A stretch of 64,000 bases of DNA. Source: Kitasatospora albolonga. Its GTDB lineage: Bacteria > Actinomycetota > Actinomycetes > Streptomycetales > Streptomycetaceae. The notes under the pieces were generated by a model. That model made no database searches, was not told the origin of the DNA, and saw nothing but the letters and a program-made list of their open reading frames with translations. Where the stretch lies: contig CP020563.1 in NCBI GenBank assembly GCA_002082585.1, positions 1,234,001 through 1,298,000 of the forward strand, read 5' to 3'. Positions 1 through 64,000 of the stretch are shown one piece after another. Each line of letters opens with the position of its first letter. Within the stretch, counting starts at the first letter, position 1. A program made the translations under genes and the position numbers.

Positions 1-1
1 T

Positions 2-847
2 GCCCGGGACGCATGGCGGGAGGACTACCCGTACGGCCACAAGCTCCGGCGCCGCGACTACGAGAAGAGCAAGCGCGCCCTCCAGATCGAGCTGCTGAAG
101 CTCCAGCACTGGGTGAAGGAGCGCGACGAGCGGCTGGTGATCCTCTTCGAGGGGCGGGACGCGGCGGGCAAGGGCGGCACGATCAAGCGGTTCACCGAGC
201 ATCTGAATCCGCGTGGTGCGCGAATAGTCGCGCTGGAGAAGCCCACCGAGCGCGAGCGCACCCAGTGGTACTTCCAGCGGTATGTGGCGCATCTGCCGAG
301 CGCCGGGGAGATCGTGCTGTTCGACCGCTCCTGGTACAACCGGGCCGGGGTGGAGCGGGTCATGGGGTTCTGCACGACCCGGGAGTACCTGGAGTTCATG
401 CACCAGGCCCCCGGCTTCGAGCGGATGCTCGCCCGGGACGGCATCCACCTGGTGAAGTTCTGGTTCTCCGTCTCCCGCAACGAGCAGCGCAACCGGTTCA
501 TGATCCGGCAGATCGATCCCGTACGGCGGTGGAAGCTGAGCCCCGTCGACCTGGCCTCGCTGGACAAGTGGGACGAGTACACCGAGGCCAAGGAGCTGAT
601 GCTGTTCCACACCGACACGGCCGACGCTCCGTGGACGGTGGTGAAGAGCAACGACAAGAAGCGGGCCCGGCTGGAGGCGATGCGGCACGTCCTGGACCGC
701 TTCGACTACCCGGGCAAGGACCCGGAGGTGGTCGGGGTGCCGGACCCGCTGATCGTGGGCCCGGCCTCCCGGCTGTTCGAGGAGGGCGAGATGGACGCCC
801 GGCTGCTGGGGCCGGTCGCCTCGACGTCCCGGACCACGGACTACTAG
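2..847 (+). CDS. ppk2: Polyphosphate kinase 2 (PPK2), 5' end cut by window edge
   Basis: PPK2 enzymes transfer phosphate between polyphosphate and nucleoside phosphates in the cytoplasm. The frame is open from base 2, so the start lies to the left of the window; 281 residues are visible. The Walker A motif GRDAAGKGGT lies near visible residue 50, and FDRSWYNRAG with the later WKLSPVDLAS stretch fits the family core and lid. Family members are about 260-300 residues, so little is missing. The gene converges with the alcohol dehydrogenase, with only 7 bases between the two stops, leaving no room for a separate terminator. The nucleotide preference cannot be told from the sequence. Confidence 0.93.
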   Translation, partial: ARDAWREDYPYGHKLRRRDYEKSKRALQIELLKLQHWVKERDERLVILFEGRDAAGKGGTIKRFTEHLNPRGARIVALEKPTERERTQWYFQRYVAHLPSAGEIVLFDRSWYNRAGVERVMGFCTTREYLEFMHQAPGFERMLARDGIHLVKFWFSVSRNEQRNRFMIRQIDPVRRWKLSPVDLASLDKWDEYTEAKELMLFHTDTADAPWTVVKSNDKKRARLEAMRHVLDRFDYPGKDPEVVGVPDPLIVGPASRLFEEGEMDARLLGPVASTSRTTDY

Positions 848-854
848 CAGCGCT

Positions 855-1934
855 CTAGAACACCACGAGCGCCCGGCCGCCCTTGCCCGCGATCATGTTG
901 TCGAAGGCGGCCGGGATGCCGTCCAGACCGATGCGTTCGGTGACCATCATCGACAGGTCGAAGCGGCCCGCGCGGATGTGGTCGGCCAGGGCGGGCAGAT
1001 CGCGGGCCGGGTCGCTGTTGCCGTAGACGCAGCCCGTCAGGGACCGGCCCCAGTGGAAGATCTCCAGGGCGTTGAACGTGACCTCCTGGTCCTTGCCGCC
1101 GATGCCGACGACCGTCGTACGGCCGCCGCGCCGGGTGGACTCCCAGGCGGCCCGGATGGTCGCGGGGCGGCCGACGCACTCCACGGCCACGTCCGCGCCC
1201 TGGCCCCCGGTGAGCTTGCGGATCTCGCGCGGGGTGGTGGCGGAGGCGATGACGTAGTCGGTGGCCCCCGCCTGCCGGGCGAGCTCCTCCTTGGCCGGGG
1301 AGACGTCGACCGCGATGATCCGGGAGGCGCCCGCGATCCGGGCCGCCTGGAGGACGGCGAGGCCGACGCCGCCGATCCCGAAGACGACGACGCTCTCGCC
1401 CTGGCGGACCTGCGCGCTGTGGTGGATCGCCCCGTAGCCGGTGAGGACCGCGCAGCCGAGGAGGGCGGCGTCGGTGAGGGGGATGCCGTCGGGGGCGGGG
1501 AGCACGCAGTTCGCGGCGACGACGGTCTCCTCCGCGAAGGCCGCCACGTTGAGGCCGGGGTGGAGTCCGGTGCCGTCGGCCGTACGGGCGTGGAGGTTGG
1601 CGGTCCCCTTCAGCGCGTCGGCGCAGAGCCAGACCTCCCCGATCCCGCAGTGGAAGCAGGCGCCGCAGGAAGGCGCCCAGTTGAGGACCACGCCGTCACC
1701 GGGCGCGACATGCGTGACGCCCTCACCGACCGCCAGGACCGTACCGGCTCCCTCGTGGCCGAGGACGGCGGGCACCGGGACGCGCATGGTGCCGTTGGAC
1801 AGGGACAGGTCGGAGTGGCAGACCCCGGCGGCGGCGAGCGCGATGCGCACCTGGCCGGGGGCGGGCTCCGGCAGGACGATGTCGGTGATCTCCAGCGGAG
1901 CTCCGACGGCGGGCAGTACGGCGGCGCGGACCAC
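855..1934 (-). CDS. Zinc-dependent alcohol dehydrogenase (MDR family)
   Basis: A 359-aa medium-chain NAD(P)-dependent alcohol dehydrogenase. The catalytic zinc site is visible as GVCHSD and GHEGAG. The structural zinc loop has the full C-x2-C-x2-C-x7-C spacing around CGACFHCG. The Rossmann motif GIGGVGL follows. The GTG start is set by a good ribosome site (AAGGAG). The gene lies 36 bases behind the aldehyde dehydrogenase on the same strand, so the two probably oxidise an alcohol to an acid in sequence. The pattern resembles class III or NDMA-type alcohol dehydrogenases, but the substrate is not evident. Confidence 0.92.
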   Translation of the reverse strand: MVRAAVLPAVGAPLEITDIVLPEPAPGQVRIALAAAGVCHSDLSLSNGTMRVPVPAVLGHEGAGTVLAVGEGVTHVAPGDGVVLNWAPSCGACFHCGIGEVWLCADALKGTANLHARTADGTGLHPGLNVAAFAEETVVAANCVLPAPDGIPLTDAALLGCAVLTGYGAIHHSAQVRQGESVVVFGIGGVGLAVLQAARIAGASRIIAVDVSPAKEELARQAGATDYVIASATTPREIRKLTGGQGADVAVECVGRPATIRAAWESTRRGGRTTVVGIGGKDQEVTFNALEIFHWGRSLTGCVYGNSDPARDLPALADHIRAGRFDLSMMVTERIGLDGIPAAFDNMIAGKGGRALVVF

Positions 1935-1970
1935 GAACAGGCTCCTTACACAGGAAGGGAGTTACGGGGG

Positions 1971-3365
1971 TCAGAACTGGAGCGACTTGGTCTGGAGGTA
2001 CTCCGCCAGACCGTGCGGCCCCAGCTCGCGCCCCACGCCCGACTGCTTGTAACCGCCGAAGGGGGCCAGCGGGTTGAACCGGCCGCCGTTGATGTCGACC
2101 TGCCCGGTGTCCATCCGGCGGGCGAAGGCCACCGCCTCCTCGTCGTCCGCCGCCCACACCGCGCCCGCGAGCCCGTACACGGTGCCGTTGGCGATACGGA
2201 GGGCGTCGTCCACGTCCTCGTACCGGAGGATCGACATCACCGGGCCGAAGATCTCCTCCTGGGCGATGGTCATGTCCGGGGTGACGTCGGCGAAGACGGT
2301 GGGGCTGACGTAGTAGCCGGTCTCCAGGGGCGCTTCGGGGCCTCCGGCGACCAGCCGGGCGCCCTCCTCCATGCCCTTGCGGATGTAACCCAGCACCCGG
2401 GCCTGCTGCTTGGCGTTGACGAGCGGACCGACGCGCTCGCCGGGGGCGTACTTGAGGATGGCGTGGGCCGCGAGCTCCACGGCCTCGTCGTACCGCTCGG
2501 TGTCGACCAGCATCCTGGTCCACGCGCTGCACGTCTGGCCCGAGTTGGACATCACGTTGGCGATGCCCACGTTGACCGCCTTGGCGAGATCGGCGCCGGG
2601 CAGGATCACGTTGGCGGACTTGCCGCCCAGTTCGAGGGCGACGCGCTTGACGGCGGCTCCGGCGGTGGCGCCGATCTGCTTGCCGACGGCGGTCGAGCCG
2701 GTGAACGAGACCAGGTCGACGCCCTCGTGCTCGGCGAGCGCCTGACCGGCGACCGGGCCGAGACCGGTGACCAGGTTGAAGACCCCCGGCGGCAGCCCGG
2801 CCGCCTCGGTGGCCTCGGCGAAGAGCTGGGCGGTGAGCGGGGTGTCCTCGGCGGGCTTGAGGACGACCGTGCAGCCCGCGGCGAGCGCGGGGGCGACCTT
2901 GGCGACGATCTGGTGGAGCGGGTAGTTCCAGGGGGTGATAGCGCCGACGACCCCGACCGGCTCCAGCAGGACGGTGGAGGTGCCGATCCGCTCCTCGAAG
3001 GCGTACGAGGCGGCCAGTTCGGCGTAGGAGGCGGCAACCAGGACCGGCAGGCCCGCGTGGACCGTCTGCGAGAGGGGCAGCGGCGCACCCAGCTCGGCGG
3101 TGATCGTCTCGGCCAGCTCGTCCTTGCGGGCCGCCAGCGCGTCGCTCAGGGCGGAGAGCCGGGCGGCGCGCTCGGCGGGCGGGGTGGCGGCCCAGCCGGG
3201 GAACGCGGCGCGCGCGGCCCGGACCGCCGCGTCGATGTCCTCGGCCGTGCCCGCCGGGACGTGGCCGATGAGCCGCTCGTCGGCCGGGTTCACGACGGCG
3301 ATCGTGTCCTGGCCTGCGGCGGGCCGCCACGCGCCGCCGATGTACATCTGGTCGTGGGCCTTCAT
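1971..3365 (-). CDS. NAD(P)-dependent aldehyde dehydrogenase
   Basis: A 464-aa aldehyde dehydrogenase that oxidises an aldehyde to the carboxylate. Signatures in order are PWNYPL, FTGS, the catalytic-glutamate motif ELGGKS, the catalytic cysteine in NSGQTCSA, and EEIFGPV. Length is normal for the family. ATG is preceded by GGAGGAAACAGCC. The gene is first in a two-gene unit with the downstream alcohol dehydrogenase. A dyad at 3429-3445, 64 bases upstream of the start, is nearly repeated before the acyl-CoA dehydrogenase gene at 54 kb, which suggests a shared repressor. Substrate unknown. Confidence 0.94.
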   Translation of the reverse strand: MKAHDQMYIGGAWRPAAGQDTIAVVNPADERLIGHVPAGTAEDIDAAVRAARAAFPGWAATPPAERAARLSALSDALAARKDELAETITAELGAPLPLSQTVHAGLPVLVAASYAELAASYAFEERIGTSTVLLEPVGVVGAITPWNYPLHQIVAKVAPALAAGCTVVLKPAEDTPLTAQLFAEATEAAGLPPGVFNLVTGLGPVAGQALAEHEGVDLVSFTGSTAVGKQIGATAGAAVKRVALELGGKSANVILPGADLAKAVNVGIANVMSNSGQTCSAWTRMLVDTERYDEAVELAAHAILKYAPGERVGPLVNAKQQARVLGYIRKGMEEGARLVAGGPEAPLETGYYVSPTVFADVTPDMTIAQEEIFGPVMSILRYEDVDDALRIANGTVYGLAGAVWAADDEEAVAFARRMDTGQVDINGGRFNPLAPFGGYKQSGVGRELGPHGLAEYLQTKSLQF

Positions 3366-3428
3366 GGCTGTTTCCTCCCGGGCGGGATGTGCTGACGCCG
3401 ACGTGCTGTCGTACGGTCCCGAACGCCC

Positions 3429-3445
3429 AAACTAGCGCCGTTAGT
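3429..3445. promoter_or_regulatory. Dyad operator candidate upstream of aldehyde dehydrogenase
   Basis: AAACTAGCGCCGTTAGT carries inverted arms (ACTA...TAGT, extended by TTT to 3447) and includes a TAGTTT -10-like hexamer on the minus strand. The copy at 54537-54553 matches it at 13 of 17 positions and sits at a similar distance from its start codon. The style is TetR-like; the regulator is unknown. Confidence 0.45.
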
Positions 3446-3532
3446 TTTCCGACGCCAGGGAGCCCCCGGAGACGCCCGTCACGCCGGGAGGCGTACGCCC
3501 CCGGGCTCGCGCGGGCCCGCACCGTCAGCCGG

Positions 3533-4852
3533 TCAGGGCGCGTCGGCCCGGGGCGCACCCCGTTCACGTACGGGACCGGGCGTGGGCGGTACGGGGGTGG
3601 GCTCCGGCTGCACGGACGTCCGGCCCGCGCCACCGCCCCGCAGGCCGAGGCCCGCCGCCGCCAGCAGCAGGGCGCCGAGCAGGGCGAACGGGGCCGCCGC
3701 CCCCGCCGCACCCGCGACCAGGCCCGCCGCGGCGGGGGCGGCGGCCTGGCCCAGCCGGTTGCCGGTCAGCCGCAGGGCCAGGGCCGTGGACCGGGCCTCG
3801 ACGGGGGCGGCCCGGACCACCGTGGTCATCGACAGCGGCTGGCCGACGCCGAGGCAGAACCCGAGGGCGGCCAGCAGGACGGCGAGGACCGGTACGGGGA
3901 CCGGGAGGACCAGGCCCGCGCAGAGCAGCCCGGCCAGCAGGCAGCTGGTGGTCAGCAGAGCCGTCCGGCCGAGGAGCCGCAGCATCGGGGGCATCACCAG
4001 CCGGCAGGCGATGGTGGCGGCGGCCCGCAGGCTGAGCAGCAGCCCGACGGTGGCGGGGGCGATCCCCCGGTGCTCACCGACCACCGGCAGGTAGGCGGTG
4101 AGGATGTCGGTCGAGGACAGGACGGCCATGCTGATGAAGATCCCGGCCGGGACGCCCCGCGCGCCGAGGATCGTGGTGACCGGGACCCGGGCGTCGGCCT
4201 TGGCGGTCGGCTTCCCGGCCGCAGGCCCGGCGCCGAGGCCGGAGCCGGAGCAAGCGCCGGGCGTACGCCGGTGCTCGATGCGCCACAGCGAGGTGAGGGC
4301 GACCGCGCAGACCGCCGCCGAGACGAGGAGCGCGAGGGCGCTCGTACGGACCAGAGCACCGCTCTCCCCGGAGATCAGCGCTCCCGCCGCGATCGGGCCG
4401 ACCAGCTGGCCGAGCGAGGCGCCGATGGTGAAGTGGCCGAAGTTCCGGTCCTGTTCGGCCGGGGCCGACTGCCGCGCCACGATCGACTGGGCGCCGATCA
4501 CGAAGCAGAGGTGGCCGAGGCCCATCACCCCGCTCCAGGCGGCCATCGCGGGCAGGGAGGAGACCGTGCCGCTGAGCGCGCAGCCACCGGAGATCAGCAC
4601 CACGCCGACCGGCAGCAGAGGCGCGCACCGGCCGTGGTCGGTGCGGCGGCCGAGCGGGACGGCGGCGAACAGCGGAAGCAGGGCGTAGACCCCGGCGATG
4701 ACACCGACGGTCCCTTCGTCCGCGCCCAGCGCGAGGGCCCGGTAGGAGACGGCGGGCCGCGCCATCGACACCGCCCCCTGCGCGAAGGCGAAGGCGATGA
4801 CGAGGCGCAGCAGCCAGCCCCGGCCGGGTCCGGGTCGCGGTGCGGAAAACAT
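3533..4852 (-). CDS. MFS transporter
   Basis: A 439-aa integral membrane protein of the major facilitator superfamily with about 12 hydrophobic segments. An RTD loop lies after the second helix (LGRRTDHGRC), as expected for MFS antiporters. The loop between helices 6 and 7 is long and polar (about residues 215-240), and the C-terminal tail is rich in proline. It starts 61 bases after the CitMHS gene on the same strand and may be co-transcribed. Nothing in the sequence fixes a substrate; drug or small-metabolite export is typical of the family. Confidence 0.85.
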   Translation of the reverse strand: MFSAPRPGPGRGWLLRLVIAFAFAQGAVSMARPAVSYRALALGADEGTVGVIAGVYALLPLFAAVPLGRRTDHGRCAPLLPVGVVLISGGCALSGTVSSLPAMAAWSGVMGLGHLCFVIGAQSIVARQSAPAEQDRNFGHFTIGASLGQLVGPIAAGALISGESGALVRTSALALLVSAAVCAVALTSLWRIEHRRTPGACSGSGLGAGPAAGKPTAKADARVPVTTILGARGVPAGIFISMAVLSSTDILTAYLPVVGEHRGIAPATVGLLLSLRAAATIACRLVMPPMLRLLGRTALLTTSCLLAGLLCAGLVLPVPVPVLAVLLAALGFCLGVGQPLSMTTVVRAAPVEARSTALALRLTGNRLGQAAAPAAAGLVAGAAGAAAPFALLGALLLAAAGLGLRGGGAGRTSVQPEPTPVPPTPGPVRERGAPRADAP

Positions 4853-4913
4853 CAGGAGGTGTCCATCAGAGGGTGTCCAGGGATGACGAGAGGGATCAGT
4901 ACGAGGGCCACCA

Positions 4914-6320
4914 TCAGATCGTGCCGAAGAGGATGCCCGCCCCGAGCACCACCAGCGAGGTGAGCACCGCCCACTTCACCGTGAACCGGGTGTGGTCGCC
5001 GAACTCCACCTTCGCCATGCCGACCAGGACGTACACGGCGGGGACCAGCGGCGAGGACATGTGCAGGGCCTGACCGGCCAGGGAGGCGCGGGCGATCTCC
5101 AGCGGGGAGACCCCGTGGGCCGCACCTGCTTCGGCGAGGACGGGGACGACACCGAAGTAGAAGCCGTCGTTGGACATGAAGTAGGTGAGCGGCAGGCTCA
5201 GCAGCCCGGTCACGACGGCCATGTGCGGGCCCATCGCGTCGGGGACGGCTCCGACGACCCAGTCGGCCATGTGCTCGACCATCCCGGTGCCGGTCAGAAC
5301 GCCGGTGAAGACGGCGGCGGCGAAGACCATGCCGGAGACGTTGAGGACGTTGTCGGCGTGGGCGGCGATCCGGGCCCGCTGGTCGGGCATGTGGGGGAAG
5401 TTGACGGTGAGGGCGAGGGCGGCGCCGAGGAGGAAGAGCACCGGGATGGGGAGCAGTTCCATGATCATGGCGGTCAGCAGGGCGACGGTCAGACCGGCGT
5501 TGAACCAGTAGAGCCTGGGCCGCAGGGTGGAGCGGTTCGGGTCGAGGCCCTGGAACTCCGCCTCGTCATCGTCACCGTCCTGCGTGAGGTCCGCCGAGCC
5601 CGTACCGCCGGAGCCCTTGCGCGGACGGTCCTCGCCCGTACCGCCGGCGCCCGCCAGGACGGTCTCCTGCTCCGGCTCCCGTACCAGCGCCTCGTCCAGG
5701 GTGAGCGTGCCCAGGCGCTTGCGCTCGCGGCGGCCGAGGACGTACGCCAGCAGGAACACGGCGAGCAGTCCGACCGCGAGCGCCGGGATCATGGGGATGA
5801 AGATCTCGGAGGCGTCCAGCTTGAGCGCGGTCGCGGCGCGGGCGGTGGGGCCGCCCCAGGGAAGGGTGTTCATGACGCCGTTCGCCGTGGCCGCCACCCC
5901 GGTCATCACGACCAGGCTCATCTTCAGGCGTTTGTAGAGCGGGTACATCGCGGAGACGGTGATCATGAACGTGGTGGAGCCGTCGCCGTCCAGCGAGACG
6001 ATCGCGGCGAGCACCGCCGTACCGACGACGATCCGCATCGGGTCGGCCCTGCAGAACCGCAGGATGGCCCGGACGATCGGGTCGAAGAGGCCGACGTCGA
6101 TCATCACGCCGAAGTAGACGATGGCGAACATCAGCATGGCGGCGGTCGGCGCCAGGTTGCCGACGCCGTCGAGGACGTAGTCGCCGAGCCGCGCTCCCTG
6201 TCCGACGGCGACACAGAACAGTGCGGGGATCAGTACCAGCGCCGCGATCGGCGACATCTTCTTCGTCATGATCAGGACCAGGAAGGTCGCGATCATGGCG
6301 AAGCCGAGGATGGTCAGCAT
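4914..6320 (-). CDS. CitMHS family citrate/divalent metal transporter
   Basis: A 468-aa membrane transporter of the CitMHS family, which in Bacillus and streptomycetes takes up citrate complexed with divalent metal in symport with protons. The N-terminus begins directly with a hydrophobic helix (LTILGFAMIATFLVLI). The family-typical SLDGDGSTTFMIT, NTLPWGGPTARAA and SNDGFYFGVVPV stretches are all present. A charged cytoplasmic loop at about residues 210-265 is long and acidic. A GAGG-type ribosome site precedes the ATG. It follows the molybdoenzyme gene on the same strand at a distance of 169 bases, so it may have its own promoter there. Confidence 0.93.
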   Translation of the reverse strand: MLTILGFAMIATFLVLIMTKKMSPIAALVLIPALFCVAVGQGARLGDYVLDGVGNLAPTAAMLMFAIVYFGVMIDVGLFDPIVRAILRFCRADPMRIVVGTAVLAAIVSLDGDGSTTFMITVSAMYPLYKRLKMSLVVMTGVAATANGVMNTLPWGGPTARAATALKLDASEIFIPMIPALAVGLLAVFLLAYVLGRRERKRLGTLTLDEALVREPEQETVLAGAGGTGEDRPRKGSGGTGSADLTQDGDDDEAEFQGLDPNRSTLRPRLYWFNAGLTVALLTAMIMELLPIPVLFLLGAALALTVNFPHMPDQRARIAAHADNVLNVSGMVFAAAVFTGVLTGTGMVEHMADWVVGAVPDAMGPHMAVVTGLLSLPLTYFMSNDGFYFGVVPVLAEAGAAHGVSPLEIARASLAGQALHMSSPLVPAVYVLVGMAKVEFGDHTRFTVKWAVLTSLVVLGAGILFGTI

Positions 6321-6489
6321 GGGGGATACCTCACGTTCGTCCTTGAACTCCCACCGGTCCCGGCGGTCGGCCCGGACGACGTTAGGGGCGGCTCCGAAGA
6401 GTTAACAAGACGTTGACGCGTGAGCAATACGAGCAAAACCCCAGGTCAACGCGGTGGCGCCAGAGACGGTGGGGGCGGAGGAGATGAGG

Positions 6490-8694
6490 TCAGCCGGACG
6501 GCGTCACCGTGACCGGGATGGCATTGAGCACCGCCGTCCCCGACAGCGGGTCCAGGAGCGTGCCGTCGAGCAGCTGGTTCACGTTCGCCCCGGGGGTGGC
6601 GGCGGCCACGGACATCCGGGTGCCGGGGCGGCTGTGGCCCCAGCCGTGCGGGAGGCTCACCACTCCGCTGCGTACGGTGTCCGTGATCTCGGCCGGGGCC
6701 TCGATCCCGCCGCCCGCCGACTCGATCCGTACGGTCGTCCCGTCCACGAGCCCGAGCCGGGCCGCGTCGTCGGGGTGGATCTGGAGGGTGCAGACGTTGG
6801 AACCGCCGGTGAGCGAACCGACGTTGTGCATCCAGCTGTTGTTGGAGCGCAGATGGCGGCGGCCGACGAGGACGAGCGGGGCGGGCCGGTCCCCCAACGC
6901 CCGGCGCAGGCGCGGCAGATCGGCGGCGATGGGGGCGGGGAGCAGTTCGACGCGGCCGGAGCGGGTGCGCAGGATCTCCGGGACGCGGGGCCTGAGCGGG
7001 CCGAGGTCGATACCGTGCGGGTGGGCGAGGAGTTCCTCCAGCGTCAGTCCGTACGGGCCGAGCCGGAGCATGAGGTCCAGGCGGCGTTCGGGGCCGCTGC
7101 CGCCAGTGAGTTCGGCGGCCAGGGCGGCCGGAGCGCCCGCCCTGGTGAGCGTGGCGGTGATGGCCAGGTCGTCGACGGCGGAGGGCGCGGTGCCGTGCAT
7201 CCCGCTCACCGCGAGGACCAGCCGGGCGTGGATCTCGCTCTCGTCCATCCGCCCGTCCTCCAGGGGGACGGGGGCGGGGGTGTAGCGGACCTGGTTGCGT
7301 ACGGCGAAGGAGTTGAACGCGAAGTCGAAGTGGGCGCTCTGGGAGGGCGGCGGCGGGGGCAGGACGACGTCCGCGTGGCGGGAGGTCTCGTTCAGATACG
7401 GGTCGACGCTGACCATGAAGTCGAGGTGACCGGCGAGGGCGGCGTCGAGCCGGTCGCCGTCGGGGGCGGAGAGGACGGGGTTGGCGGCGAGCACGATCAG
7501 GGCGCGGATACGGCCCTCGCCGGGTGTCTCGATCTCCTCCGCGAGGGCGGCGGTGGGGAGTTCGCCCTTGGCTTCGGGGTGGCCGGAGACCCGGCTCGCC
7601 CAGCGCCCGAGGGCGAAGCCCTTGCCGGGGGTGGCTGTACGCGTTCCCGGGGCGCGCTTGCGCGGCGCGCGGGCCGTCGCGGAGAGGGGGAACAGCGCGC
7701 CGCCGGGGCGGTCGAGGTTGCCGGTGAGGATGTTGAGGACGTCCACCAGCCAGCTGGCGAGGGTGCCGTGCTCGACGGTGCAGCTGCCGATCCGCCCGTA
7801 CACGGCGGCGGTGGGGGCGGCGGCCAGTTCGCGGGCGAGGGCGGTGACGGTGGCCGCGTCCACGTCACAGGCGGCGGCGACCGCGTCCGGGGTGAAGTCG
7901 GCCAGGGCGGCGGTGAGTTCGTCGAGGCCCTCCAGGTGCTCGGCGAGCGGTCCGGGGTCGGCGAGCTTCTCCTCGATGAGGACGTGGGCCATCGCGGCGA
8001 GCAGCAGCGCGTCGGCCCCCGGCCGGATCGCCACATGCCGGTCGGCGAGGCGGGCGGTACGCGTGCGGCGCGGGTCGATGACGGTGAGGGTGCCGCCGCG
8101 TCGGCGCAGCGCCTTGAGGCGGCCGGGGAAGTCGGGGGCCGTACAGAGGCTGCCGTTGGACTCCAGCGGGTTGGCGCCGATCAGGAGGAGGTGGTCGGTG
8201 CGGTCGAGATCCGGTACGGGGATGGCGTGCGCGTCACCGAAGAGCAGCCCGCTGGAGACGTGCTTGGGCATCTGGTCCAGGGTGCTCGCCGTGAACACGT
8301 TGCGGGTGCGCAGGGCGGCGAGCAGCAGCGGCGGGTAGAGGGCGCCCGCCATGGTGTGGACGTTGGGATTGCCGAGCACCACGCCGACGGCCTGCGGGCC
8401 GTGGGCCTCGGTCAGGGCCGGTATGCGGGCGGCGATCCGGTCGAACGCCTCGTCCCAGGACGCCTCCCGCAGCTCGCCGTCCCCGTCGCGCACGAGCGGG
8501 GCGCGCAGCCGGTCGGGGTCGGCGTCCAGGCCCCCGAAGGACGCCCCCTTGGGGCAGATGAACCCCCGGCTGAAGATGTCGTCGCGGTCGCCGCGCGCAC
8601 CCGTGACGGTGGTCCCCTCGATGGTCAGGGTGAGGCCGCAGGTGGCTTCGCAGAGGGGGCAGATACGCGGTGCGGTACGGGAGTCGTGGGACAT
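6490..8694 (-). CDS. Molybdopterin-dependent oxidoreductase (formate dehydrogenase/nitrate reductase family)
   Basis: About 734 aa. The N-terminus holds the [4Fe-4S] site C-x2-C-x3-C (CPLCEATC) with the fourth cysteine in FICPKG. Molybdopterin-binding folds follow (GANPLESNG, VIDPRRTRTA, VLAANPVLS), then a C-terminal MoCoBD domain (NNSWMHNVGSLTGG, LPHGWGHSRPGTRM). The start is taken at MSHDSRTAP because GGGGAGGG precedes it; a longer reading adds 28 unlikely residues. No twin-arginine signal is visible, so the enzyme should be cytoplasmic. The metal-ligand residue is not obvious and no small subunit is adjacent. The electron donor or acceptor is unknown. Confidence 0.88.
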   Translation of the reverse strand: MSHDSRTAPRICPLCEATCGLTLTIEGTTVTGARGDRDDIFSRGFICPKGASFGGLDADPDRLRAPLVRDGDGELREASWDEAFDRIAARIPALTEAHGPQAVGVVLGNPNVHTMAGALYPPLLLAALRTRNVFTASTLDQMPKHVSSGLLFGDAHAIPVPDLDRTDHLLLIGANPLESNGSLCTAPDFPGRLKALRRRGGTLTVIDPRRTRTARLADRHVAIRPGADALLLAAMAHVLIEEKLADPGPLAEHLEGLDELTAALADFTPDAVAAACDVDAATVTALARELAAAPTAAVYGRIGSCTVEHGTLASWLVDVLNILTGNLDRPGGALFPLSATARAPRKRAPGTRTATPGKGFALGRWASRVSGHPEAKGELPTAALAEEIETPGEGRIRALIVLAANPVLSAPDGDRLDAALAGHLDFMVSVDPYLNETSRHADVVLPPPPPSQSAHFDFAFNSFAVRNQVRYTPAPVPLEDGRMDESEIHARLVLAVSGMHGTAPSAVDDLAITATLTRAGAPAALAAELTGGSGPERRLDLMLRLGPYGLTLEELLAHPHGIDLGPLRPRVPEILRTRSGRVELLPAPIAADLPRLRRALGDRPAPLVLVGRRHLRSNNSWMHNVGSLTGGSNVCTLQIHPDDAARLGLVDGTTVRIESAGGGIEAPAEITDTVRSGVVSLPHGWGHSRPGTRMSVAAATPGANVNQLLDGTLLDPLSGTAVLNAIPVTVTPSG

Positions 8695-8845
8695 GGGCCC
8701 TCCCCGGGCGGCGGCGGTGCGACGGCACGGCGGGGTGACGGCGCTGACGGCACCGCGAGCATACCGACCGGTACGCATGGTGGGGAGGTGCGGGAAGGCG
8801 GGCAGATCCTGGAGTTGAGGCGGCGGGCCGACGCCCCCGCCCCCC

Positions 8846-9457
8846 TCAGTCCAGGATCTGCGCGAGGTACGCCCGTACCAGCGTCCGGGTCTCGGCGACG
8901 ATCGCCGGATCGCCCGACGGGTCCGTACGGAAGGCGAGCTGGAGCAGCGCGTCCGCCGCCTCCACGCTCACCAGGATGGCCCGCAGCAGCTCCGGACCGG
9001 GGTCGCGGCCCAGATGCCCGGCGAGGAGTTCGCCGAGCCGGCCCGCGAGGCGGCGGTTGGCGTCGTCCGACGTCTCCTCGGCGGGTGCCGGGGGCCCGAA
9101 GTCGACCAGGGCGAAGCCGGGCACGGTCCGCTTCATCGCCAGGTACTCGTCCAGTACCGCGTCGATGGCCCCGCGCCAGTCGTCGGCGGGGATCGACGCG
9201 AGCCGGTCGGTGATGCGCTCGGCGTAGAGGTCCAGGTTGCGCAGCGCGAGGGCGTCGACGAGGGCCCGCTTGTTGGAGAAGAAGCGGTAGACGGAGCCGA
9301 TCGGCACCTCGGCGCGCAGGGCGACGTCACGGGTGGAGAGCTGCTCGTAGCCGGTCTCGTCGAGCAGTCCGGCGCAGGCGTCGAGTATCCGGGCGAGCCG
9401 GTCGGCGCTGCGCTGCTGCACGGGGGCGCGGCGGAGGTTCGGGTTCGGGTGGGGCAC
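8846..9457 (-). CDS. TetR family transcriptional regulator
   Basis: About 203 aa if GTG at 9457 is used. The N-terminal helix-turn-helix runs from ILDACAGLLDETGYEQLSTRDVALRAEVPIGSVYRFFSNK (family-typical; quoted in parts: ILDACAGLLDE, STRDVALRAEVP, GSVYRFF). The rest is the helical ligand-binding domain. A longer open frame reaches 9688 but runs through a 22-bp tandem repeat and is probably not coding, so the shorter start is preferred even though no strong ribosome site is seen. The gene is divergent from hmgA and upstream of the molybdoenzyme gene, so either could be a target. Confidence 0.85.
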   Translation of the reverse strand: MPHPNPNLRRAPVQQRSADRLARILDACAGLLDETGYEQLSTRDVALRAEVPIGSVYRFFSNKRALVDALALRNLDLYAERITDRLASIPADDWRGAIDAVLDEYLAMKRTVPGFALVDFGPPAPAEETSDDANRRLAGRLGELLAGHLGRDPGPELLRAILVSVEAADALLQLAFRTDPSGDPAIVAETRTLVRAYLAQILD

Positions 9458-9505
9458 GGACCCATGATGCCGTGGCCCTCCGGCGGACCGCCGGGGACCT
9501 CCCGC

Positions 9506-9612
9506 GACACCCCTCGGCCGCCCCGCGACGCCCCCTCGGCCGCCCCGCGATGCCCCCTCGGCCGCCCCGCGATGCCCCCTCGACCGCCCGGCGCACCCCG
9601 TGGCCGCCCCGC
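9506..9612. repeat. Tandem 22-bp repeat between tetR and hmgA
   Basis: Four near-identical units of about 22 bp lie at 9506-9526, 9527-9548, 9549-9570 and 9571-9592 (core CCCCCTCGGCCGCCCCGC). A degenerate fifth unit runs to 9612. Each unit contains the palindrome CGGCCG. The array lies in the divergent regulatory gap and is probably non-coding. Confidence 0.85.
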
Positions 9613-9651
9613 AGGGACCACCAAGGCCCCCGAATGGCGCGCCGCATGCCG

Positions 9652-9692
9652 TTGACGCGCCCCATCCCTTATTCCTACGGTGTTCCATAGGA
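9652..9692 (+). promoter_or_regulatory. hmgA promoter with overlapping dyad
   Basis: TTGACG at 9652-9657 and TACGGT at 9676-9681 are separated by 18 bases, a good housekeeping-type promoter. TCCTA at 9673-9677 and TAGGA at 9688-9692 form a dyad that overlaps the -10 box and expected transcription start, so a repressor bound there would block hmgA. The nearby TetR gene is a plausible source. Confidence 0.5.
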
Positions 9693-9740
9693 TTCGTTGT
9701 CCGGCGGATTCGAGGGCTTCATGGGCACCGGGAGTGCGGG

Positions 9741-11060
9741 ATGAGCGGTATCGAGCAGGCGAGGAAGACGGCGGAGGGGCTGACGTACTCCTCCGGTTTC
9801 GGCAACGAGCACAGCTCCGAGGCGGTTCCGGGGGCGCTGCCGCACGGCCGGAACTCACCCCAGCGCGCCCCCCTCGGCCTCTACGCGGAGCAGCTGAGCG
9901 GCTCCGCCTTCACCGAGCCCCGCGCGGACAACCGCCGCTCCTGGCTCTACCGCATCCGCCCCTCCGCCGTGCACCCGGCCTTCACCCGGACCGACAACGG
10001 CGGCCTGCGCACGGCGCCCTTCACCGAGTCCGTACCGGACCCGAACCGGCTCCGCTGGAACCCGCTCCCCGCCCCCGCGCCGGGCACGGACTTCGTCGGC
10101 GGGCTGTGGACCCTGGGCGGCAACGGGGACGCGGCGCAGCGGACCGGTATGGCGATCCACCTCTACCACGCCAACTCCTCCATGGTGGACCGGGTGTTCA
10201 GCGACTCCGACGGCGAGCTGCTGATCGTCCCGGAGCGCGGCGGCCTGCTGCTCCGTACCGAACTGGGCCTGCTGCGCGCCGAACCGGGCCATGTCGCGCT
10301 GATCCCGCGCGGTGTCCGCTTCCGGGTGGAGCTGCTGGACGAGACCGCACGCGGGTACGTCTGCGAGAACTACGGCCGCCCGTTCGTGCTCCCGGACCTG
10401 GGGCCGATCGGCGCCAACGGCCTGGCGAACGCCCGGGACTTCCTCGCCCCCGTCGCCGCGTACGAGGACGACGACCGGCCGGTGGAGGTGGTCAACAAGT
10501 TCTGCGGGAACCTCTGGTCGGCGACGTACGGCCACTCGCCGCTCGACGTGGTCGCCTGGCACGGGAACCACACCCCGTACGTCTACGACCTGCGCCGGTT
10601 CAACGTCATCGGCTCGATCAGCTACGACCACCCCGACCCCTCGATCTTCACGGTGCTCACCTCGCCGTCCGACACCCCCGGTCTGGCCGGTGTCGACTTC
10701 GTCGTCTTCGCGCCGCGCTGGCTGGTCGGCGAGGACACCTTCCGGCCGCCGTACTTCCACCGGAACGTGATGAGCGAGTACATGGGGCTGATCGACGGCG
10801 CGTACGACGCGAAGGCGGAGGGCTTCGTACCCGGCGGCGGCTCGCTGCACAACATGATGTCGGCGCACGGACCGGACCGCGAGACCTTCGACCGGGCGAG
10901 CGCGGCGGAGCTGAAGCCGCAGAAGATCGACGACGGTCTGGCGTTCATGTTCGAGACCCGCTGGCCCGTCACGGCGACCGCGCAGGCGGCCGGTGCCGAC
11001 CACCTCCAGCGCGGCTACGACGACGTGTGGCAGGGTCTGAGCCGCAACTTCCGGCCGTAG
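9741..11060 (+). CDS. hmgA: Homogentisate 1,2-dioxygenase
   Basis: The iron-dependent ring-opening enzyme of tyrosine and phenylalanine breakdown, converting homogentisate to maleylacetoacetate. At 439 aa it matches the family length. The signature [12 protein letters not shown] is near the N-terminus, and [13 protein letters not shown] carries the conserved His and Glu iron ligands, followed by [12 protein letters not shown]. The ATG at 9741 follows GGGAG and fits homologue starts; upstream codons are unlike the family. A GntR/UTRA regulator follows 59 bases downstream on the same strand. The later steps (isomerase, fumarylacetoacetase) are not in this window. Confidence 0.97.
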
Positions 11061-11119
11061 GGACAGGCCAGGCAACAGGCCGGGCGGCGGAGGGGCCCGG
11101 AGGACGGGACGGGGACGAC

Positions 11120-12163
11120 GTGATAGAGAGCCATGAGACGACGACCGGGGCGGGAGGCCGTGGGGACGCGGGGGCGGGGGTGGGGTCCGGAGCGGGAGCA
11201 GGGTCCGGAGCCGAGGCCGGGTCCGGGTCCGGAGCCAGGGCAGGGGCCGGGTCGGGGTCCGAGGCCGGAGCCACGTCCGGGGTGAGCCCCGCATCGCACG
11301 GCGACGCGGGCGCCCGGACGGAGTCCGCTTCCGGGCCCAGGTCCGGGCCCACGCCCATGCCCGATCCCGCGTCCGCGCCCGGCCCCCGGCTGCCCCCGGT
11401 GGACCGGCCGCAGCCCCCCGCCTTCGCGCCCGACTCCCTCGTCCTCAACCGGAAGCTGCCGCTCTGGTACCAGGTCTCCCAGTCGCTGCGGGCCTCCATA
11501 CTCGGCCGCCCGCAGGACGCCTCGCCCCGGCTGCCCACCGAGGAGCAGCTCGCCGCGCACTACGGGGTCAGCGTGCTCACCATGCGGCAGGCGCTCAAGG
11601 AGCTGGAGGCGGAGGGGCTGATCAGCAGGCACCGGCGGCGGGGCACGTTCATCGAGCCGCGCGCCCGGCGGGTCTCCCCGGTCCGGCTGCTGGGCTCGGT
11701 CGACGCGATCGTCGCCCAGCAGTCCGGGGAGGCGACGACGGTTCTCGGCCACGGGACGGTGCCGGTGCCGGGCGATCTCGCGGAGTTCTTCCCGGACTGC
11801 GCCGAGGTGGTCAGCTACCGGCGGCTGCGCCGCGACGGCGAGAGCGGTGAGCCGACCAACTGGGCGGAGAACGCGGTGCGCCCCGATGTCGCCGCCCGCA
11901 TCGACGTGGCCGACCTCGGACGCTGGCCGATGACCAAGGTGCTGCGCGACGGCGTCGGGGTCAGGATCTCCCGGATCACCGACACGGTGGAGGCCCGGCT
12001 CGCCGACCCGGTCACCGCCGAGCTCCTCGAGGTCCCGCTGCTCAGCCCGATCCTGCACTACACGGGCGTGACGTACGACGAGGAGGGGCGCGTGGTGGAT
12101 GTGGCCCGCATCCGCTACCGGGGCGACCGGTTCTCGTTCTCCGTGACGGTGGAGGCGCACTAG
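11120..12163 (+). CDS. GntR family regulator with UTRA domain (HutC-like)
   Basis: The well-formed part spans about 245 residues: a GntR winged helix (LPLWYQVSQSLRASILGR, LPTEEQLAAHYGVSVLTMRQ, LEAEGLISRHRRRGTFI) and a UTRA ligand-binding domain ending in RYRGDRFSFSV. The frame is open to a GTG at 11120, giving 347 aa with a first segment of about 90 residues made almost only of Gly, Ala, Ser, Glu and Pro from repetitive DNA. A start at ATG 11357 would remove that segment, but no ribosome site is seen there. Its position right behind hmgA suggests a role in tyrosine catabolism, though its target is unproven. Confidence 0.82.
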   Translation: MIESHETTTGAGGRGDAGAGVGSGAGAGSGAEAGSGSGARAGAGSGSEAGATSGVSPASHGDAGARTESASGPRSGPTPMPDPASAPGPRLPPVDRPQPPAFAPDSLVLNRKLPLWYQVSQSLRASILGRPQDASPRLPTEEQLAAHYGVSVLTMRQALKELEAEGLISRHRRRGTFIEPRARRVSPVRLLGSVDAIVAQQSGEATTVLGHGTVPVPGDLAEFFPDCAEVVSYRRLRRDGESGEPTNWAENAVRPDVAARIDVADLGRWPMTKVLRDGVGVRISRITDTVEARLADPVTAELLEVPLLSPILHYTGVTYDEEGRVVDVARIRYRGDRFSFSVTVEAH

Positions 12164-12254
12164 GCTCCGGCCCCGGGCGCCCGGCCCCGCCGTTACGATG
12201 CGACCGGTGGGCAGGGGTGACGGACAGGGTCGGCGGACCGGGGAGGACGGCTCG

Positions 12255-13532
12255 GTGGCAGCGCGCAGGACGGCGGCAGCGGCCGGATCGGGCGAGGGCG
12301 CGAACGCGGACGCCGGGTCCATGGAGCTGGACGAGCTGATGCCGTGGTCGGTGCGGCCCCTGCGCACCGGCCGCTCCTGGGTGGGCGGCCCCGATCCCGC
12401 CGCGCTCCGGGCCCGCTGGGAGCGGCTGGCCGCCGCCGAGGGGGCCGAGCGGGACCGGCTGTTCCGCCCGACCCGTTCCCGTACGCCGCACACCCCGGTC
12501 GCCGCGCTGCCCGGCCAGTCCACCGGGACGGGCCGCTTCGCCCGTGAGCCGGGCGCCTGCCCCGATCCCGTACGGATTCTGCACGGACCGTTCGACGAGC
12601 AGTGGCTGCTCCCCGACCACCGGCTGATCGACGCGGCCCGCCCGGAGCTGTGGCGGGTCGGCGACGGGCGGCAGCTCTTCGCGGTCGAGCACGGTTACGT
12701 GCCCCGGGCCGGCGGGCCCGCCCTGTCGGTGAGCCACCTGCTCCCCGACGGGCACTCCCCCGCCGGACGGCCGGGCCGCATCCGCCCGCTGTACCGGCGG
12801 CCCGGCGCCACCGACCCCAATCTGGCGCCGGGTCTTCCGGCCGTACTGCGCGCCCGGCTGGGCGTCGATGGCCCCGCCCCCGAGTCCGTACTGGCCTGGG
12901 CCCTGGCCGCCGCCCGGCCCTCCCCGTCCGGCTGCCGGGTCCCGCTGCCCGCCGACGCCGAGGTGTGGGAGGCGGGGGTGGCGCTCGGCCGGGAGCTGGT
13001 ACGCACCCAGCTGCGCGGGGCCCGGGACGGGGAGCGCCCCCGGCTGCCGGGCGGGCGCAGGCCCTATGTGCGGGCGGCGCTCCCGGCCCGGCCGGACGCG
13101 GTGTCCTACGACGCGGAGGCCGAGGCCCTGGTCATCGGCGATGGCCGGATCTCGCCGGTACCGGCGGGGGCCTGGGAGTTCACGGTGAGCGGTGTACGGG
13201 TGCTGGAGCTCTGGTTCGGGCGCCGGGCGGCGGCAGCGGTGGGCGCGGTGCCCGAAGGGGCGGAGGCGGACGGGCTCGATACGGTCGGGGCGCGCGGCTG
13301 GACCCGGGAGTGGACCTCGGAGCTGCTGGAGCTCATCTCCGTACTGGCGCTCCTGGACGGCCTGCGGCCCCGGCAGGAGGAGCTGCGGGCCCGGCTGGAG
13401 CGGGCGCCCCTGATCACCCGGGAGGAGCTGCGGGCGGCCGGGGTGCTGCCGGTCCCGGACTCCGCCCGGCTGCCCGCCTCGGTGCTGGGCCACCAGGAGG
13501 AGGGACCGGAGGGGCAGTTCGCCCTGCTGTGA
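12255..13532 (+). CDS. Orphan protein resembling type ISP restriction enzyme C-terminal specificity domain
   Basis: A protein of about 425 aa of the kind often labelled 'type ISP restriction/modification enzyme' in streptomycetes. The C-terminal half carries the recognisable core: RPYVRAALPARPDAVSYD, GDGRISPVPAGAWEFTVSG, VRVLELWFGRR and WTSELLELISVLALLDGL. No methyltransferase motif, helicase motif or nuclease motif is visible, and no partner restriction genes lie nearby. GTG at 12255 is chosen over ATG at 12198 because GGGGAGGA stands just before it. It is probably a domesticated stand-alone protein; the function is unknown. Confidence 0.72.
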   Translation: MAARRTAAAAGSGEGANADAGSMELDELMPWSVRPLRTGRSWVGGPDPAALRARWERLAAAEGAERDRLFRPTRSRTPHTPVAALPGQSTGTGRFAREPGACPDPVRILHGPFDEQWLLPDHRLIDAARPELWRVGDGRQLFAVEHGYVPRAGGPALSVSHLLPDGHSPAGRPGRIRPLYRRPGATDPNLAPGLPAVLRARLGVDGPAPESVLAWALAAARPSPSGCRVPLPADAEVWEAGVALGRELVRTQLRGARDGERPRLPGGRRPYVRAALPARPDAVSYDAEAEALVIGDGRISPVPAGAWEFTVSGVRVLELWFGRRAAAAVGAVPEGAEADGLDTVGARGWTREWTSELLELISVLALLDGLRPRQEELRARLERAPLITREELRAAGVLPVPDSARLPASVLGHQEEGPEGQFALL

Positions 13533-13603
13533 GGACGGGCGGTCCGTGCCGCCCCGTGGACGTGAGGTGGCGAGAGGCCCGGTCGGCAGGGTAAGCACGG
13601 CCC

Positions 13604-14830
13604 ATGAGCACTCAGCCACTCCCGCCTTCCGGCCCCCTCCCCGTCCCGCTCCCCCTCGACGGCGTCACCGTGGTGGCCGTCGAGCAGGCCGTCGCGGCCC
13701 CTTTCGCCACCCGTCAGCTCGCCGACCTCGGGGCCAGGGTCATCAAGGTGGAGCGCCCGGACGGCGGTGACTTCGCGCGCGGATACGACACGGCGGCGGG
13801 CGGGCTGGCCTCGCACTTCGTCTGGTGCAACCGGGGCAAGGAGTCGCTGGCGGTCGATCTGAAGGACCCGCGCGGGCTGGCGGTGGTACGGGAACTCGTC
13901 GCCGGGGCCGATGTGTTCGTCCAGAACCTGGCCCAGGGCGCGGCGGCCCGGCTCGGGCTGGACGCCGCCACGCTCTGTGCGGCGCACCCGCGGCTGGTGG
14001 CCGTGGACATCTCCGGGTACGGGGAGAGCGGACCGTACGCGCACAAGCGGGCCTACGACATGCTCGTGCAGTGCGAGGCGGGCCTGGTCTCGGTGACCGG
14101 GACCGCCGAGCGGCCGGTGAAGGCGGGCATTCCGGCGGCGGACATCGCGGCGGCCATGTACGCGTTCTCCGGGGTGCTGGCGGCGCTGCTGCGGCGCGGG
14201 ACGACCGGGCGCGGCGGGCCGGTGGAGGTCTCCATGCTGGACGCGCTGGCCGAGTGGATGGGGCACCCGCTGCACCAGGGGATGCACGGGTCCGCGACCC
14301 CGCCGCGTACCGGGCTGGCGCACTCGGTGATCGCGCCGTACGACGCGTACGGCACGGCGGACGGCGAACAGGTGCTGCTCTCCGTGCAGAACGACCGGGA
14401 GTGGCGGCGGCTCGCCGAACAGGTCCTCGGGGAGCCGGAGTTGGCCGACGACCCGGACTTCGCGACGAACACCGCGCGGACCGCCAACCGGAAGCGGACC
14501 GACGAGGCGGTGGGGCGGGCGCTGGCCCGGCTGACGGGGCGGGAGGCACTGGACGCGCTGGAGGCGGCGGGGATCGCCTGCGCCCGGCTGAACACAGTGG
14601 CCGATGTGGCGGCGCACCCGCAGCTCGCGGCGCGGGACCGGTGGCGGGAAGTGGAGTCACCGGTGGGGCCGTTGCGGGCGCTGCTGCCGCCGGTCGTCCT
14701 GCCGGGCGGCCCGGAACCTTCGATGGGTGCCGTACCGGCGCTGGGTGAACACACCGACGCGCTGCTGCGAGCCCTGGGGATGACGGACGAGCAGACGTCG
14801 GCGCTGCGCCGGGACGGGGTGATCGCCTGA
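13604..14830 (+). CDS. Class III CoA-transferase (CaiB/BaiF family)
   Basis: A 408-aa CaiB/BaiF-type enzyme that moves CoA between organic acids through acyl-aspartyl chemistry. The N-terminus VTVVAVEQAVAAPFATRQLADLGARVIKVE contains the family nucleotide-fold start (quoted parts: VEQAVAAPFATRQL, LGARVIKVERPDGGD). YDMLVQCEAGL carries the Asp at the expected catalytic position, and VEVSMLDALAEWM follows. Length is typical. The gene follows the type ISP-like gene by 71 bases; the AGGG ribosome site is weak. The acid substrate is unknown. Confidence 0.9.
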   Translation: MSTQPLPPSGPLPVPLPLDGVTVVAVEQAVAAPFATRQLADLGARVIKVERPDGGDFARGYDTAAGGLASHFVWCNRGKESLAVDLKDPRGLAVVRELVAGADVFVQNLAQGAAARLGLDAATLCAAHPRLVAVDISGYGESGPYAHKRAYDMLVQCEAGLVSVTGTAERPVKAGIPAADIAAAMYAFSGVLAALLRRGTTGRGGPVEVSMLDALAEWMGHPLHQGMHGSATPPRTGLAHSVIAPYDAYGTADGEQVLLSVQNDREWRRLAEQVLGEPELADDPDFATNTARTANRKRTDEAVGRALARLTGREALDALEAAGIACARLNTVADVAAHPQLAARDRWREVESPVGPLRALLPPVVLPGGPEPSMGAVPALGEHTDALLRALGMTDEQTSALRRDGVIA

Positions 14831-14863
14831 GCCGTCCGGAGGGTGAGCCACCCGGCGGGTGAA

Positions 14864-14882
14864 CGGCCCAGGGAGTGGGCCG
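14864..14882. terminator. Hairpin after CoA-transferase gene
   Basis: CGGCCCA and TGGGCCG form a 7-bp stem with a 5-base loop, between the convergent CoA-transferase gene and the small gene at 14922. No T-run follows, as is common in streptomycetes. Confidence 0.45.
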
Positions 14883-14921
14883 CCCCGAGCGGTGGGCCGG
14901 CCCCGTACTGACGTACGTCGG

Positions 14922-15185
14922 TCAGCGGCGGCTGCCGAAGAGCGAACGCCGCAGTCGCCGCAGCGGGGCGAAGAGCGACACGCGGGCGCTCCTGCTCCGG
15001 CGGGTGTGCGCGGCATCACGCGAGGTCAGCTCGCGCATCAGCAGCGTAGCTTCCGCCGCCTCGCGCTGCGGGACGACAGGGCCGCCGAGCACCGCGAGAT
15101 GGCGGTCGAGGCGCGTACTGGTCGCACCGCTTCCGCATGTGATGGCAGGCACCCGCGGCCTGCTCCGCACCGTTATCTGTTCCAT
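14922..15185 (-). CDS. Small basic hypothetical protein
   Basis: An 87-aa protein beginning MEQITVRSRPRVPAITCG, with a very basic C-terminus (LFAPLRRLRRSLFGSRR). ATG at 15185 is preceded by GGGGAG at good spacing; an upstream in-frame extension to 15284 has no such signal. There is no signal peptide, and the only hydrophobic stretch is short. I recall similar small proteins next to secreted lipase genes in other streptomycetes. The basic tail could bind nucleic acid or membrane, but no function is known. Confidence 0.6.
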   Translation of the reverse strand: MEQITVRSRPRVPAITCGSGATSTRLDRHLAVLGGPVVPQREAAEATLLMRELTSRDAAHTRRSRSARVSLFAPLRRLRRSLFGSRR

Positions 15186-15366
15186 GTCACTCCCCACCCG
15201 TACGAGGGCACCCGGTCCGGGCAGGTTAACCCTATCGCCCCACGGTGACACACGGGTATCCCGCCCGCAGGATCGAGCACACACTTACGGAGGTTGACGA
15301 CCAGTTACCGAATTCGCCCGATTCCCGGGCGACTACGGACAGTTCGGATGGTTTTTTCGGTGGGAC

Positions 15367-15393
15367 GGGAGGCCCCGGCAGCCGGGACCTCCC
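15367..15393. terminator. Terminator hairpin after GDSL lipase gene
   Basis: Thirteen-base arms (GGGAGGCCCCGGC and GCCGGGACCTCCC, one mismatch) are separated by a single base. They lie 35 bases past the lipase stop codon on the minus strand. Confidence 0.7.
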
Positions 15394-15427
15394 GCGCAGG
15401 AGAACGGCGGACAGATCAACTCACCTG

Positions 15428-16237
15428 TCAGGCAGCGGACTTGAAGACGGGCAGATAGCCGCCCGACTGCCCGGCGGCGGTGGGGTGGTAGGACTCACCG
15501 ATGTTGAGCCAGTTCACGCTGTGCAACCACGAGTTGCTGGAGCAGATCTCGTGTCCGGTGAAGGTCGTCCTGACGTCACCGAAGGTGAAGCCGTGGTCGG
15601 CGGCGCGCTTGGCGGTGGCAGTGTTCAGATGGTCGGAGGCGGCGTTGATGGCGGCCCGCTCGCGCTCGCTGAGCCCGGCCACGCAGGAGCCGCTCAGCTG
15701 GTAGAAGCGGGGGTAGCCGAGGACGACGACCCGGGCGGAGGGGGCCTTGGCCTTGATGGCGGAGTACACGGAGTCGAGCCGGCCGGGCAGGGTGGAGTCG
15801 ACGTAGGCGCGGGCGGTGGCGATGCGGTTGAGGCAGGTGGCCTCGGACTGGAGGACACAGGTCGTCATGACGTCGGCGAAGCCCGCGTCGTTGCCGCCGA
15901 CGGAGATCGAGACGAGGTCGGTGGAAGCGTTGAGCGGTCCGAGCTGGCTGCCGGTGACGTCGTTGGTCCTGGCACCCGAGCAGGCGGTGAAGGCGAAGGT
16001 GGAGGGGGAGTTGGCGTTGGCCCAGAGCCGGGGGAAGGCGCGGGTGCTGCGCTTGCAGTTGCCGCTGGCGCTGTCATAGCTGCCGGCTCCGACGCCGGAG
16101 GAGTACGAGTCGCCGAGGGCGACGTAGTCGACGGCCTTGGCGGACGCGTCGGCGTTCGCGATCCCCGCGCCGGTCAGGGCGAGAGCGGCACCGAGCAGGA
16201 GCGAGGACGAGAACGCCACGAGTCTGGACATTTTCAT
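15428..16237 (-). CDS. Secreted SGNH/GDSL lipase/esterase
   Basis: A 269-aa exported lipase. A Sec signal peptide with hydrophobic core ends near ANADASAKA (about residue 33). Mature blocks: DYVALGDSYSSGVGAG with the nucleophile Ser, SVGGNDAGF (block III Gly-Asn-Asp), and YHPTAAGQSGGYLP with the catalytic His. Six cysteines allow three disulfides, as in Streptomyces lipases of the SCO1725 or S. rimosus type. AAGGAG precedes the ATG. The upstream motif at 16304-16317 is shared with the second lipase gene at 24 kb, pointing to common activation. Confidence 0.93.
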   Translation of the reverse strand: MKMSRLVAFSSSLLLGAALALTGAGIANADASAKAVDYVALGDSYSSGVGAGSYDSASGNCKRSTRAFPRLWANANSPSTFAFTACSGARTNDVTGSQLGPLNASTDLVSISVGGNDAGFADVMTTCVLQSEATCLNRIATARAYVDSTLPGRLDSVYSAIKAKAPSARVVVLGYPRFYQLSGSCVAGLSERERAAINAASDHLNTATAKRAADHGFTFGDVRTTFTGHEICSSNSWLHSVNWLNIGESYHPTAAGQSGGYLPVFKSAA

Positions 16238-16303
16238 GGGGGACTCCTTGAGCAGGGGGTATCTGCGCTACTCCGTAGTAGCAGCGCACCGGCCTGCCTG
16301 GAA

Positions 16304-16317
16304 GTGTTCATGCCAAA
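16304..16317 (-). promoter_or_regulatory. Shared upstream motif of the lipase genes, copy 1
   Basis: On the minus strand this reads TTTGGCATGAACAC, 67 bases upstream of the lipase start. It differs by one base from the copy at 24227-24240 before the other lipase. TGGCATGAAC matches 9 of 10 positions of the published AdpA consensus TGGCSNGWWY. A separate dyad, CTACTCCGTAGTAG, lies at 16268-16281 between motif and gene. Confidence 0.5.
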
Positions 16318-16442
16318 AATAAGTGATGAGTGCTTCCGCCCGCCCCCTGGAGTTCAACGGACGCGCCTTGACGCGCCGGTGCCGGTACGTCACACGGGAG
16401 GGGTACGAAACCTGGGTGCGCGGGGCGGCCCCGTACCGGATC

Positions 16443-17549
16443 ATGGGCGCCATGTCCGCCACCAGCCCCGCGTCCGCCCTGCCGATCCGGCTCACCCTCG
16501 ATGACAGCGATTCCCCCTCCGACGTCATCGACGCGCTCTTCCTCGGCCGCTTCGCGACGGGTGAGCAGCCGTACTCCCACAGCTCCTCCCTCGACCGGGT
16601 CAGGACCGGGGCGACCCTGCTGCCCCCGCACGCCTCGGTGCTGCGGACCGCCCGGGACGACAATCGCAGCGCCACACTGGCCGAGGGCGACGGCTGGACC
16701 CTGCTGGTCTCCCGGTGGAGCCAGGGCGCGGACGTCACGGTCACCGCGACCAGTGCCGAGCTGGCGGAGAAGGTCCTCGGGCAGGCGACCGAGGGCGCGA
16801 AGGACGAACCGGAGCCGCAGCCCGACAACGTCACCATGGGCTTCTGGTACGTCTCCCCCACCCGCGGCCCCCACCGCACCACCCGGCGGATCACCGCGGG
16901 GAGCTGGGACGAGGTCCGCCCCAACTACACCGCCCCGGTGGCCGATGCCATGGACCGGCTGATGAAGGTCACCCCGGACGACATCGCGGGCCGGCTGCTC
17001 CTGCTGCACGGACCGCCCGGCACCGGCAAGACGTCCGCGCTGCGCACCCTGGCCCGGTCCTGGCGCGACTGGTGCCAGGTCGACTGCGTACTCGATCCGG
17101 AGCGGCTCTTCAACGACGTCGGCTATCTGATGGACATCGCGATCGGCGAGGACGACGGTACGGAGAAGGGCCGGTGGCGGCTGCTCCTCCTGGAGGACTG
17201 CGACGAGCTGATCCGGGGCGAGGCCAAGCACACGGCGGGCCAGGCCCTGTCCCGGCTGCTGAACCTGACGGACGGTCTGCTCGGCCAGGGCCGGAACGTG
17301 CTGGTGGGAGTCACCACCAACGAGGACCTGGAACGGCTGCACCCGGCGGTCGTCCGGCCGGGGCGCTGCCTGGCCCGGATCGAGGTCGGCCCGCTGACCC
17401 GCCAGGAGTCGGTGGCCTGGCTGGGCACGGAGGAGGGCGTGAACCGGGAGGGCAGCTCGCTCGCCGAGCTGTACGCGCTGCGCCGGGGCATCGGCCCCGC
17501 GTCGGTGCCGAAGCAGGACGCGGGGGCGGACGCGGGGCTGTATCTGTAG
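16443..17549 (+). CDS. AAA family ATPase with N-terminal DUF5925-like region
   Basis: About 368 aa. The N-terminal 170 residues form an uncharacterised domain (IRLTLDDSDSPSDVIDALFLG, MGFWYVSPTRGPHR in parts) typical of Streptomyces DUF5925 proteins. An AAA core follows: Walker A HGPPGTGKTSALR, Walker B LLLLEDCDEL, and the sensor region VTTNEDLERLHPAVVRPGRC with its arginine. The start is uncertain between MGAMSATSP (16443) and MSATSP (16452); neither has a clear ribosome site. The pattern is that of a soluble AAA remodelling ATPase. The partner is unknown. Confidence 0.82.
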   Translation: MGAMSATSPASALPIRLTLDDSDSPSDVIDALFLGRFATGEQPYSHSSSLDRVRTGATLLPPHASVLRTARDDNRSATLAEGDGWTLLVSRWSQGADVTVTATSAELAEKVLGQATEGAKDEPEPQPDNVTMGFWYVSPTRGPHRTTRRITAGSWDEVRPNYTAPVADAMDRLMKVTPDDIAGRLLLLHGPPGTGKTSALRTLARSWRDWCQVDCVLDPERLFNDVGYLMDIAIGEDDGTEKGRWRLLLLEDCDELIRGEAKHTAGQALSRLLNLTDGLLGQGRNVLVGVTTNEDLERLHPAVVRPGRCLARIEVGPLTRQESVAWLGTEEGVNREGSSLAELYALRRGIGPASVPKQDAGADAGLYL

Positions 17550-17597
17550 CGCGGGGGCGCGGCTTCGGGGGGTCGGGGGGTGGTTTCGGGGCGGCTC

Positions 17598-17620
17598 CGG
17601 GCGGGGGTGGGCCCCGCCCG
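17598..17620. terminator. Bidirectional terminator hairpin
   Basis: CGGGCGGGG and CCCCGCCCG form a 9-bp stem with a 5-base loop between the convergent AAA ATPase and GntR genes. Confidence 0.65.
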
Positions 17621-17635
17621 AGGGCGGCGGGTTCC

Positions 17636-18010
17636 TCAGCGCGTGTACGCGGCCCGTACCGCGTCCTGCGCAAGCGACAGCGCCCGGTCCCGGGGCAGCC
17701 CGAGCCGGTGGGCGGCCTCCGCGTAGCTCTGCGCCGCCGCGGCGGCCTTCTGCTCGGCCGCTCCCCCGGCGGCCGCGATGAAGGTCCCGTTGCGTCCCCG
17801 GGTCTCGATCACGCCGTCGGCCTCCAGCGCGCGGTACGCCTTGGCCACGGTGTTGGCGGCGAGGCCCAGCTCCTCGGCGAAGCCGCGTACGGTCGGGAGC
17901 CGGTGGCCGACCGGAAGCGCGCCGGAGCGGGCCAGTTCGGAGAGCTGGGTGCGCAGTTGCTCGTACGGGGCGATACCGGAGTCCGGGTCCAGGACGATCT
18001 TCTCAGTCAC
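17636..18010 (-). CDS. Short GntR family regulator (YtrA type)
   Basis: A 124-aa regulator with a GntR winged helix (APYEQLRTQLSELARSGAL, LPTVRGFAEELGLAANTVAK, LEADGVIETRGRNGTFI in parts). A short helical tail serves for dimerisation, and there is no ligand domain; this is the YtrA subclass, often controlling ABC transporters or stress genes. The GTG start at 18010 follows GGGGGAGA. It is divergent from the GNAT gene, 96 bases away, and may control it. Confidence 0.88.
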   Translation of the reverse strand: MTEKIVLDPDSGIAPYEQLRTQLSELARSGALPVGHRLPTVRGFAEELGLAANTVAKAYRALEADGVIETRGRNGTFIAAAGGAAEQKAAAAAQSYAEAAHRLGLPRDRALSLAQDAVRAAYTR

Positions 18011-18106
18011 GGGCCGATTCTCCCCCACGGATCTCCCCCGGGGGCCTCTTTCACGGACGGAAAAAGAGGAGGCGCCCGGGTACCGGCTGCGCCTACTGTC
18101 CCCCGC

Positions 18107-19027
18107 ATGACTGTGATCGTGCGAGATTTCCGGCCGTCCGACGCGGAGGCGTGGACCCGTGTCCGCCGGGCCTCGGTCCCCTACCTGGTGGCCACCCCCG
18201 AGCAGGTCCTCCACGACCTGGCCCACTCCCATCCGGACCGGCACTACCGGCTGCTGGTCGCCGAGGAGGACGGGGAGATCATCGCCACGGCCCAGGCGGG
18301 CATCGCCCATGACAGCGCGGAGCCGGGGCAGGGGTACTTCACCCCGCACACGCTCCCCGGCCGCACCCGGCGCGGGGCGGGCTCGCTGCTGCTGAGCACG
18401 GCGGAGGAGCACCTGATGGAGGCCGGGGCCACCTCGCTGTACGCGTGGGTCATGGACACCCCGGAGAGCCTGGAGTTCGCCCGCAACCGGGGCTACCGCC
18501 CCAGCCGCTCCGCCCACTTCCAGCGCCTGGACCTGGCGGGCGGTTCCCTGCCGCCGCTCCAGGAGGTCCCGGCGGGCGCCGAGCTGAGGACGGGGGCCGA
18601 CTTCGCCGACGACCCCCGGCCGCTGTTCGACGCGGACGTCGAGGTGACGGCCGACGAGCCGGGTGACATCCCGATCGAGCTGGACGACTACGAGGACTGG
18701 CTGACGAACATCTGGCGGCACCCGGCCTTCGACCAGGAGCTGACCTCGGTGGTGCTGGTGGACGGCGGGGTGGCGGCGTTCAGCGCGGCCACCACCGACG
18801 GGGAGCGGACGTATCTGAGCTCCATGACCGGGACCCTGCGGGACTTCCGGGGGCAGGGCCTGGCCAAGCTGGCGAAGAACGACTCGCTGCACCGGGCACG
18901 GGCGGCCGGGTACACGGACGCGTACACCTCCAACGACGCGGACAACGGCCCGATGCTGGCCGTCAACGAATGGTTCGGCTACACGATCTGCGCGACGGAA
19001 GTCCGCCATGTCCGCATCCTTCCCTGA
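18107..19027 (+). CDS. Tandem GNAT acetyltransferase
   Basis: A 306-aa protein with two GNAT folds in one chain, an arrangement like mycothiol synthase and similar enzymes. The first half starts VIVRDFRPSDAEAWTRV and includes GRTRRGAGSLLLSTAEEHL, a degenerate acetyl-CoA loop. The second half has the better loop, GTLRDFRGQGLAKLAKNDSL, followed by NDADNGPMLAVNEWFGY. No ribosome site precedes the ATG; a TACTGT hexamer ends 8 bases upstream, so the transcript may be leaderless. It overlaps the next gene by 20 bases. Acceptor substrate unknown. Confidence 0.88.
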   Translation: MTVIVRDFRPSDAEAWTRVRRASVPYLVATPEQVLHDLAHSHPDRHYRLLVAEEDGEIIATAQAGIAHDSAEPGQGYFTPHTLPGRTRRGAGSLLLSTAEEHLMEAGATSLYAWVMDTPESLEFARNRGYRPSRSAHFQRLDLAGGSLPPLQEVPAGAELRTGADFADDPRPLFDADVEVTADEPGDIPIELDDYEDWLTNIWRHPAFDQELTSVVLVDGGVAAFSAATTDGERTYLSSMTGTLRDFRGQGLAKLAKNDSLHRARAAGYTDAYTSNDADNGPMLAVNEWFGYTICATEVRHVRILP

Positions 19028-19520
19028 CCCCGGCGCGCCCGGCGGCGAGAGCGTGGCCGTCACCCTGACCAAGGCGGGCCGCGTCAAGATCAGGTACCCG
19101 GCGGAGCTGGTCCGGGACGACGGCACCCGGGTCTCCGTGCGGGCACCGTGGGCCGCGCCCGGGGTGCGGGACTTCGGCTTCGTCCGGTTCGAGCCGGGCG
19201 ATGTCCTCACCGAGCACTACTGGCGGGACCGGTGGTTCGCGGTGAAGGAGGTCCGTACCGGTGACGGCGTGCTGAAGGGCTGGTACTGCGACATCACCCG
19301 CCCCGCGGTCCTGGCCGACGGGGTGCTGGCGGTCGAGGATCTGGACCTGGACCTGTGGGTGTCGGCGGACGGCACCTCCGTACTGCGGCTGGACGAGGAC
19401 GAGTTCGACGCGAGCGGCCTGGCCGGACGCGACCCGGCGGCGGCCGGGGAGGCGGTCCGGGCCCTGGACGAACTGGAGCGCCTCGCCCGGGCCGGGGAGC
19501 TGACGGGGCTGCTGGCCTGA
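19008..19520 (+). CDS. DUF402 domain protein
   Basis: A 170-aa protein of the DUF402 family, whose characterised relatives are metal-dependent nucleoside diphosphate phosphatases (FomD-like). Typical features are RFEPGDVLTEHYWRDRWFAVKEV (seen in parts: FEPGDVLTEHYWRDRWF), WYCDITRPAVLADGVL and the acidic metal-site run VEDLDLDLWVSADGT with LDEDEF. The start overlaps the upstream GNAT gene by 20 bases, so the two are likely translationally coupled. A substrate cannot be assigned. Confidence 0.85.
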   Translation: MSASFPDPGAPGGESVAVTLTKAGRVKIRYPAELVRDDGTRVSVRAPWAAPGVRDFGFVRFEPGDVLTEHYWRDRWFAVKEVRTGDGVLKGWYCDITRPAVLADGVLAVEDLDLDLWVSADGTSVLRLDEDEFDASGLAGRDPAAAGEAVRALDELERLARAGELTGLLA

Positions 19521-19532
19521 AAGCGCCTTCCC

Positions 19533-19602
19533 GGCCGACCTGTTCCTCCCTGCTGACCGACCGATTCCTCCCTGCTGCCCGGCCGATTCCTCCCGGTCGG
19601 CC
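19533..19602. repeat. Short imperfect direct repeat, about 21 bp, three copies
   Basis: The phrase CCGATTCCTCCCTGCTG recurs with small changes three times between the DUF402 gene and the lipoprotein gene. No dyad and no coding capacity were seen. Confidence 0.6.
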
Positions 19603-19740
19603 GATCACCGCGCCGGGAAGACGCCGCGGGGGCGCCGAGGGAGCCGCTGCCATACAGGTTTCACCCCCAATTCCCCTCGCCCTCACCGGCCTTGCGGGAT
19701 ACTCGCAAGTAACCTGACCGCCACCCGGGAGGACCCACCC

Positions 19741-20286
19741 GTGAAGTTCCGACCGCAGCTCGCCGTTCCCCTCGCCGTCTCCGCCGCCCTCCTCACCGCC
19801 TGTTCCGGCTCCGGCCAGGAGCTCGGGTACGGGGAGAAGGCCACGGGTGACGACATCGATGTGACGGTGCTGCGTGTGGAGGCGGGCAGCACGAAGGACC
19901 TGGCCGTGCTGAAGGACGCCTCGGAGTACGCCGGACGGACGCCGTACTACCTTCACTACCGCGTCACCAAGACGAAGGACGGGTCCGTCAAGGGGCCCGA
20001 CTTCGCGGTGACCGGCGACGGCAGGAACCTCACCCGGCTGAGCATCATGCCCGGCTTCGGCACCCCCGTCGTCGGGAAGGACGGCGGTCTCAGCTACTCC
20101 AAGGCGCCGAAGTTCGACAAGTGCACCGCCGACGACTCCTCCTCGGACTTCAACGAGAAGGCGGCGGGGGAGAGTTACACATCCTGCTCCATCTACCTCA
20201 CCGCCGAGGGCGACAGCGCGGCACCGACCGAGGTCGCCTGGCTCGGAGACGACCGGAAGGAGGACCCCGTCGCCGTCTGGAAGTGA
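19741..20286 (+). CDS. Small secreted lipoprotein of unknown function
   Basis: A 181-aa exported protein. The GTG start follows GGGAGG. The signal peptide ends in a lipobox LLTAC with the Cys at about residue 21. The mature part is a compact domain (IDVTVLRVEAGST, PYYLHYRVTKTKDGSV, ESYTSCSIYLTAEG) with two further cysteines that could form a disulfide. It resembles DUF4352-type extracellular immunoglobulin-like lipoproteins, but I do not recognise the family with certainty. It converges with the triple-fusion gene. Confidence 0.78.
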   Translation: MKFRPQLAVPLAVSAALLTACSGSGQELGYGEKATGDDIDVTVLRVEAGSTKDLAVLKDASEYAGRTPYYLHYRVTKTKDGSVKGPDFAVTGDGRNLTRLSIMPGFGTPVVGKDGGLSYSKAPKFDKCTADDSSSDFNEKAAGESYTSCSIYLTAEGDSAAPTEVAWLGDDRKEDPVAVWK

Positions 20287-20370
20287 CCGGGCCGGTGGCC
20301 GGGAGGGGGCCGGGTCCGGCGGGACCGGGAGAGGCCCGGGACCGGGGGCGGAAAGGCCCTGGCCCACGGG

Positions 20371-21858
20371 TCAGATGCCGGAGCCGGTGACCAGCTCCAC
20401 CTCGTGTCCCGCCGGGTCCTCCAGATAGGCGGCGCGGTGACCGGCGCCGCCCGCGTACGGATGGCGGTCGGGGAACAGCAGCCGCCAGCCGTACGCGGGT
20501 GCCTCGGCCGTCAGCGCGTCGAGGGCGGCCCGGTCCGCGACATGGAACGCCAGGTGGTTGAGGCCCGGGCGGCGGCGGTCGTGGCTGCCGTCGACGAGGT
20601 CGGGCGACTGCTCGACGACCACGTAACTGTCGCCGCGCCGCCAGCTGCGGCCATGTGCCCAGCGCTGGTACGGGAGGTGGCCGAGCCTGCCCAGCAGCCA
20701 GCCCCAGCTGCGCTCCGCCCCGGCCAGGTCCGCCACCCACAGCTCGATGTGGTGGACCCGCCCGGTGATGTCCCCGGCGGCGGGCAGCGCCACGGCCCTC
20801 GAAGCGCCGTCCGGCCGGTAAGCGATCGGGTCGCCGTCCCGGTGCCAGTGGATCATGAAGTGCTCGCCCGCCCGGTAACCGTCCAGGCCCGCACGGCAGT
20901 ACGCGACCATGTCGTCGGGCAGGGCGTCCAGCGGGAACCAGTCCACCCCGGAGCACTTCTCCGGCTCCGCGTTGTACGGCGGGCGCTCCCCGTCGTACTC
21001 CGCGAGGAAGAACCAGCCCATGCGCGCCCCGCCGCCGGGCCCCCGGTGCTGCATCACCAGGGCGACCCGCAGCTCGTCGGGGTCCAGCACGACACCGATC
21101 TCCTCGGCGGCCTCCCTGATCATCGCCTCACGCACGTCCTCGCCGTCCTCCGCGTGGCCGGAGGGCAGGTTCAGCAGACCGTCCCCGTAACCCGTGCCCG
21201 CGCGGCGGGCGAGCAGGACGTCGGGGCCCCGGCGCAGAATCAGATGGACGTCGACGACCTCGGTGTGCCGGTGGACCGGCTCCGCGCGGGCCACCAGGGC
21301 GTACCGCTCACCGTCCACCTCCTTGCCCCAGAGCCGAGCGTCGCCCGCCAGATCCTCGTGGTGAACGCGCTCGGTGTGCGGGGCGAGCAGGGCGGTGAGC
21401 CGGGCGGCGGGGAGCCCGGCGCCGCTTCCCGCCCCCTCGATCAGCAGCAGCCGCCCGCCCGGCTTCAGCAGCCCGAACCAATGGGCCAGGGCCGCCGCCG
21501 GATCGGGCAGCAGCCGGACGACGTTCCGGGCCACGATCACGTCGAACGCCCGCTCCCCCACCGGCGGCCGGACGGCGTCCCCGACGAGCACCTCCGCCCC
21601 GGTCCCGGCGAGCTTGGCGCGGGCCAGCTCGGCCATCCGGGGCGACCGGTCCACGGCGGTGACCCGGTGTCCCTGCCCGGCGGCGAGCAGCGAGAGGCTC
21701 CCCGTACCGCACCCGAGGTCCAGCACCTCGCTGCGGATGACGGGCAGCCAGCTCTCCAGCCGACCGGCCCAGGCATGGCGCACGGCGGGGTCGAGGAGCC
21801 CGTGCCCGGGCTCCTCGTCGAAGGATTCGGCCGCCGCGTCCCAGTCGATCGTGGTCAT
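20371..21858 (-). CDS. Trifunctional fusion: SAM methyltransferase + Nudix hydrolase + VOC domain
   Basis: 495 aa with three complete domains. Residues 1-200 are a class I methyltransferase with the SAM loop VLDLGCGTGSLSL. Residues about 205-350 are a Nudix hydrolase with a full Nudix box starting GHAEDGE and ending REAAEEIG near residue 231-254. Residues about 365-495 are a glyoxalase/VOC fold with HHIELWV, NHLAFHV and GHEVELV as likely metal ligands. ATG at 21858 is chosen because the methyltransferase begins there; no strong ribosome site is seen. A housekeeping role on damaged nucleotides or small toxic metabolites is possible, but no shared substrate is known. Confidence 0.88.
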   Translation of the reverse strand: MTTIDWDAAAESFDEEPGHGLLDPAVRHAWAGRLESWLPVIRSEVLDLGCGTGSLSLLAAGQGHRVTAVDRSPRMAELARAKLAGTGAEVLVGDAVRPPVGERAFDVIVARNVVRLLPDPAAALAHWFGLLKPGGRLLLIEGAGSGAGLPAARLTALLAPHTERVHHEDLAGDARLWGKEVDGERYALVARAEPVHRHTEVVDVHLILRRGPDVLLARRAGTGYGDGLLNLPSGHAEDGEDVREAMIREAAEEIGVVLDPDELRVALVMQHRGPGGGARMGWFFLAEYDGERPPYNAEPEKCSGVDWFPLDALPDDMVAYCRAGLDGYRAGEHFMIHWHRDGDPIAYRPDGASRAVALPAAGDITGRVHHIELWVADLAGAERSWGWLLGRLGHLPYQRWAHGRSWRRGDSYVVVEQSPDLVDGSHDRRRPGLNHLAFHVADRAALDALTAEAPAYGWRLLFPDRHPYAGGAGHRAAYLEDPAGHEVELVTGSGI

Positions 21859-22100
21859 GGTTCCGATGCTCTCAGCCACCACTGACAACCGCTCTCGGCC
21901 ACCACGGACAACGGGGCGCGGGCAGCGGATCGGGAAGCTTTCTGAGCGCCCACTTAGCCGGACCTTAAACCGACCATAAGAATCTCCTCCACCCCGTCCC
22001 AGCAGGCTTTTTGGCCCTTCCGAGCGGCTAGCTTGCTGAGCGCCGGGGCGGATTCCGCATCGGCGCCCCACCGTTGTGCCGCTTTGAAGGAGAACCCTCC

Positions 22101-23156
22101 ATGACCGCTCGTCGCAAGGCCGCCGGGATCGTCGCCCTCGGTTTCGCACCGCTCGCGCTGGCCGGACTCACCGCCACCCCGGCGCTCGCCCACGGTTCGC
22201 TGACCGACCCGGTGAGCCGGGTGTCCGCGTGCTTCGCGGAGGGGCCGGAGAACCCGGTGTCGGCGGCGTGCAGGGCGGCGGTGGCGGCGGGCGGTACGCA
22301 GGCGCTGTACGACTGGAACGGGGTGAACATCGCCAACGCGGCGGGCAAGCACCGTGAGCTGATCCCGGACGGCAAGCTGTGCAGCGCGGCCAACGACAAG
22401 TTCAGGGGGCTCGACCTGGCGCGCGCCGACTGGCCCGCGTCCTCCGTGAAGGCGGGCAAGCACACCTTCAAGTTCCGTGCCACGGCCCCGCACCGGGGTT
22501 CCTTCGAGCTGTACATGACCAAGGCGGGCTATGACCCGTCGAAGCCGCTGGCCTGGTCGGACCTGGAGGCGAAGCCGTTCGCCGAGGTCACCGACCCCAA
22601 GCTGGTGGACGGTTCGTACGTCTTCGACGGGACGATCCCGGACCGGACGGGGCGGCAGCTGATCTACACGGTGTGGCAGCGCTCCGACTCCCCCGAGGCG
22701 TTCTACGCCTGCTCCGACGTGGTCTTCGGTGGCGGTTCGGGCGGTACGGGCGGTGGCGGCACCCAGAAGGAGAAGCCCGCGGGTGAGGCTCCGAAGGCCG
22801 AGGAAGAGGCTCCCGCTCCCGCCCCCTCCGCGCCTTCCGAGGACGCGATCACCAAGGGCGCCGAGAAGTCCTCCGTCGAGCACAACGGGCACGGCGACGA
22901 CGACGCGAACACGGGGGCGAAGGTCAACTCCGCCGCTCCCGCCGCCCCGGCCGAGGACGAGGCCGAGGCGCCGCAGGGCAACGCCCCGCAGGCAAACGCG
23001 GCCGGTCAGAAGGACGTGCTGGCCGAGACCGGCGGTTCGGACACGAGCACCTATCTCGCGATCGGCGGGGCCGCCGCCCTCGCCGTCGGTGCGGCCGTGC
23101 TGTTCTCCTCGCAGCGCCGCCGGGCCGTCACCCCGACCGGCCGGCACAGCCGCTGA
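22101..23156 (+). CDS. Cell-wall-anchored AA10 lytic polysaccharide monooxygenase
   Basis: A 351-aa copper LPMO (auxiliary activity family 10) for oxidative cleavage of chitin or cellulose. The signal peptide (about 1-30) ends ALA, leaving His31 as the new N-terminus; His131 in TAPHRG is the second histidine of the copper brace. The catalytic domain runs to about residue 210. A Pro/Ala/Glu-rich linker follows, then a sortase signal: LAETG at about 307, a hydrophobic helix and SQRRR. The LAXTG form is the sortase E type of streptomycetes. It starts at ATG 22101 after GGAG. Whether chitin or cellulose is the target is not clear. Confidence 0.93.
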   Translation: MTARRKAAGIVALGFAPLALAGLTATPALAHGSLTDPVSRVSACFAEGPENPVSAACRAAVAAGGTQALYDWNGVNIANAAGKHRELIPDGKLCSAANDKFRGLDLARADWPASSVKAGKHTFKFRATAPHRGSFELYMTKAGYDPSKPLAWSDLEAKPFAEVTDPKLVDGSYVFDGTIPDRTGRQLIYTVWQRSDSPEAFYACSDVVFGGGSGGTGGGGTQKEKPAGEAPKAEEEAPAPAPSAPSEDAITKGAEKSSVEHNGHGDDDANTGAKVNSAAPAAPAEDEAEAPQGNAPQANAAGQKDVLAETGGSDTSTYLAIGGAAALAVGAAVLFSSQRRRAVTPTGRHSR

Positions 23157-23163
23157 CCCGCTT

Positions 23164-23187
23164 CCCGCCCCGGGACACCGGGGCGGG
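23164..23187 (+). terminator. Terminator after LPMO gene
   Basis: CCCGCCCCGG and CCGGGGCGGG form a perfect 10-bp stem with a 4-base loop, 8 bases past the LPMO stop. Confidence 0.8.
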
Positions 23188-23200
23188 ACGGTCATGACAC

Positions 23201-23246
23201 GGGCCGAGGACCGCCACCCGCCCCACCGGGCGGCGGTCCTCGGCCC
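23201..23246. terminator. Long hairpin between convergent LPMO and lipase genes
   Basis: A perfect 15-bp stem (GGGCCGAGGACCGCC at 23201-23215, complement at 23232-23246) ends 15 bases from the lipase stop. It most likely ends lipase transcription. Confidence 0.78.
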
Positions 23247-23261
23247 AGCCGTTTCCGGGTG

Positions 23262-24155
23262 TCAGCCGATCACCGAGGCGCAGGTGGTCGGGGTGGTGCG
23301 CGACGGGTCGAGCGCGTTCGCCACCTCGTGGAAGGCGATCCGGTCGATGGTCCCGATCGCCACGTGCTCGGAGAGGTCGAGCGGGCACAGGTCCTGGAGC
23401 AGGACATTGCGTACGTTCGGTCCGTCCAGGTACTGCGTGCGGTACGGCGTCACCACCTGGTCGTACTTGGTCGCGATGACGGTGTAGCGGACCCCGGGGA
23501 CGGTGTCGCCGCCCGCGGTGAGCTTGGTCATGAAGGGCGAGCCGACGACCTGGTCGGCGAGGGCGGGGGTCTTGTCGTTGATGAACTTCTCGACACCGGG
23601 GAAGTACGGCAGCAGCTTGGTGAGGCCGAGCAGCGTGGTGCCGTGGTTGCTGGGGGCGATACCGACAAGGGCGTTGACCTTGGGGGCGCCGCCGAGGAAC
23701 TTCAGGTAGTAGTTGGGCATCATGCCGCCCTGGGAGTGGCCGACGATGTCGGCCTTCGGCGCTCCGGTGGAGGCGAGCACCCTGTCGACGAAGACGCTGA
23801 GCTGTTCGGCGGACTTGTCGACGGGTCCGAGGCCGTGGAAGAACGGCACGCCGGGGAGCTGGCCGTAGTCGAGGGAGAAGACGCAGTAGCCCCGGTTGAC
23901 CAGGTAGGGGGCGAGGCCCAGCCAGTTGTCGATCGAGTTCCCGAAGGTTCCGTGGACCAGGACGACCGGGCGGGGATGGGCGGCGGAGGGCTTGCAGGAG
24001 TAGTCGTTCCAGCCACGTGAGGTGGCCGCCGCGGCGGTGGGGGCGGCCGCGGTCGCGGTCGCCGTGGGGGCGACCAGGAGGGTGACGGCGAGGAGCAGGG
24101 CGGCGAATACGCTGCGCGTGCGTGGGGTGCGCGCAGCACGGAACCAGGGCAGCAT
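23262..24155 (-). CDS. Secreted alpha/beta-hydrolase lipase (EstA/LipB type)
   Basis: A 297-aa exported lipase or esterase. A long signal peptide with twin arginines in RTPRTR and an Ala-rich core ends near residue 45. The lipase start motif VVLVHGTFGNSIDNW carries the oxyanion hole, and IVGHSQGGMMPNYYLK carries the nucleophile Ser. Asp and His are likely in DQVVTPYRT and FHEVANALD. Terminal cysteines (YSCKP, TTCASVIG) fit a disulfide. AAGGAG precedes the ATG. Its upstream motif at 24227-24240 matches that of the GDSL lipase. Confidence 0.92.
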   Translation of the reverse strand: MLPWFRAARTPRTRSVFAALLLAVTLLVAPTATATAAAPTAAAATSRGWNDYSCKPSAAHPRPVVLVHGTFGNSIDNWLGLAPYLVNRGYCVFSLDYGQLPGVPFFHGLGPVDKSAEQLSVFVDRVLASTGAPKADIVGHSQGGMMPNYYLKFLGGAPKVNALVGIAPSNHGTTLLGLTKLLPYFPGVEKFINDKTPALADQVVGSPFMTKLTAGGDTVPGVRYTVIATKYDQVVTPYRTQYLDGPNVRNVLLQDLCPLDLSEHVAIGTIDRIAFHEVANALDPSRTTPTTCASVIG

Positions 24156-24226
24156 CGTGTGGTCTCCTTGCGGCTCAAGGGAGGTGCGATGGCGGTGCGC
24201 CCTGTGGCCCGGACCACAAGCTTTGT

Positions 24227-24240
24227 GTGCTCATGCCAAA
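24227..24240 (-). promoter_or_regulatory. Shared upstream motif of the lipase genes, copy 2
   Basis: On the minus strand TTTGGCATGAGCAC lies 72 bases upstream of the lipase start, with one base changed from the copy at 16304-16317, which is 67 bases upstream of its gene. Confidence 0.5.
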
Positions 24241-24282
24241 TTACGCACGAGTAAGGTCGGGAGGGAAGTTACGCGTCGGTAA
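24241..24282. promoter_or_regulatory. Paired TTAC-N6-GTAA dyads
   Basis: TTACGCACGAGTAA (24241-24254) and TTACGCGTCGGTAA (24269-24282) share the TTACGC...GTAA form. They are spaced 28 bases apart in the divergent gap between the lipase gene and the DUF3533-type gene. They look like two operator half-sets for one regulator. Confidence 0.4.
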
Positions 24283-24425
24283 AAACTGCTGCGCCCTCAC
24301 CGTAGATCGGCTAGAGGCGTCAACCCCGCGATTCCGGCCGCGCGCCCGGCCGCCGCCCCGTCCCCCTTGGCCCATTCGGCCCCGCCCCGCCTGCGCGGGC
24401 ACCGCCGCGCCCGGACGGTGGGGGC

Positions 24426-25481
24426 ATGACTTTCGTCGACGAGGTGAAGAACGCCGTCACTCCACGGGCCGCCCTGCTCGTCATCGGCGTACTCGGACTG
24501 CAACTGCTGTTCATCGCGTCCTACGTCGGGGCACTGCACAAGCCGAAGCCGACGGACGTCGCCTTCGGGGTGGTCGCCCCGCAGCAGATGTCCCAGCAGC
24601 TCGTCGCCCAGCTCGACGGGCTCCCCGGCGGACCGCTGGACCCCCGTACGGTGAGCAGCGAGGCCGAGGCGCGCGAGCAGATCATGAACCGCGAGATCGA
24701 CGGTGCCCTGATCGTCTCGCCGCAGGGCAGGACCGACACCCTCCTGGTCGCCTCCGGCGGCGGGACCGTTCTCTCCAGCGCCCTGGAGCACCTCCTCACC
24801 CAGGTCGAGGGGGAACAGGGGCGGACCGTGCGGACCGTGGACGTGGCACCGGCCTCCGCCGACGACTTCGACGGACTCTCGTCCTTCTACCTGGTGGTGG
24901 GCTGGTGCGTGGGCGGCTATCTCTGCGCCTCGATCCTGGCGATCAGCGCCGGGACCAAGCCCGCCAACCGGCAGCGCGCGGTGATCCGGACCTCGGTCAT
25001 GGCGCTGTACGCGATCGCCGGCGGCATCGGCGGCGCGGCCATCATCGGCCCGGTCCTCGGCGCACTGCCGGGCAGCTTCTGGGGCCTGGCCGGTCTCGGT
25101 GCCCTGGTCGTCTTCTCGGTCGGCATGACCACGCTCGCCCTGGAGGCCCTCACCGGCATCGTCGGCATCGGCCTGGCCGTCCTGATCATCGTCGTCGCGG
25201 GCAACCCGAGCGCGGGCGGCGCCTTCCCGCTCCCGATGCTCCCGGACTTCTGGCGGGCGATCGGCCCGGCCCTCCCGCCGGGCGCGGGCACCTGGGTGGC
25301 CCGCTCGATCGCCTACTTCCGGGGCAACGCGGTCACCGGCCCGCTGCTGGTGCTCTCCGCCTGGGCGGTCGCCGGTACGGCGCTGCCCCTGCTGCTGTCG
25401 ATGCGGAGGCGGGACGGGCGTGACGACAAGGGCGTGGAGGCGGCGGCGCCGTCGCCGTCCGGCGGGTCGACGGCTGTCTGA
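24426..25481 (+). CDS. DUF3533/ABC-2-type membrane protein
   Basis: A 351-aa membrane protein. One N-terminal helix (ALLVIGVLGLQLLFIASYV) is followed by an external domain of about 120 residues. About five helices follow (FYLVVGWCVGGYLCASILAI onwards). This plan is that of the DUF3533 or YhgE/Pip family, related to ABC-2 permeases but without an ATPase next door. The C-terminal tail is short, polar and rich in Ser/Pro. Export of an unknown compound is possible. It is divergent from the lipase gene. Confidence 0.78.
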   Translation: MTFVDEVKNAVTPRAALLVIGVLGLQLLFIASYVGALHKPKPTDVAFGVVAPQQMSQQLVAQLDGLPGGPLDPRTVSSEAEAREQIMNREIDGALIVSPQGRTDTLLVASGGGTVLSSALEHLLTQVEGEQGRTVRTVDVAPASADDFDGLSSFYLVVGWCVGGYLCASILAISAGTKPANRQRAVIRTSVMALYAIAGGIGGAAIIGPVLGALPGSFWGLAGLGALVVFSVGMTTLALEALTGIVGIGLAVLIIVVAGNPSAGGAFPLPMLPDFWRAIGPALPPGAGTWVARSIAYFRGNAVTGPLLVLSAWAVAGTALPLLLSMRRRDGRDDKGVEAAAPSPSGGSTAV

Positions 25482-25499
25482 CAGCTCCACCGTCCGTTC

Positions 25500-25526
25500 A
25501 CGGGGCCGCCTCTCCGGCGGCCCCGT
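25500..25526 (+). terminator. Terminator after DUF3533-type gene
   Basis: ACGGGGCCGCC and GGCGGCCCCGT form an 11-bp stem with loop TCTCC, 18 bases past the stop. Confidence 0.8.
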
Positions 25527-25668
25527 CCGACGTTCCGCCCCATTCCTGATGTCAGGTCGGTTCAACGGCTATGCATGACAGGTGCATGACGACATTCTGG
25601 AGCGGCCTCGTCCACCCGGCGAGGAGCACGGCCAGGACCGCTCCTTCCCACCCCCACGGAGACCGCTC

Positions 25669-26160
25669 ATGCGTCGTCGATTCACCGCACCGCTCGCCGC
25701 CGTCGCCCTGTCGCTCCCGCTCACCCTGATCAGCGCCGCCCCCTCCTCCGCCGCCCCCGCCGACAAGCCCCAGGTGCTCAGCTCCTGGACCCAGACGAGC
25801 GCCTCCAGCCACAACGCCTGGAACGCCGCCCGCAACAACCGGGGCGCCTGGTCCGCGTACGGCTTCGACTGGTCCACGGACTACTGCAGCAGCTCCCCCG
25901 ACAACCCCTTCGGCTTCCCCTTCCAGACCTCCTGCGCCCGCCACGACTTCGGCTACCGGAACTACAAGGCCGCCGGTACGTTCTCCGCCCACAAGGCCCG
26001 TATCGACTCCGCCTTCTACGAAGACCTCAAGCGCGTGTGCGCCGCCTACTCCGGCGCCAAGCGGACCTCGTGCAACAGCACCGCCTGGACCTACTACCAG
26101 GCCGTACGCGCCTTCGGTATCGCCCCGGCCGGGGCGGACTCCACCGGCCAGGCCGCCTGA
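25669..26160 (+). CDS. Secreted prokaryotic phospholipase A2
   Basis: A 163-aa exported phospholipase A2 close to the S. violaceoruber enzyme type. The signal peptide covers about residues 1-29 (ends SSAAP). The calcium site lies in GFDWSTDYCSSSPD, and the catalytic His92-Asp93 pair is in SCARHDFGYRNY. Four cysteines (in DYCSS, TSCAR, RVCAA, TSCNS) give the two family disulfides. ATG at 25669 is chosen because GGAG precedes it; the frame opens earlier but the extra residues are not a signal peptide. The enzyme releases the sn-2 fatty acid from glycerophospholipids outside the cell. Confidence 0.94.
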   Translation: MRRRFTAPLAAVALSLPLTLISAAPSSAAPADKPQVLSSWTQTSASSHNAWNAARNNRGAWSAYGFDWSTDYCSSSPDNPFGFPFQTSCARHDFGYRNYKAAGTFSAHKARIDSAFYEDLKRVCAAYSGAKRTSCNSTAWTYYQAVRAFGIAPAGADSTGQAA

Positions 26161-26173
26161 GCACAGCCAAACG

Positions 26174-26207
26174 GGAGAGGCCCCCGGCGCGCGCCGGGGG
26201 CCTCTCC
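26174..26207. terminator. Bidirectional terminator between phospholipase A2 and protease genes
   Basis: A perfect 17-bp inverted repeat (GGAGAGGCCCCCGGCGC and complement, no spacer) lies between the convergent genes, with stops 13 bases before and 16 bases after. Confidence 0.85.
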
Positions 26208-26223
26208 TTGGTGCGGTGGTACG

Positions 26224-27309
26224 TCAGCCGATCTCGGCCCCGTAGGCGGCGAGCGCCTCGGGGACCGGCTGGAAGAACGTTGTGCCGCCCGAGGAGCAGT
26301 TGCCGCTGCCGCCCGAGGTCAGACCGAGCGCGGTGTCGCCCGCGAAGAGGGCGCCGCCGCTGTCGCCCGGTTCGGCGCAGACCGTCGTCTGGATGAGGCC
26401 GTTGACGATGTCGCCATTGCCGTAGTTGACCGTGGCGTTCAGCGCGGTGACCTCACCCTCGTGCACCTGGGTGGTGGAGCCGCTGCGGACGACCGCCTGG
26501 CCGACCGTGGCGTCACCCGCCTGGGTGATCGCCTGGGTGGAGCCGTTGTAGAGGTTGACCTCGCTGGGGTGGGCGATGTCCGAGGTGTACTTGACCAGGC
26601 CGTAGTCGTTCTCCGGGAAGCTGGAGCCCTCGGTGGTGCCGATCGCCTGGCCGCCCTGGCTGTCCGACCAGCTGGCGACCGACTCGGTGCAGTGGCCCGC
26701 GGTCAGGAAGTACGGCTCGCCGTCCTTGACCACGTTGAAGCCGAGCGAACACCGGGAGCCGGAGCCGAAGATCGCGTCGCCGCCCGCGATGAGCGGCTTG
26801 AACTCGCCCTCGGTCTTCTTCAGTTCGGCCTTGCCGCCGAGCCCCTCGACCACGGCCGAGAGCTTCTTCCAGGCCGCGCCGTCGACCGTGCTGTCGGCGG
26901 TGACCAGGACCTTGTTGCTGACCGGGTCGACGGCCCAGGAGGTGCCCGGGATCGTCGCCTTGTCCGTGAGGGTCTGCCGGGCCGACGTCAGCTCGGCGAG
27001 GGAGTGCTCCACGACTCTGGCCTTGCCGCCCGCCTGGCGGACCTGCTCGGCGGCGGCCTCGTCGACGACGTTCACGACGAGGGCCTTGGCCGTGCTGTCG
27101 TAGTACGAGCCGGCCGCGTCCGCGCCCAGGTCCCGGTCGAGCGTGGTGGCGAGCTTTCCGGCCGCGTCCGCACTGAGCGTCTTGACCGTGAACTCCGGTA
27201 CGTCGTCACTGGCGTTCGCACTCTGGAACGTGAAACCCGCTACGACCAGGGCGACCACGGCCGATCCGGCCACCGTCGCGCGCTTCCTGGATATGCGTCG
27301 ATGCTTCAA
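26224..27309 (-). CDS. sprD: Streptogrisin D-like secreted serine protease precursor
   Basis: A chymotrypsin-fold (S1) protease made as a pre-pro-protein. A TTG start at 27309 is chosen because AGGAGG lies 6 bases before it; the signal peptide [14 protein letters not shown]... ends ANA. The alpha-lytic-type pro-region spans about residues 33-173. The mature enzyme would start [14 protein letters not shown], 188 aa. The triad is visible in [14 protein letters not shown] and PGDSGGALF, with paired cysteines in [10 protein letters not shown]. The frame stays open to 27432, and I recall that the S. griseus SGPD entry includes similar residues upstream, so a longer N-terminus is possible. Confidence 0.93.
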
Positions 27310-27763
27310 CTTCGACCTCCTGTGGGGCCGTGCACGGAGCAAGTGGGGTGCCCGTACACGGAGGATGGGGCGCCCACTATTCCGAGGGGGCCGGTAGCAC
27401 ACAAGGTCGACTTCGAGACGTGCACACGACACCGACGCTTCACCCGCGCCATGTTCACTTACCCGCGGTCATGCCACGTCGGTCCCGTTCGCGAACACCC
27501 GCTGCAACGACGGGCGGCCCCTGGGTGAGGACTAGTCCTGTCCGGTATTCGCCCCTGCCGGTCCGGATGTCGTCCCCGCCCGTCCGGATGGAGCCGGAAA
27601 TCGTCCGCCACGAGCGCCTCGGGACCTCCGCCTTTCCCGCCGTCACAGCTCCTGCCGCCGAGGAGTCCCCCGTAACGCCCCTGATGGGTCATCATCGAAA
27701 CGGCAGCACACGCCGGGCACACCGTGCCCGGGCCGGCCGGGGTACCGAGCTGAGGAGGCGCGG
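27310..27763. other. Divergent intergenic region, sprD-like / alpha-beta hydrolase
   Basis: 454 bases without a convincing gene. It holds the perfect 12-bp palindrome AGGACTAGTCCT at 27528-27539 and a GGTCATGCCA at 27467-27476. On the minus strand the latter reads TGGCATGACC, an 8 of 10 match to the AdpA consensus. No clear -35/-10 pair was identified for either gene. Confidence 0.5.
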
Positions 27764-28675
27764 GTGCGCGATCGGGTGCGCGTGGCGGACGGGCGGCATC
27801 TGATGGTGGAGCAGCTGGGGGACCCCCGGGGCAGACCGGTGTTCCTGCTCCACGGGACACCGGGCAGCAGGCTGGGGCCCGCTCCCCGGGGCATGGTCCT
27901 GTACCAGCGCCGTACCCAGCTGATCACCTACGACCGCCCGGGGTACGGCGGCAGCGACCGGCACGAGGGCCGCCGGGTCCGGGACGTCGTCGAGGACGTC
28001 CGGGCGATCGCCGACTCGCTGGGCCTGGAGCGGTTCGCCGTCGTGGGCCGCTCCGGCGGGGCCCCGCACGCGCTGGCGTGCGCGGCGCTGATGCCCGAAC
28101 GGGTCACCCGGACCGCCACCCTGGTGGGCCTCGCGCCCCGGGACGCGGCCGGTCTCGACTGGTTCGAGGGGATGGCCGCCTCCAACGTGCTCGCGTACTC
28201 GACGGCCACCGCCGACCCGGACGGGCTGGCCGCGTCCTTCATCACCCGCTCCGCACAGATCCGGCAGGACCCGGGCAGGCTGCTGGAGGATCTGCGCCGG
28301 GAGCTGACGGACTCGGACCGGGTGGTGGTCAACGACGTGGGAATCCGGTCCATGCTGCTGCGCAACTACCGCGAGGGGCTGCGCACTTCGGCGTACGGCT
28401 GGATCGACGACGCCATCGCGTTCTGCAGCCCGTGGGGCTTCGAACCGGCCGGGATCACCGGCCGGGTGATGATCTGGCACGGTGAGAAGGACGTGTTCAC
28501 CCCGGTCGGCCACTCCCGCTGGCTGGCCGGTCAGATCCCCGGCGCCACCGCCGTACTGGAACCGGCGGCGGCCCACTTCGACGCGCTGTCCGTGCTCCCC
28601 GGCATCCTCACCTGGCTGCTGGACGACCGGGACCAGCCGGACCTGCCGGTGACGGCCGCCGCCCCCGGCGGCTGA
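27764..28675 (+). CDS. Alpha/beta hydrolase
   Basis: A 303-aa cytoplasmic alpha/beta-fold hydrolase without a signal peptide. The oxyanion region is FLLHGTPGSRLG. The nucleophile elbow is VVGRSGGAPHAL, with Ser in GRSGG. The acid is likely in HGEKDVFTPVGH and the catalytic His in AAHFDAL. The GTG start follows GAGGAGG. It converges with fxsT and appears unrelated to it. Substrate unknown; haloperoxidase or esterase relatives share the pattern. Confidence 0.88.
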   Translation: MRDRVRVADGRHLMVEQLGDPRGRPVFLLHGTPGSRLGPAPRGMVLYQRRTQLITYDRPGYGGSDRHEGRRVRDVVEDVRAIADSLGLERFAVVGRSGGAPHALACAALMPERVTRTATLVGLAPRDAAGLDWFEGMAASNVLAYSTATADPDGLAASFITRSAQIRQDPGRLLEDLRRELTDSDRVVVNDVGIRSMLLRNYREGLRTSAYGWIDDAIAFCSPWGFEPAGITGRVMIWHGEKDVFTPVGHSRWLAGQIPGATAVLEPAAAHFDALSVLPGILTWLLDDRDQPDLPVTAAAPGG

Positions 28676-28711
28676 GGCGGGGAGGCGGGGAGGCGGGGAG
28701 ACAAGCGGAAC

Positions 28712-28728
28712 GGGCCCGGCCCGGGCCC
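28712..28728. terminator. Compact hairpin between hydrolase and fxsT
   Basis: GGGCCCGG and CCGGGCCC are separated by one base and lie between the convergent stops. A three-copy 8-bp repeat (AGGCGGGG, 28675-28698) comes just before. Confidence 0.5.
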
Positions 28729-28736
28729 GGTGCCCG

Positions 28737-31700
28737 TCACACCGACATCGGCTCCAGCTCGCGCCGGAACCGCATGTCCGTCCGCGCTATCCGGGTCAGC
28801 GGATGGTCGTCGCCGAGCTGCCGCGACAGTTCCACGACGATCTCCGACCGCAGGTGCGCCGCCTCCTCCTCGCGCCCCATCGCATCGAGCGTGACCGCCA
28901 TGTTCGAGGTCATGGCCAGGGTCTCCGGGTGGTGCGCGCCGAGCGCCCCGCGGAGCTGGACGGTGAGCTTCTGCTCGGTCTCCAGCACGATGTCCAGGTC
29001 CCCCCGGTCCGCCGTGGCGTTGGCCAGGTTCATCACACAGAAGAGGGTGTTCGGGTGCTCGCGGCCGAACGCCTCCCGCATCGAGGCGACCACCAGCGTG
29101 AGCAGCCGCTCCGCCTCCTCCGGCTGCCCGGTCCCGGTCAGGTAGATGGCGAGGTTGTTCTGCGCAGCCAGGGTGTACGGGTGCTTCTCCCCCGGCACCT
29201 TCCGGTACTGGTCGACCACCTCCTGCGCCGTGTTCCTCGCCTCGACGGTCTCGCCCGCCGCGAACAGGTCGGCGGCCAGATTGAGGTCGCAGGCCAGCGA
29301 ATCGGGGTTGGCGGTGGTGTACTTCGCCCGGTACCGGGCCCGGGTCGCCACCGTCAGCCTGCGGGCGTCCTCCAGCCGCCCGGCCCTGCGCAGCGACACC
29401 GCGAGGCTCTTCGCGGCGCTCAGCGTGGCGGGGAAGCTGCGGCCCATGGTCCGCTTGAAGCTCTCGTAGGCGCGGCTCAGCAGGGTCACGGAGTCCTCGT
29501 ACCGCCCGACCTCGCGCAGGTCGCGGGCGAGGTTCATGGCGGAGGACAGGCTGTTCGGGTGCTCCGGGCCGAGCACCTGGGAGCGCAGGTCGTAGACGTC
29601 CTGGTCGATCTCGCGGGCCCGGGCGTACTGGCCGACACTGCGCAGGTTCAGCGCCAGGTTGTTGGCGGCGGCCAGGGTCCTGGGGTGGGAGTCGTGGAAG
29701 ATCTGGCTGAAGCCCTCGTGGGCCTCGGTCGCCATCTCGATCGCCGTGCCGTAGTCGCCGAGCAGACCGAGGTCGATGGCCAGGCCGCTGGTGGTCATGT
29801 ACGTGTGCGGGTGCTCGGGGCCGAGCACCTCCCGCTGGAGCCGGAGGGTCAGCTCGTCGAGCTCCTTGGCCTCCACGTACCGCCCGCGGGTACGCAGGAT
29901 GTTGGAGAGGTGGAAGCAGAGGTAGAGGTACTGGAGGTCCCGCTCTCCCAGCTTCTCCAGCCAGACCTCCCGCAGGTCGTTGCCGAGCGTCCCCGCCGTT
30001 CTGACGTCCCCGCGCTTCCACAGGTAGCGCACCCGGTCGATGAGCAGCCTGCGGACCTCCGGCTCCTTGCAGTGCCGGGCCTCGGACGGGCCGAGGTGCG
30101 GCCAGATCGTGGCGAAGCGCGGCCAGGTCTCCGGGTTGTCGATCGGTTCGTCGCCGTCGGGCCGGGCCCCGGCCAGAATGCTGTGGACGACGTGCCGGGC
30201 CTCGCGCTGCTCCTCCTCGCTGAGCTGCGCCTTGATCACGGCCTGGACGAGGCGGTGCACCTGGATGGAGTTGGAGACCTGGTCGACCTTGGCGAGGGCG
30301 AAGCGGCCGATCTCGCGGATGACCCGGCCCAGCACCAGCTTCTCCTGGAGGGAGGGGTCGTACGGCTTCAGCGCCTCGATCATCTCCTTGCTGTACAGGA
30401 GGTTGGCGGAGATCGGTTCGGGGGCGAAGAAGGCGCAGAGCTGGAGCAGCCGGACCGCCGCCGGTGAGCGCTCCTCCAGCCGGGCGATGGAGACGTTCCA
30501 GGTGGCGGCGACCGGCTCCGGGTAGCCCGGGGGCTGGTTGAGGGCGAGGACCTGGGGCGCCTGCCGGGAGAGCTGGTCGAGGTAGGTGCCGATGGGGGGC
30601 GCGGTCTCCGCGATCCAGGCCGCCGCCTGCTCGACGGCGAGCGGCAGGTCGCCCACGGCGGTGGCCACCTGGCCCGCCTCGTCGATGCTGAGCCCCGGGG
30701 CCCGGCGCCGGAGGTGCTCGATGGACTCCTCCCTCAGGAAGACGTCGACGGGCAGCGCGTCCCCGTGCTGGGACCAGCTCTGGTTGCGGGAGGTCACCAG
30801 GATGTGGCCGGAGCCGCCCTGCGGGAAGTAGCGGCGCAGCTGTTCGGGGTCGTCCGCGTTGTCGAAGACCAGCAGCCAGCGGTCCGAGGGCACACCGCGC
30901 CGGAGCAGGTCGACGGCCTCCTTCGAGGCGGCCGCCATGTCGTCGCCGCCCTGGGCGCCGAGCCGGACGGCGAGTTCGGCGAGGGAGGCGACCACGTCGT
31001 CGGCCTGCTCGGACGATATCCACCAGACCAGGTCGTAGTCGGCCATGAAGCGGTGCACGTACTCCAGGGCGACCTGGGTCTTGCCGACGCCCCCGAGCCC
31101 GTACAGCGCCTGGGGCTGCGGCAGGACCACGGCCATGCCGCCGCCGAGCTGGTCGCGCATCCGCTCCAGGACGAGCGAGCGGCCGGTGAAGCCGGGGTTG
31201 CGGGGCGGGGCGTTCCAGATCCTGGGGACCGTGCCGGGGAAGCGGGGCCCGGGCGAGACCCCGTCGGTGATCTGCACCGGCCGGTCCAGGGCCCGCATCA
31301 GGGCGGCGGTGGCGTGCACCTCGTCGAGCCGGAAGAGGTCGACCGGGTTGCGGTCGATGTACGGGGCGGTCAGGCGTACGTCCCCGACCCGCAGCGGCAG
31401 CAGCAGGCGTCGGCCGCCGCCCGGGTCCTCGGCGACCGCCCGCTCCCAGACGTCCACGGCGCGCTGCGACTTGAGGTACGCGGCGGAGAGCAGCACCACC
31501 GTGCGGGCGGCGTTCTCCGGGGTGGGTGCCGTCTCCTGCGGGGGCCGTTCGGCGGAGACGTCACGGGGGACGACGCGGAAGCCGGCCCGGGTGAGGACCG
31601 ATTCGATCCAGTCGGCCCACATCCGGTTCTCCGCCACATAGCTGAGGGAGAGGTCGGCGGGCAGGGCCGGCCTGCGCCGGGTGAAGGCGTCCCGGATGCG

Positions 31701-32669
31701 CAGGCGCACCTCGTCGCCGACCGGGGGCATCGAGGTGATCTCCTGGCCGGTGATGACCGCGGTGAGCCGTTCGAAGGCGGAGAGGAGGGAGTTGGTGAGC
31801 CCGGACTCGTCGCCGAAGGTGGCCAGCGTCTCCTCGTAGGCGTAGTAGGGGCGGTAGGGGATCTCCACCGCGCCCCAGTAGGCGGTGAGTTCGTCGCCGG
31901 ACAGATCGCGGGGCAGCCGGTCGAACTTGAGCCGGGCCAGCGCCCGTCCGGCGTCCGCCTTCTCCTTCTCGCCCTCGTCGATGCGCATCGGGACGGGGAA
32001 GATGGAGATGGGGCGGCCGGTGTAGCGCTCGGCGATCTGGCGGGCGACGGAGGCGGCGCCGTCGATGGACTGGTCGCTGAGGGTGAAGCAGTCGACGAGG
32101 ATGTCGGGGAGGTGGACGGTGCAGATGTCGGCGATGTCGCTGAGGCCGGTCCGGCTGTCGATGAGGACGTAGTCGTAGTTGGCCTTCATGTCCTCGCGCA
32201 GCGCGTCGAAGAAGTGGCCGCCGCCGAGCCGGTCGTAGAAGTTGTCCCAGTCGAAGGTGGAGACGGTCGCGGAGTACTCGCGGTTCTGCCGTCCGGCGGA
32301 GACGAAGTCGAGGGTGCCGCCGCGCGGGAACTCCCAGCCGAGCGCCTCCGGGGTCAGCGAGACGGCGTGCGGCTGGATGCGGGCGTAGTCGCGGTGCCAG
32401 TCCTCCGCGCGTTCGGCGGGGCTGGTCGCGGCCCAGGCGTACTCGGTGATCAGGTCGATCACACCGGTGGTGGCGCCGAGGGTGGCGGGTTCGAGGAAGG
32501 GGTGGAAGAACCGGTGGAGTCCGGGCGCCTCCAGGTCCCAGTCGACGGCCAGGACCCGTTTCCCGTTGGCCGCGAGAATCCAGGCGGTGTTGGCGAGGGC
32601 CATGGTGCGTCCCGTACCGCCCTTGTACGAGTAGAAGGTGACGATGCGCCCGTCACGACCGGCCGTCAT
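28737..32669 (-). CDS. fxsT: FxSxx-COOH system protein FxsT: ParA + TIR-like + NB-ARC + TPR
   Basis: 1310 aa. A ParA/MinD-type P-loop domain (about 1-310) has the deviant Walker motif YSYKGGTGRT. A TIR-like domain (about 340-470) starts LSYVAENRMWADWIESVL and ends LLLPLRVGD. An NB-ARC STAND ATPase follows with Walker A LYGLGGVGKTQVA (near 523) and Walker B RWLLVFDNADD. From about 860 to the end come many tetratricopeptide repeats (LGPEHPHT, LGPEHPNS, GEKHPYT at repeat boundaries). The ATG overlaps the fxsC stop as ATGA, so the two are coupled. The family accompanies FxS peptide maturation genes. Its action is unknown; the build resembles STAND signalling or conflict proteins. Confidence 0.93.
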   Translation of the reverse strand: MTAGRDGRIVTFYSYKGGTGRTMALANTAWILAANGKRVLAVDWDLEAPGLHRFFHPFLEPATLGATTGVIDLITEYAWAATSPAERAEDWHRDYARIQPHAVSLTPEALGWEFPRGGTLDFVSAGRQNREYSATVSTFDWDNFYDRLGGGHFFDALREDMKANYDYVLIDSRTGLSDIADICTVHLPDILVDCFTLSDQSIDGAASVARQIAERYTGRPISIFPVPMRIDEGEKEKADAGRALARLKFDRLPRDLSGDELTAYWGAVEIPYRPYYAYEETLATFGDESGLTNSLLSAFERLTAVITGQEITSMPPVGDEVRLRIRDAFTRRRPALPADLSLSYVAENRMWADWIESVLTRAGFRVVPRDVSAERPPQETAPTPENAARTVVLLSAAYLKSQRAVDVWERAVAEDPGGGRRLLLPLRVGDVRLTAPYIDRNPVDLFRLDEVHATAALMRALDRPVQITDGVSPGPRFPGTVPRIWNAPPRNPGFTGRSLVLERMRDQLGGGMAVVLPQPQALYGLGGVGKTQVALEYVHRFMADYDLVWWISSEQADDVVASLAELAVRLGAQGGDDMAAASKEAVDLLRRGVPSDRWLLVFDNADDPEQLRRYFPQGGSGHILVTSRNQSWSQHGDALPVDVFLREESIEHLRRRAPGLSIDEAGQVATAVGDLPLAVEQAAAWIAETAPPIGTYLDQLSRQAPQVLALNQPPGYPEPVAATWNVSIARLEERSPAAVRLLQLCAFFAPEPISANLLYSKEMIEALKPYDPSLQEKLVLGRVIREIGRFALAKVDQVSNSIQVHRLVQAVIKAQLSEEEQREARHVVHSILAGARPDGDEPIDNPETWPRFATIWPHLGPSEARHCKEPEVRRLLIDRVRYLWKRGDVRTAGTLGNDLREVWLEKLGERDLQYLYLCFHLSNILRTRGRYVEAKELDELTLRLQREVLGPEHPHTYMTTSGLAIDLGLLGDYGTAIEMATEAHEGFSQIFHDSHPRTLAAANNLALNLRSVGQYARAREIDQDVYDLRSQVLGPEHPNSLSSAMNLARDLREVGRYEDSVTLLSRAYESFKRTMGRSFPATLSAAKSLAVSLRRAGRLEDARRLTVATRARYRAKYTTANPDSLACDLNLAADLFAAGETVEARNTAQEVVDQYRKVPGEKHPYTLAAQNNLAIYLTGTGQPEEAERLLTLVVASMREAFGREHPNTLFCVMNLANATADRGDLDIVLETEQKLTVQLRGALGAHHPETLAMTSNMAVTLDAMGREEEAAHLRSEIVVELSRQLGDDHPLTRIARTDMRFRRELEPMSV

Positions 32670-33982
32670 AGGTCCTCCGCTTCCGTCGCAGGGTCGTGCG
32701 GGTCGGGGGTGAAGCTGGTGTCGCCCATGGGGCCCGTCAGCCGGGTCCGTTCGCCGTGCCCTCCGCCGGGGCCCGGCGGATAGGCCGTCGCGTGTCTCAG
32801 GTACTGCTGGGCCGCCACCTCGACGACCTGGGGCAGGATCTGGCCGAACGCCTCCATCGTGGGCACTCCTCTGGCCGCGGCCCGGCAGAAGGTCCGTCCG
32901 TGGCGCATCTTGGCAGGCATGGTCGCTTCGAGCTTCTCGGTGAGTTCGGCCTCCGCCGCCCGGCTCTGGTGGTCCTCGCGGCTCCACGGGACGACCATGG
33001 TCACCCAGGGCCGGTTCTCCGCGTCGAAGGCGGCGAGCCTGCGCCTGCGGTCCTCGTCCTGGAGGGCCCAGCGGTCGACGAGGAGGATCTCGGGGGTGCT
33101 GGGCGGCGCCTTGCCCTCGGTCCGCCCCGATTCCTCGTCGAACGAGGTGATCCGGGCCTGGTAGTTGAGCGAGCGCACGAGCTCCTCGGCCACATAGGCG
33201 AGGGGGCGGGCGGCGGCCGGGTGGTAGGGGTTCCAGTCCTGCGGGTGGTCGCCGTAGTAGTCGCCGATGCGGCCCTCGGGCAGGTCGTGGCGGGTGGGTG
33301 CGGCGATGGTGATCCGCATCGGGCGGGGGGCGCCGACCCCGCTGGTCGGGGAGCCGAAGGCGCTGGGGGCGAGACGGTAGTCGACGGGTCTGCCGGTGTC
33401 GATCCGGACCGTGTCGGCGACGCTGACGATGCGTTTGGCCAGTTCGTAGACGGCCCGTTCGTACTCCTGGGCGAAGAGTCTGAGCTTGATCAGACCGTAG
33501 AGGCCGTCGCTGACGTAGCGCTCCCCGAAGTCGCGGTGGTTGAACTGCAACCGCTCGGCCGATCCCGGGAGCTGGCTCGGCGGGACCGGGACCCAGAGGG
33601 CCGGGACGATCGCTTCGGCGGGCTGGTTGCGGCGGGCCCGGTGGTGGATGGCCCGCTGCTCGAAGGCGTGCCACTCCTTGCCGCACATCTCGCTGGCGAA
33701 GTAGCGCGGCGAGAACAGCGGGACGAAGACCCGGCAGGTGGCGAGGACTTCACCGAGCCGTTCCGACCAGCCCTCGCCGGAGCGTATCTCGCGGTCCATG
33801 AAGCCGGGGGACGCGCCCGCGGGGAGGTCGGTCATGGCCAGCACATGGCCGCACAGGTCCCGGAAGAGGCGTTCGACCCACATGTCGGGGTCCGTTCCGC
33901 TGCCGTGCCCGGGCGTGTGGGCGTAGCTCAGAAAGAAGTACGGCCGATGGTCCGCCGCTCGCTGCTGCGTCGATGCGTGCAC
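32666..33982 (-). CDS. fxsC: TIR-like protein FxsC
   Basis: 438 aa. The N-terminal TIR-like domain begins RPYFFLSYAHTPG and includes DREIRSGEGWSERLGEVLATC in parts and FVPLFSPRYFASEMCGKEWHAF. The Glu after CGK falls where active TIR NADases keep their catalytic Glu. The C-terminal half (about 230-410) is the FxsC-specific region (MRITIAAPTRHDLPEGR, GDYYGDHPQDWNPYHP, TPEILLVDRWALQDE). GTG at 33982 with GGGGG before it is preferred over a GTG ten codons upstream. A gap of 132 bases to fxsB leaves room for its own promoter. It ends in an ATGA overlap with fxsT. Confidence 0.92.
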   Translation of the reverse strand: MHASTQQRAADHRPYFFLSYAHTPGHGSGTDPDMWVERLFRDLCGHVLAMTDLPAGASPGFMDREIRSGEGWSERLGEVLATCRVFVPLFSPRYFASEMCGKEWHAFEQRAIHHRARRNQPAEAIVPALWVPVPPSQLPGSAERLQFNHRDFGERYVSDGLYGLIKLRLFAQEYERAVYELAKRIVSVADTVRIDTGRPVDYRLAPSAFGSPTSGVGAPRPMRITIAAPTRHDLPEGRIGDYYGDHPQDWNPYHPAAARPLAYVAEELVRSLNYQARITSFDEESGRTEGKAPPSTPEILLVDRWALQDEDRRRRLAAFDAENRPWVTMVVPWSREDHQSRAAEAELTEKLEATMPAKMRHGRTFCRAAARGVPTMEAFGQILPQVVEVAAQQYLRHATAYPPGPGGGHGERTRLTGPMGDTSFTPDPHDPATEAEDL

Positions 33983-34114
33983 ACGACCCCCGTCCTGTGT
34001 GAGCACTCGCACCCGAGGATGAGGAAAGGAATGCGAGCGAATTCATCATTCCGGAGCGGACCGCGCTCCACCCCCCTGCCGTTCGGTCATTGAACCTCGC
34101 TTTCCGGTCAACCG

Positions 34115-36409
34115 TCAGGGTGTTCGACACATGACCCGGGTGACCGGAAGGGCCTTGCCACCATTCCTCCCGGATGTCCCCTGTGGGTCACCGGCCTCTT
34201 TGCGGAGGGCGGCGATCAGTTGTTTTCCGTCGATGGTCGGCTCGGCCGCCGTTTCGATCATGTCGAGGGCTTCGGGTACGCCGTCGAGGAAGCGCGGTTC
34301 GAACAGGCCGAGCCCCACACGTTCGAATGTGTCGGCGAGCAGCCGGGAGAACGGAACGGGCTCGTCGTACCAGGGCGTCCGATGTTCCCAGGAACCGTCC
34401 GACGCGTAAAGATCCGTCACTTCGGTCAGCGCCCGCAATTTCGCCCGGCGGAATCCGCTCAGCAGTCCGAGCGCCAGTTCCCGCGCGTCCCCCGTCACCG
34501 CGAGCCCGGCCCCGCCGTACCCGTGGCGCCCCGGCCCGGCCGGGGCGCGCGGGAGCGGGGTCAGCGTGGTCAGCGTCCCGGCCGCCTCGGCGCACTGGCC
34601 GGCGACGGTCCCCTCCAGCAGGGCCCAGGCCGCACCGATCCGCGCCGCCCAGGCACCGGCCTCCGCCGGGCCGAGCCGCCCGGCCGGGGGGACGTCGAAG
34701 CAGTCCCGGTACGGATCGAGGTCGTCGAGGACGAAGGCGGGCACCGCCCCACCGGAACGCAGCGTCCGCACGGGCTGCCAGCGGGGACCGTCCGCCGCGC
34801 CGAGTTCGATGTGCAGTTCCCCGCCCGGGCCGGGCCCGTCCCGCCGGACCAGGAACCCCGTCCCGGTCGCCCGGACCACCGCCGTGCCCCGCTCGCCCGG
34901 TCCCGCGACCCGTACGGCCCCGAGCCCGGGCAGGAACAGGACGCCGTCCCGGTGGCCGACCGGGACGGGCAGATCGAGTCCGGCCCGTACGGCGGCGGCG
35001 GCCACCGTGGCGCCGAGCCGCTCCACCGGGAGCGCGGCCCGGCCTCCGGCCCGTACCGCACCGAGGGCGTCGAGCAGCCACGTACGCGTATAGGGGTGGG
35101 AGAGCACCGCGTCGAGCGCCGCCGCGCCCCCGGCGGTCCGCTCCACCTCCTCCGCCAGCTGCCAGGCCGCGTCCCAGAGGGCCCCGCCGCGTCCGTCGAG
35201 CTCGTGGTGGAGGTGGGCGAGCAGGGTGCGGGTCAGATCCAGCTGGGCCTCGACGAGTTCGGCCGGGACCCGGACGGCGGCCGATTCGGTGGCCGCTGCC
35301 GTACGGTCCTCGATGCCCCGGACCAGGGCGGCCAGGTCCGCGCAGTAGACCGAGGGGTTGTCGAAGCCGTTGGCGGAGCGGTAGCGGTGGGTGTACAGCC
35401 CGCCCCCGCACGAACGGACGACGGGGCACCGGCGACAGGTCTCGCTGACGCCCGCCAGACCGAGCTGGCGCGCGCGGACGCCGGGGTGGGCGGCGACCTC
35501 GTCGAAGGTGTGGGTGAAGACGTCGAACCCGGTGGCCGCGGCACCCTCGTACGCGCTCTTGAGGGAATCGGCCTGTTCGAGCCGGCCGTCGGTCTCGATC
35601 ACGACGAGGTCGGTGGGGGCCAGACCGAGCGATTCGGTGAGGCTGGGGCCGCCGCCGAGGCTGGAGAGCACCGAGGAGAAGAGCCGCACCGGCACCGGGC
35701 GGCCCTGCTCGGTCCAGCGGTCGAAGACCGTCAGCAGCCAGTCGGCGTACGCCGTCGCGGAGCCGTCCGGGCGCTGGGGCGGTGTGTCCCAGGTGGCGTG
35801 CGGGAGCAGGAAGTCGACCATCGGCGGGGCGAGTCCGGCGAGGGCCTCGTAGACCGCGACCGGGTCGTTGCGGATGTCGACCGTGCAGAGCAGACCGAGG
35901 TCGAGGTGGCGGTAGCGCTCCTGGCGCAGGAGCTCCACGGCGCGCAGGACGAGCGGGTGGCTGGTGCGCCCGTCGGCGAAGCGGCGGTGCCGGTCGTTGG
36001 CCGCGCGGTCGCCGTCCAGCGAGATGCCGACCTTGACGCCGAACTCGGCGAACAGGTCGAGGTAACGGGGGCTGAGCTGGACGCCGTTGGTGTGGATGCG
36101 CAGGTCCAGCTCGGCGACGCCGTCCAGCGCCGAGCCGAGTTCCTCGCAGACCCGTCGCAGCCGCGCGGGGCCCGCCAGGAGCGGTTCCCCGCCGTGCAGG
36201 ATCACCGCCACGGAGGGAAGCGCATGCGTGGCCGCATGCTCGGCCAGGCGTCGGGCGGTCCAGGAGACGGCCTCGTCGGAGATGGTCTTCGGGCGGGTCC
36301 GCCAGCTCTGGTCCGCGTGTTCGTAGACATAACAATGATCACATGCCAGATCGCACCTGCTGTGAACCTTGAGGACGAATTCACGGAAGGGGACCAGAGG
36401 TCCTGTCAT
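34115..36409 (-). CDS. fxsB: Radical SAM/SPASM peptide maturase FxsB with C-terminal HExxH-type domain (motif lost)
   Basis: 764 aa. The radical SAM cluster motif C-x3-C-x2-C is at Cys19, 23 and 26 (RCDLACDHCYVYEH). HGGEPLLAG and SLDGDRAANDRHRR follow in the barrel. SPASM cysteines for an auxiliary cluster are in ETCRRCPVVRSCGGG and VYCADL (about 345-395). FxsB enzymes make the three-residue cyclophane linking Phe and Ser in the precursor FxS tail. The C-terminal half resembles the HExxH domain often fused to this family, but at the expected site (about 651) the sequence is SGFRRAKLRAL, so the metal motif is absent. It starts 31 bases after fxsA. Confidence 0.93.
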   Translation of the reverse strand: MTGPLVPFREFVLKVHSRCDLACDHCYVYEHADQSWRTRPKTISDEAVSWTARRLAEHAATHALPSVAVILHGGEPLLAGPARLRRVCEELGSALDGVAELDLRIHTNGVQLSPRYLDLFAEFGVKVGISLDGDRAANDRHRRFADGRTSHPLVLRAVELLRQERYRHLDLGLLCTVDIRNDPVAVYEALAGLAPPMVDFLLPHATWDTPPQRPDGSATAYADWLLTVFDRWTEQGRPVPVRLFSSVLSSLGGGPSLTESLGLAPTDLVVIETDGRLEQADSLKSAYEGAAATGFDVFTHTFDEVAAHPGVRARQLGLAGVSETCRRCPVVRSCGGGLYTHRYRSANGFDNPSVYCADLAALVRGIEDRTAAATESAAVRVPAELVEAQLDLTRTLLAHLHHELDGRGGALWDAAWQLAEEVERTAGGAAALDAVLSHPYTRTWLLDALGAVRAGGRAALPVERLGATVAAAAVRAGLDLPVPVGHRDGVLFLPGLGAVRVAGPGERGTAVVRATGTGFLVRRDGPGPGGELHIELGAADGPRWQPVRTLRSGGAVPAFVLDDLDPYRDCFDVPPAGRLGPAEAGAWAARIGAAWALLEGTVAGQCAEAAGTLTTLTPLPRAPAGPGRHGYGGAGLAVTGDARELALGLLSGFRRAKLRALTEVTDLYASDGSWEHRTPWYDEPVPFSRLLADTFERVGLGLFEPRFLDGVPEALDMIETAAEPTIDGKQLIAALRKEAGDPQGTSGRNGGKALPVTRVMCRTP

Positions 36410-36440
36410 TCCGCCATTCTAGTCATCCTCGAGGTCCGGA

Positions 36441-36605
36441 TCAGAGGGCCGAACTGAAGGTGGAGGTCCGGAGGGAACGGCCGGTCGACGCACCGAATAC
36501 ACGGTCGATCTTCCTGGCCGCTTCGGCGCTGCGGGCGTCCGTTGCGGCAAGGGTGGTGCGGGGCTTCGCGGGGGCGAAGTCGGGGGTGGTTCCGTAGGTC
36601 TTCAC
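36441..36605 (-). CDS. fxsA: FxSxx-COOH RiPP precursor peptide FxsA
   Basis: A 54-aa open frame directly upstream of fxsB, starting GTG with GAGGA 7 bases before it. It reads (M)KTYGTTPDFAPAKPRTTLA and ends RSLRTSTFSSAL followed by TGA. The last five residues, F-S-S-A-L, match the family-defining F-x-S-x-x-COOH tail that FxsB modifies. The leader is basic and helical in its middle (ARSAEAARKIDRVF), as expected for recognition by the maturase. I found it by reading the strand by hand; its size means gene finders may miss it. No other copy was seen. Confidence 0.9.
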   Translation of the reverse strand: MKTYGTTPDFAPAKPRTTLAATDARSAEAARKIDRVFGASTGRSLRTSTFSSAL

Positions 36606-36635
36606 GGCCGTCCTCGGGGATTTTTTGATGGTCTG

Positions 36636-36687
36636 TTTCCGGACAGAGAAATGCTGCCGGTTTCTGCATATGTGCAGAGTCCGGAAA
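36636..36687. promoter_or_regulatory. Composite inverted repeat upstream of fxsA
   Basis: Outer arms TTTCCGGAC (36636-36644) and GTCCGGAAA (36679-36687) enclose a second dyad TCTGCA-TATG-TGCAGA (36663-36678). The element begins 31 bases before the fxsA start codon. It may be a protein operator or a structured leader; no ligand is evident. Confidence 0.5.
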
Positions 36688-36774
36688 GGCAGACTTTACT
36701 GCCACGGCGCCCCTTCCACACGCCGCCGGACCAGCCGTCACACACCGTTTCCCCAGTCGGGACCCTGCCTTCAT

Positions 36775-37518
36775 TCACCCGGCCGGGTGAGACCCGTCCC
36801 GGACATCGGAGGGGTCGTCCGGAGGCAGTGCCGCGCGCGATCCGCGCACGCAGTCCAGGACCCGTTCGTGGCTGTCGCCCACGACGTCCGTGACCCGCAC
36901 CCGTATGTGCAGCGCGTCGATCTCCTCGACGAAGCGCCGCGAGAACGCCCCGGCCAGCACGGTCTCGTAGCCCGCGGTGCCGGTCAGCGGGAACCCCCGC
37001 CCGAAGGCGACGAGTTCGAAGTCCTTTCCGGAGCGGAGCCCGTGGGCCGTGAGCGTGGCGACGGCCTCGGAGAGGTCGGTCCAGGGCGCGGCCTCCGCGT
37101 CGGTGCCGCCCCGGCGCACCACCTGGAAGTCCCAGCTCTCGACCACGGCGATGTGCTGGCCGCCGTTCAGCACCCCCACCCGCCAGACGGGTGCGTCCCC
37201 CGCGAGGAGACCCGTGGTCCAGGCGCCGCGCCACCCCAGATAGGGCCGGACCGTGCGGGCGTACTGCGCCCTCGCCAGTACGGCACCGGCCGCGACGGCC
37301 AGCAGGCTGCCGAGCGCCTCCACGTCCAGCAGTTGCAGCCGCCACGGCCAGACCTCCCGGGCGCCGGGGGACACGTTGGCCCGGACGGTCTCCCAGAGCA
37401 GGACGAGGATCAGCACGGCCAGCAGCGCCAGCGGGGCGGTGAAGAGCAACGGGCTGCGGCGCACCCTGCGCTGGCTGTCCGCGAGCGGCCGGCCGCCCTC
37501 CCCGCCCGTACCGTTCAC
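36775..37518 (-). CDS. Small membrane protein of unknown function between fxs and SLATT genes
   Basis: 247 aa. A cytosolic basic N-terminus is followed by two membrane helices (LLFTAPLALLAVLILVLLW and LLAVAAGAVLARAQYA region). A soluble domain of about 150 residues follows (WRVGVLNGGQHIAVVESW, DFELVAFGRGFPLTGTAGYE, IRVRVTDVVGDSHERVLDC in parts). The GTG start follows GGGGAGGGG. It reads in the same direction as fxsA, 169 bases upstream, and is divergent from the SLATT gene. I do not recognise the family; the position suggests a part in one of the two flanking systems. Confidence 0.7.
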   Translation of the reverse strand: MNGTGGEGGRPLADSQRRVRRSPLLFTAPLALLAVLILVLLWETVRANVSPGAREVWPWRLQLLDVEALGSLLAVAAGAVLARAQYARTVRPYLGWRGAWTTGLLAGDAPVWRVGVLNGGQHIAVVESWDFQVVRRGGTDAEAAPWTDLSEAVATLTAHGLRSGKDFELVAFGRGFPLTGTAGYETVLAGAFSRRFVEEIDALHIRVRVTDVVGDSHERVLDCVRGSRAALPPDDPSDVRDGSHPAG

Positions 37519-37807
37519 TTCGGTGTCCCCTCCCCCGCCGCGAGCCGTTCCCGCTCCATCACTCGGACACTCGGAGCGACAACTCGCGGGTCTGAACGTT
37601 CAATTGGGAAACCTTCTCATACGTCCGGCCCGGCCCGAAGACCTTCGGGGCAGGTGGCCGAAGTCCGCCCTCGCGGGCCCGCGCGGCCCGGCGGCGCCCT
37701 TGCCGCCCCCGGGCCCCGGACCTACTCTCGTTGCCCCGGACGGGGGCGGGGCGGGGCGGCCGTGGACACGGCCGGGGTCCCACCGACAACAGCAGACGGG
37801 GGTGACC

Positions 37808-38737
37808 ATGACGGCGCTGCCTGGGCCGCTGAGATCCATGGTCTTCAGGAACGAGGACCTTCCGGCACTGTTCCACCACACGGACGCGATAGCCGTAGCC
37901 CGGCAGCGCGAGGCCGTGAACACCACGCGCGGGCAGCTGGCCCTGCTCGTCGTGAGCGCGGTGCCCGCCGCTCTGCCGTGGCAGATCAAGGCCGGTGAGT
38001 CGGTCCATCTCCTGTACGCCCTGGCCGGGCTGGGATATCTGGGCGTGCTGTTCACGACGTTCCTGGCCTCCCGCCGCAAGGCCGCGTCCCACTGGCAGCT
38101 GAACCGTTCGGCGGCGGAGTTCATCAAGTCCAACTGCTGGCGCTACGCCGTGCACGGCTCACCGTTCGACACCTCCGCCCACCATCCCGAGGCGCTCTTC
38201 GCCAACCGGCTGGAGGAGGGTCTCCAGGAGCTCCGGAAAGTGGGCTGGGCCGACCCCCGCGAGGAGCTGGCGGACGCCGGGGACGGCCTCATCACGGAGT
38301 CCATGCGGGAGTTGCGGGGCAAGGCGTACACCGTCCGCAAGGAGACCTATGTACGGGACCGGCTGATCGAGCAGCGCCGCTGGTACCGCAGGCGTCGGCT
38401 GGGCTCCCGGCGCGGGGCGCTCCTCTGGTCGGGTGCCGTCGTCGCCCTGACGCTCCCGGCGCTCGCACTCAGCGCGCTCCAGACCTTCGGGGTGGGGCAG
38501 TCCTTCGGGCTGACGGGGGTACTGTCCGCCGCCGCGGCGGCCTGCCTCGCCTGGCACGAGATGCGCCGCCACCAGCCGCTGGTCTCGGCGCACTCGCTGG
38601 TGGAGGAGGATCTGGAGTCGATGCAGGCCGCGATGGAGACCACACTCACCGAACGGCAGTGGCCGGTCGCGGTCTTCGAGACCGAGCGGATCGTCTCACC
38701 GGAGCACACCGACTGGCTGGTGCGGCACCGGACCTGA
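37808..38737 (+). CDS. SLATT/DUF4231 domain membrane protein
   Basis: 309 aa with four hydrophobic segments in two pairs (about 45-65 and 68-88; about 205-225 and 232-250). The C-terminal part has the DUF4231 pattern: YVRDRLIEQRRWYRRRR before the helix pair and HEMRRHQPLVSAHSLVEEDLE after it. DUF4231 belongs to the SLATT superfamily, proposed 2-TM effectors associated with SMODS and SLOG genes in conflict systems. The ATG follows GGGGGTG. It converges on the SLOG gene 48 bases away, a typical partner. Confidence 0.82.
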   Translation: MTALPGPLRSMVFRNEDLPALFHHTDAIAVARQREAVNTTRGQLALLVVSAVPAALPWQIKAGESVHLLYALAGLGYLGVLFTTFLASRRKAASHWQLNRSAAEFIKSNCWRYAVHGSPFDTSAHHPEALFANRLEEGLQELRKVGWADPREELADAGDGLITESMRELRGKAYTVRKETYVRDRLIEQRRWYRRRRLGSRRGALLWSGAVVALTLPALALSALQTFGVGQSFGLTGVLSAAAAACLAWHEMRRHQPLVSAHSLVEEDLESMQAAMETTLTERQWPVAVFETERIVSPEHTDWLVRHRT

Positions 38738-38766
38738 CGTATCATCAGTCACTTTTCGCGATGTGG

Positions 38767-38788
38767 TGACGGGCCTGACGCCCGGTCA
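38767..38788. terminator. Hairpin between SLATT and SLOG genes
   Basis: TGAC-GGGC and GCCC-g-GTCA pair with one bulged base around a 5-base loop. The element overlaps the stop codon of the SLOG gene. Confidence 0.45.
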
Positions 38789-39265
38789 GCCGCGCTCCAC
38801 CCCGTCCCGCCAGATGACGGTGACCGGCCGGCCCAGCGCACGGGCGTACGTCACGATGTCGCCGGTGCCGCCGAGGCCCCGGGCCGGGCAGCCGTCCCAG
38901 ACGGCCAGCAGCAGGTCGCAGTGGTCGGCGATGTACGCGCCGGCGGCATAGTACGCCTCATCGGTGGAATGCGGGAAGCCGAGCCGGACCTCCTGGGCCG
39001 CACGGGACTTGAGCAGCCGGTAGCGGGCCAGGTCGGCGGTGTCCTCGAAGCACGCCTCGTAGTCGCCGCTGGGGATCACCACCGTCAGCTCGGCCCCGCA
39101 GTCGAGGGCGAGACCGGCGAAGAGCTGGTCCGCGCCGACCGCCAGGCTGGAGAGCGCCTCGGTGGCGCCGTCCAGGCCGCACAGGGCGGACCGCAGTCCG
39201 GCGAGCACATGGGCCCGCGCCCCGGCGGGGATGGAGCGGTGACCGGTGATCCCGATGCGATTCAC
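38786..39265 (-). CDS. SLOG family (LOG/DprA-like Rossmannoid) sensor protein
   Basis: 159 aa from the GTG at 39265. A Rossmannoid fold begins RIGITGHRSIPAGARAHV. The SLOG features SLAVGADQLFAGLALDCGAE and VVIPSGDYEACF and a late glycine loop LGGTGDIVTYARALG follow. SLOG proteins bind or process nucleotide-derived ligands such as NAD or ADP-ribose derivatives. It lies tail to tail with a SLATT membrane protein, as in described SLOG-SLATT conflict modules. An upstream in-frame ATG at 39379 would add 38 residues of unlikely sequence. Confidence 0.8.
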   Translation of the reverse strand: MNRIGITGHRSIPAGARAHVLAGLRSALCGLDGATEALSSLAVGADQLFAGLALDCGAELTVVIPSGDYEACFEDTADLARYRLLKSRAAQEVRLGFPHSTDEAYYAAGAYIADHCDLLLAVWDGCPARGLGGTGDIVTYARALGRPVTVIWRDGVERG

Positions 39266-39437
39266 GGACCTGGAACCCCCTGGTGTCGGCGCTTCCCGTG
39301 CCTCCGGCCGTGGCGCCATCCTCTCAAGAGCGGCGGGGCAGGCGGGAGCCCCCGTCCGGAATTCCGGACGGGGGCTCATCTGTACGGACGGCTCCGGGCA
39401 CGGCGGGCACGCCGGTGGGGATACCCGGTACGCCCCG

Positions 39438-40613
<1,176 letters not shown>

Positions 40614-41438
40614 TCAGGCGTCCAGGCGGTTCCGCTCCCCCGCCGGGACCGGCACGGTGAGGGTGTTGCCCGGGGGCGGGAAGGGGCAGATGAAGTGATC
40701 GGCGAAGGCGCACGGCGGCAGCAGGGCGCGGTTGAAGTCGACGGTCACACCGCCGTCCGCGGCCGGAGCGCCGGGGCGCAGGAACCGGAAGCGGTAGCTG
40801 CCGTTCCCGCTGGTGGCGTCGGCGAAGACGGCCCAGAGCGAACCGTCCGGCTCGACCGCCGCCCGGAGCGTGTGCTCCTCGCCGTCCACCGTGAAGACGA
40901 TCTCCCCGCCGAGCCCGAGCCCCCGCTCGACCCCGTCCGCGTTGGGGACCCGTACGGCCTGCGCCTCGGGGTACGGGCGGAAGGTCCCCGGCAGCGCCCA
41001 GTCCGGGTCGTACGGGGTGGCGTCGATGGTCGAGAAGGCGTGCCGCGGCGGCGAGGCGGGGTCGAAGTCCCGTACCGCCCAGAGCCCTTCGCGGCGGAGC
41101 ACCACCAGCCGGCGGTCCCCCCGCGCCACCCGGGAGTCGTCGACGGGCCCGCTGTCCGCGCCGAGCCGGACCTCGCCGGTCAGCGGCTTGCCGTCGACAA
41201 CGATGCCGTCCTCGGCGGTGGCGGTCAGCACCACCTCGTCGCCGTCCTCGCGCCACTGCCCCGGGACGGCCGGAATTCGCCCGTCCGGGTAGTCGGAGAG
41301 CCAGTGGGTCCCGGTCAGGGAGAGGGGGCCGTAGGGGGCGGCGACCGCGAGGACGCGCTCCTCGTGCCACCGCTGCCACTCCTGTGCGGCCCCGTCCGGG
41401 CCGCCTGCCTGCTGGTTCCGCTGTGCGTCCGTGCTCAT
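40614..41438 (-). CDS. DUF1684 protein
   Basis: A 274-aa cytoplasmic protein of the DUF1684 family. The C-terminus has the characteristic VDFNRALLPPCAFADHF, PFPPPGNTL and VPAGER stretches; the middle includes ADATSGNGSYRFRFL. No catalytic residues are established for the family. It starts 4 bases after the stop of the flavin monooxygenase gene, so it belongs to that operon and may act in the same breakdown pathway. It is followed by a strong terminator. Confidence 0.87.
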   Translation of the reverse strand: MSTDAQRNQQAGGPDGAAQEWQRWHEERVLAVAAPYGPLSLTGTHWLSDYPDGRIPAVPGQWREDGDEVVLTATAEDGIVVDGKPLTGEVRLGADSGPVDDSRVARGDRRLVVLRREGLWAVRDFDPASPPRHAFSTIDATPYDPDWALPGTFRPYPEAQAVRVPNADGVERGLGLGGEIVFTVDGEEHTLRAAVEPDGSLWAVFADATSGNGSYRFRFLRPGAPAADGGVTVDFNRALLPPCAFADHFICPFPPPGNTLTVPVPAGERNRLDA

Positions 41439-41442
41439 GCGA

Positions 41443-42735
41443 TCAACCTTTCCACACCGGCTCCGCCAGGCCGAGGTGCGACCGCAGCGTGGAGCCGGTG
41501 TACGCGGAGCGGAAAGCCCCGCTTTCCTGGAGGAGCGGGACGACCCGGTCGACGAAGTCGTCCAGGCCGCCGGGGGTGAGATGCGGTACGAGGATGAAGC
41601 CGTCGGCCGCCCGTTCGTCGACGAACGCGGTCAGCTCCGCCGCGACCGTCCGCGGCGAGCCGATGAAGGACTGCCGGGTGGTCGTCTCGATGACCGTCTG
41701 CCGCAGCGAGAGCCCCTTGGCCTCGGAGATCGCCCGCCACCGGGCGACGACGCCCACCGGGTCCCCGTGCAGGACCCGCCCCTTGACCAGGCCCGAGTCG
41801 AGGACCGGGTCGACCTCGGGGAGCGGGCCGTCGGGATCGTACGCGGAGAGGTCGCGGCCCCAGAGCTGCTCGGCGGCGAGGATCGCGTTCTGCGGCGAGA
41901 CCTGCTGGCGGCGGATCTCGTACGCGCGCTCCTGCGCCTCGGCGTCGGTGTCGCCGATCACCACGGTGACGCCGGGCATGATCTTGAGGTCGTCGGGCTG
42001 CCTCCCGTACGCGGCGAGCCGCGCCTTGACGTCGGCGTAGAAGGCGCGGCCCGCCTCCAGCGTGCCGTGCCGGGTGAAGATGATGTCGGCGGTGGAGGCG
42101 GCGAACTCACGGCCCTCGCTGGAGTCCCCGGCCTGGATGACCACCGGGTGGCCCTGCGGGGAGCGCGGCACGGTGAACTCGCCGGAGATCGTGAACTGTT
42201 CGCCCTCGTGCGCGAAGGGGCGGGAGCGCCCGTCGGGTGTCCAGGAGTCCCACAGCTCCCGGGCGGTGGCGACGAACTCGGCGGCCCGGGTGTAGCGGTC
42301 GGCTCGGTCCAGGTAGCCGCCCCGGCGGAAGTTCTCCCCGGTGAAGGCGTCGGAGGAGGTCACCACGTTCCAGGCGGCGCGCCCTCCGCTGAGGTGGTCG
42401 AGGGTGGCGAGGCGGCGGGCCAGCTCGTAGGGCTCGTTGAAGGTGGCGTTGACGGTGGCGGCGAGGCCGAGCCGTTCGGTGACGGCGGCCAGCGCGTTCA
42501 GGACGGTCAGGGACTCGGGGCGGCCGACCACGTCGAGGTCGTGGACGCGGCCGTTGTGCTCGCGCAGCCGCAGCCCCTCGGCGAGGAAGAAGAAGTCGAA
42601 CTTCCCGCGCTCCGCCGTCCTGGCCAGATGCTCGAAGGAGGAGAACTCGATCTGGCTGCGGGAGCGGGGGTCGGCCCACACGGTGGTGGCGTTGACGCCC
42701 GGGAAGTGCGCGGCCAGATGCATGGTGCGGCCCAC
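41443..42735 (-). CDS. LLM-class FMN-dependent monooxygenase (NtaA/SnaA/DszA family)
   Basis: A 430-aa bacterial luciferase-like monooxygenase that uses FMNH2 from a separate reductase. Family markers are WNVVTSSDAFTGENFRRGG, DRYTRAAEFVATARELWDSW in parts, and HPVVIQAGDSSEGREFA. GTG at 42735 follows AAGGAGG. It lies 2 bases behind a second LLM gene and ahead of DUF1684. Relatives in Bacillus (YtnJ, YxeK) oxidise S-substituted cysteine derivatives, and others attack sulfonates or aminocarboxylates. With amino-acid ABC genes in the same run, an organosulfur substrate is likely but unproven. Confidence 0.92.
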   Translation of the reverse strand: MGRTMHLAAHFPGVNATTVWADPRSRSQIEFSSFEHLARTAERGKFDFFFLAEGLRLREHNGRVHDLDVVGRPESLTVLNALAAVTERLGLAATVNATFNEPYELARRLATLDHLSGGRAAWNVVTSSDAFTGENFRRGGYLDRADRYTRAAEFVATARELWDSWTPDGRSRPFAHEGEQFTISGEFTVPRSPQGHPVVIQAGDSSEGREFAASTADIIFTRHGTLEAGRAFYADVKARLAAYGRQPDDLKIMPGVTVVIGDTDAEAQERAYEIRRQQVSPQNAILAAEQLWGRDLSAYDPDGPLPEVDPVLDSGLVKGRVLHGDPVGVVARWRAISEAKGLSLRQTVIETTTRQSFIGSPRTVAAELTAFVDERAADGFILVPHLTPGGLDDFVDRVVPLLQESGAFRSAYTGSTLRSHLGLAEPVWKG

Positions 42736-42737
42736 GG

Positions 42738-43823
42738 TCAGACCTCCTTCGACGAAGCCGACGCGGCCCTGGCGGTCGCGTAGCGGCTGGCGGGGCGGAC
42801 GAGCCCCAGGTGTTCGCGCAGGGTTCCGCCCGGATAGAAGGTGCGGAAGAGGCTGCGGTGCTGGAGCAGGGCCACGGTGCCGTTGACGATCCTTTCGAGG
42901 TCGCGCTCCGGGGTGATGGGCGTGAGGTGGAAGCCGTCCACCGCGCCCGCCCGGTGCCACTGGGCGATGAGGTCGGCGAGGTCGACGGGGCCGCCCCGGA
43001 AGTAGGTGCCCCGTCCGGCGAGCTGGGGTCCGCTCTCCAGTCCGGGTTCCGGTGCGCTCTCGACGTCCCCGAGGTCGACCGTGAGCGCGACCAGGACCCG
43101 CAGCGCGTCGGGGTCGCGCCCGTGGGCGGCGGCCTTGGTGCGCAGCTCGTCCCGGAGGGCGGCGGCCTGTTCGGGGGTGGTGGCCCGGATGTGGATGACG
43201 TCGGCGTGCCGGGCGGCGGCCTCCCGGGACGGGACGCCGATCGCGTCGATGACGGTGACGGGCCTCCCCTGGGGCGGGCGCGGCACGATGGCGGGGCCCT
43301 TCACCGTGAAGGTGGAGCCCTCGAAGTCGACGTAGTGCAGCTTGTCCCGGTCGATGAAGCGGCCGGTCGCGGTGTCCCTGATCTCCGCGTCGTCCTCCCA
43401 GCTGTCCCAGAGCCGTGCGGAGACGTCGGCCACCTCCCCGGCCTCCTGCCACAGCTCGGCGGGCGGGGCCGCGAGGCGTCTGCCGAAGAGGCGGGCCTCC
43501 GCCTCGGTGGTGGAGACCTCGGCGTGCCACCCGGCCCGGCCCTTGCTGACCCAGTCCAGGGAGGCGACGGCCGAGGAGACGTGGAAGGGCTCGGTGTGGG
43601 TGGTGGTGACGGTCGGGACGAGGCCGATGCGGTCGGTGGCGGGCGCGATACGGGCGAGGACCGCGAGCGCGTCGAGCCCCGGGCGGGCGAAGGAGTCGCC
43701 GAGGGTGACGAAGTCGAGGGCGCCGCCTTCGGCGAGCCGGGCGAGCCGGAGGTAGTGCCCGGCGTCGTAGTGCGGCGGGCCGCCGATCTCGGCGGCCAGG
43801 TGGAGGGGGGTACGGGCGGACAT
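42738..43823 (-). CDS. LLM-class flavin-dependent oxidoreductase
   Basis: A 361-aa luciferase-like oxidoreductase, distinct from its neighbour. It starts LHLAAEIGGPPHYDAGHYLR and has FVTLGDSFARPGLDALAVLA, KGRAGWHAEVSTTEAEARLFG in parts, and PQGRPVTVIDAIGVPSREAAA. An insertion near residues 258-283 is acidic. ATG at 43823 with AGAGGT before it. Two LLM enzymes in tandem are common in operons that process S-alkyl amino acids. The reductase that supplies FMNH2 is not seen nearby. Confidence 0.9.
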   Translation of the reverse strand: MSARTPLHLAAEIGGPPHYDAGHYLRLARLAEGGALDFVTLGDSFARPGLDALAVLARIAPATDRIGLVPTVTTTHTEPFHVSSAVASLDWVSKGRAGWHAEVSTTEAEARLFGRRLAAPPAELWQEAGEVADVSARLWDSWEDDAEIRDTATGRFIDRDKLHYVDFEGSTFTVKGPAIVPRPPQGRPVTVIDAIGVPSREAAARHADVIHIRATTPEQAAALRDELRTKAAAHGRDPDALRVLVALTVDLGDVESAPEPGLESGPQLAGRGTYFRGGPVDLADLIAQWHRAGAVDGFHLTPITPERDLERIVNGTVALLQHRSLFRTFYPGGTLREHLGLVRPASRYATARAASASSKEV

Positions 43824-43861
43824 GACGGGACCTCTCGGGTCGGCGGTCGGGCGGAGGGCTG

Positions 43862-44108
43862 GGGCCTCTCGTCCGGATCGGGCCGGGGCACGCGGGCCCG
43901 GCCCGATCCGGGCGAGAGGCCCTGCGGCCTGTCCGGCCGTTCCCGTCGCCGTCCGCAGGGCGGCCGTGAGACAGACGGGAACGGCCGGACAGGCCCTCGC
44001 ACCGGGGTGTCCGGCGGACCGGCGCCGGACACCCCTCACGGTCATCGGCGGTGCGGGGCCCGTGGCGGACCTGGCGGGCCCCGCGGGACCGGAGCGTGCC
44101 GGTCCCGC
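43862..44108. other. Array of five consecutive inverted repeats
   Basis: Between the receptor gene and the LLM genes five hairpins follow each other: 43862-43887/43897-43922 (26 bp, one mismatch), 43926-43947/43974-43995 (22 bp perfect), 44004-44016/44023-44035 (13 bp), 44053-44062/44075-44084 (10 bp) and 44083-44092/44099-44108 (10 bp, sharing two bases with the fourth). No coding frame is supported. The array probably ends or damps transcription after the transporter genes. Confidence 0.85.
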
Positions 44109-44122
44109 GGGGCCCCACCGGG

Positions 44123-45097
44123 TCAGCTCTTGGTCTTGGGCAGGCCGGGCGGGTTGATCTCGGACTTCTCCACGGCCTCGCCGGTCAGCCCCCAGCGCTT
44201 CAGGACCTTCCCGTACGAGCCGTCCTCGATGATGTGGTCGATCGCGGCGGCGTACGCCTTGACCAAGCCGCTGTCCTTCTTGGTGGTCGCGGCGATCTTG
44301 CCCTGGAGGCCACCGCCTGCCCCGGAGATCTGTCCGACGATCTCGCTCTGGCCCGCCGACTCGACGTGGTAAGCGGCCGACGGGCTCGGGCCGAGGTGGG
44401 CGTCGATGCGGCCCGACTGGAGGGCCAGGTAGTAGTCGTTCTCCTTCTGGAAGTACTTGATGTCCACGGGCTTGCGTCCGGCCTTGACGTTCTCCTCGCT
44501 CCACTCGACGAGGATCTTCTCCTGGTTGGTGCCGGAGGAGACCGAGATGGTCTTCCCGGCGACGTCGGCGGGGCCGTTCACCTTCCAGCCGGAGCCCTTC
44601 TTCGCCTCGAAGGCGATGTTGTCGAGCCGGTAGGTGGCGAAGTCGTACTTCTCCTTGCGCTCCTCGGTCACCGTGACGTTGGAGAGGACCGCGTCGAACT
44701 TGGAGCTGTCCAGGCCGACGAAGAGGTTCTCCCAGGAGACCTGCTCGAACTCCGGCTTGAGGCCGAGGGTGTCGACGAGGAGGGTGGCGATGTCGATCTC
44801 GGAGCCGATGCGGGTCTTGTCGTCGGTGGCGAAGAAGCCCAGCGGCGGTACGGCGTCCGCGCTGGCCCCGACCTTGAGCGTGCCGCGCTTGCGGATCTCC
44901 TCGGGGACGAGGGCGGCGATGGCGTCGACCTTCTTGCCTCTGAGCCGGTCCTGGTCGGGACTGATGTTGATCCCGGTGTCCTTCTTGCCCTTGGGCGCCG
45001 CCACGTCGACGGAGGCGTCGGGGTCGCCGCAGGCGGTGAGCAGTCCGGTGGCGGTGAGCGTGGCGATGGCGAGGGTGATGCTGCGGCGGACGGACAC
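44123..45097 (-). CDS. Polar amino-acid ABC transporter substrate-binding lipoprotein
   Basis: A 324-aa receptor. GTG start with AAGGAG before it. The signal peptide ends in lipobox LLTAC near residue 23. The family 3 solute-binding fold has IGSEIDIATLLVDTLGL, FDAVLSNVTVTEERKEKYDFA in parts, and IDAHLGPSPSAAYHV. The last part, LKRWGLTGEAVEKSEINPPG, is typical of the HisJ/GlnH group. It follows the ATPase gene by 49 bases. It should deliver an amino acid or derivative to the two-permease transporter encoded just upstream. Confidence 0.92.
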   Translation of the reverse strand: MSVRRSITLAIATLTATGLLTACGDPDASVDVAAPKGKKDTGINISPDQDRLRGKKVDAIAALVPEEIRKRGTLKVGASADAVPPLGFFATDDKTRIGSEIDIATLLVDTLGLKPEFEQVSWENLFVGLDSSKFDAVLSNVTVTEERKEKYDFATYRLDNIAFEAKKGSGWKVNGPADVAGKTISVSSGTNQEKILVEWSEENVKAGRKPVDIKYFQKENDYYLALQSGRIDAHLGPSPSAAYHVESAGQSEIVGQISGAGGGLQGKIAATTKKDSGLVKAYAAAIDHIIEDGSYGKVLKRWGLTGEAVEKSEINPPGLPKTKS

Positions 45098-45146
45098 GTA
45101 CGTACTCCTTGTGGGTGGTGCGGATGGGCGGGATATGAAGGACGGT

Positions 45147-45920
45147 TCAGAGAACCTTGGAAAGGAACGCGCGGGTGCGTTCCTGGCTCGGGTGGTCCAG
45201 GACGTCGGCGGGCGGGCCCTGCTCGACGATCCGGCCCTCGTCCATGAAGACGACAGTGTCGGCGACCTCGCGGGCGAAGCCGATCTCATGGGTGACGACG
45301 ATCATCGTGGTGCCGCCGTGCGCCAAGTCCTTGATGACGTCGAGGACTTCGCCGACCAGCTCCGGGTCCAGGGCGGATGTCGGCTCGTCGAAGAGGAGCA
45401 GCTTGGGCTCCAGGGCGAGGGCCCGGGCGATGGCGACGCGCTGCTGCTGGCCGCCGGAGAGCTGGGCGGGGTAGGCGGACGCCTTGTCGGCGAGGCCGAC
45501 GCGGGCGAGCAGCTTCTCCGCCGCGTCGACGGCCTCCTTGCGGGGGCGGCGCAGCGCGGAGACGGGCGCCTCGATGATGTTCTCCACCACGGTGAGGTGC
45601 GGGAAGAGGTTGAAGTTCTGGAAGACGAACCCGATCTTGGTGCGCTGGCGCAGCACCTCGCGCTCGCGGAGTTCGTACAGCTTGTTGCCGTCCCTGCGGT
45701 AGCCGACGAGGGTGCCGTCCACGCTGATCCAGCCCTGGTCGACCTTCTCCAGGTGGTTGATGGTGCGCAGCAGGGTGGACTTGCCGGAGCCGGAGGGGCC
45801 GAGGATGACGGTGACCTCGCCGGGCCGTACGGAGAGGTCGACGCCGCGCAGCACCTCCAGGGAGCCGAAGCTCTTGTGGACGGACCGGATCTCGACCATG
45901 GCTTCGCCGGTTGCGCTCAT
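45147..45920 (-). CDS. Amino-acid ABC transporter ATP-binding protein
   Basis: A 257-aa ABC ATPase of the polar amino-acid (GlnQ/HisP) family. Walker [11 protein letters not shown]-loop [15 protein letters not shown], signature [15 protein letters not shown], Walker [14 protein letters not shown] and the switch VVTHEIGFA are all intact. The ATG overlaps the stop of the permease gene as ATGA, so expression is coupled. It powers the transporter together with the two permeases and one or both receptors in this cluster. Confidence 0.96.
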
Positions 45921-46846
45921 CGCACGGCTCCCTTGGAGTAGTGGCGTTCGACGTAGTACTGGATGATCGAGAGCGCGGTGGTCAGGAGGATGTACCAGGC
46001 GGTGGCGACCATCAGCAGGGGGACCACCCGGCCGCTGCGGCCGTAGACGACCTGGACCTGGTAGAAGAGTTCGCCGATCGCCATGACGGAGACGATCGAG
46101 GTGCCCTTGAACAGCGAGATGATCTCGTTGGCCGCGTTGGGCAGGATCGAGCGCATGGCCTGCGGGAGCACGATCCGGCGCAGCTGACGGAGCTTGGGGA
46201 TGCCGAGGGCGGCGGCCGCCTCCAACTGCCCGCTGCCGACGGCCAGTACGCCGCCGCGCACGATCTCCGCTGCGTACGCCGCCTGGTGCAGGGCGAGGCC
46301 CAGGACGGCGGCGCTCACCGCACCGACCAGGTTCATCGTGTCGAAGGTGAAGAAGCCCGGCCCGAACGGGATGCCGAACTGCAACTCCTTGTAGAGATAG
46401 GCGAGGTTGAACCAGAACAGCAGCTGCACGATGAGCGGGATCGAGCGGAACGCCCAGATGTAGCCGTAGGCGACCGTCCGCAGGAACGGGCTGGCCGACA
46501 GCCGCATGAAGGCCAGCACGATGCCGAGCGCGAAGCCGAGGACCGTGCCGTAGAAGGTCAGCTGGAGGGTGAGCCAGACGGCCTTGAGGATGACCGGCGC
46601 GGCGAAGAACTGCGCGAAGACGTCCCATTCCCAACCGGGGTTGGTGACCAGCCCGTTGATGAACTGGGCGACCAGGATCGCGGTCGCGGCGATGGCGACC
46701 CAGCGCCAGGGGTGACGGGCCGGGACGACGGTCAGCTCCCCGTAGTCGGTGCCGGACCCGGCCGCTTTTCCGGCGGCCGGGCCGACTGGTGGGCCGCCCG
46801 GCGTACCGGCGGCTGGATCGATGGGTGGATCGCTGGTCAGCGACAT
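45917..46846 (-). CDS. Amino-acid ABC transporter permease (first)
   Basis: A 309-aa HisM-type permease with about six helices after a proline-rich N-terminal tail of about 60 residues. The EAA loop that contacts the ATPase is [19 protein letters not shown], and the [15 protein letters not shown] stretch follows. ATG at 46846 is taken because AAGGAA precedes it; 22 additional upstream residues are possible but poor. It overlaps the ATPase gene by 4 bases and lies 55 bases after the FAD protein gene. Confidence 0.93.
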
Positions 46847-46901
46847 GGCGGGGTTCCTTGGGAGCGGTGGCGGCGGTGGTACGGAGGTGGGTGCGGCGGG
46901 C

Positions 46902-48743
46902 TCAGGAGGCAAGCCGGTCGCTACAGGAGAGGTCGCGCAGGAAGGCGAGGGCGGCGCGGGCCGCGTCGTCGTTCTGCCGGAAGGCGGGGCCGCCGGTACG
47001 GGGGCGGGTGAAGGCGCCGCTGTTGCGGGCGGTGGTGAAGGGGCCGAGCGCGAAGCGGCGCGGGTGCGGGGTGCCCTCGCGGTCGAGGACGCGGCTGTCG
47101 GCCGGGTCCACGGAGAGCAGCCCCGTGTCGGTGACGGCGGCCCCGCCCGCGTACAGGGTGCGCAGCAGCGGGCTGGCGGTGTGCCGGATCGAGGGGTCCG
47201 GGAGGCGGGCCTCGACCAGGGCGCGGGCCTCGACGTGCTCGCCGGGGACGGTGGCGCTCCCCGCCCGGAAGACGCCGCGCTCCTCGTCGGCCTCGACGGT
47301 GACCTCGGCGCCGAGGAAGCGGACGACGCCGGCCCGGGAGAGGGCGAGGAGCTGTTCCAGCCGGGGTCCCGGCGGGCCGGAGGCGAGGTAGCTGAAGAAG
47401 CCGTGCCACCAGGTGCCGATGTCGCCGAGCCGGACGAGCTGGGCGTAGGCGGAGAGCAGGCCGAGGAAGACGGCGAGATCCGTGCTGTGGTCCGGGTCGT
47501 GACGTCGGGTCAGGTCGGCGGTGATGTAGGCGCGCACCCCTTCCTGGAGCGCTTCGGCACTCCCGTACGTGATGCCGTCCAGCGGCCGGTCGAGCGCTTC
47601 CAGGTCGAGCCGGTCGGCGGGGTCGGGTACGGCACCGGCGACGAGGCTGTCCAGTTCGGGGCTGCCGGGGTCAGCGGCGGCGTACTTGGCGTCGAAGACC
47701 TCCGGGTCCAGGGCGGTGCGCTCGGGGTGGGCGGTGAACAGCCGGTGGTAGTGGGCGTGGCCGAGCTCCTTGGCGACCAGCGGCCACACATCGCGCCGGA
47801 AGTCCAGCGGCCCGGGACGGCTCAGCAGCCCGTCCGCCCATGCGGGGGTCAAGTAGCGGGGCAGGGGCGGGCGTTCGCCGCTCCAGGGGTAACCGATCTT
47901 CGAGTGGTACGGGACCCCGCGCCGCGATCCCACGTACAGCACGGGTTCCTGTCCCGATGGCAGGTAGGTGCCGTTCTCGTGGCGTCCGCCGCGCCCCTCG
48001 GTGAGCAGGACCATCAGGTCGATGAAGGCGAGGCCGAAGCCCCGGACGATCACCGGTTCCCCGGCGGGCAGGGCGGTGAGGTCGGTGTCGGCGGTGAAGT
48101 CGGGCGGCAGGTGGATCAGCCCGTGCCGCTCGGCGAAGTCCTTCAACTCCGTGAGTTCCGGCTCCTGTTCGGCGTCCAGATGGCCGACGGTCAGGACGAC
48201 GAGATCGGCGACGAGGGGTTCGGCGCGGTCCTTCAGCCGGACGCGCTGGGGGCCGCCGTGCGGTCCGGTGACGGCGAGGGCGGTGGTGCGGTGCTCGTGG
48301 ACGGTGACGGAGGGCGGCAGGTCCGCCAGGGCGCGCCGGTAGGTCCAGCGCAGATAGGCGCTCTGGAGCCGCCTGCTGGGGAAGTCCTGGCCGCCGAGGC
48401 CGTGTATCTCCGCCAGTACGGCGGGCTCGGCGTCGGGGGTGACGCGTCCGGCGCGGACCTCCTCCGCCCAGGCGTGCAGGTCCGGCCCCTCGACGACCGG
48501 TCCGGCCAGCTCCACCGTGTCGTCGGTGAACATGGTGACGTCCTCGGCCATGGAGTTCATCCAGAGCAGCGGTGACTGGTCCGGCCGCCAGATCCGCCCG
48601 CCGCCCGCCGGATGGGGGTCGACCAGATGGATGTCCAGGGGCAGATTTCCGTACAGCTCACGGGCGTTGGCGGCGATGCGTTCGATGACCCCGGTGCCGC
48701 GCGGTCCGCCGCCGATCACCACGAGCGTGGGCGCGGCGCTCAT
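46902..48743 (-). CDS. FAD/NAD(P)-binding protein
   Basis: 613 aa. It begins LVVIGGGPRGTGVIERIAA, an FAD-binding Rossmann motif of the NAD_binding_9 kind. SPLLWMNSMAEDVTMFTDD, a second strand-loop VADLVVLTVGHLDAEQEPE and VIVRGFGLAFIDLMVLLTEGRGG (in parts) follow. The C-terminal 250 residues lack a clear match. The ATG overlaps the upstream permease stop as ATGA, an unusual place for such an enzyme inside a transporter operon. It may oxidise the imported compound or support the two flavin monooxygenases. Confidence 0.87.
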   Translation of the reverse strand: MSAAPTLVVIGGGPRGTGVIERIAANARELYGNLPLDIHLVDPHPAGGGRIWRPDQSPLLWMNSMAEDVTMFTDDTVELAGPVVEGPDLHAWAEEVRAGRVTPDAEPAVLAEIHGLGGQDFPSRRLQSAYLRWTYRRALADLPPSVTVHEHRTTALAVTGPHGGPQRVRLKDRAEPLVADLVVLTVGHLDAEQEPELTELKDFAERHGLIHLPPDFTADTDLTALPAGEPVIVRGFGLAFIDLMVLLTEGRGGRHENGTYLPSGQEPVLYVGSRRGVPYHSKIGYPWSGERPPLPRYLTPAWADGLLSRPGPLDFRRDVWPLVAKELGHAHYHRLFTAHPERTALDPEVFDAKYAAADPGSPELDSLVAGAVPDPADRLDLEALDRPLDGITYGSAEALQEGVRAYITADLTRRHDPDHSTDLAVFLGLLSAYAQLVRLGDIGTWWHGFFSYLASGPPGPRLEQLLALSRAGVVRFLGAEVTVEADEERGVFRAGSATVPGEHVEARALVEARLPDPSIRHTASPLLRTLYAGGAAVTDTGLLSVDPADSRVLDREGTPHPRRFALGPFTTARNSGAFTRPRTGGPAFRQNDDAARAALAFLRDLSCSDRLAS

Positions 48744-49612
48744 CGCGCACCCGCCGTACCGCGGGCGTAGTAGCGCTCCACATAGCGCTGGCCGAAGCTC
48801 AGCAGGGAGGTGACCGCCGCGTACCAGAGGGTGGCGACGAGCAGCATCGGGATGACCTCGTACGTGCGGTGGTAGACGAGCTGGACGGAGTAGAGCAGGT
48901 CCTGCACGGCGATGATGCTGACGATGGAGGTGCCCTTGAGGGTGCCGATCAGCATGTTCCCGGCCGGCGGCACGATGGAACGCATCGCCTGCGGCAGCAC
49001 GATGCGGCGGAAGCGCCGCCAGGGGCCGAGCCCCAGGGACTGGGCGGCCTCCACCTGGCCGCGTTCGACGGAGAGGATGCCGCCGCGCACGACTTCGGCG
49101 GCGTACGCGGCCTCGTGCAGGGTGAGCCCGATGACGGCGATGGTGACCGGGCCGAGGAGGGTGACCGTGGAGACGCCGAGGATCTGCGGGTACAGCGCGC
49201 CGATGTTGAACCAGAACAGCAGCTGGACCAGGATCGGGGTGGACCGGAACAGCCAGACGTACCCCCAACTGACCGCCTGGAGAACGGGGTTGCCCGAGAG
49301 CCGGAGGACGGCGAGGAGGGCTCCGAGGGCGAAGCCGAGCACCATGACGACGGCGGTGAGCCAGAGGGTGAGCCAGAGTCCGCGCAGGACGGACGCGGTG
49401 GCGAAGTAGGAGACGACGACGTCCCACTGGAACGCCTCGTTGCGGATGACCGAGTTCAGCGCCAGACCGAGGAGCACGAGCACGGCAACCGCCGCTGTCC
49501 AGCGGCCCGTTCGGCGGACGGGAACGATACGGGGCACCGCATCGTCACCGTCGTTCTTCACGGGGGGCGGCGCGGAGGAAGAGGGAGGCAGCAGATCGGT
49601 CTGCGGGGACAT
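48740..49612 (-). CDS. Amino-acid ABC transporter permease (second)
   Basis: A 290-aa HisM-type permease, paralogous to the one at 45.9 kb (the shared [22 protein letters not shown] region and PQAMRSIVPPAGNM). The EAA loop is VEAAQSLGLGPWRRFRRIV. The proline-rich N-terminal 35 residues precede the first helix (WTAAVAVLVLLGLALNSVI). It is the first gene of the long minus-strand run, and the promoter should lie in 49613-49770. Two permeases imply a heterodimer or two related transporters sharing one ATPase. Confidence 0.93.
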   Translation of the reverse strand: MSPQTDLLPPSSSAPPPVKNDGDDAVPRIVPVRRTGRWTAAVAVLVLLGLALNSVIRNEAFQWDVVVSYFATASVLRGLWLTLWLTAVVMVLGFALGALLAVLRLSGNPVLQAVSWGYVWLFRSTPILVQLLFWFNIGALYPQILGVSTVTLLGPVTIAVIGLTLHEAAYAAEVVRGGILSVERGQVEAAQSLGLGPWRRFRRIVLPQAMRSIVPPAGNMLIGTLKGTSIVSIIAVQDLLYSVQLVYHRTYEVIPMLLVATLWYAAVTSLLSFGQRYVERYYARGTAGAR

Positions 49613-49717
49613 GCGAAGGCTCCGTGGATGCTGAGATCGAACACGGGGCGTACCTTCACACCACGAACCACACGTGGACCGGGCCCCTCAGCGCCGGTCC
49701 GCCTCCGAGAAAAGCGG

Positions 49718-49768
49718 TCAACACGGCGCGTTGTCAAGCCTGTCCACGATCTGAGCCGCTTGTCTCAT
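49718..49768 (-). CDS. Possible short Cys-ending leader ORF before the minus-strand operon
   Basis: A 16-codon frame reading MRQAAQIVDRLDNAPC then TGA, 105 bases upstream of the permease start. It lacks the usual Arg-x-His-x-Asp core of Streptomyces leader peptides, and no clear ribosome site is seen. It may be chance, but the final Cys codon mirrors the better leader on the other strand. Confidence 0.2.
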   Translation of the reverse strand: MRQAAQIVDRLDNAPC

Positions 49769-49773
49769 CTCAG

Positions 49774-49802
49774 TTGACGTGCACCCGGATGCCTGTTCCA
49801 CT
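49774..49802 (+). promoter_or_regulatory. Candidate promoter of the Cys leader peptide
   Basis: TTGACG (49774-49779) and TCCACT (49797-49802) are 17 bases apart. The predicted start of transcription falls at or near the leader ATG at 49809, so the leader may be translated from a leaderless RNA. The -10 match is weak. Confidence 0.35.
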
Positions 49803-49808
49803 GGCCCC

Positions 49809-49880
49809 ATGCATTCGCAGCAGTGGCTGGTCACCCGCTCCCACATCGACTTCGGTCGCGTGTGGTCCTCTTCCTGTTGA
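49809..49880 (+). CDS. Cysteine-ending leader peptide (putative attenuator)
   Basis: A 23-residue peptide ending LVTRSHIDFGRVWSSSC then TGA. The core R-x-H-[IV]-D-[LF]-x-R followed by Ser residues and a terminal Cys is the pattern of actinobacterial 'putative leader peptides' found ahead of sulfur and cysteine genes. It lies 235 bases before the receptor gene at 50116 on the same strand. Stalling at the Cys codon when cysteine is low would be a natural switch for downstream expression. No confident anti-terminator fold was drawn. Confidence 0.7.
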   Translation: MHSQQWLVTRSHIDFGRVWSSSC

Positions 49881-50115
49881 GCTGACCCTCTGCTGTCCGG
49901 TTTTCCCTGCTCACGCCTGCTCTGAAGGCGTTGGAGCACCGTTCCTCGCGTGACTTCACCTCCACCGCACCCGCGTCACCCTCCCCTCGCCCCGCCGCAC
50001 GTTCTCGCGCACCACCGAACCTCACGTGCACCTGCTGAACCTTCCGTCACCGCTCCGCGCCTTCCGGGCACGGGGCCGGTCGGCATACCTTGACGAACCC
50101 GGAGAGAACAGAACC

Positions 50116-51066
50116 ATGTCCAGATCGCGCCACAGCGCCCTTCTCGCCCTCATCGCCGTCGCCGCGCTGACCCTCACCTCCTGCGCGGACCCGGCGGAGC
50201 CCGGGGCGAGCTCCGCCAAGGGCGAGACCAAGGGGAAGACCCCGACCACGGACGTGGTGTCCTCGGTGAAGAAGCACGAGCCTGCGGCGGCGCTGCTGCC
50301 CGAGGAGGTCCGGAAGGCGGGCACCCTGCGGATCGCCGCCGCCACCGGCTCCCCGCCCGGCGCCTTCTACGAGAAGGACGGCACCACGCTGTCCGGCGCG
50401 GACATCGACTTCGCGGATGCGGCGGCCAAGGTGCTGGGCCTTGAGCTGAAGCGCGAGGTGGCGTCCTTCGAGGGAATCCTGCCCGCGCTCAGCAGCGGGA
50501 AGTACGACCTGGGCACGGGGAACTTCGGCGTCACCGAGGAGCGCCTGAAGACCATCGACTTCGTGACGTACATCAACGACGGCCAGGGCTTCGCCGTCCG
50601 CGAGGAGAGCGAGCTGAAGGAAGTCAAGGACCTCACCGCGCTGTGCGGCCTGACCGTGGGCACCACCGCGGGCACCACCTTCGAGGTGACGCTGGAGCAG
50701 AACAAGGGCCGGTGCGCGGAGGAGGGCAAGAAGCCCTATGAGGTGAAGACGTACTCCGACGTGGCGGCGGTCTGGCTCTCCCTCCAGCAGAAGCGCAGCG
50801 ACGTGATCATGTCCACCATCAACGGGCTGCGCTACGCCGTGAGCCAGCAGGAGGGGCTGCGCTTCGTCAACGAGTTCAAGCGCCTCGACGTCGGCTTCGC
50901 CTTCAAGAAGGGCACCCCGCTGGCGCCCGCCTTCCAGGCCGCGGTCAACCGGCTGAAGGAGGACGGGACCTACGACCGGATTCTGGAGAAGTGGGGCACC
51001 ACCGAGTCCGCGATCGAGACGTCGCAGATCTCACCGCCGGAGCTGAAGGGCCCCGCACCGAAGTAG
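50116..51066 (+). CDS. Polar amino-acid ABC transporter substrate-binding lipoprotein (second)
   Basis: A 316-aa receptor, paralogous in fold to the one at 44.1 kb. ATG with GGAGAG before it; lipobox LTSC at about residue 23. The family 3 fold includes LSGADIDFADAAAKVLGLEL, KYDLGTGNFGVTEERLKTIDF (in parts) and the C-terminal YDRILEKWGTTESAIETS. It is divergent from the permease operon and preceded by the Cys leader peptide, so it probably gives the same transporter another substrate range under sulfur control. Confidence 0.92.
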   Translation: MSRSRHSALLALIAVAALTLTSCADPAEPGASSAKGETKGKTPTTDVVSSVKKHEPAAALLPEEVRKAGTLRIAAATGSPPGAFYEKDGTTLSGADIDFADAAAKVLGLELKREVASFEGILPALSSGKYDLGTGNFGVTEERLKTIDFVTYINDGQGFAVREESELKEVKDLTALCGLTVGTTAGTTFEVTLEQNKGRCAEEGKKPYEVKTYSDVAAVWLSLQQKRSDVIMSTINGLRYAVSQQEGLRFVNEFKRLDVGFAFKKGTPLAPAFQAAVNRLKEDGTYDRILEKWGTTESAIETSQISPPELKGPAPK

Positions 51067-51140
51067 CCCGGCGCAGGCCCGGCCGGGCACAGGACGCCCC
51101 CACGGACCCGACCGGCCCGACCGGCAAGGCACGCCACGGA

Positions 51141-51172
51141 CCCGCCCGCCGGACATCCTCCGCGCGGGCGGG
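51141..51172. terminator. Hairpin after second receptor gene
   Basis: CCCGCCCGC and GCGGGCGGG form a 9-bp stem with a 14-base loop between the convergent receptor and DUF5685 genes. Confidence 0.6.
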
Positions 51173-51213
51173 CCCCGGCCGTGGCGCCCTCGGCCGCCTC
51201 CGCCCCGGCCGCC

Positions 51214-52446
51214 TCAGCAGTCGCAGCCGCAGGACTCGCCGCAACAGCAGCAGCCCTCGCCGCACTGGCCGCAGCAGTTGCACGCCTCGCAGCAGTCCCC
51301 GCAGCTCTGGCACAGCCCGTCCCGGCGCTCCCGGCTCCAGGGGTCCTCGAAGCTCCCGCAGCACATCTGGCAGGTGCAGGCGAGCCCGGCCCACACCAGG
51401 CACCCGGCGATCAGCCCGCGCCGGTCCCGGGGCGGCCGGGGCGGCGGCGGGGCGGCGGGACCTCCAGGACCGTACGGGTTCCCGGGCACCGGGCCGTGCG
51501 GACCGCCCGGCGTCGGAGCGTACGGATTCCCCGGCGGCGGCCCGAAGGAGCCCTCCGGCAGATCGAGCCCCGTGTGCGAGCAGGAGGAGGTGCCGAACGC
51601 GCGGTCCACCGAGCGCCGCAGTTCATGGGCGAGCAGCACATGCACGAGCCTGCCGTCGGTGAACTCCGCCTCCCGCAGCGCCAGCCGTATGCCGTGCAGC
51701 GCGTCGTCGCAGAGCCGGCGCGCCTCGGTCAGCGGGGTGCCGGTCACCGTGAGCGGGTTCCAGGCGCCCGACGCGGCGTCGGCCTCCCGGTCCTCCACCG
51801 CGTCCAGCAGATGCGCGAGCCGCCCGAAGAGGCGTCCGGCCTCCGCGAGCGGCGCCGCGTTCTGCGGCTTCCCGGCGAGGACGGCGGTGTGCGCGAAGGC
51901 GGCGGCGGTGGCCGTCTCGGTGGGTTCGGTGACCGTCAGGAGCGGGGTGCCGGGCCCGGCGAGGGTCTCGATGCCGGTCTGCCGGTCGACCGCGTCGACC
52001 AGGAGGGCGGTGTCGAAGCCGAGCGCCGCCCCCGTACGGGCACCCGCCCGGTCCCAGCCCGCCGCCACCCGGCGGGCAGCGGCGGCGACCGGCCTGCGGG
52101 CCAACAGCCCGTCCCGGTCGGCCACGTGGTCGCGCACCTTAGCGGAGGCGAGGACGAGCGAAACGGCGGCGGCGAGCCTGGCCCCCTCCCCCATCGCGAC
52201 CGGGGCGGTCCGCATGGCGCGCAGCGGGCACGGTCCGGCGGTGCGCCGCCCGGCCGGGGTGGTACCGGTCTGAGCCTCCGTCAGAACAGAAACGATCAGA
52301 CCGTCATAGTTCGTGACAATCCGGGCGAACTGTCCGTGATCCGCCCTCAGAGCCAGGCAGAGACCGCAGAGATGGGCCATCCACTCGGTCCGCAGACCTT
52401 CGGAGAGCCGGTGGGTACAGGGCCTCACGATTCCGAACACGAGCAT
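51214..52446 (-). CDS. DUF5685 family protein with cysteine-rich tail
   Basis: About 410 aa. The N-terminus MLVFGIVRPCTHRLSEGL and WMAHLCGLCLALRADHGQ carry conserved Cys/His that could bind metal. The middle is helical. A Gly/Pro-rich spacer (PPPGNPYAPTPGGPHGP) leads to a short hydrophobic stretch (GLIAGCLVWAGLACTC) and a tail in which about 19 of the last 54 residues are Cys (SCGDCCEACNCCGQCGEG, then CCCCGESCGCDC). ATG at 52446 after GCGGGGG is preferred to one 11 codons upstream. The function is unknown; the tail suggests metal binding or redox sensing. Confidence 0.8.
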   Translation of the reverse strand: MLVFGIVRPCTHRLSEGLRTEWMAHLCGLCLALRADHGQFARIVTNYDGLIVSVLTEAQTGTTPAGRRTAGPCPLRAMRTAPVAMGEGARLAAAVSLVLASAKVRDHVADRDGLLARRPVAAAARRVAAGWDRAGARTGAALGFDTALLVDAVDRQTGIETLAGPGTPLLTVTEPTETATAAAFAHTAVLAGKPQNAAPLAEAGRLFGRLAHLLDAVEDREADAASGAWNPLTVTGTPLTEARRLCDDALHGIRLALREAEFTDGRLVHVLLAHELRRSVDRAFGTSSCSHTGLDLPEGSFGPPPGNPYAPTPGGPHGPVPGNPYGPGGPAAPPPPRPPRDRRGLIAGCLVWAGLACTCQMCCGSFEDPWSRERRDGLCQSCGDCCEACNCCGQCGEGCCCCGESCGCDC

Positions 52447-52751
52447 CCCCCGCGAGCCGTTCCAGCCGGTGCGCGCCACTCGCGCACCTGAGCGCCGTGC
52501 ATCGTATCGAGTGATCCGTTCACCCGTACGCCCCCCAGGTCACCCGTACGGACCGGCGCATCATATTTTCTCATCGGAACCCCCGTTATCCAGGAGGAAC
52601 CTTGACGAACCGCCACATGTTCTGCACCAGTACCGTCACGAATCGCCTGCGCGGCGACTATCCACTTGGCGCGGTATCCGCATCATGGACGACCATAGGG
52701 ATACGAAAGAGATGCGGAACACCAAGGAACCGCGGTTGAGAGGAGGCGTCC
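52447..52751. other. Divergent intergenic region, DUF5685 / SepF-like gene
   Basis: 305 bases. A short frame at 52602-52739 is described separately. An AT-rich stretch (CATCATATTTTCTCATCGG, 52558-52576) may hold promoter elements. No strong dyad was seen. Confidence 0.4.
52602..52739 (+). CDS. Candidate 45-aa ORF just before the SepF-like gene
   Basis: A TTG-started frame with a perfect AGGAGG four bases upstream reads (M)TNRHMFCTSTVTNRLRGDY and ends CGTPRNRG, 12 bases before the sepF-like ATG. The third-position GC bias is weaker than in neighbouring genes. It may be a translated leader or only untranslated sequence whose AGGAGG and TTGACG look coding by chance. Confidence 0.25.
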   Translation: MTNRHMFCTSTVTNRLRGDYPLGAVSASWTTIGIRKRCGTPRNRG

Positions 52752-53195
52752 ATGGGATCGGTGCGCAAGGCGAGTGCGTGGCTGGGCCTCGTAGAGGACA
52801 ACGACGAGCGGTACTACGACGACGAGTACGCCGAGGGTACGGAGACGGGCACGGGCAACCAGACCTGGGTCACCGACCCGCGCGTGCAGGTCGCCGCCGA
52901 GGCGGCCGAGGAGCGGGACCGCCGGATCGCCACGGTGACCCCGGACAGCTTCCGGGACGCCCGGGCCATCGGCGAGCTGTTCCGGGACGGTGTCCCGGTG
53001 ATCGTCAACCTCACGGCCATGGACCCCGCCGACGCGAAGCGCGTGGTGGACTTCGCCGCCGGGCTGATCTTCGGTCTGCGCGGTTCGATCGACCGGGTGG
53101 CCACCCGGGTCTTCCTGCTCTCCCCGGCCGACACCCAGGTGGTCGCCGGTGAGGCCGCCGGCCGCAAGACCGACGGCTTCTTCAACCAGAGCTGA
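52752..53195 (+). CDS. sflA: SepF-like cell division protein (SflA-type)
   Basis: A 147-aa protein with the SepF fold: short N-terminal [22 protein letters not shown], an acidic linker, then the FtsZ-binding domain ([43 protein letters not shown] in parts, [11 protein letters not shown]). It lies away from the dcw cluster and lacks the longer linker of the main SepF. This fits the SepF-like proteins of streptomycetes, which keep Z-rings from forming at wrong sites. Assignment to SflA rather than SflB rests on gene neighbourhood from memory. GGAGG precedes the ATG. Confidence 0.85.
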
Positions 53196-53262
53196 GCAGG
53201 GCGCTCGCCGGAGAGTTCCGGTCAGCGCCTCCGGTCGGTACGCCCCGCGGGACGTGCCGCGG

Positions 53263-54483
53263 TCACCGGAAGGCGTCGAGGCCGGTGAGCGCCTTGCCCA
53301 GCACCAGCTGGTGCATCTCCACGGTGCCCTCGTACGTGAGCACCGACTCCAGATTCGTGGCGTGCCGCATCACCGGGTACTCCAGCGAGATCCCGTTGGC
53401 CCCGAGGATCGTGCGCGCGGTGCGGCAGATCTCGATGGCCTCCCGCACGTTGTTGAGCTTGCCGAAGCTGACCTGCTCGGGGCGGAGCCGCCCCGCGTCC
53501 ATGCGCCTGCCCAGATGGTGGGCGAGCAGGATGCCCTTGTGCAGTTCGAGGGCCATGTCCGCGAGCTTCGCCTGCGTGAGCTGGAAGCCGCCGATCGGCC
53601 GGCCGAACTGCTCCCGGGTCCGCGCGTAGTCGAGCGCCGCCTCGAAGCTGGCCCGCGCCGCGCCCATGGCGCCCCAGACGATCCCGTACCGCGCGTGGCT
53701 CAGACAGCTGAGCGGGCCGCGCAGCCCCTTCGCGTCCGGGAGCACCGCGTCGGCGGGGAGCCGGACGCCGTCCATGACCAGTTCGCTGGTGACCGAGGCG
53801 CGCAGCGACCACTTGTGGTGGATCTCCGGCGCCGAGAAGCCCAGGGTGCCGGTGGGGACGACGAAGCCCCGGATGCCCCGGCCCTCGTCGCCCTCGTCGG
53901 TCTGCGCCCAGACGATCGCCACCCCGGCGACCGAGCCGTTGGTGATCCACATCTTGCGCCCGGTGAGCACCCAGTCCTCGCCGTCGCGCTTGGCGTACGT
54001 CCGCATCCCGGCCGGGTCCGAGCCGTGGTCGGGCTCGGTCAGCCCGAAGCAGCCGATGATCTCGCCGGACGCCATGCCGGGCAGCCACCGCTGCTTCTGC
54101 TCCTCGGAGCCGAAGCGGTGGATCGCGTACATGGCGAGCGAACCCTGTACGGAGACGAGCGAGCGGATGCCGGAGTCGGCGGCCTCCAGCTCCAGGCAGG
54201 CCAGCCCGTACTGGACGGCGCTCGCCCCGGCGCAGCCGTATCCGTCGAGGGACATGCCGAGCGCGCCCAGCGAGCCGAGCTCCCGGGCCAGCTCACGGAC
54301 GCCGGGCAGCTCCCCCTTCTCGTACCACTCGGCGATGTGCGGCAGGACCCGGTCGGCGGCCCAGGTCCGGACGGTGTCGCGGATCGCCAGGTCGTCGGGG
54401 CCGAGCAGATCGTCGATGCCGAGGGGGTCGGCGGCGTCGAACGGCGGGAGCTTCGACGGCTTCGCGGACTCGGTGCTGGACAT
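53263..54483 (-). CDS. Acyl-CoA dehydrogenase, glutaryl-CoA dehydrogenase-like
   Basis: A 406-aa FAD acyl-CoA dehydrogenase. Signatures are CFGLTEPDHGSDPAGM, WITNGSVAGVAIVWAQT, ARTREQFGRPIGGFQLTQ (FAD contact) and the catalytic Glu in LTYEGTVEMHQLVLG. The compact VLGKALTGLDAF ending and WYEKGELPG region match the GcdH group, which acts on glutaryl-CoA in lysine and tryptophan breakdown; other short or branched acyl-CoAs remain possible. It shares its upstream dyad with the aldehyde dehydrogenase gene at 3.4 kb. The DHA2 exporter gene lies 95 bases upstream on the same strand. Confidence 0.92.
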   Translation of the reverse strand: MSSTESAKPSKLPPFDAADPLGIDDLLGPDDLAIRDTVRTWAADRVLPHIAEWYEKGELPGVRELARELGSLGALGMSLDGYGCAGASAVQYGLACLELEAADSGIRSLVSVQGSLAMYAIHRFGSEEQKQRWLPGMASGEIIGCFGLTEPDHGSDPAGMRTYAKRDGEDWVLTGRKMWITNGSVAGVAIVWAQTDEGDEGRGIRGFVVPTGTLGFSAPEIHHKWSLRASVTSELVMDGVRLPADAVLPDAKGLRGPLSCLSHARYGIVWGAMGAARASFEAALDYARTREQFGRPIGGFQLTQAKLADMALELHKGILLAHHLGRRMDAGRLRPEQVSFGKLNNVREAIEICRTARTILGANGISLEYPVMRHATNLESVLTYEGTVEMHQLVLGKALTGLDAFR

Positions 54484-54536
54484 GAGGGTGCCTCCGGCGG
54501 CTTGCCCGGAGGACCGGGAGCCGTCCCGCCCTCCGG

Positions 54537-54553
54537 AAACTAGCAGTGGTAGT
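54537..54553. promoter_or_regulatory. Dyad operator candidate upstream of acyl-CoA dehydrogenase
   Basis: AAACTAGCAGTGGTAGT, 54 bases from the start codon, matches 3429-3445 at 13 of 17 positions, including AAACTAGC and TAGT. It overlaps a TTGACT -35-like box on the minus strand. Confidence 0.45.
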
Positions 54554-54578
54554 CAAGGCTTCGTGGAGACGTTACGGC

Positions 54579-56261
54579 TCAGCGTGCCGCTCGTCCAGAG
54601 CCGGTGGCCTCGGCCGGTTCGCGCCGCGCGGGGAGGGTGACCCGGGCGGCCGGGGGCTGCGGGGCGGCTTCGGAAGTCCCGGAGGCCGTGCGCTCGACGG
54701 GGAGGTGGACCTCCTTCGGCGGGCACTCCATGGCCCTCGGCAGCCGCAGCGCGGCGAGCGCCCCGATCAGCAGCAGACCGGCGCTGACGAAGAGCGTGAT
54801 GTGCAGCCCGCCGACGAAGGCGTGCCGGGCCGTCGAACGCAGCAGCTCTCCCGTCGGCCCGCCGAGCTGCGCGGCCACCTGGTACGCCTCGCCCAGCGAG
54901 TGGGACGCCTCCGCGCCCGCGCGGGCGGGCACGCCCTGCTCGCGCAGGGAGGCGAGGCCGGGGGCGTAGGCCGCGTTCATGACGCTGCCGAGCAGCGCGA
55001 TGCCCAGGCCCGCGCCGAGCTGGTAGGAGGTCTCGCCTATCGCCGCGGCCCCGCCCGCCCGCTCCGCCGGGGCGTCGCTGAGCATCGACTCGTACGCCCC
55101 GAACAGGGTCGTCTGGAGCCCGAAGCCGAGGAGGACGAAGCCCGCGGTCAGCAGGACGGGCCGGTCGTGGTGGCCCATCGAGGTGAGCAGCAGCACGGCG
55201 GAGGCCGTCAGGACGAAGCCCCAGCCCACCATCCTGCGGGGGCCCAGGAAGCGCAGGGTGTACGAGCCGGTGGCTCCGGCGGCCATCGCGGCGAAGGTCA
55301 GCGGCAGCAGCCGCAGCCCGGTCTCCAGCGGGCTGAGCCCCAGCACCAGCTGGAGGTACTGGACGGCGATCAGCTGGAGGCCGACCAGGGCCAGCATGGC
55401 GAGCACGATGCAGCCGACGGCGGTGGAGAAGGCCGGGCGGGCGAACATGGAGATGTCGATGAGCGGGTGCGTACGGCGCTTCTGGCGGCGTACGAAGAGG
55501 ATCAGCAGCGCCAGTCCGAAGGCCAGTGGGACCAGCGCCACCGGGTCCAGGAGGCCCGCGCCGCCGCCCAGCCGCTTGACGCCGAGGACGACCCCGAGCA
55601 CCCCGGCCGCGGCCATCAGCGCGCCCAGCACGTCCCACGGCCCGTCCTGGGCGCCGCGCGACTCCGGCAGCAGCCAGCGGCCGAGCGGCAGGATGACCGC
55701 CATCAGCGGGATGTTGATGAGGAAGACCGAGCCCCACCAGAAGTGCTGGACCAGGAAGCCGCCGACGACCGGCCCGGTGGCGGCGCCGACCGCGGCGACC
55801 GCCGTCCACACCCCGATCGCGAGGGCCCGCTCCCGCCGGTCGGGGAAGACCTGGCGCAGGATCGACAGGGTCGCAGGCATGATCATCGCGCCGCCGACGC
55901 CGAGCAGGGCGCGGGCCGCTATGAGGACGGCCGGGGTGTCGGCGGTCGCGGCGATCACGGAGGCGATGCCGAACAGCGCGTAGCCGAGGAGCAGGACCCG
56001 GCGCCTGCCGATCCGGTCACCCAGCGTGCCGAAGAGGATGAGCAGCGAGGCGCAGACGAGGGGGTAGGCGTCGACGATCCACAGGAGTCCGGTGGCGCTC
56101 GGGCGCAGGTCCTCGGTGACCGAGGGGACCGCGACATGGAGCACGGTCGCGTCCAGCGCGACCACCAGGAGGCTGAGGCAGAGAACGACGAGGACGACCC
56201 AGCGGTTGGCGCCCTCGGCGGCTCGGCGCAGCCGGGCTCCGGCCGTGGTCGTCCCGGACAT
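54579..56261 (-). CDS. MFS transporter, DHA2 (EmrB/QacA) family
   Basis: A 560-aa proton-driven exporter with about 14 helices. Motif A is GTLGDRIGRRRVLLLGYALFG (in parts), the early LDATVLHVAVPSV is the DHA2 D1 motif, and motif C is VAAVGAATGPVVGGFLVQHFWW (in parts). The C-terminal 60 residues are a polar, Pro/Ala-rich tail. It likely exports drugs, antiseptics or antibiotics. It stands divergent from the PAP2 phosphatase with two overlapping palindromes in between, and no TetR or MarR gene is adjacent. Confidence 0.92.
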   Translation of the reverse strand: MSGTTTAGARLRRAAEGANRWVVLVVLCLSLLVVALDATVLHVAVPSVTEDLRPSATGLLWIVDAYPLVCASLLILFGTLGDRIGRRRVLLLGYALFGIASVIAATADTPAVLIAARALLGVGGAMIMPATLSILRQVFPDRRERALAIGVWTAVAAVGAATGPVVGGFLVQHFWWGSVFLINIPLMAVILPLGRWLLPESRGAQDGPWDVLGALMAAAGVLGVVLGVKRLGGGAGLLDPVALVPLAFGLALLILFVRRQKRRTHPLIDISMFARPAFSTAVGCIVLAMLALVGLQLIAVQYLQLVLGLSPLETGLRLLPLTFAAMAAGATGSYTLRFLGPRRMVGWGFVLTASAVLLLTSMGHHDRPVLLTAGFVLLGFGLQTTLFGAYESMLSDAPAERAGGAAAIGETSYQLGAGLGIALLGSVMNAAYAPGLASLREQGVPARAGAEASHSLGEAYQVAAQLGGPTGELLRSTARHAFVGGLHITLFVSAGLLLIGALAALRLPRAMECPPKEVHLPVERTASGTSEAAPQPPAARVTLPARREPAEATGSGRAAR

Positions 56262-56723
56262 CTACCTACCTCCCGATGGGTCCCTCGCGCTCGGTGGACC
56301 GGCGGGGACGGGGCCTGCGGTCTCCCGGGGCCCGGCATCGACGGGCGAGTGAGCCGTCAGCGTACGCGAGTTCGGTGCCGTGACACGTGGCCCACCTCAT
56401 ACACCGGTCCGCCACACAGTGTGGCGTACGCCACCGCGGACCGGGAGACGGCCCCCTCCGGCGGGGCCGCGCGGACGGGGTGCGGCGGTGCGCTCCTCCC
56501 CCGAATGGCCGGATCAATTCCCGCGGATTCTCCGGTACGGAATTGGCCAGGGGATCAAACATGCTTCCGAACGGAGCCCCGGGGAAATGGGACGCAAGAT
56601 CACGGGGATTCTTCTCCGCCCCCGGAAAAAGTCACCGTCCTGAGACGAAGTCCACATCACATCGTCATCACAAAGCGGCCGGATTGGCCTGCACGCTCAC
56701 TCACTCGCTGTAACGTCGATTGG
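56262..56723. other. Divergent intergenic region, DHA2 exporter / PAP2 phosphatase
   Basis: 462 bases with two overlapping perfect palindromes: GCCACAC-A-GTGTGGC (56411-56425) and GTGGCGTACGCCAC (56421-56434). A TAACGT hexamer (56711-56716) ends 8 bases before the PAP2 GTG, so that transcript may be leaderless. Nothing else was recognised. Confidence 0.5.
56411..56434. promoter_or_regulatory. Overlapping palindromes, operator candidate
   Basis: Two perfect inverted repeats share GTGGC: a 15-bp one with a central A and a 14-bp one centred on TA. They lie 150 bases upstream of the exporter start and are a plausible site for a dimeric repressor with two binding phases. Confidence 0.4.
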
Positions 56724-57773
56724 GTGCGTACCGACATCTTTGCCCGCCTGGACCGGGAGCCGGAACCGCCGAAGATAGAGGCACCGCGGATGAGCCGTCA
56801 CCGCGCCGCCCTCTTCGGCGGGACGTTGGCGTTCTATCTCGCCATCGTCTTCGCCGTGCTCGTGACGTCCTGGCTGGTGGCCCTGGACTGGAAGGTCATG
56901 CTGTTCCGGCCCTACCAGCAGTGGCCCGAACTGCACGCCTTCCTCGACTACTACGTGGTGCTCGGCCAGCGCGGCCCCACCGCCGTGATGGTCGCCTGCT
57001 GGCTGGGCTGGCGCTCCTGGCGTCAGCACACGCTCCGGCCCCTCCTCGTCCTCGGCACCGCCCTGCTGCTGCTCAATGTGACGGTGGGCGCGGTCAAGCT
57101 GGGGCTCGGGCGGCTCGGCCCGCACTACGCGACCCAGATCGGCTCGGCCGAGATGTTCGCCGGCGGCGATATATTTCCCTCCGGTCACACCGCCAATGCC
57201 GTCGTGACCTGGGGAATCCTCGCCTATCTGGCCACCACGCCCCGGGCCAGGCGCTATCTGTCGGCGGTCTCCGCCACGGTCTCGCTGGGCGTCGGCCTCA
57301 CCACCGTCTACATCGGTACGCACTGGCTCAGCGATGTGCTGCTGGGCTGGGCGGCGGGGCTGCTCATCCTGCTGGCGCTGCCCTGGTTCGAGCCGCTGAT
57401 CGCCCGGACGGAGAGCTGGATCTTCGACCTGCGCGAACAGTGGCGCGAGCACCGCAGGGCGGGGCGGGCGGCCCCGGCCCCGGCCGCCGGGGGCACGCCG
57501 GAGCCGGTACTGCTTCCCCAGTCGATCGCGACCGAGGGCGCGGCCGTCACGCCGGTCACGGCCGAGGGCGCGGCCGTCACGCCCGGCACGGGCGCTCCCG
57601 CCGCCGGGCACCTGGCGGCCGGGGTCCGGGGGCGGGCGCACCACGTGCCCACCGTCTGCCCGGAGCGGCCGGGCGCGGCGCCGACGGGCGCCCGCCGTCC
57701 GCCCTCGCACCCGGACCACGGCCCCTGCTGCTCCACCACCGGCCCGGCGGCGCGCCCGATGACGGGCGGCTAG
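56724..57773 (+). CDS. PAP2-family membrane phosphatase
   Basis: 349 aa. About six helices carry the three phosphatase motifs: KLGLGRLGP, GDIFPSGHTANAV, and TTVYIGTHWLSDVLLG. These enzymes remove phosphate from lipid substrates such as phosphatidate or undecaprenyl diphosphate on the outer face of the membrane. A hydrophilic C-terminal tail of about 110 residues contains a short repeat (TEGAAVTP/AEGAAVTP) and Pro/His/Cys-rich sequence. GTG at 56724 has no ribosome site; ATG at 56790 is an alternative. Confidence 0.9.
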   Translation: MRTDIFARLDREPEPPKIEAPRMSRHRAALFGGTLAFYLAIVFAVLVTSWLVALDWKVMLFRPYQQWPELHAFLDYYVVLGQRGPTAVMVACWLGWRSWRQHTLRPLLVLGTALLLLNVTVGAVKLGLGRLGPHYATQIGSAEMFAGGDIFPSGHTANAVVTWGILAYLATTPRARRYLSAVSATVSLGVGLTTVYIGTHWLSDVLLGWAAGLLILLALPWFEPLIARTESWIFDLREQWREHRRAGRAAPAPAAGGTPEPVLLPQSIATEGAAVTPVTAEGAAVTPGTGAPAAGHLAAGVRGRAHHVPTVCPERPGAAPTGARRPPSHPDHGPCCSTTGPAARPMTGG

Positions 57774-57787
57774 ACCGGTCCCGCCGC

Positions 57788-57830
57788 ACGGCGAAGGCCC
57801 CGACCCACGATGGGTCGGGGCCTTCGCCGT
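57788..57830 (+). terminator. Strong terminator after PAP2 gene
   Basis: Perfect 20-bp arms (ACGGCGAAGGCCCCGACCCA and complement) with a 3-base loop. Confidence 0.9.
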
Positions 57831-57866
57831 CTCTACGGGCACGGTACGGGTGTCGGCCGCCGTACG

Positions 57867-57953
57867 GGCACGGGTGTCGGCCCACGGTGGCGGCGGGCAC
57901 GGGGGTCAGCCCACGGTGGCGGCGGGCGCGGGGGTCAGCCCACCCAGCAGCGG
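57867..57953. repeat. Tandem 29-bp repeat at the 3' end of the I78 gene
   Basis: Units at 57867-57895 and 57896-57924 differ at two positions (core GGGGTCAGCCCACGGTGGCG). A partial third unit enters the stop codon of the gene at 57935. A looser copy may precede them. Confidence 0.75.
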
Positions 57954-58150
57954 GTCACCCTGGCGTCCTCGACCTGGAAGTTGATGCGTCCGGAACGGAA
58001 CTCCATGGTCAGGAACGTGCCCGGCGGAACCGCGCGGACGGTGTCCCAGCCACGGCTTCTCGCCAGCTGTTCGGCGGCGTCGGCACCGAGGCCGACATAG
58101 GTGTCGGGGGCGTCGTCCGGCTGTGCGGGAGGGGTCGGTAGTGAGGCCAT
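57935..58150 (-). CDS. I78 family peptidase inhibitor
   Basis: A 71-aa protein with the I78 (Aspergillus elastase inhibitor) pattern: TYVGLGADAAEQLARSRGW, TVRAVPPGTFLTMEF, RSGRINFQVEDARVTRCWVG. Relatives inhibit subtilisin- or chymotrypsin-like proteases through a single loop. No signal peptide is visible, so unless exported another way it acts inside the cell. ATG at 58150 follows GAGAGGT. Two streptogrisin precursors are encoded in this window, but no direct link is shown. Confidence 0.78.
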   Translation of the reverse strand: MASLPTPPAQPDDAPDTYVGLGADAAEQLARSRGWDTVRAVPPGTFLTMEFRSGRINFQVEDARVTRCWVG

Positions 58151-58518
58151 ACCTCTCACCGTAGGCGGCCTCGGACCGTGACGGAAGGCCGGGCCGCGGG
58201 GCCGCCCCTCTCATCCCCGCGTGCCGTCGCGGTCACGCTTGTGTCACAGAATCCCCACACACATATATCCCGGATTATTCACCCGAACGGCCGTCCGGAA
58301 GCATGGCCGGAAAATGGCCACCCACCCTCGTGCGGCCTCTCGGCGGAACGGGTGTACGCACTTCGGAAACACCCCGGGTGACCTGCCGATTTCACCGTCC
58401 GGCGGCCCGTCACACGAATGGCCGGGAGCACCTGAATTTCATGCTCCCTTATATCCCTCTTACCTTTCCTCACGTTTCTCTCACCGGGCTCCGGGAGGGT
58501 TGCCGAACGGGCCGGATC
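58151..58518. other. Intergenic region, I78 / WYL regulator
   Basis: 368 bases with low GC for this genome (CACACACATATATCC near 58255, TTATATCCCTCTTACC near 58447). A 64-codon minus-strand frame (58279-58473) exists but its codon use is atypical, and it is not called. The AT-rich patches may hold a promoter for the I78 gene. Confidence 0.35.
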
Positions 58519-59484
58519 TCACGATCCGGGCAGCGCCCGGGTCAGCCGGTCCCGGGCCCGGGTCATCACGTCGATGAGCTCGGGCGGCTCGACCACCTCG
58601 AAATCGACCCCCATGAGCAGCACGTGGATCACCAGGACCTCCAGGTTCGGGGCGCCCGCCGTGAGCCGGCAGGTCCGCTCGTCGACGGGCTCCAGGACCC
58701 CGGCGGAGGGCGAGATGTGCCGGGCGGCCTCCTCGGCCGGAGCCTTCAGCAGGAGCACCGCCCGCGCCGCGTACGCGGAGACCGAGACGCCCTGGGAGAC
58801 ATAGGCGGCCAGATCCTCGGCGGGCGGGGGGCGGGGAGTGAAACGGGGACCGTGCGGCGGGGTCGGGGTGATCCGGTCCACCCGGAAGGTCCGCCAGTCC
58901 TCCCGGTCCAGGTCCCAGGCGACCAGGTACCAGCGGTGCTCGGTGCAGACGAGCCGGTGCGGTTCCACGGTCCGGCGGGAGTCCGAGCCGCTGTGGGCCC
59001 GGTAGGAGAAGCGGAGCCGCTCGCTGTCCCGGCAGGCCGCCGCCAGCTCGGTGAGGAGGGCCGGATCGACGGTGTCGGTCTCCGCCCCGCGCAGCATCGG
59101 CACGGTGAAGGCGCCGAGCGCGCTCACCCGGCGGCGGAGCCGGCTGGGCAGCACCTGTTCGAGCTTGGCCAGCGCCCGTACGGAGGTCTCGCCGATGCCC
59201 TCGATACCGTGACCGGCCGCCGTGCGCAGCCCCACGGCCACCGCGACGGCCTCCTCGTCGTCGAGGAGGAGCGGCGGCAGCTCGGCCCCGGCCCCGAGCT
59301 GGTAGCCGCCGCCGGTGCCGGGGCTGGCGTTCACCGGGTAGCCGAGCTCGCGCAGCTTGTCGACGTCCCGGCGCACGGTGCGCGGGGTGACGCCGAGCCG
59401 TTCGGCCAGGTCGGCGCCGGACCAGTCCCGGTGGGCCTGGAGCAGCGAGAGCAGACGCAGCAGTCGTGCCGAGGTCTCCAACAT
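58519..59484 (-). CDS. WYL-domain transcriptional regulator (YafY/DeoR-like)
   Basis: 321 aa. An N-terminal HTH_11 winged helix (LLRLLSLLQAHRDWSGADLA, RLGVTPRTVRRDVDKLRELG) is followed by a WYL domain (LRFSYRAHSGSDSRRTVEPH, CTEHRWYLVAWDLDREDWRT with W-Y-L, FRVDRI) and a C-terminal WCX extension. These regulators respond to small or nucleic acid ligands and often control metabolism, DNA repair or defence. The gene stands alone here, so the target is unknown. Confidence 0.9.
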   Translation of the reverse strand: MLETSARLLRLLSLLQAHRDWSGADLAERLGVTPRTVRRDVDKLRELGYPVNASPGTGGGYQLGAGAELPPLLLDDEEAVAVAVGLRTAAGHGIEGIGETSVRALAKLEQVLPSRLRRRVSALGAFTVPMLRGAETDTVDPALLTELAAACRDSERLRFSYRAHSGSDSRRTVEPHRLVCTEHRWYLVAWDLDREDWRTFRVDRITPTPPHGPRFTPRPPPAEDLAAYVSQGVSVSAYAARAVLLLKAPAEEAARHISPSAGVLEPVDERTCRLTAGAPNLEVLVIHVLLMGVDFEVVEPPELIDVMTRARDRLTRALPGS

Positions 59485-59574
59485 GGGGAGGAGTCTGCCA
59501 GGGCCCGCGGACAGCTCCTGTCCGCGAGCCGAGGGAGCCGACGGAGCCGAGAGGGGAGCGACGGCCAGGGGCCG

Positions 59575-60411
59575 TCAGGCGGCTGCCGGGTCTCCGGGCG
59601 TCAGGCGGACGCAGAGGTCGTTGTCGTCGGTGTAGCAGGGGGCGGCGGACACCCCGTCGGCCGCCGGGCGGCCGGGGTAGACGAACGACTTCTTCCGGGA
59701 CCAGACGTCGTCGAGGATGCGGGAGATCCGTACCGCGTCCGCGCCCGCCGAGGGGACCAGCCACAGCTGCCGGAGCTGCTCCTCGCGGACCGGGGCGGTG
59801 ACCAGCGGGGCGTAGGGGAGCGTGAAGGCGAAGCCGCCCGGGCCGCCGGAGGCGGTGAGCGGGACCCGGTGGAGCTGTGCGGGGTCCCCGGGCAGCCGGG
59901 CCTCGACCACGGCCCCCTCCCCCGCCGTGACCCCGTACAGCACGCCCTCCACGGTCATGCCGGACGGGCCGAGCCGGACGGCACCGGCCTCGGCGTGCGG
60001 GGCGCGGAGCCAGCAGCGCACCGCGAGGCGGCCGTCGAGGGTGGGGTAGGGCACCCGGGAGCTGATCGTCGCGGTGCCGGTGGCGGGGGTGCGGTCGACG
60101 AGGGCGCGCAGATCCCGCAGCCCCGGTTCGACGGTCAGGGTGCGCTCGGTGCCGGGCTCCTCCACGTACGCGTCCCAGCGCCCCTCGGGCAGCACGGTGG
60201 AGTGCGGCAGCACCGCGCGCAGCCGCCCGGGGGCGGACCGGCTCAGCGGGAGCCGCACCGTACCGCCGGGGCGGCTGCCCGCCGCTCCCCGGCGCCGCAG
60301 CAGCAGGACGGCCTCGGGGCCGGGGGCGGCGGCGGGGGCCAGGTCGAAGGTGAGCGCTCCGGCCGGATCGGCGGCGCAGTCGGCTCGTACGGTGGTGGCG
60401 GTGGCGGTCAT
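59575..60411 (-). CDS. Hypothetical protein coupled to a glycosyltransferase
   Basis: A 278-aa, beta-rich protein without signal peptide or membrane helix (MTATATTVRADCAADP, LPEGRWDAYVEEPGTERTL, GTATISSRVPYPTLDGRLAV in parts, WSRKKSFVYPGRPAADG). Its ATG overlaps the stop of the GT4 gene as ATGA, so the two are translated together. Related Streptomyces proteins are often named 'transferase' without proof. It may assist a glycan or teichoic-acid-type modification; function unknown. Confidence 0.72.
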   Translation of the reverse strand: MTATATTVRADCAADPAGALTFDLAPAAAPGPEAVLLLRRRGAAGSRPGGTVRLPLSRSAPGRLRAVLPHSTVLPEGRWDAYVEEPGTERTLTVEPGLRDLRALVDRTPATGTATISSRVPYPTLDGRLAVRCWLRAPHAEAGAVRLGPSGMTVEGVLYGVTAGEGAVVEARLPGDPAQLHRVPLTASGGPGGFAFTLPYAPLVTAPVREEQLRQLWLVPSAGADAVRISRILDDVWSRKKSFVYPGRPAADGVSAAPCYTDDNDLCVRLTPGDPAAA

Positions 60412-61691
60412 GCGGTCTTCCCCTTGCGGAGCACGTCGGCGGCCTTGTAGCGGAGGGCGTACGCCCCGTCGAGGACGGTCCCCCGGGTGCGATGGAACGC
60501 GGTGCGCAGGGCGCTGTGGCCGCGCCCCTGCGCCCCGCGGGCGGCGAGTTCGGTGAAGAGGCTCTCGTGGCGCTCCGCGATCCGCGCCGGGTCGAAGCGC
60601 TCCGACGCGCTCAGCGCGGCGCGGCCCATCCGGTGGCGCAGGTCGTCGTCCTCGATGAGCTGGAGCAGGGCGGCAGCGATGGCGTCGGAGTCGCCCACCG
60701 GTACGAGGCGGCCGTCGGTGCCGTCCTCGATGATCTCGCCCGGTCCGTGCGGGCAGTCGGTGGCCACGACGGGCAGTCCGCCGCGCATCGCCTCGACGAT
60801 GGTCATGCCGAAGGACTCGCGGTCCGATGTGACGGCGGCGATCGACCCCTTGGGCCACTCGGCCTCCAGGGGGTTGACCGAGCCCATCAGGAACACATGG
60901 TTGTGCAGGTCCAGTTGGCCGATGAGCGCGCGCAGCGACGCCTCCTCGTTGCCGGACGCGTCCCCGCCGCCGTAGATCCGCAGCCGCCAGTCCGGGCGGA
61001 CGGCCGCGACCTGGGCGAAGGCCCGCAGGAGCAGGTCGTACCGCTTGACCCGGTGCAGCCGCCCCGCCGCGACGACCCACTTCAGGTCGCCCCCGGCGGG
61101 CGGGCAGGCGGGCTCGGGAACGGCGTTGGGGATGGCCTCGATCCGCACGCCGGGCAGCTTCAGCCTGCTGCGGTAGTCCTCGGCGTCGGCGCGGGTGACG
61201 GTGGTGAGGGCGTCGAGCAGGGTGTACCGGTGGGCGATCTCGCGCCGCATGCGGTAGCCGTGGTTGTCGAGCGTGAGGTGCTCCTGCCCGACGCGCACCG
61301 GGCCGCGCCGGGCCTGCCGGGTGATGTGCACGTTGAGTCCGGGGCGGGTGCCGACGACGACATCGGCCTCGATCCCCTGGAGATGGGCGGCGATCCGGGC
61401 GTCGGTGAGCCTGCTGTACTGCCGGTGCCTGCTGTCGCCGCGCGGGAACACCCGGGCGGGCCTGGCGTGTTCGGCGTCGTCACCGTCGTACGTCGCGCTC
61501 TTCTTGCGCAGGTCGACGAGGTGGCGCAACGTCACGCCCTCGGGGGCGCCGAGGACGGGCGCGTCGCGGTGGCGGAAGACGGACACGATCTCGACGTCGT
61601 GCTGTTCGGCGAGGGTACGGGCGAGCGTGAAGGTCGTGCGGATCGTTCCCCCGATGCCGTACGCATTGTGCAGAAGAAATGAAATATGCAT
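60408..61691 (-). CDS. Family 4 glycosyltransferase
   Basis: A 427-aa retaining GT-B enzyme. The N-terminus has the flexible glycine loop HNAYGIGGTIRTTFTLA. The C-terminal nucleotide-sugar domain carries WVVAAGRLHRVKRYDLLLRA, FLMGSVNPLEAEWPKGSIA and the GT4 E-x7-E motif in SDRESFGMTIVEAMRGGLPV. No membrane helix is present. Sugar donor and acceptor are unknown; cell-surface glycan synthesis is most likely. A cluster of GATGCGGA-type elements and a 22-bp dyad lie just upstream. Confidence 0.92.
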   Translation of the reverse strand: MHISFLLHNAYGIGGTIRTTFTLARTLAEQHDVEIVSVFRHRDAPVLGAPEGVTLRHLVDLRKKSATYDGDDAEHARPARVFPRGDSRHRQYSRLTDARIAAHLQGIEADVVVGTRPGLNVHITRQARRGPVRVGQEHLTLDNHGYRMRREIAHRYTLLDALTTVTRADAEDYRSRLKLPGVRIEAIPNAVPEPACPPAGGDLKWVVAAGRLHRVKRYDLLLRAFAQVAAVRPDWRLRIYGGGDASGNEEASLRALIGQLDLHNHVFLMGSVNPLEAEWPKGSIAAVTSDRESFGMTIVEAMRGGLPVVATDCPHGPGEIIEDGTDGRLVPVGDSDAIAAALLQLIEDDDLRHRMGRAALSASERFDPARIAERHESLFTELAARGAQGRGHSALRTAFHRTRGTVLDGAYALRYKAADVLRKGKTA

Positions 61692-62163
61692 GGCGCCGCT
61701 GTTTCCCCCTGGTCGGTCGGTCTGTCGTGACTGTACGTCCCGGCGGTTTTCCCACCGGAATGCGGAGCGGAATCTTCCGGGATTCCGCGATGGAATGCGG
61801 AGCGTCGCCCGCCGTCTCCGATGCTCCGCCGGTACCCCTGCTGACCAGCGGCTTTCCGGAGTCTCCGCATCCGGATCGCTGTCGGCCCCGATGCGGAACG
61901 CACCATTCGGAGGCGGTCGGCTCGCTCGCCCGGTCGCCTACCCGTCATCTGTTGACCGACGCATTCCTCCGTGCTTGACGGGAAAAGAACCGGGGAGGTT
62001 GCCTGCGTCCGGGCGAAATCTCCGGGAGGCTGCGGAGCAGGTCGCGAAGGCCGCTCCGTACAGCGCCCGGGTCGACTCATCGATGTACCGATGTATCGAC
62101 TTGGAGCCCACTTCCGTCCCCGCCGGTGCGTGACCCCGGCCACGGATGCCGCGTTGTCTCTGC
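61692..62163. other. Divergent intergenic region with repeated element and dyad
   Basis: 472 bases. A perfect dyad GCGGAATC-N6-GATTCCGC (61767-61788) is flanked by direct repeats GGAATGCGGAGCG (61757-61769 and 61792-61804). Further [AG]ATGCGGA copies lie at 61864-61871 (inverted) and 61890-61897. A GATGTACCGATGTA repeat (62083-62096) precedes the next gene. No coding frame is supported. Confidence 0.65.
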
Positions 62164-62994
62164 ATGAGCCGGGAACCGCCCGGCCCACGCACCGAGTTCG
62201 AGGAGCCACCCGTGCCGCGCATGCTCGACGTCAGCCAGGACGTACGCGCCGAGATCGGCGACGACGAAGCCGACCGGCTGCTCGTCGGCGACGACACCCC
62301 CGGCAGCTACGACTGCACCTCCTGCCGCACCCCCGGCGACTCCGACCAGGAACGCACCAGCACGGTGCTGTTCATCGGGGACGAGACCGCCGTGCTCGCG
62401 TTCGCCCACGCGACGTGCATCCCCTCGCAGGTCGTCAAGGTCGCGGAGGACCAGCTCCAGGGCGCGGTGCGCAGCATCACCGGCAGCGAGCAGCAGAATA
62501 CGGAGGGGCGCATGCCCGAACAGGCCGTCCTCGGCATCACCAGCGGTCTCGTTCTCATCGAGGACGATGTCCGCCCGGCCCTGGTCGTCGAACCGACCGG
62601 CCCGGTCGCCCGGCCCGGCACCGACGGCAGCGGGGGCGACGAGTTCCTCCAGCTGCTGCTGGAGCAGGGCTTCCGCCCGGCCCCCGACCTGAACCGGCTG
62701 CCGGAGGTGCTGCCCGGCTGGTCGGTGCTGCTCGCCGTGGGCCAGCTGCACGCCGTGCTGCAGCCGGGTTCCGGCGGTGGCAACCCGGTCGCCTGGTGGC
62801 AGGCCCACCAGCCGCTCCAGGTGACCGACGGCTGGCGGGCGGCGGTCAACAAGTCGCAGACCGTCCTCGTCTTCGCGGCACCGGCCGGCACCATCGGCCA
62901 GCAGCCGCGCGAGGATCTGCTCCGGGACGCCCTGGAGAAGGCCGCGGTCAACGGGGTCCTGGTCGCCGCCTCGATGCCGCTGGCCGGGACCTGA
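62164..62994 (+). CDS. Conserved Streptomyces hypothetical protein
   Basis: A 276-aa soluble protein (MSREPPGPRTEFEEPPVPRM). A C-x2-C pair in YDCTSCRTPGD could bind metal. Long hydrophobic-alternating segments (VLFIGDETAVLAFAHATC, AVLGITSGLVLIEDDVRPAL) suggest a compact alpha/beta fold. No known catalytic motif is seen. The start at 62164 is tentative; ATG six codons upstream is possible and neither has a good ribosome site. It lies just upstream of another small gene near der; I recall a similar arrangement in other streptomycetes. Confidence 0.72.
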   Translation: MSREPPGPRTEFEEPPVPRMLDVSQDVRAEIGDDEADRLLVGDDTPGSYDCTSCRTPGDSDQERTSTVLFIGDETAVLAFAHATCIPSQVVKVAEDQLQGAVRSITGSEQQNTEGRMPEQAVLGITSGLVLIEDDVRPALVVEPTGPVARPGTDGSGGDEFLQLLLEQGFRPAPDLNRLPEVLPGWSVLLAVGQLHAVLQPGSGGGNPVAWWQAHQPLQVTDGWRAAVNKSQTVLVFAAPAGTIGQQPREDLLRDALEKAAVNGVLVAASMPLAGT

Positions 62995-62996
62995 TC

Positions 62997-63461
62997 ATGT
63001 CCGCCCAGCTGGGGCACCCCCGCCGAACAGCGTTTTCTCCGCCGGGACCGCATCCGACGGGCGGCGAGGTCGTTGGCACCTACGTGCACTCATACGACCC
63101 CTCCCGCCAGCACCAGAGCCAGATTCCCGCCATGCGCCCCGCGCAGGAGCCATCGGTGGGCACCTCCGCCACCCCGATCTACGACGCGCTGTACTCCGAG
63201 TACCGGCGCTCGTTCCGGGCGTTGCCGGGTGACCGGAGCGGTGAGGAGAATCTCCGCTTCCCGGCCTTCGGCGCCGGGCTCTTCGCCTCCCGCGCCCCGC
63301 TGAGCGGCCACCCGTCCCCGGCCGGGCAGGGCCAGAGCCACTCCGCCGGGTCCGGCGGCCAGAGCCACCACACCGGGACCCTGGGGTCCTGGCAGCGGGT
63401 GGGCCGGCACGCCGGGCGGCCCCGGCCCGCGGCGCTTCCGCCGGGGGCCGGGGAGTCCTGA
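62997..63461 (+). CDS. Hypothetical protein (DUF6643-like)
   Basis: A 154-aa frame starting at ATG 62997, two bases after the previous stop. Its recognisable part is SATPIYDALYSEYRRSFRALPGDRSGEE, which I associate with a Streptomyces-only family. The tail is Gly/Ser/His/Pro-rich (GQSHSAGSGGQSHHTGT). An internal ATG at 63132 (MRPAQEPSVGTS) may be the true start, giving 109 aa. Function unknown. It converges on der with a strong terminator between. Confidence 0.62.
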   Translation: MSAQLGHPRRTAFSPPGPHPTGGEVVGTYVHSYDPSRQHQSQIPAMRPAQEPSVGTSATPIYDALYSEYRRSFRALPGDRSGEENLRFPAFGAGLFASRAPLSGHPSPAGQGQSHSAGSGGQSHHTGTLGSWQRVGRHAGRPRPAALPPGAGES

Positions 63462-63470
63462 GAGCGGGTA

Positions 63471-63522
63471 CGGGAGAGCCCCGGCACGGTCCCTTCGTAC
63501 AGGCCGTGCCGGGGCTCTCCCG
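63471..63522. terminator. Bidirectional terminator before der
   Basis: Perfect 19-bp arms (CGGGAGAGCCCCGGCACGG and complement) around a 14-base loop, between convergent genes. Confidence 0.88.
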
Positions 63523-63528
63523 TGTGCG

Positions 63529-64000
63529 CTACTTGTTGCGGCCGCGCTTCTCGCGGACCCGGACCGAGATGTGGATCGGGGTGCCCTCGAAGCCGAACTC
63601 CTCGCGAAGGCGGCGCTCGACGAAGCGGCGGTAGCCGTGCTCCAGGAAGCCGGAGGCGAAGAGCACGAACCGGGGCGGCTTGGTGCCCGCCTGGGTGCCG
63701 AAGAGGATGCGCGGCTGCTTGCCGCCGCGGATCGGGTGCGGGTGGGAGGCGACGATCTCGCCGAGGAAGGCGTTCAGCCGGCCGGTGGGGACGCGGGTCT
63801 CCCAGCCCTCGATCGCGGTCTCGATCGCCGGGACCAGCTTCTCCATGTGGCGGCCGGTGACGGCGGAGACGTTGACACGCGGGGCCCAGGAGATCTGCGC
63901 GAGCTCCGTCTCGATCTCGCGCTCCAGGTAGTAGCGGCGCTCCTCGTCGAGGGTGTCCCACTTGTTGAAGGCGACGACGATGGCGCGTCCGGCCTCCACC
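63529..64000 (-). CDS. der: Ribosome biogenesis GTPase Der, C-terminal part only
   Basis: The 3' end of der (engA); the frame stays open to the window edge. About 157 residues are visible. They hold the end of the second GTPase domain with the G4 motif [12 protein letters not shown] and G5 region NVSAVTGRH. The KH-like C-terminal domain follows ([37 protein letters not shown] in parts, [17 protein letters not shown]). Der is an essential double-GTPase that helps mature the 50S ribosomal subunit. The N-terminal GTPase domain lies outside the window. Confidence 0.95.

Follow-up and report, generated by a model that had tools for sequence, protein, structure and literature searches.

The window, the whole 64,000-nt stretch of DNA within which all positions are given, contains a standalone FxSxx-COOH (FxS) locus of the subtype in which the maturase FxsB has lost its hydroxylase motif (FxsBH-lost). 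At somewhat short of an even chance, we read this subtype as an intracellular, abortive-infection-like conflict module that comprises six functional genes (fxsA, fxsB, fxsC, fxsT, SLATT and SLOG). In related genomes the peptide locus is often accompanied by the last two, for a predicted membrane effector (SLATT) and a protein of nucleotide-binding type (SLOG), which points to an internal alarm and not to an antibiotic. The anatomy of the locus, the gene linkage, the conservation of catalytic and P-loop residues, the loss of HExxH and the loss of the module in relatives are firm observations. FxSxx-COOH / FxsABC-T systems were reportedly described by Haft and Basu in 2011, and the precursor tail, maturase, FxsC and FxsT of these systems (TIGR04268, TIGR04269, TIGR04276, NF040588, NF040586) were all found in the window. 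The kind of system is already known from NCBI protein names, relatives carrying the FxsC name in public records, and from the standalone FxSxx loci of Kaur et al. 2020. The analysis adds SLATT and SLOG, which are not among the FxSxx-COOH family models.

The FxS genes and their products

The genes fxsA, fxsB, fxsC and fxsT all lie on the minus strand at the positions given by a first-pass annotation, whose assignment of the locus to the FxSxx-COOH family was right. The gene fxsA (36441..36605, minus strand) encodes a precursor of 54 aa from a GTG start and ends in T-F-S-S-A-L, with the tail F50-S51-S52-A53-L54 at 36444-36458 (minus strand). The annotated ribosome-binding site, GAGGA (36611..36615, minus strand), stands 5 nt upstream of the GTG, and the fxsA stop is, as annotated, 31 nt from the ATG of fxsB (36409). 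The precursor is real: its frame, start and ribosome site are retained in relatives, and the region of the ribosome site, AGGACGGCCGTGAA, is invariant in 12/12 clade loci, the window counted in. In all 65 complete named loci (those longer than 20 kb with FxsB present) fxsA is syntenic with fxsB. Among the 49 genus loci with sequence in the 1 kb before fxsB, 43 have an F-x-S-x-x(-G) ORF in that stretch, a tally that omits the truncated locus L047; the L092 ORF (FCSPP) looks like chance, which reduces the tally to 42/49. The expected matches to FxSxx-COOH models were obtained above the cut-offs for FxsB, FxsC and FxsT, but FxsA itself scored 26.3 bits (E 6.4e-6) against TIGR04268, slightly below the cut-off of 28, though five of six orthologues scanned (out of 11 in the clade) exceeded 28 bits, the remaining one reaching 21.9.

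The maturase gene fxsB (34115..36409, minus strand) encodes a radical SAM/SPASM cyclophane synthase of 764 aa with the cluster motif CDLACDHC, which matches TIGR04269 with 606 bits (cut-off 370). Its family is, we assume, that of MscB (IPR026335). MscB forms a Phe-Ser cyclophane, C4(Phe)-Cbeta(Ser) (PMC11002830), and the Phe-x-Ser motif of such triceptides is shared by FxsA, for which the three-residue Phe-Ser cyclophane, known for the family, is predicted by analogy. The FxsA product is probably a tiny ring-stapled peptide. FxsB also carries a C-terminal HExxH beta-hydroxylase-type domain (residues 375-739; 34193..35287, minus strand) that the first-pass annotation had missed, with 455.7 bits against NF040587 (cut-off 225). 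In the alignment HExxH is lost and SGFRR stands at that position; an intact HExxH is found in 4 of 44 long FxsB rows. As judged from its sequence, by the NF040587 match together with the missing HExxH, the protein is FxsBH, the inactivated beta-hydroxylase form. An active alphaKG-HExxH beta-hydroxylase was rejected because HExxH is absent. The two-domain architecture is that of the fused rSAM + alphaKG-HExxH enzymes ChlB/ChlBH (PMC12636437), and the PDB matches were the rSAM domain of ChlB (9gm3, E 1.4e-74) and, for the C-terminal domain, 22nu (E 6.1e-26); unlike in ChlB/ChlBH, HExxH is lost in FxsB.

The fxsC gene (32666..34012, minus strand) encodes 448 aa as called, with an uncertain start codon, and consists of a TIR and a C-terminal Rossmann-like domain. 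FxsC matches TIGR04276 with 254 bits (cut-off 55) and NF040588 with 238 bits (cut-off 130), and a match to TIR_2 agrees with its earlier description as TIR-like. The catalytic-type Glu113 of the TIR (codon 33674-33676) is conserved at its position in 55/57 and 43/43 alignment rows. The fxsT gene (28737..32669, minus strand; 1310 aa) begins with the ATG at 32669, which overlaps the stop of fxsC; a start further upstream (1649-aa open frame) was discarded, the extra 339 aa being an out-of-frame reading of fxsC. FxsT matches NF040586 with 1042 bits (cut-off 300), and the four regions that had been named in it were all found: a ParA-like part with KGGxGR (residues ~8-212), a TIR-like domain (~342-450) and NB-ARC (~521-635), followed by TPRs. 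The KGGxGR Arg is present in 53/53 and the NB-ARC Walker Lys in 50/52 non-gap rows, and the alignment of the TIR-like domain shows no conserved Glu. The TPRs match kinesin light chain 2 (E 1e-20), and the ParA-like part matches the PADLOC candidate models PDC-M28B (79.5 and 47.4 bits). The family matches, these residue patterns of FxsC and FxsT, and the TPR and PDC-M28B matches were counted for the conflict module; a structure model of poor confidence for the N-terminal TIR of FxsC and the lack of a PADLOC match of FxsC to known-defence models were counted against it.

The SLATT and SLOG genes

The locus had been called complete with four genes at 28737..36687, a span that is too short, since two linked genes lie outside it. 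Divergent from fxsA, the first (37802..38737, plus strand; an alternative start at ATG 37808 is possible) encodes a predicted membrane effector with two hydrophobic peaks, which matches SLATT_3 (PF18184, 2.6e-36, 125.7 bits) and SLATT_1 (PF18181, 4.8e-33, 114.2 bits), both above the gathering score (cut-off 26.3), as well as NF033610 (183 bits). Convergent with it, the second (38786..39265, minus strand) encodes a YpsA/DprA-like protein of 159 aa with no Pfam match and no PDB match by sequence. In Foldseek its AlphaFold2 model (pLDDT 93.8) matched YpsA 2nx2 (E 1.3e-8), with YpsA, ShosA, DprA and LOG all at E 4e-4 or better, and weakly the SLOG of ThsA (7uxs, E 3.6e-3). According to the model the protein has a SLOG Rossmann fold; some of its relatives are named DUF1273 or DNA recombination-mediator protein A.

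Both genes adjoin fxs in 64 of the 65 complete named loci, and close SLATT relatives are at FxS loci in 33/34 genus genomes and 9/9 class genomes. A SLATT orthologue is present in 32/34 FxsBH-lost genomes as compared to 2/87 others in the genus sample (Fisher p 1.6e-24, uncorrected for kinship and blind to shared descent, which was counted against the module), and in 7/7 FxsBH-lost genomes of the class sample. It is rather unlikely that the pair are mere syntenic neighbours, dispensable for the working of the core FxS system. Most loci occupy a common chromosomal site (ALP1 ... ABH ALP2), so the linkage can be inherited; some FxS loci lack the pair (L059, L063, L069-L076, L178), and one SLOG-SLATT pair has no adjoining fxs (L093, in a genome with another FxS locus, L067); L064 has SLATT and no SLOG match. 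On the other hand, close relatives of both proteins are encoded at other sites beside divergent FxS systems (FxsC 28-33% identical; L089, L202, L203), with no match there to ABH or an alpha-lytic protease, and both genes are missing from the empty sites L098-L101. L202 is reordered relative to the window. L089 and L203 have the A-B-C-T order of the window, with SLATT divergent, and therefore may share ancestry with it rather than be independent unions. The SLATT/SLOG linkage and the SLOG fold were counted for the conflict module; the loci without the pair, L064, L093, and the possible shared ancestry of L089 and L203 were counted against it.

Proposed working of the module

In the conflict module, FxsB would cross-link Phe50 of FxsA to Ser52, near the free C-terminus, and the modified tail would stay inside the cell, since the module genes include no recognised transporter or dedicated leader protease. 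In FxsT, a STAND ATPase, the kinesin-light-chain-like TPRs may bind this tail, which would set the on/off state of the protein. Once activated, FxsT would use its TIR without the conserved Glu to assemble the FxsC TIR and turn it on, and FxsC might then cleave NAD+ to an ADP-ribose-type signal. Judged by their families, the SLOG protein would bind or process this signal and SLATT would alter membrane permeability, halting the cell. SLATT is a predicted nucleotide-signal-responsive pore, with TIR-SLATT neighbourhoods in phages (PMC7159879, PMC9503650); both points were counted for the conflict module.

Kaur et al. 2020 (PMC7159879, section 24) propose that the peptide itself is a toxin or signal. 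The earlier statement that its function is unknown holds for experiments but leaves out this proposal, the only one that Kaur et al. offer for the company that a cyclophane RiPP keeps with TIR and STAND proteins. We consider a toxin or exported signal unlikely. The published proposal and the quick divergence of FxsA, with its tail conserved, speak for it, and some room for it is left by ORF247 and the alpha/beta hydrolase; the missing transporter and leader protease speak against it, the secreted-type flanking proteases are present at empty sites too, and FxsB has as its protease-like domain one of the hydroxylase type with the motif lost. The loci of that section share with the window the FxSxx precursor, the rSAM-SPASM enzyme and an AP-ATPase with a ParA-like domain. 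Also mentioned there are a zincin peptidase and CRP-like regulators, but neither SLATT nor SLOG; in the window FxsB itself carries the HExxH domain as a fusion, a hydroxylase type without its motif. A VMAP-MoxR-vWA ternary system was rejected, as none of these three genes was among the Pfam-scanned neighbours at 26-49 kb (a subset of the ORFs).

In Thoeris, cADPR isomers activate the SIR2-SLOG protein ThsA (PMC11204291), and the combination of a TIR with catalytic-type Glu (FxsC) and a SLOG-fold partner resembles it. It is conceivable, though doubtful, that the FxS locus encodes a Thoeris-like immune circuit whose fuse is a peptide, in which an internal cyclophane RiPP is the ligand or guarded element of the STAND receptor FxsT, FxsC is recruited by FxsT and makes the nucleotide signal, SLOG reads it and SLATT executes, the RiPP being an internal immune switch and not a secreted product. 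The locus differs from Thoeris in that SLOG stands as a protein of its own, SLATT would take the effector role, and a peptide layer and a STAND layer come on top. Membership in Thoeris itself (ThsA effector + ThsB TIR) was rejected for want of a significant model match: PADLOC gave none for FxsC, and NCBIfam Thoeris III ThcB4 reached only E 0.097. The SLATT/SLOG link, seen at most loci of the subtype and with divergent FxS too, offers a plausible last step for the pathway, and with it the question of why such a RiPP accompanies TIR and STAND proteins can be tested in ordinary Streptomyces. If true, the conflict module would be a warning against mining FxS peptides as secreted antibiotics.

Distribution and flanking genes

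FxS presence is patchy (34/121 genus genomes), carriers among the named loci include S. griseus, S. globisporus, S. anulatus and S. microflavus, and the FxsBH-lost form scored above cut-off only in the genus of the window (7/296 class genomes). In relatives the module has been lost completely or partly, as seen from empty sites, a scar left by a deletion and partly decayed loci, and these were counted for the conflict module; single genomes retaining fragments, FxsT alone (L097) or fxsA-fxsB alone (L059), were counted against it. The restriction to one genus and the lack of a known-defence match for FxsC would also suit a role in the development or stress signalling of filamentous actinomycetes rather than in immunity, with the cyclophane peptide informing FxsT of the state of the cell. 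We regard this as quite improbable: patchy presence, absence of whole loci and the scar are ill-suited to a core developmental role, and TIR, STAND and SLATT parts are described as typical of conflict systems (PMC7159879).

ORF247 (36775..37518, minus strand), a membrane protein with two hydrophobic segments and no family match, is optional (17/80 named loci) and was counted against the conflict module. So was the possible peptidase nature of the alpha/beta hydrolase (ABH; 27764..28675, plus strand), which is convergent with fxsT; it could be a peptidase, its 47.8 bits against a prolyl aminopeptidase model being far below the cut-off of 259.75. ABH is present in 65/65 complete named loci and was taken as a flanking gene because it also occurs at sites without fxs. 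The alpha-lytic-type proteases ALP2 (26224..27432, minus strand) and ALP1 (39438..40514, minus strand, start uncertain), similar in sequence, are likewise flanks, present also at empty sites, and ALP2 was not counted in the system. An AAC(3)-like gene is found in 29 of 59 genus loci and was probably lost in the clade of the window.

Identification of the fxsA precursor and its locus

Based on curated NCBIfam models, the products of fxsB (34115-36409), fxsC (32666-34012) and fxsT (28737-32669), all on the minus strand of a window taken from positions 1,234,001-1,298,000 of a single-contig genome of 8.03 Mb, were over the family cut-offs, which agrees with the first-pass annotation. Judged by its pattern of conservation, the hand-found precursor gene fxsA (36441-36605, minus strand) is a real gene as well. 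Its start codon and ribosome site AGGACGGCCGTGAA were identical throughout the window's clade of 12 loci, its reading frame was kept there with all intragenic gaps being multiples of three, and all 12 peptides had the tail F-[SN]-S-[AS]-L. The third codon position was the most variable in these loci (894, 833 and 1329 differences at positions 1, 2 and 3; 3506 codon pairs). The proposed match of the peptide to the FxSxx-COOH model was found, but at 26.3 bits it stayed below the 28-bit cut-off, which could explain why model-based naming misses FxsA. Six of the 11 clade orthologues were scanned, of which five reached the cut-off and the sixth scored 21.9 bits.

The genus sample of 121 genomes gave 59 fetched loci, 50 of them with FxsB; after exclusion of the truncated L047, an F-x-S-x-x(-G) ORF was detected within 1 kb upstream of fxsB in 43 of 49, one of which (L092) was then discounted, and was absent from that interval in L064, L066, L076, L081, L084 and L091. 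Among the best 80 of 144 FxsC relatives in named public records, all assigned to Streptomyces except one [Kitasatospora] papulosa, 65 loci were longer than 20 kb and held FxsB, and fxsA was present in each of these 65.

Linkage to SLATT and SLOG, and loss of the module

The locus had been described as a four-gene system; these four genes are present, but the second domain of FxsB and the SLATT (37802-38737, plus strand) and SLOG-fold (38786-39265, minus strand) proteins encoded upstream of fxsA had been overlooked. Both of these genes show linkage to fxs. A close SLATT, at an identity of 43% or above, was found in 34 of 121 genus genomes, 32 of which are among the 34 with an over-cut-off FxsB of the type whose C-terminal beta-hydroxylase-type domain has lost its HExxH motif (NF040587); the other two of that type, G040 and G054, had no close SLATT. 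The remaining two SLATT genomes were G007, with the pair adjoining another FxS type (L089, order A-B-C-T, an AAC gene separating SLATT from fxsA), and G057, with SLOG-SLATT without fxs at L093 and FxS elsewhere (L067). A class-wide sample (296 genomes) included seven with the HExxH-lost FxsB over cut-off, two of which (G000, G056) also belong to the genus sample; in all seven, SLATT lay on that contig at a distance of up to about 8 kb. The only other class-sample genomes with SLATT of at least 43% identity, G312 and G304, carried SLATT and SLOG beside divergent FxS systems. The order was A-C-T-B-AAC-SLATT-SLOG at L202, and at L203, as in the window, A-B-C-T, a divergent SLATT and then SLOG. 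Among the 65 complete loci in the named set (best 80 of 144 relatives), 64 had both genes and one, L178, had neither. Counter-examples were L059, L063 and L069-L076, without the pair, and L064, with SLATT and no SLOG match. Eleven SLATT matches were remote (37% or less); the stretches fetched for five of them (L204-L208) had no FxsB or FxsC match, and a weak FxsT NB-ARC match was located 5 to 8 kb away in L206 and L208 (E 3e-9 and 6e-9).

The FxS module is lost in relatives. At L098-L101 the alpha/beta hydrolase gene (27764-28675, plus strand) and one of two flanking alpha-lytic-type proteases (39438-40514, minus strand; the other at 26224-27432, minus strand) are separated by 143-752 nt, with no match to fxsB, fxsC, fxsT, SLATT or SLOG between them, and the otherwise empty site L098 retains short remnants of an ORF at 36775-37518. 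L096 (G005 1246500-1266000) is a deletion scar with fxsT and SLOG remnants and a truncated hydrolase match, flanked by proteases 91-92% identical to those of the window. Partial modules were left at L097 (fxsT only), L059 (fxsA and fxsB, with the same ORF) and L093 (SLOG and SLATT).

The ORF at 36775-37518 (minus strand) encodes an unassigned membrane protein between SLATT and fxsA and was present in 17 of the 80 named loci (best 80 of 144 relatives). The fxsABCT block was inverted in place, between the hydrolase and the SLATT side, at L050, L052-L058, L176-L178, L180 and L181. A luciferase-like monooxygenase, a solute-binding protein, ABC transporter parts and a FAD-NAD(P)-binding protein (41443-49427, minus strand) apparently form a separate transport-type cluster.

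TIR and P-loop residues, and a possible signalling route

Both FxsC and FxsT have a TIR domain. Of 57 rows, 55 conserved the FxsC TIR glutamate, with Gln instead in L074 and L085; the FxsT TIR had no conserved glutamate in the alignment of locus rows. Arg replaced the P-loop Lys of the ParA-like part of FxsT in all 53 non-gap rows, whereas the NB-ARC P-loop Lys was kept in 50 of 52, with Arg in two. The TPRs of FxsT are kinesin-light-chain-like.

Composition, conserved residues, linkage and loss are the established part of the account. Formation of a Phe-x-Ser cyclophane, as described for MscB (PMC11002830), is predicted from the enzyme family. Since no transporter or dedicated leader protease was recognised among the module genes, the FxsA-derived peptide would stay intracellular, where the TPRs of FxsT would read it and it would set FxsT; FxsT would bring FxsC to activity, and the signal would act via SLOG and SLATT. 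The peptide could be activator or guard. SLATT has been predicted to form a pore that responds to nucleotide signals, and phages have TIR-SLATT neighbourhoods (PMC7159879, PMC9503650), and in Thoeris cADPR isomers signal to the SLOG-containing ThsA (PMC11204291). Standalone FxSxx systems were described by Kaur et al. 2020 (PMC7159879, section 24), whose SLATT and SLOG passages make no mention of FxSxx. No SLATT/SLOG-FxS link was found in the searched literature text, a body that excludes figures, supplements and most subscription papers.

The stretches fetched at L077, L078, L079, L087, L090, L152 and L175 held an FxsC relative but no FxsB. At L078 and L079, perhaps VMAP-type systems, the relative adjoins a region that has the FxsT TPR part in common (about 30%).

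The second FxsB domain and the AAC(3)-like gene

The second domain of FxsB matches NF040587, 'inactivated beta-hydroxylase extension form', and the window protein has SGFRR at the motif position. HExxH was kept in four of 44 long FxsB rows (L067, L068, L069, L074), whereas the domain is missing from seven short rows. In PMC12636437 the active form is described as a beta-hydroxylase dependent on alphaKG that had once been wrongly annotated as a metallopeptidase. All four long HExxH loci had precursor tails F-Q-S-S-[VL]. The HExxH-lost loci mostly had N, S or D in place of that Q, with Q still in L070, L072, L073 and L085, and L202 combined HEFLH with the tail FDSAL. From these few, related cases, a tail Q beside an intact HExxH may mark a hydroxylated residue. 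In the window's own genome, another radical SAM protein at 874.9 kb (L002, L003) matched FxsB weakly (73.8 bits). That genome also contains a second FxsT-like match.

The accessory ACETYLTRANSFERASE is an AAC(3)-like gene, whose L051 copy scored 238.8 bits against PF02522. It was found in 29 of 59 genus loci, and in 25 of these it separates fxsB from fxsC. The 12-row window clade of the FxsB tree (51 rows; SH-aLRT 98) is without it and nests among carriers, and the gene was therefore probably lost there; its presence changed at least 8 times across the tree. The single AAC(3)-family gene of the window's own genome (L094, about 734.5 kb) lies about 530 kb from the locus and has its nearest copies at the HExxH-intact loci L067 and L068 (69 and 67% identity).
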